Source: Candidatus Helarchaeota archaeon
GTDB lineage: Archaea > Asgardarchaeota > Lokiarchaeia > Helarchaeales > JABXJV01
Assembly (NCBI GenBank): GCA_013375355.1
Contig: JABXJV010000233.1
Coordinates: forward strand, 1-28,208
DNA length: 28,208 nucleotides
Direction of reading: 5' to 3'
Shown: positions 1-28,208 of the stretch, in pieces
Layout of the letters: the number at the start of each line of letters is the position of its first letter
How positions within the stretch are numbered: the stretch's first letter is position 1
Notes under the pieces: model-generated
What the model was told of the DNA's origin: nothing
Database searches by the model: none
The model's input: the letters and a program-made list of their open reading frames with translations, nothing else
Translations under genes and position numbers: made by a program

Positions 1-1
1 A

Positions 2-727
2 GAATACATAGCAAAAAACGTTGGAATATATCGAGCTAAAGGAAAATTTATTTTAGTAACTAATTCAGATCTATTATTCAATGAAGAATTAATAAAATTT
101 TTAGCGTCAAAAAGACTTTCTGAAGAAAATTTTTATCGAATAGATAGATATGATGTTGCCAAATTAGTACCTTCACATCTTTCAGTAGAAGAACAATTAA
201 AATTTTGTGAGAAAAATGCATTCATGCAAAGAGTAAATAACGGATATAGATGGTTAAAAAAATTCCCTCAAATAAAATATTTAATATATTCCATTCATTT
301 CAGATTGAAAACATTTCTATCGAATGTGAAAACTAGACAATACTCAAAAGAAAAAACATTTTTACCTAAACCAGATATTCTTCACATGCATACAGCTGGG
401 GATTTCTTTCTGATGGCGAGACAATATTGGGAAATTATTAGAGGCTATCCTGAACTCGAAAGTAGTTATTACATCGATGGTTATCCTTGTTTTATGGCAG
501 AAGTATCTGGTTTAAAACAAATAATTCTCAAAGAGCCTTTAAAAATATACCATCAAGAACATTCTCGTTCATTAAGTATTATGCGACCCAGTATTAGCCC
601 AGTTGCTCTTTTTAGGGATGGTGAGAAAATGAGAAAGACAAGGCAACTTATTATTTATAATTCTGATAATTGGGGGCTTAATTCTGAGCAGTTATTAGAA
701 TACAAAATCAAAGGTGAAAAAAAATAA
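2..727 (+). CDS. Glycosyltransferase family 2-like protein, 5'-truncated by window edge
   Basis: The reading frame is open from the first bases of the window to a TAA at 725-727, so the ATG at 224 is internal and the true start lies outside. The visible 241 codons begin with a stretch reading NVGIYRAKGKFILVTNSDLL, the typical GT-A fold segment in which an early-arriving N-G/R helix is followed by a metal-binding Asp motif (here NSD). The C-terminal half has a second block (GDFFLMAR...GYPE...IDGYPCF) of the kind that holds the acceptor-side acidic residue in GT2 enzymes. It probably transfers a sugar to a surface glycan or lipid-linked intermediate. The next gene, a methyltransferase 36 bp downstream on the same strand, fits a polysaccharide or glycan cluster. 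Family assignment is fairly secure; donor and acceptor are unknown. Confidence 0.72.
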   Translation, partial: EYIAKNVGIYRAKGKFILVTNSDLLFNEELIKFLASKRLSEENFYRIDRYDVAKLVPSHLSVEEQLKFCEKNAFMQRVNNGYRWLKKFPQIKYLIYSIHFRLKTFLSNVKTRQYSKEKTFLPKPDILHMHTAGDFFLMARQYWEIIRGYPELESSYYIDGYPCFMAEVSGLKQIILKEPLKIYHQEHSRSLSIMRPSISPVALFRDGEKMRKTRQLIIYNSDNWGLNSEQLLEYKIKGEKK

Positions 728-763
728 TAAAATCTTCCTAAAATTCGAAAAATGGAGTTTATT

Positions 764-1558
764 ATGTTCAAAAATCTAATCAAAAAGTGGTTGCCAAAGA
801 GAATCGGTATGAAAATAATAAGTACATTCGATAAATTTCAGCAATTTTTCGTAAAACAACGAAATAGAGATGACTATGATTGGTCAATGTATCACTTAAT
901 ATATCAAAATCAAATTACATAGTCAGATAGAGAAAATACACGAGTTTCGTTGGATGATAAATTTTCTATTATTAATGGTAAAATTATTTTAGATACTAAT
1001 CTAGCTCCACTTCATCCAATTAACAAATTATTATATGAAACAATCTATAATTTGAACCCTAAGTCAATTCTAGAAATTGGATGCGGAGCTGGTGATTCTC
1101 TAGTTAATCTTAAAAAAATATTACCCGAAACCGAAATATATGGATGTGATCTTTCAAAAAAACAATTAGAATTTCTTAATAATCGACATCCAAAATTGAA
1201 AAATTTTACAAATATATTTATTCATGATGTAACAACTTCTCTTCTGAACCTCAAAGTAGAACTAAGTTTTACGATATCAGTTTTCATGCATATTCAGAGA
1301 CGTCATCAATACTTAAATGCACTAAGAAATATATTTCATGCTTCAGAAAAATATGTACTTCTGTCAGAAAATTGGAGACGACATAATTTTTTTAATGATT
1401 TAAAAAAAATAGTAAATGAACCAGATTTTCCCTGGAAAAATGTAAATTTTTATAAGGTTTTTAGTGGTGAAACCCTTTTAATACTTATCTCAAATAAGAA
1501 AGTAAAAGGTTATGAAGAATTAAAAGATAGCAAAGAGATACTAGAATTTATTTATTAA
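764..1558 (+). pseudogene. Class I SAM-dependent methyltransferase interrupted by an in-frame TAG
   Basis: An ATG at 764, preceded by a GGAG ribosome-binding site at 753-756, opens a frame that hits TAG at 920-922. The same frame then runs on to TAA at 1556-1558. The upstream 52 residues include DYDWSMYH, which looks like the N-terminal extension of glycan-cluster methyltransferases. The downstream part carries a clear SAM motif I (ILEIGCGAGDS) followed by the acidic end of strand 2 (YGCDLS). The only in-frame start after the stop is a TTG at 950 with no good ribosome-binding site, so the two parts are best read as one 263-sense-codon gene broken by a nonsense codon. Alternatives are a functional restart at 950, TAG readthrough or a sequencing error. 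TAG is used as a normal stop by two genes in this window (E1 and the transglutaminase-fold protein), which argues against routine reassignment. Confidence 0.6.
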
Positions 1559-1674
1559 AAATTGAAAGGATTCAAAAGAATAACTTTCTTTATTAATTAT
1601 TTATTATGAAACTAAATTAAAAGGAATATCCAGATTTATTTTTTAAAGGGAGAAAGTGGATAAAAATCTAATTT

Positions 1675-2526
1675 TTACACTTTTCTACATTTTAATATGA
1701 AAATTCTTTGAATATCATCTACCCTTTCAATTTTTAGACCAGCGACTTTACAAAAATCCATAATTTCTTCTTGCTCGTATCCGTAACTGAAGTCAAAGAA
1801 GTTCAAAAAAGTTTCACTAAGGAGACCAGGTTCGGTTGATAGTATATACACCGCTGAATTTTTCTTAGTACATCTTTTTATTTCATTTAGTATTTCTTGA
1901 GCTTCTTGTCTTTTTTTACGTTGAAAAAGCATAAAAACTCCATGGTCTACTAAGTTACTTTTTAATTGAATCTTAAATTTTTCATTTAAAATCACAGGTT
2001 TAATGACTTTTTCAAGGTTATAAAATAAAGCGAAGTCATTAACAGTTTGAAAACTTGCTGGAGTGTTTACCGTTATATATACTTCACCGTCATAGCCTAC
2101 TATCCTAGCTAAATCGAGAAGAGGTTGTTTAATTGGGTCGGAAAATATTAATACTTTATCCCCTTCTTTAATTTCAGCAATATCGAATATAGTATTTTTA
2201 ATATCAGCAAGTAATGTATATATTGCTGGTAATAAGTTAAAGATCATTGGTCTTATTGTTCTTCGCACGGCTTCTAACCCTCTCTTAGTTATTTCGTAGT
2301 ATTTACGTCTTGCTGCTTTTCCTTTTTTAGAGAAACTTTTCAGATATTCACTATTTTCCAATTTTTTTAAGGCAGGGTACACTTGACCAGTTGAAATCTT
2401 AATATCATTAATCTTCATCTCATTAATTATCTCATATCCATACTTAGGTCTAAAAGCTAGCTGTAAAAGAAGTTGAAGCTGAAACCAGCCAATACGGTAT
2501 CTTTTGACCTCAGTTTCTGAATTCAT
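1675..2526 (-). CDS. PadR-type winged-helix regulator fused to a methyltransferase-like domain
   Basis: Residues about 10-95 form a PadR-type winged helix: a first helix (LQLLLQLAF), KYGYEIINEM, the recognition region STGQVYPALKKLE and the wing with KYYEITKRG. Residues about 120-283 look like a Rossmann methyltransferase. They have a strand-1-like segment GDKVLIFSDP, a later strand SAVYILSTEPG and a closing FILKCRKV, but the Gly-rich SAM loop expected after strand 1 is absent. The domain may therefore bind a ligand rather than catalyse. The ATG at 2526 is preceded by GGGATG, a reasonable ribosome-binding site. The gene is divergent from the RuBisCO-like gene across a 328-bp spacer holding inverted repeats, so autoregulation and control of that neighbour are plausible. 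The DNA-binding half is well supported; the ligand is unknown. Confidence 0.72.
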   Translation of the reverse strand: MNSETEVKRYRIGWFQLQLLLQLAFRPKYGYEIINEMKINDIKISTGQVYPALKKLENSEYLKSFSKKGKAARRKYYEITKRGLEAVRRTIRPMIFNLLPAIYTLLADIKNTIFDIAEIKEGDKVLIFSDPIKQPLLDLARIVGYDGEVYITVNTPASFQTVNDFALFYNLEKVIKPVILNEKFKIQLKSNLVDHGVFMLFQRKKRQEAQEILNEIKRCTKKNSAVYILSTEPGLLSETFLNFFDFSYGYEQEEIMDFCKVAGLKIERVDDIQRIFILKCRKV

Positions 2527-2713
2527 GAATCATCCCAAATGTAAGTTCAATATATATCATTTATTTGACATATTTAAAACTTAATGAATAATCTTCATTT
2601 TTTATTAACAATATTTAATCTGCAATCCATTTGTTATTATATTTAAAATCTATACTCAAAAATTATCTAAATTTTAATAGTTTATCTATTTTGATATTAC
2701 TTCCCTTTTAGTC

Positions 2714-2731
2714 ATGTTAAACAAATAACAT
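2714..2731. promoter_or_regulatory. Inverted repeat ATGTTA-N6-TAACAT, candidate PadR operator
   Basis: The site is a perfect 6-bp inverted repeat with a 6-bp spacer. PadR-family regulators commonly bind ATGT-N8-ACAT-type sites; the outer tetrads here are the same but are separated by 10 bases. It lies between a PadR-type gene and the divergent RuBisCO-like gene. The operator role is inferred from sequence and position. Confidence 0.4.
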
Positions 2732-2780
2732 TGATTAATTTTTAGCTTAAAATACTTTTCAATCTAAAATATTTTTAAAT

Positions 2781-2794
2781 TTAACAATTGTTAA
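2781..2794. promoter_or_regulatory. 14-bp perfect palindrome TTAACAATTGTTAA
   Basis: The palindrome lies 61 bp upstream of the RuBisCO-like start codon and is perfectly symmetric. It may bind a dimeric regulator, but short AT-rich palindromes arise easily at this base composition. Confidence 0.25.
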
Positions 2795-2854
2795 ATAACT
2801 ATAATCTAAATAATAAATAAATAACATAAATCAATTTAGGAGTTTTGAAACAAA

Positions 2855-4171
2855 ATGAGTGAATATGAACCACCAGATCTTATGGCTGAACCTTGGGCAC
2901 TTCCAGATGGTATTGATTTCGAAGATTATATAATTGGAACATATATAGGCAAAGTAGATGCAAATATCAATGTAGATCTTATAGGTCCTGCATTAGCAAT
3001 TGAACAAAGTACTGGTACATGGACTCCTGTCCCTGCTGAAACACCAGAAGTCAGAAAAAAGCATGTTGCGAGAGTACTTTGGGCTACTCAACTACCGGAT
3101 TATGAATTTGAACGACCTGGTAAAAAAGAAGAACCCAAACGTACATATGCACTTTCAATAGCATTTCCAGTTATAAATATGGCGAATCAAATCGCTATGA
3201 TGTTAACTGCTACCTTTGGTAATATAAGTATGGGCGGAGATTTAAAAATGGTAGATCTTCGATTCCCAAAGTCTTATTTAAAGGATTTTAAAGGTCCTAG
3301 ATTTGGTATTGAAGGTATAAGAAAAGTAATGAATATTCCTAAACGTCCTCTGCTAAATAATATGATAAAACCTTGTGTTTATACTTGGAATGATTCATTT
3401 AGAGAAATATTTTTTGAAGCTGCTGTAGGAGGATGTGACGTAATCAAGGATGACGAGTTGCTAGCAAATCAAAAATTTAATACAATAGAACAGAGAGTAC
3501 CTGCCTATATGGAAGAGGTCGATAAGGCTAAAGAAGAATCAGGAGAAGACACTCTATTTACGATAAATATTACGGACAATTTAGAAAACTTTTTTGAAAA
3601 TGCAGATAAGGCACAGGAATTAGGTGCAAATGCATTAATGATAAATTACTTGGTCATGGGTTTACCAGTTTTAAGGAAACTCGCAGGCGATCCAAGTGTA
3701 AAAGTTCCAATCTTAGCACATATGGATTATGCAGGAGCAATGTATATGAGCCCTTGGCATGGGGTAAGTTCACACTTGATATTAGCTAAATTTGCCAGGT
3801 TATGTGGAGCTGATATCGTCGTACATCCTGCTCCTTATGGTAAAGCTTCTGTTATATCTGAAAAATTCACAAGAGTTGCCCGAAACTGCCGTTATCCTAT
3901 GGCCAACATTAAGCCAATGTTTCCGATGCCTTCAGGAGGAATTACTGCAGGAATGGTGGATAAATGTATGAAAACTTTAGGCACTGATATTGTAATTGGC
4001 TCTGGTGGAGGAATCCACGCCCACCCAGATGGTCCTAGAGCGGGTGCCACAGCATTTCGCCAAGCAATGGATGCTGTTATGGAAAATATACCTTTAGCAA
4101 AATATGCAAAAGATCACAGAGAATTAGGCGTTGCAATGGGTCTTTGGGGTACGAAAAAAACTGCAATATAA
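2855..4171 (+). CDS. RuBisCO-like protein (form IV-type, RuBisCO large-subunit superfamily)
   Basis: The protein is 438 aa, the usual length for the RuBisCO large-subunit superfamily, with the N-terminal domain ending near residue 130 and a TIM barrel after it. STGTW at 52-56 matches the conserved N-terminal block. Barrel residues kept, in spinach numbering, are K175 (K172 here, MIKPC), the carbamylated K201 with D203/E204 (K198-D-D-E), H294 (H289), H327 (H324), loop-6 K334 (K330, PYGK) and S379-G-G (360-362). Residues lost are K177 (Cys here) and the phosphate-binding R295 (Met290). Loss of these two argues against RuBP carboxylation and for a RuBisCO-like enolase or isomerase acting on another sugar-phosphate-like substrate. 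The ATG has AGGAG upstream. It stands alone, divergent from a PadR-type regulator. Superfamily membership is certain; the reaction is unknown. Confidence 0.88.
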   Translation: MSEYEPPDLMAEPWALPDGIDFEDYIIGTYIGKVDANINVDLIGPALAIEQSTGTWTPVPAETPEVRKKHVARVLWATQLPDYEFERPGKKEEPKRTYALSIAFPVINMANQIAMMLTATFGNISMGGDLKMVDLRFPKSYLKDFKGPRFGIEGIRKVMNIPKRPLLNNMIKPCVYTWNDSFREIFFEAAVGGCDVIKDDELLANQKFNTIEQRVPAYMEEVDKAKEESGEDTLFTINITDNLENFFENADKAQELGANALMINYLVMGLPVLRKLAGDPSVKVPILAHMDYAGAMYMSPWHGVSSHLILAKFARLCGADIVVHPAPYGKASVISEKFTRVARNCRYPMANIKPMFPMPSGGITAGMVDKCMKTLGTDIVIGSGGGIHAHPDGPRAGATAFRQAMDAVMENIPLAKYAKDHRELGVAMGLWGTKKTAI

Positions 4172-4182
4172 ACTAAAAATCT

Positions 4183-4206
4183 TAAAAAAATCCTTTTTTT
4201 CTTTTT
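4183..4206. terminator. Bidirectional poly-A/poly-T terminator between convergent genes
   Basis: An A7 run followed by T-rich tracts lies in the 52-bp gap between the convergent RuBisCO-like gene and the Ubl operon. Archaeal RNA polymerase commonly terminates at U-tracts without a hairpin, so the T-run serves the plus-strand gene and the A-run serves the minus-strand operon. Assignment is by position and composition. Confidence 0.45.
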
Positions 4207-4223
4207 GAAAATCTTTTATTTTT

Positions 4224-5123
4224 CTATTTTTTTTCCTTTTTTTGGTTGATTTCAATACGAACCGGAATAGATGTTCGATCAATGAAAAGTGAATGATTTA
4301 CTGTTATAATAGGAGGATTACTGATCGGATGTTCATAATCAACTTCTATTTCTGGTTCACTACTATCCAAAGCTGTTAATATTTTTAAATGAGAAACATC
4401 TACATATCCAACTTGTGGGGGTTCAGTGAGAATATCAATTGGGTACCACCCAAATTGTGGATCATAAACTTCGCTCCAGACATGTCGCCCCCATTTTTCT
4501 TGCAATTTTGAAAAACCAAGAACAAAACGGACAGGGATATTAACAGCACGGCAAATAGCATTGAATAAATGATTTATATCCTCACAACTACCCTTCTTTG
4601 TTTCAAATGTATCTAATGCTGATTGGCGAATATTCAAATAATCCATATCAGTTTCGATATAGGTTTTGAAGTATCTCACAATACGTAAAATCGCTTCCGC
4701 CAAAAATTTAGATAAGGCAGTTAAATTTTCTGCTAATTCACGAATTTTAGAGTTATTCGATTCCACTAGACTCGTTGGTTGAATGTAATGATTTAGAAAA
4801 TCATGATCAAGAATCACAGGAAAGGGTGATTTTGAAATTCGGTATTTACCGGGAGCAATATTGGCGTTGAAAGTTGTTGTTATCTCTAATTCTTCAGATA
4901 AAGAACCAAACTCATAAGTATAATATTCATATGAACCACGACTAATAAACTCTCGTGAATTTGGTTCAGGAGAAGAATTGACTAATTTAATTTTTTGTCT
5001 AAAATCTGAGCATGGATATTTAATATGTAATAATAATTTATCAACAGACCCTTCAGTAATTTTACAGCTAGTATTAAATAAAATATTATTTTTCCAATGC
5101 GTATTTGAAATTTTTAACCCCAC
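4224..5123 (-). CDS. Transglutaminase-fold cysteine protease-like protein, last gene of the Ubl operon
   Basis: Residues about 110-260 match the transglutaminase core. A helical lead-in is followed by the nucleophile in KKGSCEDINHLF (Cys180), the His in GRHVWSEVY (His214) and the Asp in GWYPID (Asp230), a complete Cys-His-Asp triad. Residues 1-105 look like a beta-sandwich of the kind often placed before this core. No signal peptide or membrane segment is visible, so it should be cytosolic. In the family this fold either hydrolyses peptide or isopeptide bonds or forms Gln-Lys crosslinks. As the fifth gene of a Ubl-E2-E1-JAB operon, 26 bp after JAB, it could be a second deconjugase or a processing enzyme. 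The start is GTG at 5123, fixed by a stop two codons upstream; it ends in TAG. The fold is confident, the activity is inferred. Confidence 0.8.
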   Translation of the reverse strand: MGLKISNTHWKNNILFNTSCKITEGSVDKLLLHIKYPCSDFRQKIKLVNSSPEPNSREFISRGSYEYYTYEFGSLSEELEITTTFNANIAPGKYRISKSPFPVILDHDFLNHYIQPTSLVESNNSKIRELAENLTALSKFLAEAILRIVRYFKTYIETDMDYLNIRQSALDTFETKKGSCEDINHLFNAICRAVNIPVRFVLGFSKLQEKWGRHVWSEVYDPQFGWYPIDILTEPPQVGYVDVSHLKILTALDSSEPEIEVDYEHPISNPPIITVNHSLFIDRTSIPVRIEINQKKEKK

Positions 5124-5149
5124 ACACTATCTAATTGTTATTATATATT

Positions 5150-6592
5150 TTAATTTTTTTCATCTTCAACAAAATTATTTGAACTTTTCTTTTCGTAATT
5201 TATATTGTTTTTAATTTCCTTCATTTTAGTTTTAGATTTGTTTTTTTCTTTTAATTCTTTTTTAAGTCTCTCTTCCTGTTTTTTTACTTCTTTTTCAAGT
5301 CTCTCTTCCTGTTTTTTTACTTCTTTTTCAAGTCTCTCTTCCTGTTTTTTTGCTTCTTTTTCTGATTCCCTCATTAATTTTTCAAACTTTTTTCTCAATT
5401 TTTTATTCTCATTAAAAGAGAGAGCTACTTTTCGTTTTAATACTCTTTTAAGACTTTCAAAATACGGATCAAAAATTAATAATCTTTTCCATCTTGAAAA
5501 TAATCCCGTCTTATAAGAAATAACATGATAATAGGCTGTTTTGGATAAATCATCGATACCCATTTTCTCAATAGAAGACCATTTTATTTTTTTTGAAAAA
5601 TTAACATTACTAAACTGTAAATATTTATCCCATAGGCTAATTTGTAATACAGGTGTGCTTTTAAGAACAAATCCTATTGTATTTAAATTCTTTATAGTGA
5701 TTTTTAATGGAAATGAAGGATGAAATTGATTCAATGAAAGTAGATCTCTTTCATATAGTTTTATATCCATTGAATATCGATTCCAACTTTTAAATTGTTG
5801 TTTAAAAGCTCTGAAATGTGAAAGATATTCGATAAGATTTTTAATTTCTGTATCCTCTTCCGTAGGAACTTTAACTTCAATATTTTCTTTATTTCGGAAT
5901 ATATTTTTATTAATTTTTTCTAAATTTATTTTTAAATCCATAAGACTTGACATTATTAATTTATCTTTTAATAGTGCAATCGGAATTGGAATAAAAGCCT
6001 CTATATTTTCAGATTCATCTAATTTATATAATTTTCGATTTTTTTCAGTATTGATACTTTGTTGGAATAATTTCAATTTATCAATAAGGCTTTGATTTGA
6101 TTCTTTGAAATTGTGTAAATAATTTAAATTTGGAGTAAAACTAGTAAAACCACTAATATTACCAGGTTTTGAATTTACGGCCAATAATTCATACTGAACG
6201 GGATCAACAACAATCGCAGATAAAGAAGGGTTTAATTTGGATAAATATGTATAAGTCTCTTGATCAGTTGGTGATAAAAATACACCTAAATTTGGATGTG
6301 TATGGATCCAAGTAATAATATTAAAATTTTCATCATTAAATTTTTCTTCAATATCATCTAGAGCATTTCGAATAACTTGGAATATTTCTCTTCTAAACTC
6401 ACAATACCCAGAGCTTTGAGTTTTTTGGGGTGGAAGAACAGCAGCTATACAATGAAGTTCACCATTCATTTCTCGACCTATAAGAAGTCCACCCCATTCA
6501 TAATCTGAAAAACGAAATGTATGATCTATAAATTGTTCAAAGACACTTCTTTCAATATGTAATTTTTCCGGTATTTGAGATCCTATTTCCAT
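5150..6592 (-). CDS. JAMM/JAB-domain metallopeptidase with C-terminal coiled coil (candidate Ubl deconjugase)
   Basis: Residues about 8-150 form a JAB/MPN domain with an intact zinc site: Glu32 (YEWGGLLIG), then H97-T-H99 with seven residues before Ser107 and Asp110 (IHTHPNLGVFLSPTD). This is the full JAMM motif of Rpn11/AMSH-type deubiquitinases, so the enzyme should be active on Ubl tails or conjugates. Residues about 300-395 (KITIKNLN..., WSSIEKM, LLIFDP) may form a small beta-barrel of PH-like type; that is tentative. From about 400 the protein is a highly charged coiled coil with three near-identical 11-residue units (KKQEERLEKEV). The ATG at 6592 has AGGATG upstream, and the gene starts 12 bp after the E1 stop. 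Length (480 aa) is well above a bare JAB protein, so the tail probably anchors or oligomerises it. Confidence 0.88.
   Translation of the reverse strand: MEIGSQIPEKLHIERSVFEQFIDHTFRFSDYEWGGLLIGREMNGELHCIAAVLPPQKTQSSGYCEFRREIFQVIRNALDDIEEKFNDENFNIITWIHTHPNLGVFLSPTDQETYTYLSKLNPSLSAIVVDPVQYELLAVNSKPGNISGFTSFTPNLNYLHNFKESNQSLIDKLKLFQQSINTEKNRKLYKLDESENIEAFIPIPIALLKDKLIMSSLMDLKINLEKINKNIFRNKENIEVKVPTEEDTEIKNLIEYLSHFRAFKQQFKSWNRYSMDIKLYERDLLSLNQFHPSFPLKITIKNLNTIGFVLKSTPVLQISLWDKYLQFSNVNFSKKIKWSSIEKMGIDDLSKTAYYHVISYKTGLFSRWKRLLIFDPYFESLKRVLKRKVALSFNENKKLRKKFEKLMRESEKEAKKQEERLEKEVKKQEERLEKEVKKQEERLKKELKEKNKSKTKMKEIKNNINYEKKSSNNFVEDEKN
5267..5365. repeat. Three tandem 33-bp units inside the JAB gene
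   Basis: The sequence tctctcttcctg recurs at 5267, 5300 and 5333, exactly 33 bp apart, with the intervening bases nearly identical; the third unit has begun to diverge at its end and a weaker partial copy precedes the first. The unit is a multiple of three and encodes 11 residues of charged coiled coil, so expansion or contraction would preserve the frame. Confidence 0.85.
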
Positions 6593-6604
6593 TTAGAATT
6601 CATC

Positions 6605-8422
6605 CTAAAAAAATTTAAATGGATTTTCAAAATCCTCTAAATTTAGATGCTTTGGGCAACCTTTTTTGATTTTATGTTTACAAGCTTTTCCTGAACAAGT
6701 TGCCAGCATTTGATATCTCCCATAATATTGCATAAAATGATGTAAGCTGTTCTCTTTAGGTTTAATTAAATGAGCAAGGGATAAAGCGGCTTGTAATCCC
6801 CCAATTATCGATATAGTAGTTACTATCGATAAAGTGGGTAAAACACCTGTACAACTAACTACTTTAACTTCTCTTTTGCTTTTTTCTCCATACCTACAGA
6901 CATAACAATCCCTATCAGGCTCAAATAAATCTACCTTGCCTTCAAAAATTTCTCCTCCAGCATTAACTAAAGGGATTTTACATAATTTTCCAATTAAAGA
7001 ACAAATATAACGTGTACGAATATTATCTGGTCCTGCAACAATTAGATCAGAATCTTTAATTTCATTAGCCATTACGAGATCCTCCCCTACAACCTCAGTT
7101 GGAATAGTAGTTCCTGGGATATATGTGACATTTTTCTTTTTTTCCTTATACTCTTCTAATGTCATAAATTCTTTATTTAAGATATTGTTTGCAGTTCCAA
7201 TTTCTAATTCAAAATCAAGTGCAGTAATCTTATTTTTAGAATTCAATTCTTCCAAAGCTTTTTTTGCTGCAATTGCCTTCGGAATACCAATACTTGCCCG
7301 ATTAAAAAGAATTTGTCTGTTTAAATTATGTTCTTCAACCCGATCATCGAGATCATCAATAACAAAATGACAATTCATTGTGTTTGAAAGGCTAAATAAA
7401 GTACTTACCCAGCTTCCAATTCCTCCAACTCCTAGAAAAAAAATTTTTTTATTTTCTAAAGAGGAAGGAATATTAACATCGACATCAATGATTTTTCCAT
7501 TTACAATTTTCGTATCTTTAAATGGCGAAATAATTAAAGATTCTTTAAATTTATAATGTTCTGGGTTACCTTCGTCTAAAATTTCAATCAAATTATATAC
7601 TACACGAGTAAGATACGAATCTTCAGGGAAGGTGCATCGAATTATTACCCGATCTGGATTAATTCGGTTTTCTTTTCGTTCTTTAGTTCCATCAAAAAAT
7701 TTTACTTCCTCATAAAAAGGCTCAAATGTTGCTGGAACTGTTTCTCCACCTAATTTAATCCTCACGTCGAATGGTAAACCTTGGTGTTTATTTGCAAATT
7801 CAACACAATGGTCATATATATTATTTCTTTGAATTACGTATCTCATTTCTAAGTTGGCTGATAAAAATTCTGATCCTCTTATAAGTAAATTTCTTCTTAA
7901 CACTTCTTGAGCTGCTAATCCAGCTGAAATTGCACACAATGAAGGAGTCAAAATGTTCCAATCTGATTTTTCCACTTTTACTCGTTCTGCGCCAATATAA
8001 GCTGCAGTTTTTGAAGTTATTGCAAAAATCGGAGCCTCGTATTTAGGCATTTTCGGCATTCGATTAGAGTTAGTAAGAGCCACAATTGTAGAATCCCAAT
8101 TTATTGAATTCATATCAGGAGTTCCAAATATATTAAAATCTTCTGAAAATCTCTCCTTTACTCTACGTTTTATAGCAGACCACATTAGTTCTCCTTCGTC
8201 TTCGGGATGTAATAGATTTTGCCCTCTAATCTCCTTTTTAGAAACTCTTAAATCCTCAGGGAACACGATCATTCCTTGTGATGTCCCAACACCTAAAAAA
8301 CATAAATTTGCTACAAGATAAGGAATAATTGCACCTTCTCCAGTAATAAATACTTTCTCATCTTCGATTCTTTCTTGATAAACAAGCCCGAGTTGTCTCT
8401 TAAATAGCGTTGAAAATTCCAT
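6605..8422 (-). CDS. E1-like Ubl-activating enzyme with tandem inactive and active ThiF domains
   Basis: The protein has 605 aa. Residues about 5-190 are a degenerate ThiF domain: RQLGLVYQERI, a strand VFITGEGAI and a late helix CAISAGLAAQEVL, without the ATP-binding Arg/Asp set. Residues about 323-570 are an active one: GVGGIG nucleotide loop (331-336), DDLDD (356-360), Arg finger NLNRQ (Arg369), GPDN (464-467), and a Cys followed by VLP (SCTGVLP, Cys524), the best candidate for the thioester cysteine. CYVC (506/509) with C576 and C581 may bind zinc, as in MoeB-type enzymes. Residues 200-320 are unrecognised. No ubiquitin-fold domain follows. It should adenylate the Gly-Gly Ubl encoded two genes upstream and pass it to the neighbouring E2. 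The ATG has AGGGTGG upstream; the stop is TAG. Confidence 0.88.
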   Translation of the reverse strand: MEFSTLFKRQLGLVYQERIEDEKVFITGEGAIIPYLVANLCFLGVGTSQGMIVFPEDLRVSKKEIRGQNLLHPEDEGELMWSAIKRRVKERFSEDFNIFGTPDMNSINWDSTIVALTNSNRMPKMPKYEAPIFAITSKTAAYIGAERVKVEKSDWNILTPSLCAISAGLAAQEVLRRNLLIRGSEFLSANLEMRYVIQRNNIYDHCVEFANKHQGLPFDVRIKLGGETVPATFEPFYEEVKFFDGTKERKENRINPDRVIIRCTFPEDSYLTRVVYNLIEILDEGNPEHYKFKESLIISPFKDTKIVNGKIIDVDVNIPSSLENKKIFFLGVGGIGSWVSTLFSLSNTMNCHFVIDDLDDRVEEHNLNRQILFNRASIGIPKAIAAKKALEELNSKNKITALDFELEIGTANNILNKEFMTLEEYKEKKKNVTYIPGTTIPTEVVGEDLVMANEIKDSDLIVAGPDNIRTRYICSLIGKLCKIPLVNAGGEIFEGKVDLFEPDRDCYVCRYGEKSKREVKVVSCTGVLPTLSIVTTISIIGGLQAALSLAHLIKPKENSLHHFMQYYGRYQMLATCSGKACKHKIKKGCPKHLNLEDFENPFKFF

Positions 8423-8472
8423 TTATAAAACCACCCTAAAAAAATAAAAAGAATATTAAATGTGTTTATGAT

Positions 8473-8925
8473 TTAAAAAAGAGCCCTTCTTAATCGTTCC
8501 ATTGCTTCTCGACGTTGTTGAGGAGTTGCCCTAGCAGGATCATTCCAATTCTCGTTATTTAAAATGCGTTTTACTCCTTGTAAAAATGCAGATAAATGTC
8601 TATATCTGGTTAAAGCGTCTTTTAAATTTCCTAAGCAAATAAAAGGATAATAGCCGTTTAGTTTTGCACAACCTTTTGGAGGATAAATGTTTATATGACG
8701 AATTTGGGTATCGGGAATGTTAGTAATAAAAACATCTGGTATATGTCCGGGATAGTTGGTTAAGTCAATAAACATTTGATATTCTATCCTTGTTCTGTCA
8801 TTTTGGCCCCTAATTCCCTGCATTTTTATTGCGATTGCATAAACAAAGTTGCCTCTCTTACTTACAGCAATCATATCAGGAAATAATTTCTTAGTGTCTT
8901 GGAATTGTTCAATATAAACTGGCAC
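8473..8925 (-). CDS. E2-like Ubl-conjugating enzyme
   Basis: The protein is 150 aa, the size of a minimal UBC fold. Visible landmarks in order are the meander strand EYQMFIDLTNYPGHIPD (YP...P motif), HINIYPPKG in place of the E2 HPN tripeptide (His77-Ile-Asn79), the catalytic cysteine in YPFICLGN (Cys97) and an ILNNENWNDPA segment like the E2 helix-2 region before the C-terminal helix. His and Asn of HPN and the active-site Cys are kept while Pro is Ile, which suggests a divergent but active thioester carrier. It would accept the Ubl from the E1 encoded 50 bp downstream. The start is GTG at 8925, preceded by GGGTCGAAATT, the same string that precedes the Ubl start. No RING or HECT gene accompanies it. 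Confidence 0.85.
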   Translation of the reverse strand: MPVYIEQFQDTKKLFPDMIAVSKRGNFVYAIAIKMQGIRGQNDRTRIEYQMFIDLTNYPGHIPDVFITNIPDTQIRHINIYPPKGCAKLNGYYPFICLGNLKDALTRYRHLSAFLQGVKRILNNENWNDPARATPQQRREAMERLRRALF

Positions 8926-8954
8926 AGAATTTCGACCCTTTTTATATTAAAACC

Positions 8955-9188
8955 TTAAATTCCACCCGCAATATCTCTTCCCGGAGTTATATAAGCCTTA
9001 CATTCTTTTTGAGCAACTGGCATTTCAGTTATATCGTTACCTTCTTCATCAAGTATTGACCATTCAACATCTGTAGGAACTAGAAGCTGTTGCGTAGCAA
9101 TTTGCCCATAAGTCATGTTTATATCGGCTGAAACTCTTTGTTTTTTACCATTTAATGTATTTACAAATACAATTTCTACATCCGACAA
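8955..9188 (-). CDS. Ubiquitin-like modifier ending in Gly-Gly-Ile
   Basis: The protein is 77 aa, the length of ubiquitin, with an alternating beta pattern (VEIVFVNT...KKQRVSAD), a central helix (YGQIATQQLL) and strands WSILDEEG and KAYITPGRD, consistent with a beta-grasp fold. The chain ends GlyGly-Ile (75-77), so one residue must be removed to expose the diglycine, presumably by the JAB peptidase of the same operon. Similarity to ubiquitin itself is low; position ahead of E2, E1 and JAB genes and the C-terminus make the call. Translation starts at a TTG (9188) with GGGGGTCG eight bases upstream. It is first in the operon and so should be the most abundant product. Confidence 0.86.
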   Translation of the reverse strand: MSDVEIVFVNTLNGKKQRVSADINMTYGQIATQQLLVPTDVEWSILDEEGNDITEMPVAQKECKAYITPGRDIAGGI

Positions 9189-9201
9189 ATTTCGACCCCC
9201 A
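9186..9201 (-). promoter_or_regulatory. Strong ribosome-binding site and TTG start of the Ubl gene
   Basis: Read on the minus strand, GGGGGTCGAAATTTG places a G-rich Shine-Dalgarno-like run just before a TTG codon. This decides the TTG start, since no ATG lies in frame nearby. The E2 gene uses GGGTCGAAATTCTGTG, an almost identical arrangement with GTG. Confidence 0.6.
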
Positions 9202-9460
9202 TCTGGAGTTTTTATTATAATAATATTAATAATATTATTATTAATTATGCTTTTCTAATCTATTTATATATTGCCATTTTAAAAAATAGTATTAAACTTT
9301 AACTACGAAAATAATATATATTAAATAATTCAAATTTTTAAAAAGAAGATAAAGCGATTGCTGGGGTTAAAATGTTTTTGTATATTACCAAGCAAAATAG
9401 TAAATTGAAAAAGGAGTATATTCTTATATTTTTTAATTAAAATCAATAGGAAGTAATATT
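9189..9460. promoter_or_regulatory. Shared divergent promoter region of the Ubl operon and the paralogue array
   Basis: This 272-bp spacer separates the Ubl operon (minus) from the first zinc-ribbon paralogue (plus). On the minus strand TATATAAATA at 9261-9270 is a good TATA box, which would put the transcription start near 9240. On the plus strand CGAAAATAATATATA at 9306-9320 fits BRE plus TATA, with a start near 9340 and a leader of about 120 nt. Between them lies AT trinucleotide-rich DNA with a 14-bp palindrome at 9227-9240 (TAATAATATTATTA). A GGGGTTAAAATG block at 9363-9374 is repeated in front of the second paralogue. Confidence 0.6.
9281..9374 (+). repeat. Leader repeat copy A upstream of the first paralogue
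   Basis: This stretch aligns with 13416-13511 in front of the second paralogue. Both copies contain AAAAAATAGT, then AACTACGAAA (BRE-like) with a TATA-like run, an A-rich spacer and finally CTGGGGTTAAAATG, at nearly equal spacing (about 95 bp). The conserved ends with a degenerate middle suggest a duplicated promoter whose functional parts are under selection. Confidence 0.65.
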
Positions 9461-12400
9461 ATGGAAGTTACAGTTCAACCCTGGTCTGTAGTTTTATTTT
9501 GTTTAATTTTGATTCTTTATTATGCACTTTTTGAAAAATATAATAAAAGTTCGAATAGTGATAAACAACGAGATCAAGGTATTGCTCTTTTTATATTTTT
9601 TATTATAATACTAATTTCAATAGGCGTCGATCCATTAATCGGTGGATATATTGCCTGTAATATGATGCTTTTTCTTGCATCTATGATTATTTGGGACATC
9701 CCTATACCAACAAATCCTCTAAGTACAGAAGAGAAATATATAGAGCTTACGAGATACTCAGTCCTATTTTCATCAATTATTTTCAGCGTAAGTTTTACTT
9801 TTATGACTCTACCATTAAATATAGCAGGCGGAACTGTTGGTTTTATTGCAGGAGCTATTGTTTTTTTTGTATTAGGAATATTAATGGCATGTGATGAATC
9901 ATCTTCTGGAGGAAATTATCGGGAAAATCCCGTTCTTATACTTTTTTTTGCAGCTCTCTTTCCATTTTCAAATTCTATGATCTCAGTTTTTGCTTTCGGA
10001 AAAAATTCCAATACAAATTTCGATACCTATTTTGGTACAATTTTTCTTTTATATGGATTATTTGTTATGATTTCAGGATTAATTTTACTTTCTAAGGGAA
10101 AAGATTATGATCATGAAGCCTATTCAACATTTATTTATGCGTCAGGAATGTTGGTTTTATTTTTAGTAACTCTTTTCATTGATAATTCTGTTCTTTTTAT
10201 TGTTTATATATTGGTATCTATTGGTTTAATGGGTACTACAATTGGCTTAATGTTGTATCTTTTATTTGGTGAAGTTAAGAAAAAAAGACCAGTAAAATCC
10301 GATAAAATTACTGAAATTTCGCCTAAATATAGAGAAGACCAAATCGAAGATGATCAGAAGATTCTAACAGAAATTATCAATTCATTTATTCCTATTCGAA
10401 ATGAAATTAAACTGACTTTATGGTCACTTATAAATGAAAACATAGAATCTCTAAAATCGAAGTTTAAAAGTGAAAAAAATAAATTAGGGTTAAAAACGGT
10501 TAAAGCTTTTAATAAATATTTAGAAGGTCTAGAATTAATAAGGAGTTCAAACCCGAATAAGGCTACAAAAAAATTAATTAATGCTTTAAAATCTTTTCCA
10601 GAAATGGGTTTTGAAATAGAGCAATTTAAAATCTATGCAAACCTTGGAATATTATATAAGAAGCAAGAAAATAAGAAAAAAGCAGAAAAATCTATTTCTC
10701 ATTCCTGGAAATATTATAAGAAATGTAGTGAAGAGGAATTTCAAAAGTGGGGAGATTCTCATCTCAAGAAATATGTATTAAATGAAATTTATTTATCACG
10801 AAATAAAATCAAAGAAGTGGATCAACTTATTACAATTCTCGAAGAAAAATTATCTATTGTTAATAAAGAAACTGATAAAACAGAATATGAAACGATTCAA
10901 GAAGAATTTATTGTTACTCTTATTAATAATAAAGAATTTAATAAACTATTTGAATATTTCTCAGCTCATAATATTCAAATAGATGACTACTTAACACAAT
11001 TTGAAACAATTTTTTTGGAATTTACTAAAAAACCATCAATTGATCTAGCTTTGACGCTCTCAAAAATATATACTTTAGAATATATCCAAAATAAAACCAA
11101 AAAAATAATCGATGAATGGAAAGAGAAATCCTTTTCAAAAATGTATAAAATCTTTTATACCATGAGAGAAGAGATGATTGAAGAAGAAGAATTCAGGGCA
11201 ATCGTTGATTTATTTTTAGGAAGCGAAAAAGGTGCTCTAAAATTTATAATTGATATTTCATATTTAATTAAAACGTTATTGGAGGATCCGAAAAATGATA
11301 CCGCATTGAGTTTCTTATCTAACATTAAAAACGCTTTTGAAAATAGTGATAATGATATCGCTGCTGATATTATTGATTCATGGCTCCAAACCATTTATAC
11401 AACAAGATCAGTATCACCTGATCAGAAATCCAATTTTGATAACTTTTTACAGATTTTTAAAATATCTTTTGATATAGATTCCCCGATTTCACTCCTAGAG
11501 AGTCAAACATTTCTTATTAAGAAGTTTTTTAAAATAAGATTTAACTCTGATGATTTTAAAACCGACTTTGAAGTTTGTCAAGCTTTTTCAGATTTTATTA
11601 ATAAAACGAATGATTTATCTGAAAAAATTCTTGATTCCGAAAAGCGAAGATTGATCCTTAAGAAGTTTAGATTAATCAACTTAGAATATTTTCTGAGAGC
11701 TTGGGTGTATAATTCAGTTCCAAATATATTTAAACTTAAAGATTCTATTGATCCTTTGTATAAACAATATTTAATTGATAAATTATATCCATTTCATACC
11801 GAAATTAAAAATCAAGTTCTTATTATAGCATTATTAGAAGAAAAATTGTCATTCATAAGAAAAGAGATTAACGAACTCGAATATCAGGAGATTAAACAAA
11901 AGATTTCAAATATTAAGCATTCATATATCATGTCTTTGCTTACTAAAGATAAAAATCATATCGATGCAATTAGATTTCTGGAAATTTTTAACCTTAAACT
12001 AGATCCTTATATAGATCATTTTCAATCTTTCTATAAAGCAATTAGAAAAAATCCAAGTGTTAATACTATGGATTCATTCTTAAAAATATTCTCCTTAGAT
12101 TGCATAGATCCTGAAAATAAGGCGATAATTGATGAATGGAAAAATAATTTATCATCGAAGATTTACAAATTCTATATTAACAATAGAGACAAAATCGTTC
12201 AAAAAGGAGCTTTTAAACAAATAGTCAATTTCATCATTAAATATTCAGAAGATTCTCAAAAATTCTTTGAAGATTTGTTCAATTTTGCTAGACAATTATT
12301 TAAAGAACCTCATGATAAAAAAATTATGTCATTTTTACTATATACTAATGAAATTCTTCAAGAAACTGGTAATAAATTGCATGCAGAGACAATACATTCA

Positions 12401-13393
12401 TGGATAACTGTTACAATTCAATTAAGAAAAATATCTAGAGACTCCAAAGCATTTTTTGATATAATTTTACAGGCTTTTAAATCTTCAGAAGACCATTTCA
12501 TTCCCCTAACACTTCTAGGCATCTATTATGATGAAAATTTTTCACGCCGTGGATACACCTCTGATATAGGACCTAATAATAGATTTTCTGAATTTCTTGG
12601 TGAAATTAGTAATCTAGTTTATAGCTCATCAGATTTTCCCAATAAAGATTTTATGGTAAATCAAATTTATGAGTATACAAAAGCTTTAGCCGAATCATAT
12701 AGTAATATTATCTTATCGAGAATGCGAAACCAAACTATTGATTATATCCAATCATTAGGACGGAATGCCTTACCTTATGTTGCTAGCTCCTTGATGCAAA
12801 ATATTTCTAGCCACAATCCTGCCCCGATTTCTAGGGCACTTATAATTCTCATTAATAAATGGAGAATTCTTCCTGTATTAGAAAAAACAAATTATTTTGG
12901 TTATCAAATACAAACGGTTAGCCTTAAACCCAATTTTTGGCTTGGTGTGTTTCAATTAATTCTTGCACATCACTATGGAGAATATTATCAGCGACTTACT
13001 AAAAACGAAATTGTTCATCATAAAAACCTTTTGGAAATTGTGGAAGCATATTTAACATTTTTTTATGAAGTTCAACAATTACCAGAAGTAAACATCTCTT
13101 ATTCGGAAAATAGAGATCATACAATTGAATTTTTGAAAAAAATAAGTGAGCAAAATCAATTTACAAACGAAGAAATACGCTCTCTTATTAATTCTACTAA
13201 TTGGAGCGGAGATGCAAAATATATACTTAAAAAAGTAATTGAAGAGAAGAACTTTTGTATATATTGCAGTTATAATATGCCCCCCAAATCTAAAAAATGC
13301 CCTAATTGTGGTAAAGAAGTAAAAAAAATATCTGTTGATGAGACATCCATTGATTTCGGAGCAATGAGTGATTTCTTTGGCTCTGGATCTTAA
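9461..13393 (+). CDS. Membrane-anchored helical-repeat protein with C-terminal zinc ribbon, paralogue 1
   Basis: The protein has 1310 aa. Residues about 8-268 contain roughly nine hydrophobic membrane segments. Residues 300-425 are TPR-like helices (LKSKFKSEKNKLG, NPNKATKKLINALKSFP). A module of about 330 residues then occurs twice: SWKYYKK...EEKLSIVNKETDK...PSIDLAL from about 415, and AWVYNS...EEKLSFIRKE...NPSVNTM from about 747. Residues about 1000-1265 form the domain shared by all four paralogues (SRMRNQ, NPAPISR, KPNFWLGV, VHHKN). The end is a ribbon C-x2-C-x10-C-x2-C (C1266, C1269, C1280, C1283) and the tail TSIDFGAMSDFFGSGS. No known family is recognised. The topology suggests a membrane anchor with a large cytosolic scaffold. 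It is divergent from the Ubl operon and has its own promoter. Confidence 0.82.
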   Translation: MEVTVQPWSVVLFCLILILYYALFEKYNKSSNSDKQRDQGIALFIFFIIILISIGVDPLIGGYIACNMMLFLASMIIWDIPIPTNPLSTEEKYIELTRYSVLFSSIIFSVSFTFMTLPLNIAGGTVGFIAGAIVFFVLGILMACDESSSGGNYRENPVLILFFAALFPFSNSMISVFAFGKNSNTNFDTYFGTIFLLYGLFVMISGLILLSKGKDYDHEAYSTFIYASGMLVLFLVTLFIDNSVLFIVYILVSIGLMGTTIGLMLYLLFGEVKKKRPVKSDKITEISPKYREDQIEDDQKILTEIINSFIPIRNEIKLTLWSLINENIESLKSKFKSEKNKLGLKTVKAFNKYLEGLELIRSSNPNKATKKLINALKSFPEMGFEIEQFKIYANLGILYKKQENKKKAEKSISHSWKYYKKCSEEEFQKWGDSHLKKYVLNEIYLSRNKIKEVDQLITILEEKLSIVNKETDKTEYETIQEEFIVTLINNKEFNKLFEYFSAHNIQIDDYLTQFETIFLEFTKKPSIDLALTLSKIYTLEYIQNKTKKIIDEWKEKSFSKMYKIFYTMREEMIEEEEFRAIVDLFLGSEKGALKFIIDISYLIKTLLEDPKNDTALSFLSNIKNAFENSDNDIAADIIDSWLQTIYTTRSVSPDQKSNFDNFLQIFKISFDIDSPISLLESQTFLIKKFFKIRFNSDDFKTDFEVCQAFSDFINKTNDLSEKILDSEKRRLILKKFRLINLEYFLRAWVYNSVPNIFKLKDSIDPLYKQYLIDKLYPFHTEIKNQVLIIALLEEKLSFIRKEINELEYQEIKQKISNIKHSYIMSLLTKDKNHIDAIRFLEIFNLKLDPYIDHFQSFYKAIRKNPSVNTMDSFLKIFSLDCIDPENKAIIDEWKNNLSSKIYKFYINNRDKIVQKGAFKQIVNFIIKYSEDSQKFFEDLFNFARQLFKEPHDKKIMSFLLYTNEILQETGNKLHAETIHSWITVTIQLRKISRDSKAFFDIILQAFKSSEDHFIPLTLLGIYYDENFSRRGYTSDIGPNNRFSEFLGEISNLVYSSSDFPNKDFMVNQIYEYTKALAESYSNIILSRMRNQTIDYIQSLGRNALPYVASSLMQNISSHNPAPISRALIILINKWRILPVLEKTNYFGYQIQTVSLKPNFWLGVFQLILAHHYGEYYQRLTKNEIVHHKNLLEIVEAYLTFFYEVQQLPEVNISYSENRDHTIEFLKKISEQNQFTNEEIRSLINSTNWSGDAKYILKKVIEEKNFCIYCSYNMPPKSKKCPNCGKEVKKISVDETSIDFGAMSDFFGSGS

Positions 13394-13698
13394 ACCCTAA
13401 TTTAAATTATTAATCTAAAAAATAGTTTTATACTCTTAACTACGAAATTTATAAGTATAATTTATTAAAAAAATTAAATAGAAAAAAAAAGAGAACTCTG
13501 GGGTTAAAATGATTTTATTATATTTAAGCACATTTATACCATTAACCTCACGAGAATCATTTTTTATTGAATTAATCACCAAAATTTTTAATGAGAAAAT
13601 AATAAAATTCTCTCTTTTATTAAATTGGAGGAAATTCTTGCTGGTTTGATAGCGTTAAAAATATATGGAATTAATTTTTATATGGAGGATGGAAAAAA
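13394..13698 (+). promoter_or_regulatory. Intergenic region and duplicated promoter/leader before paralogue 2
   Basis: This 305-bp gap separates paralogues 1 and 2. Its first part repeats the leader of paralogue 1. CGAAATTTATAAG at 13443-13455 is a good BRE/TATA match, which would put transcription start near 13480. CTGGGGTTAAAATG follows at 13498-13511. The remainder to 13698 has no credible gene; a 46-codon frame opening at 13509 encodes a peptide unlike the one in the equivalent position before paralogue 1. GGAGG at 13683-13687 is the ribosome-binding site of paralogue 2. Paralogue 2 is therefore likely transcribed independently of paralogue 1. Confidence 0.55.
13416..13511 (+). repeat. 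Leader repeat copy B upstream of the second paralogue
   Basis: This is the second copy of the 9281-9374 leader, sharing AAAAAATAGT, TTAACTACGAAA with a following TATA-like element, and CTGGGGTTAAAATG. The TATA element is better here (TTTATAAG) than in copy A. Confidence 0.65.
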
Positions 13699-16600
13699 AT
13701 GGATTTAGCAGATTATGTGATCCTATATTTCATGTTTACTGGAATAAATAACTATTATGCTCTTGGTGTTGTCATTCTTTTAATTTCAGGTGATTTAACA
13801 TCTACAATTCGAATTATGATTCTTGTAAATTTAATTGGTTATAAAAATTATACAATATTTGGAATAATTTTTATGATTTTTTCCAGTATTATGCTTTACA
13901 TGTTTTTTTTAACTCGGGATTTTGATAGAGATGAAAGATATCCATCTGATACAAAGAAAGGTCTTATAATCTTTTCCTTTATTGTCCAAATCTTATTGTC
14001 ATTTATTGGAATAACCTCGAATATTATGCTTCCTATAATTTTTGCATGTATTCTAATGCTACTTGTTGTTCCAAGTATAGTTAATGCAGATTTTGAGGAA
14101 GGTTTGAAATTAGAAGCTACAAAGATTTTAGTATTTTTTGGGGTTTTACTATTTTACATTTGGTTTTTAATTGCAATGCCACCTACTAATCTAGGGCAAA
14201 AACAGCTTAAGATATTAACTGGTGCGGTTTTTGCTACAGGAGGAGGTATCTTTTCGTTTATTGGATTAGTTACATTAAGTGGTACTGATGACCTAAATAA
14301 AGAAAAGAAGGATGCAATATCAGAAACTTTTTGGATTTCTGGCGTTCTTTCACTTTCAACTTTCACAATATATAGAAGGTTATTAAAAGGGACACCTAGC
14401 AATTACTATATAGGCTGGGTAGTAACAATAGTGCTTTTTTTCATAATAGCATTAGTATTGTTAATTGATGGATTATCATTATCTGACAAAAAGAAATTAG
14501 GTAAAAAAATTGGCTATTGTATTTATTCTGGAGGATTATTAGTATTAATTTATTTAGCAGAATACACCTATTCAACAGATGTCGATCTTAGCTTAGCTTT
14601 TCCTCCAATTATTATGCCTAATGCAATAAATTTTCCGAGTCTTTCTATTTTATTCATTAGTCTTTCATTATTTATGATAAGTACCTCATTTTTGCTTTTA
14701 TTTAGTGTGAAATATCCAGACAAGTTTGAAGCTTTTAAAGGATTAAAAATTACAGGAAGGAAAAAGCTAACTGAAATGCCAAGGGAAACTCCTTTTATTT
14801 CTCCCACTCCTTACCAAGAAGATATTGATGAAATGGGAAGAATAAGCCTTAGTCTGGAACAATCTGAAACTGAAAGAGCTGAAGAAATGAGCATAAAACC
14901 AAGCTCTAGGCACTCTCTCATTCTTGAAAATCAAGTAAAATATGATATTCCAAATCCAACTAGATCAACTGCTCAAATACTCAGGAATTTAAACACAATT
15001 AGACAAAATATTAAAGACAATAAATGGGGTGAATTATTGGATAACTTAGAATCTCTAAAATCTAGTTTTGGGATTAAAAAGAACAAATTAAGAAAAAATA
15101 TTTCAAATGCCTACTTGAATTTTACTGAGGGTTTAGAATTTATTGGGACCTCTAATCCAGAGAAAGCTGTAAAGAAATTCAAAAAGGCTTTAAAATTATT
15201 TCCAATGTATGGTTTTGAATTAGAACAATTCCGGACTCATGCTAATCTCGGGATTACTTATAAGAAATTAGGGAAAGAGAACGAATCCTTTGACCATAAT
15301 TATAAAGCTTGGCAAGCATATAATAAATGTGATATAGATGAATTTAATGAATGGGGAGATAATGAACTTAAAAATTATGCTTTAAATCAAATTTTTCCGT
15401 TAATCAATAAAATTAAAGAAGTATATCAAGTAATTTCTATTTTTAAAGAGAAATTGTCACTTATAGATAAAGAAACTGACAAGGAAGAATATGAAAAAAT
15501 TCTAAATGAATTCATATTTTTTCAAATTAATAATGAAAAATACACTGAACTTTTAGATTTTCTTTTAAACAATAAAATTCCTCCAGATAAATATATGGCA
15601 TTTCTTAGAAAACCTTTTAAAAATTTCATTAAAAAACCTTCTCTAGAATTAGCTCTAGTTTTAGTTAAACTCTTTTCACTTGAATTTCTTAAAAGAGAAT
15701 CGACAGATTCAATAAAAGTTATGAAAGAAGAAGCATTTCCTTTAATCTATAAAATATTTTATTCGGAAATGGAAGAAATAATCCAAGATGATGTTTATAA
15801 ACATTTTGTTAATTTTGTCCTTAATGATACAAGTGGAGCTCAGCAATTTATCATAGACACCTCAGGTTTTGTTAAACAAGTGCTAATAAATCCTTATGAT
15901 AAAGATATCATGAATTTTTTAATAACTATAAGACAAATATTTGAAAATATTGGAAATATGGTTGCTTTTAATATTTTCAATTCTTGGATTTCAATAATAA
16001 ATGAGATGAAGCAATTTGGTCGGGATATTAATAAAATATTTAAAAACATATTGCAAGTTTTTGTTAATTCAAAGGAAATTGTTTCTAAAGATTCCCTTAT
16101 CGATATTGAAATTTCGTTAATGGAAACTTATTTTGCTCAAAGTTTTCAATCAAAACTAATAAAATTGGAAATAGAAGTTTGTGAATCTTTTTCAAACTTA
16201 ATTCATAATATAAATATCATAATTGGTAATTTGTCAGATGATTTGAATAAAGATTTCTTTCTCGGAAGAATAATACTTCTCAATTCAGAATATTATATTG
16301 AAGCATGGAAGTATAATTCAACACCTAATGATTTTAAAATTAAAGAATCAATAGACCCTCTTTTGAAACAAATTTTAGTGGACAAACTCTTCCCTTTACG
16401 TACACAGATTAATAATCAAAGGCTGTGTATTGAATTATTATTAGAAAAATTGACATATATCGATCGGATAACTGATAAACTACAGCATCAAGAGATTGAA
16501 AATGAAATCTCTGATAAAAAAAATGAGTATCTTATGAATTTACTTTCTAAAGTAAAAATGTATAACATGGCTATTGATTTTATGAAGGATTTTAATATTC

Positions 16601-17994
16601 GATTAGATAAATACTTGGATTATTTTGAACCCTTTTATAAATCTACCAAATCAAAACCATCTATAGAAAGGTATAATGCAATGATAAAATTATTATCTTT
16701 AGATTGTTCTGATCCTGAATCAAAAATTATTTTTAATAAATGGATAGAGGTAATTACCTCTGAAATATATAAATTCTTCAAATTAAACACGTTAGAAATA
16801 GTTGAACAGGGAGATTTTAAGCCAATCATTAATTTTATACTAAAGTATACAGCAGATTATCAAATGTTTTTAGGTGTTGCCAATAATTTAGCTAAAAATT
16901 TATTTGATTCTCCTCAAAATAAGAAATATATGGCATTTTTATTATTTGCAAATGAAATATTCCAAGATGCTGGTTATAAAAATGAGGCAGAAAATATTCA
17001 TTCATATATTCAAATCATACTTCAATTAAGGAAAATATCAAACAGAAACTCTAAGCCGTTTTTTAATGTAATTTTAGATGCTTTCAAATATTCAAAAGAC
17101 CATTTTGCTCCAGTTACATTAATGGAATCATTTTATACAAATAACTTCTTAAAATCTAGAACCTATACAGATGTAAAAGTTTGCAATAATTTATCCGATT
17201 TTCTCAATGAATTAAGAGTTTTAATCTATAATACTCCTGATTTTCTTAATAAAGACGAAATTCTTGAAAAAATCAATAATTATACAAATATGATAGCAGA
17301 AACTTTTATCAATGTAATAAGATCAAGAATGAGAATGCAAAATATCGAGGATATTCAGACTCTTGGACCGCGTGTTTTTCCAAGGGTTGCTTCAAACTTA
17401 ATGAAAGATATTTCTAATGTGAATCCTTCACCAATGTCAAGATGTCTTTTAAATTTAATCGATAATTGGCGAACTCTTCCTGTGTTAGAAAAAACTGAGG
17501 TTTTTTATTATCAACGTCAGATAATAAAGATCAAACCAGTTTTTTGGTTTGGGGTATTTGAGCTTATTCTTAGGGTCCATTATGGAGAATATTTTGGAAG
17601 GCTTCCAAAAAATGAAACAGTTCACCATCAAAATATTATAGAAATCATAAAAACTTATATTACTTTCTTTTATGAACTTCAACAATGTCCATCTGTTAAT
17701 ATTTCCTATTCCCAAAATAGGGATCAGGTAATAAATTACTTAAAGAAAATGAATGAGGCTAATCAATTATCTGATAACGAATTACGAAGCCTTATTTATT
17801 CTAGCGACTGGAGTTCAGATGCGAAGTATATGTTAAAAAAATTAATTGAAGAGAAAAATTTTTGCATATATTGTAGCTATAATATGCCGCCTGGATCAGA
17901 TAAATGCCCAAATTGTGGGAAGGAAGTGGGTAAGTTATCCCCTGATGAACCAGCCATAGATATGGGAGCAATGGACGATTTTTTTAGCTCCTAA
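13699..17994 (+). CDS. Membrane-anchored helical-repeat protein with C-terminal zinc ribbon, paralogue 2
   Basis: The protein has 1431 aa, the longest in the array. Residues about 5-336 hold roughly nine to ten membrane segments, not obviously alignable with those of paralogue 1. A charged linker (about 340-420) follows, then the same TPR-like block (LESLKSSFGIKKNKL, SNPEKAVKKFKKALKLFP), the same module of about 330 residues in two copies (EKLSLIDKETDK and EKLTYIDRITDK), the shared C-terminal domain (SRMRMQN, NPSPMSR, KPVFWFGV, VHHQN) and the ribbon at C1389, C1392, C1403 and C1406. The tail is AIDMGAMDDFFSS. GGAGG precedes the ATG. Paralogues 3 and 4 follow at 34 and 39 bp, so the three probably form one transcript. 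Function is unknown; a membrane-bound scaffold near the Ubl system is the working idea. Confidence 0.82.
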   Translation: MDLADYVILYFMFTGINNYYALGVVILLISGDLTSTIRIMILVNLIGYKNYTIFGIIFMIFSSIMLYMFFLTRDFDRDERYPSDTKKGLIIFSFIVQILLSFIGITSNIMLPIIFACILMLLVVPSIVNADFEEGLKLEATKILVFFGVLLFYIWFLIAMPPTNLGQKQLKILTGAVFATGGGIFSFIGLVTLSGTDDLNKEKKDAISETFWISGVLSLSTFTIYRRLLKGTPSNYYIGWVVTIVLFFIIALVLLIDGLSLSDKKKLGKKIGYCIYSGGLLVLIYLAEYTYSTDVDLSLAFPPIIMPNAINFPSLSILFISLSLFMISTSFLLLFSVKYPDKFEAFKGLKITGRKKLTEMPRETPFISPTPYQEDIDEMGRISLSLEQSETERAEEMSIKPSSRHSLILENQVKYDIPNPTRSTAQILRNLNTIRQNIKDNKWGELLDNLESLKSSFGIKKNKLRKNISNAYLNFTEGLEFIGTSNPEKAVKKFKKALKLFPMYGFELEQFRTHANLGITYKKLGKENESFDHNYKAWQAYNKCDIDEFNEWGDNELKNYALNQIFPLINKIKEVYQVISIFKEKLSLIDKETDKEEYEKILNEFIFFQINNEKYTELLDFLLNNKIPPDKYMAFLRKPFKNFIKKPSLELALVLVKLFSLEFLKRESTDSIKVMKEEAFPLIYKIFYSEMEEIIQDDVYKHFVNFVLNDTSGAQQFIIDTSGFVKQVLINPYDKDIMNFLITIRQIFENIGNMVAFNIFNSWISIINEMKQFGRDINKIFKNILQVFVNSKEIVSKDSLIDIEISLMETYFAQSFQSKLIKLEIEVCESFSNLIHNINIIIGNLSDDLNKDFFLGRIILLNSEYYIEAWKYNSTPNDFKIKESIDPLLKQILVDKLFPLRTQINNQRLCIELLLEKLTYIDRITDKLQHQEIENEISDKKNEYLMNLLSKVKMYNMAIDFMKDFNIRLDKYLDYFEPFYKSTKSKPSIERYNAMIKLLSLDCSDPESKIIFNKWIEVITSEIYKFFKLNTLEIVEQGDFKPIINFILKYTADYQMFLGVANNLAKNLFDSPQNKKYMAFLLFANEIFQDAGYKNEAENIHSYIQIILQLRKISNRNSKPFFNVILDAFKYSKDHFAPVTLMESFYTNNFLKSRTYTDVKVCNNLSDFLNELRVLIYNTPDFLNKDEILEKINNYTNMIAETFINVIRSRMRMQNIEDIQTLGPRVFPRVASNLMKDISNVNPSPMSRCLLNLIDNWRTLPVLEKTEVFYYQRQIIKIKPVFWFGVFELILRVHYGEYFGRLPKNETVHHQNIIEIIKTYITFFYELQQCPSVNISYSQNRDQVINYLKKMNEANQLSDNELRSLIYSSDWSSDAKYMLKKLIEEKNFCIYCSYNMPPGSDKCPNCGKEVGKLSPDEPAIDMGAMDDFFSS

Positions 17995-18028
17995 TCTTTA
18001 AGATAAATTATTAAGGGATGTAAAAAAA

Positions 18029-20164
18029 TTGGATTATTTTCAAACAGAATTTAGTAAGGAACAATCTGATGAAATCATAGAAGATTTTCATAATCTTTAC
18101 AATTTGTTATATGAAAATCAAATAAAAATTAAGGATGATAGACCAAATGAATCAGCATTGCTAATTATTCAACAGTTAAATTTAATTCGAATTATTTTAA
18201 GCCAAAGTAAATGGATTGAGGCATTAGATGGATTAAAGTCTTTATCGGAGGATTTTAAATCAGAAAAAAATAAACTTGGTATGAAAATCATGAAAGCATA
18301 TGGAAGCTTTTTAGATGGTTTAGAATCATTTGGGATTCCGGAGCCAAATGAAGCTATCAAAAGATTTAAGAATGCGAAAAAATCATTTCCAAAGATTGGA
18401 TTTGAATTAGAACAATTTAAAGCGAGTACTTATATTGGTATGTTGTGTGATAACCTTAAAAATACAAAATCCGCTTTAAAAAATTATTTTGAAGCTTGGA
18501 AATGGTATACCAAATGCCCTAATATTGAATTTGATAAACTTGGGGATGATAAATTAAAAAAATATCTTATGAAAAAACTCTATCCAATTCGAGAACAAAT
18601 TAAAGATGAAGAATCAAAATTTACAATTCTTAAAGAAAAATTAGCGATTGTCAGTAAAGAGGTTGAATATGAAGAAATTGAGAAAGAATACATTAACACA
18701 TTAATACATTATAAAAAATATTATAGAGCCCTTGATTTTTTATCTGAAAAAGGAGTTAATTTGGACAAATATCTGAAAAATTTTGAACCATTATATAAAT
18801 CGTTCCAAAAGAAGCAATCTATTGAATTATTAATTGCAATTTCAAAGCTATTTATGATGGAATGTTTTCAAGCTGAAACAAGAGATTTGCTTGTTAGATG
18901 GAAAGAAGAATTATATCAAAAAATCTATGCTTCATTCAAAAAGAATAAAGAAAATATGATTGAACAAGTTAATTTCAACCTTGTTGTTAGCTTTATACTT
19001 AGTAAAGAGAAGATAGCTCCAACTTTCGTTATTGATATTTTTGATTTAGCTAAAAGCTTATATCTTGATTATGATAATAAAAAGATCTTTGCATTTCTTT
19101 TAGCCACAAACGAAATTCTTCAAGATATCGGGTATAGGAGAGAAGCGGAAGTTGTTCATACTTGGATTCAAATCACACTTGCATTAAGAAAAATACAAAA
19201 CACAGAATCTAAGGATTTTCTGGATATAATTTTAAATACAATTAGTAAATCTAATGATTTTCAATCACCTATTTACTTGATGGAGTTATTTTTCAAACAA
19301 GCCTTTTTAAAATATGGGGGTGCTGACGTATATACTTGCAATATTTTTGCAGATTTTATTCATGAATTAAAAAATATCATTTATATTATGCTAAATTATC
19401 CAAGTAGAGACTTTATTCTTCAAAAAATTGAAGAATATATGGTGACATTAGTAAAAAATTATAAGAATATAATGCTTTCTCGAATGAAATCCCAAGATGT
19501 TGATACGATTCGAATGCAAGGGAGAAACGCATTCCCTGCGGTTGCTGGAGCGATAATGAAGGATATTTCAGAAGTTAATCCATCTCCAGTTTCTAGAGTT
19601 CTACAGCATTTCATAAATAATTGGCATTATCTTCCAGATTTGAAAAAAGTGAAACGTATGTATAACTCGACTTTAACAACAAAAATCAAACCGGTATTTT
19701 GGTTTGGTGTTATGGAATTGATTATTGCTCGACTCCACAGTGTTAACCATCAAAGACTTCCAAAAAATGAAGATGTACATCATGAAAATATTATTGAAAT
19801 TATAATTACATATATTAATTTCTTTCATGAATTGAAAAAAGTACCCGAGGTGAAAATCTCAAATAGGGAGAATAGGGAAAACTTAATAAAGTTTATGAAA
19901 AAAATGAATGAAATTCACCAGTTCTCAGATGAAGACTTAAAAGAAATAATATATTTTAGTAAATGGAAATCTAGTGCAAAGAAAATCCTTAAAATACTAA
20001 TTGAAGAAAAAAATTTCTGTATATATTGTAGTTACAACATGCCCCCCAAAGCAAAAAAATGTCCAAATTGTGGTAAGAAAGTTGGTGAGATATCATCCGA
20101 AGAACCGAGCGTAGATTTTGGTCAAATGGGTGATTTTTTTGGAACATCATCTGAAGATCAATAA
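18029..20164 (+). CDS. Soluble helical-repeat protein with C-terminal zinc ribbon, paralogue 3
   Basis: The protein has 711 aa and lacks the membrane domain. It begins with an acidic stretch and the TPR-like block (LKSLSEDFKSEKNKLGMK, EPNEAIKRFKNAKKSFP), then only one copy of the module duplicated in paralogues 1 and 2 (EKLAIVSKEVEY, KKQSIELL), the shared C-terminal domain (SRMKSQD, NPSPVSR, KPVFWFGV, VHHEN) and the ribbon at C664, C667, C678 and C681. The tail is PSVDFGQMGDFFGTSSEDQ. The start is a TTG at 18029, supported by AGGGATG at 18014-18020 and by the absence of a better in-frame codon. It is probably cotranscribed with paralogue 2 and could assemble with the membrane-bound versions through the shared domain. 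Confidence 0.82.
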   Translation: MDYFQTEFSKEQSDEIIEDFHNLYNLLYENQIKIKDDRPNESALLIIQQLNLIRIILSQSKWIEALDGLKSLSEDFKSEKNKLGMKIMKAYGSFLDGLESFGIPEPNEAIKRFKNAKKSFPKIGFELEQFKASTYIGMLCDNLKNTKSALKNYFEAWKWYTKCPNIEFDKLGDDKLKKYLMKKLYPIREQIKDEESKFTILKEKLAIVSKEVEYEEIEKEYINTLIHYKKYYRALDFLSEKGVNLDKYLKNFEPLYKSFQKKQSIELLIAISKLFMMECFQAETRDLLVRWKEELYQKIYASFKKNKENMIEQVNFNLVVSFILSKEKIAPTFVIDIFDLAKSLYLDYDNKKIFAFLLATNEILQDIGYRREAEVVHTWIQITLALRKIQNTESKDFLDIILNTISKSNDFQSPIYLMELFFKQAFLKYGGADVYTCNIFADFIHELKNIIYIMLNYPSRDFILQKIEEYMVTLVKNYKNIMLSRMKSQDVDTIRMQGRNAFPAVAGAIMKDISEVNPSPVSRVLQHFINNWHYLPDLKKVKRMYNSTLTTKIKPVFWFGVMELIIARLHSVNHQRLPKNEDVHHENIIEIIITYINFFHELKKVPEVKISNRENRENLIKFMKKMNEIHQFSDEDLKEIIYFSKWKSSAKKILKILIEEKNFCIYCSYNMPPKAKKCPNCGKKVGEISSEEPSVDFGQMGDFFGTSSEDQ

Positions 20165-20203
20165 ATAAATACAATCAAGGAATTTATTTAAATGTGAAAA
20201 TTA

Positions 20204-21691
20204 ATGAAAAAGAAAAAAATTCCCTTAAGTTCGAATTTAAAAAGGTATTCACTACATAAAGAAGAAGTACCCTTTGAAAAGGTAAAAAAAATTAAAAATG
20301 AAGATTTAGACAGACTAGAAAATATAAAAAAAAGAATAAAACTTGAACTAGAAAATCTTTTTTTGGAATTAAATCAAAATGAAGTAATTTATTGCTTAAG
20401 TTGTGGTCTTAATTTAACAAAATATGAAAACATATCGAAATGTCCTTATTGTGAAACTCTAATTGAACAGCAAGGAGATTTTAAGCAAATCATTGGTTTG
20501 ATTATTAATAATGTTGATAAATTCCAAGATTTTATTGTTGATTTTTCAGAATTTATATTACGAGATTTTAAAAATCTAGAAAATAAAAAGATACTTGCTT
20601 TTTTATCACACCTCAATAAAAATCTTCGTAAAAAGGGATATAAAACAGAAGCAAATACTATTTATAATTGGACAAAGATAGCTCTAGAATTTAAGAATAT
20701 CCAAATTGATAATACTAGATTATTTTTGGACTTTATTTTAAATAAATTAAAAGAAACGAGAGCGTTTCTTGCAATAAAATCGTTAATTGATGTTTTTTAT
20801 AAAGAACATAGATTATTATTTCAAAATATTGAATATGTAGATACTTGGAATGAATTTTCGAATTTTCTTAATGATATTAAACATATCACATATGAATCAC
20901 CTAATCAAGCATATAAAGATATAATTCTTCATCGAATTGAGCATTATTCAAATGTTTTAGCTGATGCATACCAAAAATTAATAATATCTAGAATGAAGAA
21001 GCAAAATGTCGATACGGTACTTAAATTTGGCCCAAATTCACTTTTTATTGTTTTGGAGAGGCTTATTGAAAATATATCAAAATCGAATCCTTCCCCTTTT
21101 TCAAGATGTCTTAATAACTTGATTGATCTATGGCGGATTTTTCCCAGATTAGAAAAATATATTAATTTTAGAACCCTAAAATATAGATATTCTTACAGAT
21201 TACCAGCTCAGATTATAGTTATTAAACCAATTTTCTGGTATATTATAATTAAAATTATTCTTGATAAATTTTTTATTGAATATTATCAAAGTCTTCCTAA
21301 AAGTGAAACTATATATAAAGAAAATATACTAGAAATCCTTGCAGTCTATATAAATTATTTTTATGAACATTTTAATATCCCATCAGTTCCTCTAGCTTAT
21401 TCCCAAAATAGGGAATATTTTATAAAGTTTTTAAATAAGATCAATGAAAAAACCCGTTGTTCTAATGAAGAATTGCGAAATCTTATTTTAAATAGTAAAT
21501 GGAAATCTGATAGTGAAATAATTTTCAAAAAAATTATAGAACATAAAAATTATTGCATATATTGTAGTTATAATATGCCACTTAACGCTATCTCATGTAC
21601 AAATTGTGGTAAACCCGTTAAAGAAGTGACATTTGAGAAACCAACAATTGATTTTGTAAAAATGGAAGATTTTTTTGGTAAGCCTTCCTAA
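20204..21691 (+). CDS. Shortest helical-repeat protein with two zinc ribbons, paralogue 4
   Basis: The protein has 495 aa. A Lys-rich N-terminus of about 55 residues leads into a ribbon not seen at this place in the other paralogues: C64-LS-C67 ... C80-PY-C83. It sits directly before IEQQGDFKQIIGLI, which corresponds to VEQGDFKPIINFI in the second module of paralogue 2. The rest is the last part of the repeat module, the shared C-terminal domain (SRMKKQN, NPSPFSR, KPIFWYII) and the usual ribbon (C451, C454, C465, C468) with tail TIDFVKMEDFFGKPS. The ribbon spacing and the tail are kept although the body is strongly reduced. The ATG at 20204 has only a weak AAGG upstream. It is the last gene of the probable three-gene transcript. 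Confidence 0.8.
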   Translation: MKKKKIPLSSNLKRYSLHKEEVPFEKVKKIKNEDLDRLENIKKRIKLELENLFLELNQNEVIYCLSCGLNLTKYENISKCPYCETLIEQQGDFKQIIGLIINNVDKFQDFIVDFSEFILRDFKNLENKKILAFLSHLNKNLRKKGYKTEANTIYNWTKIALEFKNIQIDNTRLFLDFILNKLKETRAFLAIKSLIDVFYKEHRLLFQNIEYVDTWNEFSNFLNDIKHITYESPNQAYKDIILHRIEHYSNVLADAYQKLIISRMKKQNVDTVLKFGPNSLFIVLERLIENISKSNPSPFSRCLNNLIDLWRIFPRLEKYINFRTLKYRYSYRLPAQIIVIKPIFWYIIIKIILDKFFIEYYQSLPKSETIYKENILEILAVYINYFYEHFNIPSVPLAYSQNREYFIKFLNKINEKTRCSNEELRNLILNSKWKSDSEIIFKKIIEHKNYCIYCSYNMPLNAISCTNCGKPVKEVTFEKPTIDFVKMEDFFGKPS

Positions 21692-21839
21692 ATTTTCCTT
21701 TTAAGACTATATATCCACTTTATACTACAAGTTTCGCTAACTAAATGTCATAGGCAAAAATTGATAATATAATTTTTTACAATACTATTATTTATTATAA
21801 TCATTTAGTATTGTTTTTATTATTGGATGATGTATAAAA

Positions 21840-23252
21840 ATGGAATATGAAGAGATTATTAGACGATTAAGAGATCTCGTTACACAGCCAGTTCGTAGAA
21901 TTGCACCTGAAAATATGAAGAGAGCAATTGGAGCATATGAAGATTTAACTCCACGATCTAAAGAATTATTTGATAAAGCAAAGACCTTAATTCCTGGTGG
22001 TTTAGAACATAATTTAAGCATTAAACACCCATATCCTATAGTAATAGATAAAGCACTTGGACCCTATATGTGGGATGTAGATGGTAATCAATACATCGAT
22101 TTTTTAAGCTGTGGCGGTCCTATAATTTTAGGGCATAATTATGCCCCCATTCGTGATGCCGTGGCAGATGTAGTACAAAATAACCAAGCAGCACATGGTG
22201 TTACCTCAGAATATGAAATTAAAGCAATAGAACAAATTAAGAAATATGTTCCCTCTGTTGAGCTTTTTAGATTTTTTGCATCTGGAACTGAAGCAGATAT
22301 GGCAACACTTCGAGTTGCAAGAGTATTCACAGGGAAAAAGAAAATTATTAAAATTGGGGGATCTTATCATGGTTGGGGAGACCAATTAGTATATGATATG
22401 CATATCCCTGGAATTAAAGCGATAGAATCACATGGTATCCCAAATTCGGTGCTTAAACATACTGTTTCAATACCACCAAATAATGAAAAAAAGCTTAAGC
22501 GAGTTTTTAAAAAGTATGAAAATGATGTTGCTGCTATAATTGTAGAGCCTCTTGGTGGAGAATCTGGAACCCATCCTATTAAGCCTGGGTGGAATCAAAC
22601 TTTACGAGAAATTTGTGATGAACATGGGGCGTTATTAATCTTTGATGAGGTAGTATCAGGATTCAGAATGGCAATGGGTGGAGCTCAGGAATATTATAAC
22701 GTAACACCCGACCTTACAGCTTTTGGAAAAATTATCACACATGGATTTCCAATGTGTGGCGGAGTAGGGGGTAGAGAAGATGTGATGATTCATTTCGCGG
22801 CAGGGATAGAGGGTGTAGAAAAAGGTAAAAAGAGGACATATACTGGTGGTACAGTTACTGCAAACCCAATAACTTGCGCTGCATGTTATCATACAATCAA
22901 AGCAATTGCGGAGACTAATGCCATAGAAAAAGCGGCTGCTGCGGGAGATAGGCTTACTAAAGGATTGGAAGAGCTTTTTGAGAAGTATAATTTACCATTC
23001 GTTGCATTCAACTTTAAATCAGTTCTTCATATAGAAACAGGTGCTCCGTTGGCTTTAAGACTTTCAGACCCTGATATCTTTACACAAATCAATGTTCGCA
23101 AAAAAGTAATGGATGAATTTCAAGCAGCTTTACTAACAGAGGGTGTATTCACACTTGCGGGTAGTAGAGGCTACACTACAATGGCACATACAAATGAAAT
23201 TATAGATCAAGCATTAGAGGCGTATGATAGAGTTCTGCAATTAGTAGAATAA
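21840..23252 (+). CDS. Class III aminotransferase of the glutamate-1-semialdehyde 2,1-aminomutase type
   Basis: The protein is 470 aa. PLP-binding features are clear: FASGTEA (146-152), SYHGWGD (175-181), the Asp that pairs with the pyridine nitrogen in LLIFDEVVSGFR (Asp269) and the Schiff-base lysine in AFGKIITHGFPMCGG (Lys297). The GGSYHGW and GFPMCGGVGG blocks are characteristic of the HemL-like subgroup, which makes 5-aminolevulinate for tetrapyrroles, but the same subgroup includes other amino-mutases and transaminases. There is an N-terminal extension of about 40 residues relative to typical HemL, and no other heme-pathway gene is in the window, so the substrate is left open. GGATGATG precedes the ATG. 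The 148-bp gap after the paralogue array suggests its own promoter. Confidence 0.8.
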   Translation: MEYEEIIRRLRDLVTQPVRRIAPENMKRAIGAYEDLTPRSKELFDKAKTLIPGGLEHNLSIKHPYPIVIDKALGPYMWDVDGNQYIDFLSCGGPIILGHNYAPIRDAVADVVQNNQAAHGVTSEYEIKAIEQIKKYVPSVELFRFFASGTEADMATLRVARVFTGKKKIIKIGGSYHGWGDQLVYDMHIPGIKAIESHGIPNSVLKHTVSIPPNNEKKLKRVFKKYENDVAAIIVEPLGGESGTHPIKPGWNQTLREICDEHGALLIFDEVVSGFRMAMGGAQEYYNVTPDLTAFGKIITHGFPMCGGVGGREDVMIHFAAGIEGVEKGKKRTYTGGTVTANPITCAACYHTIKAIAETNAIEKAAAAGDRLTKGLEELFEKYNLPFVAFNFKSVLHIETGAPLALRLSDPDIFTQINVRKKVMDEFQAALLTEGVFTLAGSRGYTTMAHTNEIIDQALEAYDRVLQLVE

Positions 23253-23277
23253 TTATTTTTTACCTTATTTTTTAATT

Positions 23278-23703
23278 TTAAAAGCCACCTTTGCGCACAA
23301 CTATTTTATTAATTACTTTCACACACAAATCATCGCCATCATAACAATCTATGGTAGTTTCAATCCATAATTTTTCACGTTTGATGTATATATCGGAAAT
23401 ATAATTCTTAGTAACTATTTCTGAACCGGCTTTTAGTGGCTTAAAGAATTCGTACGCTTGTGAAGCATGAAGAACTTTTGTATAATCAATATTCAGTCCG
23501 GGGATATCCTTCACATGTTGCTTTCTAGCTTCAAGAACAAGGACACATGTAAAAGCAGGACTTGAGATAGGATTTTTGGACATATATTCAGTTCGTGTAT
23601 CCCCCACAGCTGTTTGATATTGCTTCATTCTTTCTGATGGTAGTATCCATTTCCCTTCTTTTAATTTATAACCAATAAATTTTTTGAAAGCTTCTTCACT
23701 CAT
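23278..23703 (-). CDS. MaoC-type hotdog domain protein (N-terminal dehydratase half)
   Basis: The 141-aa protein matches the N-terminal, non-catalytic half of MaoC/FAS1-type dehydratases: AVGDTRTEYM near residue 32, then SSPAF, and VLHASQAYEFFKPLKAGSEI (77-96), a hallmark of that half. The catalytic Asp-His hydratase motif expected in the other half is not present. Such subunits usually pair with a second hotdog protein to hydrate or dehydrate an acyl-CoA; no partner gene is visible here. It is convergent with the aminotransferase, whose stop lies 25 bp away across T-rich DNA. The start ATG at 23703 is reasonable but has only a weak AAGG upstream. Whether it is active alone is doubtful. Confidence 0.72.
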   Translation of the reverse strand: MSEEAFKKFIGYKLKEGKWILPSERMKQYQTAVGDTRTEYMSKNPISSPAFTCVLVLEARKQHVKDIPGLNIDYTKVLHASQAYEFFKPLKAGSEIVTKNYISDIYIKREKLWIETTIDCYDGDDLCVKVINKIVVRKGGF

Positions 23704-23806
23704 ATCATCATCGGCCTTATAAAATCTCTATTAAAAATAAAAACATGACTGTTAATGATTATTTTCTCTTTAATACAACTTAATAATTTAATGTAAATTT
23801 TTGAAT

Positions 23807-25030
23807 TTAAAGAATAAATGATGGATTTTTTCGAGGTCTTATCTCAACTAGTTGATTATTTTTAATTAAAACATAGGGGGGTTGTGAAAATGGGAAAAGA
23901 GTGCCCCAAGACAGATTATACGCGCCTACATTTAAAATTATAAGAGTATCATTAATTTCAACATTTTTAATGAATGGAGTCTTTTTTGCAAGAACGTCCA
24001 TATAAGTAGGAAGAGGACCTGCAATATTTATGGGTAAGTTATGTGGTGAACTTATCTTATTTGCACAAAAAAATCTGAGATTACTATTTGCCCAAATCGG
24101 ACATATGTTTGTACCTGCATCTAAATATATCCAACGTTGATTTTGGAAATTTAAATCAATTACACTCGCTAATAATATTCCTGCATCCCCAACAATATAA
24201 CGGCCAGGTTCAAAGACAATTTCTAAATTAAGGTAACCACGTTCCCGCATAAATTGTGAAATATCCTTTCCGATTTTTTCCAATTGTATATTATTCATAA
24301 TTGTCGCTTCTGGAAATCCACCCCCTAAGTTGAGTTGACTTACATTTACACCAGCTTCTTCCATCAAAGATGCAGCATCCAGAATATATTTGGCGTTGTT
24401 ACTAAAAATCGAAGGTTCCATCATTTGTGTACCATAATGAGAATGAAGAGTCGTTAATTTAAGATTTGGAGATTTCGATATACTATCAATAATTCTCATA
24501 AAAGTTTCTTTATTTGGTGCAAAGCCTATTCTACGATCAAATTTAGGCGATACGATTCGAATTCCAATATTTTGAGTTTTATCAATATCTTCTGTTAATT
24601 TAATTAGAGTATTAAGTTGTGTTAATGAACAGATAGATATTAACCCTATCCCATTTCGGAAAGCAATTTTTAATATATCTTCAGGTAGGTAAACACCGCC
24701 TAAATGGATTTTTTTTGGATCAAATCTGAGCTTGATTGCTGATTCTAACTCAAAAGATGTGACGGTTTCTGCCCCTATTTCTTCAGATTTTATTATTTCG
24801 CAAATTTGAGGGAGATAGTTCGCCTTGAAAGAGTATAATACTAGAAGATTTGGGAATAATTTTTTGAAAATTTGGGAGAAATTTGAACAGTTAGAACGAA
24901 TTTTATTTTCTGAATATACAAATAATGGAGTTCCAAATTTTTTTACCAAATTTTTTGTTGAAAATCCATCAATATATGCCTCATTTTGTCTAATTGTAGC
25001 AATAGGATTTCCTGAAATTTTAGTTTTCAC
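23807..25030 (-). CDS. PLP fold-III decarboxylase, diaminopimelate/ornithine decarboxylase family, missing the usual Cys
   Basis: The 407-aa protein has the alanine-racemase-type barrel followed by a beta domain. The PLP lysine is in YSFKANY (Lys69), then HSHYG (196-200), the phosphate-binding GGG (236-238), EPGR (274-277) and GAYNLSWGTLF near the C-terminus. In the family the GPxCxSxD motif supplies the active-site Cys and the substrate-binding Asp; here it reads GPLPTYMD (338-345), so Asp345 is kept but the Cys position is Pro. Substrate specificity or reaction outcome may thus differ from LysA. The start is GTG at 25030 with a strong GAGGTGA upstream. It overlaps the end of the glycosyltransferase gene by 11 bp, so the two are translationally coupled. 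A role in a modified sugar, lipid or amino-acid conjugate is possible. Confidence 0.82.
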   Translation of the reverse strand: MKTKISGNPIATIRQNEAYIDGFSTKNLVKKFGTPLFVYSENKIRSNCSNFSQIFKKLFPNLLVLYSFKANYLPQICEIIKSEEIGAETVTSFELESAIKLRFDPKKIHLGGVYLPEDILKIAFRNGIGLISICSLTQLNTLIKLTEDIDKTQNIGIRIVSPKFDRRIGFAPNKETFMRIIDSISKSPNLKLTTLHSHYGTQMMEPSIFSNNAKYILDAASLMEEAGVNVSQLNLGGGFPEATIMNNIQLEKIGKDISQFMRERGYLNLEIVFEPGRYIVGDAGILLASVIDLNFQNQRWIYLDAGTNICPIWANSNLRFFCANKISSPHNLPINIAGPLPTYMDVLAKKTPFIKNVEINDTLIILNVGAYNLSWGTLFPFSQPPYVLIKNNQLVEIRPRKNPSFIL

Positions 25031-26273
25031 TAGAATTTATCACCTCTTTATAAATATCTTCAATTTTTATTGCTAAATGCTCCCATGTCCATTTATTTTT
25101 TTTAATCTTATTATATCCATTTAAACCTAATTCATATCTTAGTTTTTCATCTCTTATTAATTTGATAATTTTTCCAGCAAGTAATTTAGGTGATGAATTG
25201 AATGGTACGACAAAACCATCCTGACCATCTTTAATTATTGATGCTTTTATATCAGCACCAATAACTGGTTTTTTACAAGCCCATGCCTCTAAATAGGCTA
25301 TACCAAATGCTTCACTTCTAGAGGGCATAAGATATATATCACTAGCAGCAAATGCACCACGTTTAAGGGTAGAATCATAAGGTAAGACTCCAATATTCAC
25401 AATATTTTTTCTCAAATTACCTAATTTTCTTTTTTTTATATTAAAAACTGTAGAACTAGGACCAATAAAAATGAAATTAGCATCTGGTATCTCAGAAACC
25501 ACATATTTAATACAATTTAGAATGTTAATTGCCCCTTTCTCGATATTTTTAAAACCACAAAATAATATCTTTGGTCCTGATATATCGTATTTATCAAAAA
25601 ACCATTTTGTTTTTGCTTTTTCATATTTATGTAGGTCAACTGCCATATGTATTTGTTTAATTTTTTCTGATTTTACTCCATTATCAATTAAATAGTCTCT
25701 TTCAGCCTTTGAACATACTAAAATTTTGTTGAATTCGCCTAAAATACGAGTGTAGACAGGATCTTGGTATCTTTCATTTTCAAAATGATAGAAAGGTGTG
25801 CAAATAGTAGGTATTTTTTTCAATTTTCCAGCAATTAAAGCTAATACTATATTGAGATAAGGAATAGCAGTTGTATGGATAACATCTACATCTTGTCTTA
25901 ATAATGTTCTGAAAAAATCTGGAATGAATGGACCATTTTTTAAGAATTTTAATAAATCTATAAGGTTAAATTTTAAAAATCTTGCATTATTTAATAGTTT
26001 TTTTAAGGAAGAGTTTAGAATTAAATTAATGAGGCTAACAAATTTTGAATATTCAATTTTGAACCTTTTAATTTCGACTCCGTTAATCTTTCTTTCTAGT
26101 TCTGATATAGTTTTTCCTTCTGGGGATCTAAATGCTTGAAAATCGATTGCATTAGAACAAAAGACCTTAATTTTATGTCTTCTCTTTAATAAAATTTCTG
26201 ATATTCTTTGTATATAAAGTTCAGCCCCCGAAATGGAAGGAAAATAACCATAAGGACAATGAATTATATGCAT
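25020..26273 (-). CDS. GT4-family (GT-B fold) glycosyltransferase
   Basis: The 417-aa protein has the GT-B layout: an N-terminal acceptor domain opening with YFPSISGAELYIQRI (Gly-rich loop), a hinge region near CSKAERDYL (188-195), a donor-domain loop FKNIEKGA (241-248) and the EX7E motif EAFGIAYLE (Glu321, Glu329) that binds the nucleotide sugar. It would retain anomeric configuration and add a hexose or similar sugar from a nucleotide donor at the cytosolic face. No membrane segment is evident. It lies upstream of, and overlaps, the decarboxylase gene, which suggests a joint pathway. Start ATG at 26273. Family assignment is firm; the sugar and acceptor are unknown. Confidence 0.88.
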   Translation of the reverse strand: MHIIHCPYGYFPSISGAELYIQRISEILLKRRHKIKVFCSNAIDFQAFRSPEGKTISELERKINGVEIKRFKIEYSKFVSLINLILNSSLKKLLNNARFLKFNLIDLLKFLKNGPFIPDFFRTLLRQDVDVIHTTAIPYLNIVLALIAGKLKKIPTICTPFYHFENERYQDPVYTRILGEFNKILVCSKAERDYLIDNGVKSEKIKQIHMAVDLHKYEKAKTKWFFDKYDISGPKILFCGFKNIEKGAINILNCIKYVVSEIPDANFIFIGPSSTVFNIKKRKLGNLRKNIVNIGVLPYDSTLKRGAFAASDIYLMPSRSEAFGIAYLEAWACKKPVIGADIKASIIKDGQDGFVVPFNSSPKLLAGKIIKLIRDEKLRYELGLNGYNKIKKNKWTWEHLAIKIEDIYKEVINSSEN

Positions 26274-26402
26274 TATTAACAGATAAGTTGAAAAAATACA
26301 AAAATATTCGTAAATATTTTTCTGAATTTACTCATTTCCACTAAAATTTTAGAAATCCCAAAAATATATTAGCATAATTTTAGTATTTATTAGAGAGGCA
26401 AG

Positions 26403-26894
26403 ATGGTAGAAAATAACAAAGCATGCGGATTAGGAATCCTATTATTTATTCTTTCTTTAGTGTCAGCATTTTTATGGACTTATAACTATCCTTTATATCA
26501 AATTTTTTATGGATTAGGCGCTGCTTTATTTTGTGTATCAGGCTTACTATTTCTTATTGGTGGTTATCAAAATAATTACAATATAGTGGCCTCTGGATTT
26601 GGAATAGGCTTAGCTGCATGGTCACTTATATTAATAAGTTCCTTTTTAGGTTTTCATTGGAATCAAAATGGTCTAGTATTCAATGATATTATTGGTGTTA
26701 TAATATTAATTCATATTCATAAACAAGATTTTTCTGAGCAGCTTTTTTTCTATAATTTAATACTTTCTATGATATCAGGTAAAAGACGTTATAGAATAGG
26801 TTACTTTGGTTCAATTGTCCATATTCCTTTTGCAATCGTGGCATTTATTCTTGGATCACTAATCCTCTATAGTGTAAGAGAAGAAAAATGGTAA
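26403..26894 (+). CDS. Small polytopic membrane protein of unknown function
   Basis: The 163-aa protein has about four hydrophobic segments (roughly 9-25, 31-53, 61-84 and 138-156) separated by short polar loops, plus a weaker one near 92-105. A charged loop at 105-135 (HIHKQDF, GKRRYR) is likely cytosolic under the positive-inside rule. No family signature is recognised. GAGAGG lies just upstream of the ATG. It is divergent from the GT4 gene across 129 bp of AT-rich DNA and convergent with the phosphoesterase. Confidence 0.6.
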   Translation: MVENNKACGLGILLFILSLVSAFLWTYNYPLYQIFYGLGAALFCVSGLLFLIGGYQNNYNIVASGFGIGLAAWSLILISSFLGFHWNQNGLVFNDIIGVIILIHIHKQDFSEQLFFYNLILSMISGKRRYRIGYFGSIVHIPFAIVAFILGSLILYSVREEKW

Positions 26895-26955
26895 CTGAAT
26901 ATCATTATTAATTCTTAAAACTTATGTAGAACTATTTTACTAGAAATAGACAAAT

Positions 26956-28104
26956 TTAGAAAGGAGCTAAGCTTTTGACTAGATCTTTCGGGTACTGATA
27001 TCTCCAGAGTTTAGCTTCATTCTCATTAACTGTAAGAATACATGAATCAGGTTTTAGTTTTTTATGCCAAGTATTCCATGCTCCCGTGTTGAAGTTAACT
27101 ACATTCCCAATTTCATAGTCTACATAAAATTCTTTGAATTCAGAAGTATGTGTATGACCAAAAACGAATATCATGTTATTTTTTGAAATATTTTTATCAG
27201 GGATATCTTTGAATATAGCCCATAGTTTTTGAAAAAATTCAATTTTTGGATTTACCATAAGATTTCTGAATGGGTTAAATTTCCTATTCCATTTTGATTT
27301 TACCTTTTTTAATAAGGTCCAAGGTTTATACCAGAAATCTGTTACATTTTTAAAATTTAGTAATTGTGATCTTAAAAATTGAATTCCAGCCCAAAATGAT
27401 TTTTGGATTGTAAGCTCACGATCTCCTCTATTATTCCATATTGACGTGACAATGTCAATTGTATTATTTTCAATATCTTCAAGAGTTTTTGCTTTTGAAA
27501 TTAATTGAAAATAATCCATATACATATGTAGTCCATGATTAAAGATAAACGATTTTTCTCCGATTTTTTCATAGAAAATCGGGTTTGCGAAATAAATTTT
27601 TGTGTTCTTTTCAAAATTAAGTTGATCTTGCTTATTTTTTAAGCCATAAAGCTGAAGTAAGGATAATTTTTGATAATAATTAATCTCGATATTAAATAAT
27701 TCACTATCTAACTCAACATCAATACCCTCAACGGGAAATACCCCATCACTATATTGAACCATCTTTCCCAAATTTTGGATAGTAGCAGTAGCATCTTTTA
27801 ATAAAATTCTATCATGATTTCCTGGAATCATTACAATTTTTTTTATTTTTATTCTACTTGTTAATTCTCTAAAAAAAGTTCCAGCAGCTTCACACATATT
27901 TTGCGCTCTACTTAGTGCGGCATCAATTATATCACCTATTAAAACTAAAGTTTCAATCTCTTGTATTTCAGGCCCATTAATATCTTTAGTTTTCATAGCA
28001 TTAATTGTTTCATTTAACCCTTCATTAGATCCTTCATTTCTTAAAAGGCATGATTCATGACCTAGATGTAAGTCAGATAAAGCTACTAGTTTGTATTTTG
28101 TCAT
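26956..28104 (-). CDS. Calcineurin-type metallophosphoesterase
   Basis: The 382-aa protein carries the full two-metal signature: SDLHLGH (Asp11, His13), LIGDIID (Asp58), PGNHDR (Asn96, His97), a middle FNHGLHMY (His190) and GHTHTSEF (His317, His319). The region between about 100 and 310 is longer than in minimal family members and contains a Trp/Lys-rich helical stretch (250-300) that may contact membrane or nucleic acid. Close bacterial relatives with this layout act on lipid or nucleotide diphosphates, but substrate cannot be read from sequence. No signal peptide is present, so it should be cytosolic. ATG at 28104. The family call is firm, the role is open. Confidence 0.85.
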   Translation of the reverse strand: MTKYKLVALSDLHLGHESCLLRNEGSNEGLNETINAMKTKDINGPEIQEIETLVLIGDIIDAALSRAQNMCEAAGTFFRELTSRIKIKKIVMIPGNHDRILLKDATATIQNLGKMVQYSDGVFPVEGIDVELDSELFNIEINYYQKLSLLQLYGLKNKQDQLNFEKNTKIYFANPIFYEKIGEKSFIFNHGLHMYMDYFQLISKAKTLEDIENNTIDIVTSIWNNRGDRELTIQKSFWAGIQFLRSQLLNFKNVTDFWYKPWTLLKKVKSKWNRKFNPFRNLMVNPKIEFFQKLWAIFKDIPDKNISKNNMIFVFGHTHTSEFKEFYVDYEIGNVVNFNTGAWNTWHKKLKPDSCILTVNENEAKLWRYQYPKDLVKSLAPF

Positions 28105-28208
28105 TTTAATTCATTTTCATATTTAGAACGCACGTGATAAATTAGAAATATTTAGATATTTATACAAAGAATTCATAAGAAATGAGGATATAATAATTAT
28201 TTGTTACT

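Follow-up and report, generated by a model that had tools for sequence, protein, structure and literature searches.

Beside a ubiquitin-like (Ubl) conjugation operon in the window (the whole 28,208-nucleotide stretch analysed here), four tandem genes, A to D, encode proteins that combine a variable N-terminal part with a common C-terminal module in which conservation climbs toward a four-Cys zinc ribbon. We tentatively propose, as a serious possibility, that these proteins guide the neighbouring system to its targets as modular adaptors, as a platform or as E3-like receptors. The JAMM protease would trim the Ubl to its di-glycine end, and E1 and E2 would charge the trimmed Ubl. A to D would then use ribbon and tail as the docking site for the Ubl, for E2~Ubl or for some other operon product; the choice of place, through the membrane part, or of client, through the solenoid, would fall to the N-terminal region. 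A to D would thus stand in for the RING protein of canonical archaeal clusters, which is missing from the window operon, and the JAMM protease and the transglutaminase-fold protein (TGase) would reverse the tag.

Table 1. Features of the Ubl operon and the adjoining paralogue array (window positions).
Feature	Positions	Strand	Remarks
TGase	4224-5123	-	last operon gene; Pfam PF01841, 9.1e-23
JAMM/JAB metalloprotease	5150-6592	-	Pfam PF01398, 3.1e-8; motif HTHPNLGVFLSPTD; long C-terminal extension
E1-like enzyme	6605-8422	-	ThiF match at residues 320-570, Pfam PF00899, 7.6e-36
Putative E2-like protein	8473-8925	-	PADLOC E2, 0.0024; alignment to L001 (57%) and L002 (35%)
Putative Ubl	8955-9188	-	77 aa; TTG start at 9188; end PGRDIAGG-I (di-glycine plus a single residue)
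Divergent spacer, operon to array	9189-9460	no strand	272 bp
Paralogue A	9461-13393	+	1310 aa; long ORF; membrane domain, two solenoid modules, ribbon, tail
Membrane domain of A	9473-10264	+	residues 5-268; 9 hydropathy segments
Ribbon of A	13256-13309	+	residues 1266-1283; CIYC-x10-CPNC
Paralogue B	13699-17994	+	1431 aa; long ORF; membrane domain, two solenoid modules, ribbon, tail
Ribbon of B	17863-17916	+	residues 1389-1406
Paralogue C	18029-20164	+	711 aa; long ORF; TTG start; soluble helical solenoid, ribbon, tail
Ribbon of C	20018-20071	+	residues 664-681
Conserved tail of C	20108-20146	+	residues 694-706, SVDFGQMGDFFGT; low pLDDT
Paralogue D	20204-21691	+	495 aa; long ORF; N-terminal ribbon, single solenoid module, ribbon, tail
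C-terminal ribbon of D	21554-21607	+	residues 451-468; CIYC-x10-CTNC

As judged by sequence alignment, A to D are true paralogues. The six pairs share 38-44% identity, each with E <=8e-90, the best BLASTP segments being 40% over 1385 columns (A-B), 42% over 481 (A-C), 44% over 566 (B-C), 39% over 409 (A-D), 40% over 406 (B-D) and 38% over 412 (C-D). A preliminary description of this DNA had reported four giant paralogues, divergent from the operon across a single spacer, two of them polytopic, with a C-terminal domain of about 260 residues, a C-x2-C-x10-C-x2-C ribbon and a terminal tail in common. The coordinates agree with the divergent arrangement, and ribbon and tail are present at the C-terminal end of all four proteins, the ribbon as CIYC-x10-C(P/T)NC. 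The common C-terminal part likewise exists, with a length by BLASTP of about 400 residues instead of 260, and consists, in order, of a helical solenoid, the ribbon and the conserved tail; "giant" does not suit C and D. Hydropathy supports the two polytopic proteins, giving nine segments in A and eight in B (residues 24-335), and these two align along almost their full length. No membrane segment was found by hydropathy in C, and the single segment of D (335-353) falls on the solenoid stretch common to all four. A second solenoid copy is contained in A (27.6% identity over 272 aa) and in B (28.2% over 294 aa), and D carries an extra N-terminal ribbon (C64-C83), with 367 residues separating its two ribbons.

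The operon itself had been described as a Ubl system, and its core holds up, with Pfam matching a ThiF-type E1, a JAB protein and a transglutaminase core. The E1 contains GVGGIG and SCTG motifs, its N-terminal half being without a Pfam match, and the TGase has the Cys-His-Asp triad motifs GSCED, RHVWSEVYD and PIDI. The E2 and Ubl are putative assignments, resting on weak or no profile matches together with motifs and conserved gene order; PDB searches gave no useful match in support of either. In the E2, H77-x-N79, C86 and C97 are invariant in three aligned sequences, and the Ubl is 49% identical to that of the Asgard locus L001 (contig C12 of genome G001), which ends in DIAGG-A. The order Ubl-E2-E1-JAMM-TGase is identical in the window, L001 and contig C25 of genome G219 (G219:C25). 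A scan of 18 window ORFs gave no RING family above cut-off, and inspection of the L001 and G219:C25 operons by eye showed no RING protein either.

Mean pairwise identity among A to D peaks at the ribbon (79.4%, C residues 663-683; the highest of the regions compared) and amounts to 29-48% in the solenoid, 63% in the pre-ribbon helix, 38% in the linker and 58% in the tail. Within the tail, D696, M700, D702, F703 and F704 (C numbering) are invariant across A to D and the module protein P0002. The AlphaFold2 model of C has a mean pLDDT of 77.6 and the tail block only 28-31; conservation despite low model confidence is as expected for a short binding motif. In the same way, a ribbon more conserved than the solenoid points to binding and not to a modification site. 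This bears on whether A to D are the main substrates of the operon, with attached Ubl controlling their stability or assembly. Adjacency to the operon would suit substrates, as would a lysine content of 8.6-12.2% in A to D vs 6.8-8.1% in four other window proteins, yet the Thor, G048 and G162 relatives contain 2.6-7.5%. Nothing requires substrates to have in common so conserved a ribbon and tail at the C-terminus, and we regard this role as decidedly unlikely. A different division of labour would make A to D readers, whose ribbon and tail bind the Ubl on tagged proteins and whose membrane or solenoid part would handle that cargo, so that they act after conjugation, for example in membrane sorting. 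The genomic and conservation evidence for such readers is identical to that for an adaptor, and the residues that follow the second ribbon Cys fit a Ubl-binding finger by comparison with NZF fingers; no sorting genes were seen among the annotated window ORFs, and a reader function appears rather unlikely.

Those residues are S/N followed by Y/F in 10 of 11 module proteins; the G048 ribbon (C-T-E) is without an aromatic residue. Ribbons from other Asgard loci have Gly after the second Cys in 8/9 cases, a comparison that serves as a lead, drawn from 26 short loci read on the + strand. Ubiquitin-binding NZF fingers have a T-F pair after the second Cys, C-x2-C-x10-C-x2-C spacing and a tryptophan two residues ahead of the first Cys. 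The NZF (Npl4/RanBP2-type) Cys spacing is thus shared by A to D, and most module proteins have a small polar and aromatic pair. However, the tryptophan is absent: A to D and P0002 have N at that position, and the remaining six have D, E, K or N. Nor do A to D match zf-RanBP; the family listing, which ran to E 1 with HMMER filters removing most hits weaker than about 0.1, does not include it, and the weak matches that it does give are to Zn_Ribbon_1 and DZR. For the NZF of HOIL-1L, one study implicates Phe202 and Ile203 in ubiquitin binding (PMC10511788). RING E3s differ in having eight ligands that hold two zincs in a cross-brace, whereas A, B and C have a single four-Cys ribbon and D has two. 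Pfam gave no RING, HECT or zf-RanBP family above cut-off in A to D, and A, C and D match zf-C3HC4_3 only below threshold.

How far homology to relatives in other Asgard genomes reaches depends on the length of the match. At 1e-3 the module profile matches 74/227 genomes; only 6 of the listed matches reach 30 bits, and most of the others span 25-45 ribbon residues. A wider profile at 1e-6 yielded 6/227 genomes, two of which were ribbon-only and were removed, leaving the final four. By BLASTP, C aligns with the L001 giant at 27.5% over 211 columns (C 518-701), including about 145 residues before the ribbon, and with the G048 giant at 30% over 120 columns. A profile built from the window type only scores 55.4 bits for the G001 giant, 48.0 for the protein on contig C16 of G219 and 33.2 for the G048 giant; ribbon-only ORFs among 30 fetched loci reach <=27.3 bits, and the top one (L102, 27.3 bits, an 87-aa fragment from the end of its contig) could be a family member. 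On these sequence comparisons, homology extends past the ribbon for the G001 giant, G219:C16, a second G001 protein on contig C15, G048 and G162. Between the window type and the Thor type, it covers stretches of 66-211 columns, ribbon included. Ribbon-free hhalign of the two solenoids gave 0.8%, which is not significant (column-shuffled controls reached up to 2.8%); Thor-type homology is therefore claimed for C-terminal stretches only and not for the whole solenoid. A ribbon-free segment of 170 residues scores 3.2-5.6 sd over residue shuffles in 4/4 proteins, but in only 2/4 does it outscore all the other segments taken from that protein. The window-type tail is not plainly retained in the Thor type. 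AlphaFold2, run on the L001 module from a single sequence, gave a poor model (pLDDT 43.5), which was left out of the argument.

The proposed link between array and operon gains from these relatives, as a module protein adjoins the operon in all three readable Asgard loci with this E1 class (the window, L001 and G219:C25). The E1 was found in 2/227 Asgard genomes and the module in 4/227, namely both E1 genomes, G048 and G162; the chance of this overlap is 2.3e-4, with kinship not corrected for. The two genomes with the E1 probably both belong to Thorarchaeota, which leaves about two independent lineages behind the adjacency. The N-terminal arms differ: in the complete Thor-type relative (the G001 giant) the module forms the C-terminal end of a beta-propeller membrane protein of 3,889 residues, the arms of the G001 and G048 giants comprise a beta-propeller ectodomain and a membrane segment, and G001:C15 has a TPR-bearing soluble part. 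Co-occurrence, which the preliminary description had named as a check, is borne out in that both E1 genomes have the module and fails in the other direction, as G048 and G162 show no E1 match at 1e-20 and no match to this E2. The bacterial locus L002 (Aminicenantes) has Ubl, E1 (full-length, 30% identical), E2 and JAMM-type genes, and neither its 7.5-kb contig nor its genome as a whole yielded a module. Genomes of the non-Asgard E1 relatives L002-L005, bacterial and archaeal, gave 0/4 in a scan without a positive control. The dependence between module and E1 is therefore not strict, and the pattern that the preliminary description had named as refuting the link is partly observed.

This looseness is what would be expected if A to D were an unrelated cell-envelope or scaffold family standing beside the operon by chance. 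Besides the two genomes without this E1 class, module proteins lie away from the operon in G001 (C15) and at the start of contig C16 in G219, and the two ectodomains scanned consist of ordinary SBBP, TSP3, beta-helix and PKD repeats. The arrangement also varies by lineage, the module gene being at the operon 5' end in the window and at the 3' end, convergent, in L001 and G219:C25. Against this stands adjacency at every readable operon locus despite the rarity of both partners, and the G048 giant adjoins a ThiS-family Ubl gene instead (G048 also has, at C184 and C3, E1s that look by eye like the canonical type). We consider a chance neighbourhood improbable.

Two known cluster types invite comparison. 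Canonical archaeal and Asgard clusters, exemplified by Caldiarchaeum subterraneum, comprise Ub, an E1-like and an E2-like protein, a small RING protein and Rpn11/JAMM (PMC5654768). The window operon resembles them in its standalone Ubl extending past the di-glycine and in its clustered E1-like, E2-like and JAMM genes, but its E1 is of a different class, and it has no RING and instead a transglutaminase-fold gene and solenoid-ribbon proteins. Bacterial type 6d of Iyer et al. 2006 groups Ubl, E1, E2 and JAB with an alpha-helical protein suggested to be an enzyme (PMC1779556). The likeness lies in the separate Ubl, E1, E2 and JAB genes found together and in a fast-evolving, largely helical companion, whereas the window companions bear ribbons and are partly membrane-bound. 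Type 6d also has a JAB-N domain ahead of JAB and an E2 without a conserved His before the Cys, as described there; the window E2 has H77-x-N79 before C86, and its JAB domain is N-terminal, matched at residues 9-122 of 480 and thus too near the start for another domain to precede it.

No known group is more closely related to eukaryotes than the Asgard archaea, which have several ubiquitin-like systems. The targeting proteins proposed here might represent a RING-independent Asgard class, in which a ribbon module on membrane, beta-propeller or TPR-like arms recruits a dedicated cascade to membranes or surface signals, and membrane-localised ubiquitin-like signalling would then be pre-eukaryotic; this wider view is speculative and on balance unlikely. 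A rare module accompanying a RING-less Ubl operon, with interchangeable membrane, surface and soluble arms, provides a small, concrete protein set for testing archaeal target selection.

That the array belongs to no recognised family stands for the libraries searched (Pfam, NCBIfam, PADLOC). No Pfam or NCBIfam model reached cut-off on A to D, the listed matches being weak ribbon, TPR and scattered ones, and PADLOC listed none at E up to 0.1. The fold search with solved structures returned generic TPR/HEAT solenoids and no more specific match; the all-helical repeat fold of such solenoids (e.g. LGN, APPBP2 and Tom70 in PDB) also occurs in the A to D module. PDB sequence matches of C to eL40 (E 0.17) and of the ribbon profile, whose alignment took in P0002 at full length, to eL40 and RadA (E 0.31-0.49) were taken as noise. 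A mobile-element origin was rejected: the window has no tRNA, the plasmid collection gave no match to C, and scanning viral contigs for E1 gave 14 loci, every match partial and within residues 312-408. Searching the named genomes with module profile A1 likewise turned up no relative. The protein database gave only one relative of C (7,996 candidates scored, of up to about 1,240 aa) although it includes E1 relatives at 72-82% identity, a further sign that the two do not strictly go together. For the E1 there are 46 database entries at E<=1e-3, self included, which are Asgard wherever the organism is named.

The Asgard origin of the window follows from its E1, whose nearest protein-database relatives (72-82% identical) belong, where named, to Candidatus Hodarchaeota, Lokiarchaeota and Helarchaeota, and from protein C, whose single database relative (59% identical) comes from a Promethearchaeota MAG. 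GC content is 24-38% (1-kb steps over 28,208 bp). In the Ubl operon, the JAMM motif is intact, the triad motifs of the transglutaminase-fold protein (TGase) and the E1 nucleotide and Cys motifs are present, and the Ubl extends one residue beyond its di-glycine. Prokaryotic operons that combine a Ubl with E1, E2 and JAB have been described before (PMC1779556, PMC5654768, PMC11354881); the new element is the ribbon-solenoid companions of the operon. Among the records listed by a literature search with most subscription journals outside its reach, no title or abstract dealt with this solenoid-ribbon family, and no paper was found that combines Asgard, ubiquitin-like and transglutaminase.

Coordinates of Ubl-system genes, module genes and their neighbours
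Feature	Locus	Position	Strand	Remark
PadR-type regulator	window	1675-2526	-	near Ubl operon
RuBisCO-large-chain homologue	window	2855-4171
TGase	window	4224-5123	-	operon gene
JAMM	window	5150-6592	-	operon gene
E1	window	6605-8422	-	operon gene
E2	window	8473-8925	-	operon gene
Ubl	window	8955-9188	-	operon gene
Genes A to D	window	9461-21691	+	divergent from operon across 272 bp
PadR-type regulator	L001	1655-2515	-	near Ubl operon
JAMM reading frame	L001	6425-7567	+	start inside JAMM domain; G219 copy full length
Double-ribbon protein, 233 aa	L001	8548-9249	-	between TGase and module giant
Double-ribbon protein, 247 aa	G219:C25	27025-27768	-	between TGase and module giant
Module copy, end of G219:C25	L085	13769-14119		orientation fits tandem with L120 copy
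Module copy, start of G219:C16	L120	25-2991		orientation fits tandem with L085 copy
ThiS/MoaD-family Ubl	L119 (G048:C222)	13795-14010	-	253 bp upstream of 3,091-aa giant, same strand
RuBisCO-large-chain homologue	L119	3-1127
Soluble module protein, 684 aa, and following Ras-family GTPase gene	L121 (G001:C15)	146-2887		TPR-type, N-terminal TPR
Orphan second operon-type E2	L165 (G001:C27)	6580-6981	-
Ubl, E1, E2, JAMM-type gene set	L002	470-5005		bacterial

ORF and sequence comparison bears out the preliminary description of four related genes with a C4 ribbon and tail beyond a divergent spacer, but the stretch common to A, B, C and D measures ~400 residues, not the ~260 given there for the shared C-terminal domain. 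Pairwise identity across the best-aligned segments is 38-44% (six pairs). All four proteins end in CIYC-x10-C(P/T)NC followed by a tail in which D, M, D, F and F are invariant. Mean pairwise identity is 29-48% in the solenoid, 63% in the pre-ribbon helix, 79% in the ribbon, 38% in the linker and 58% in the tail; conservation is thus centred on the ribbon and, in the window type, the tail. A and B, alignable over nearly their full length, are the two polytopic membrane proteins described previously, with nine and eight hydropathy segments in N-terminal membrane domains that share 22% identity over 240 columns (E 2e-5). In both, the C-terminal solenoid is preceded by a second, ribbonless copy (27.6% over 272 aa in A, 28.2% over 294 aa in B). 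C, of 711 aa, is soluble; the 495-aa D carries an additional ribbon near its N-terminus. In the AlphaFold2 model of C (five sequences, mean pLDDT 77.6), an all-helical solenoid that includes a single beta hairpin is followed by the ribbon at middling and the tail at low confidence; the matches listed by Foldseek and VIA-align are all generic TPR/HEAT-type solenoids.

The module repeatedly adjoins this RING-less operon. An alignment of the window E1 with 35 of the 45 other listed matches retrieved 159 relatives from named genomes, of which 79 loci were kept and seven examined for genes (L001-L005, L015, L049). L001 (Candidatus Thorarchaeota, RDNZ01000017) contains the same operon (identities: Ubl 49%, E2 57%, E1 49%, TGase 29%), with a Ubl ending in DIAGG-A; its JAMM start possibly reflects an error in assembly or sequencing. 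On the TGase side, in convergent orientation, lie a double-ribbon protein and then a 3,889-aa reading frame that combines SBBP beta-propeller and TSP3 repeats with a single strong membrane segment and a helical region, and carries a ribbon (CVYCSFELP-x5-CPNC) at its C-terminus. At 1e-20, the E1 profile detects two of 227 genomes in the phylum of L001's genome, namely G001 (L001's own) and G219, and their E1 loci probably represent one lineage, Thorarchaeota. Contig C25 of G219 holds the five operon genes in the order of the window and L001; convergent to its TGase lie a double-ribbon protein (38% identical to that of L001) and the terminal part of a module protein that the contig truncates. 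With the window, a module protein therefore adjoins the five-gene operon in 3/3 Asgard E1 loci with readable surroundings, although on the opposite end in the window; no counterpart of the double-ribbon proteins was seen on reading the window's ORFs. The PadR-type regulators of the window and L001 are 34.8% identical over 66 columns, in the DNA-binding part only.

A module profile built from ten sequences matches six of 227 Asgard genomes at 1e-6; two match in the ribbon alone (29.5 and 29.8 bits). The remaining four are G001 and G219 with two copies each, G048, and G162, whose copy is cut by a contig end. The expected co-occurrence thus stands in part. Both genomes with this E1, which are also the only two with operon-type E2, carry the module (chance probability 2.3e-4, uncorrected for kinship), but G048 and G162 have it with E1-like proteins of other kinds only (best E 1e-16 and 1e-14). 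The reverse is seen in L002 (Candidatus Aminicenantes bacterium), which has a full-length E1 relative 30% identical to Asgard E1 and a Ubl, E1, E2 and JAMM-type gene set, the module being absent from its contig. Operon-type E2 also occurs in G001 as an orphan, beside genes reading like a dehydrogenase complex and with no E1 seen within the 16 kb read.

Window and Thor (G001/G219) types are taken as homologous over the C-terminal stretches that BLASTP aligns with C: 27.5% over 211 columns in the L001 giant (C 518-701), 33% over 102 in G219:C16 and 33% over 66 in G001:C15; the G048 giant aligns at 30% over 120. A window-type-only profile scores the G001 protein at 55.4, G219:C16 at 48.0 and G048 at 33.2 bits, and fetched ribbon-only ORFs at 27.3 or less. 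The claim is confined to these stretches because profiles of the two solenoid types with the ribbon removed match at a probability of 0.8%, which is not significant (shuffled controls reach 2.8%), and because a ribbon-free segment of 170 residues outscored every other segment tried from its own protein in just 2/4 cases.

The architecture of these proteins is modular. The ribbon and tail may dock the Ubl or E2~Ubl, and the remainder of each protein would provide location or client. In 10 of 11 module proteins the second Cys of the ribbon is followed by S-Y, S-F or N-F (by T-E in G048), whereas in eight of nine other Asgard ribbons found the pair opens with Gly. NZF (Npl4/RanBP2-type ubiquitin-binding) fingers have T-F at this position, which the module pair resembles; the module ribbons have neither a profile match to that family nor its conserved Trp and do not qualify as members. 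Alternatively, the module proteins could be readers, substrates or bystanders of the Ubl system.

The same output module recurs in soluble, membrane and giant proteins, as the copies in G001, G219 and G048 indicate. The G048 giant (3,091 aa) has an ectodomain of SBBP, beta-helix and PKD, and the Ubl beside it (ThiS-family match, E 1.1e-8) continues for 11 residues after VAGG. The G219:C16 copy (988 aa, two hydropathy segments) is 35% identical to the L001 giant over 890 columns. A gap of 24 bp separates it from the contig end, and the terminal module piece of C25 matches it at 83% identity over 114 aa; the two copies may have formed a tandem pair that assembly split, which would parallel the A-D array. 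RuBisCO-large-chain homologues, 56.6% identical over 376 columns, lie near module proteins in the window and in G048, the latter being without a Ubl operon of the window's class. A Ras-family GTPase gene follows the soluble G001:C15 module gene after 72 bp on the same strand.
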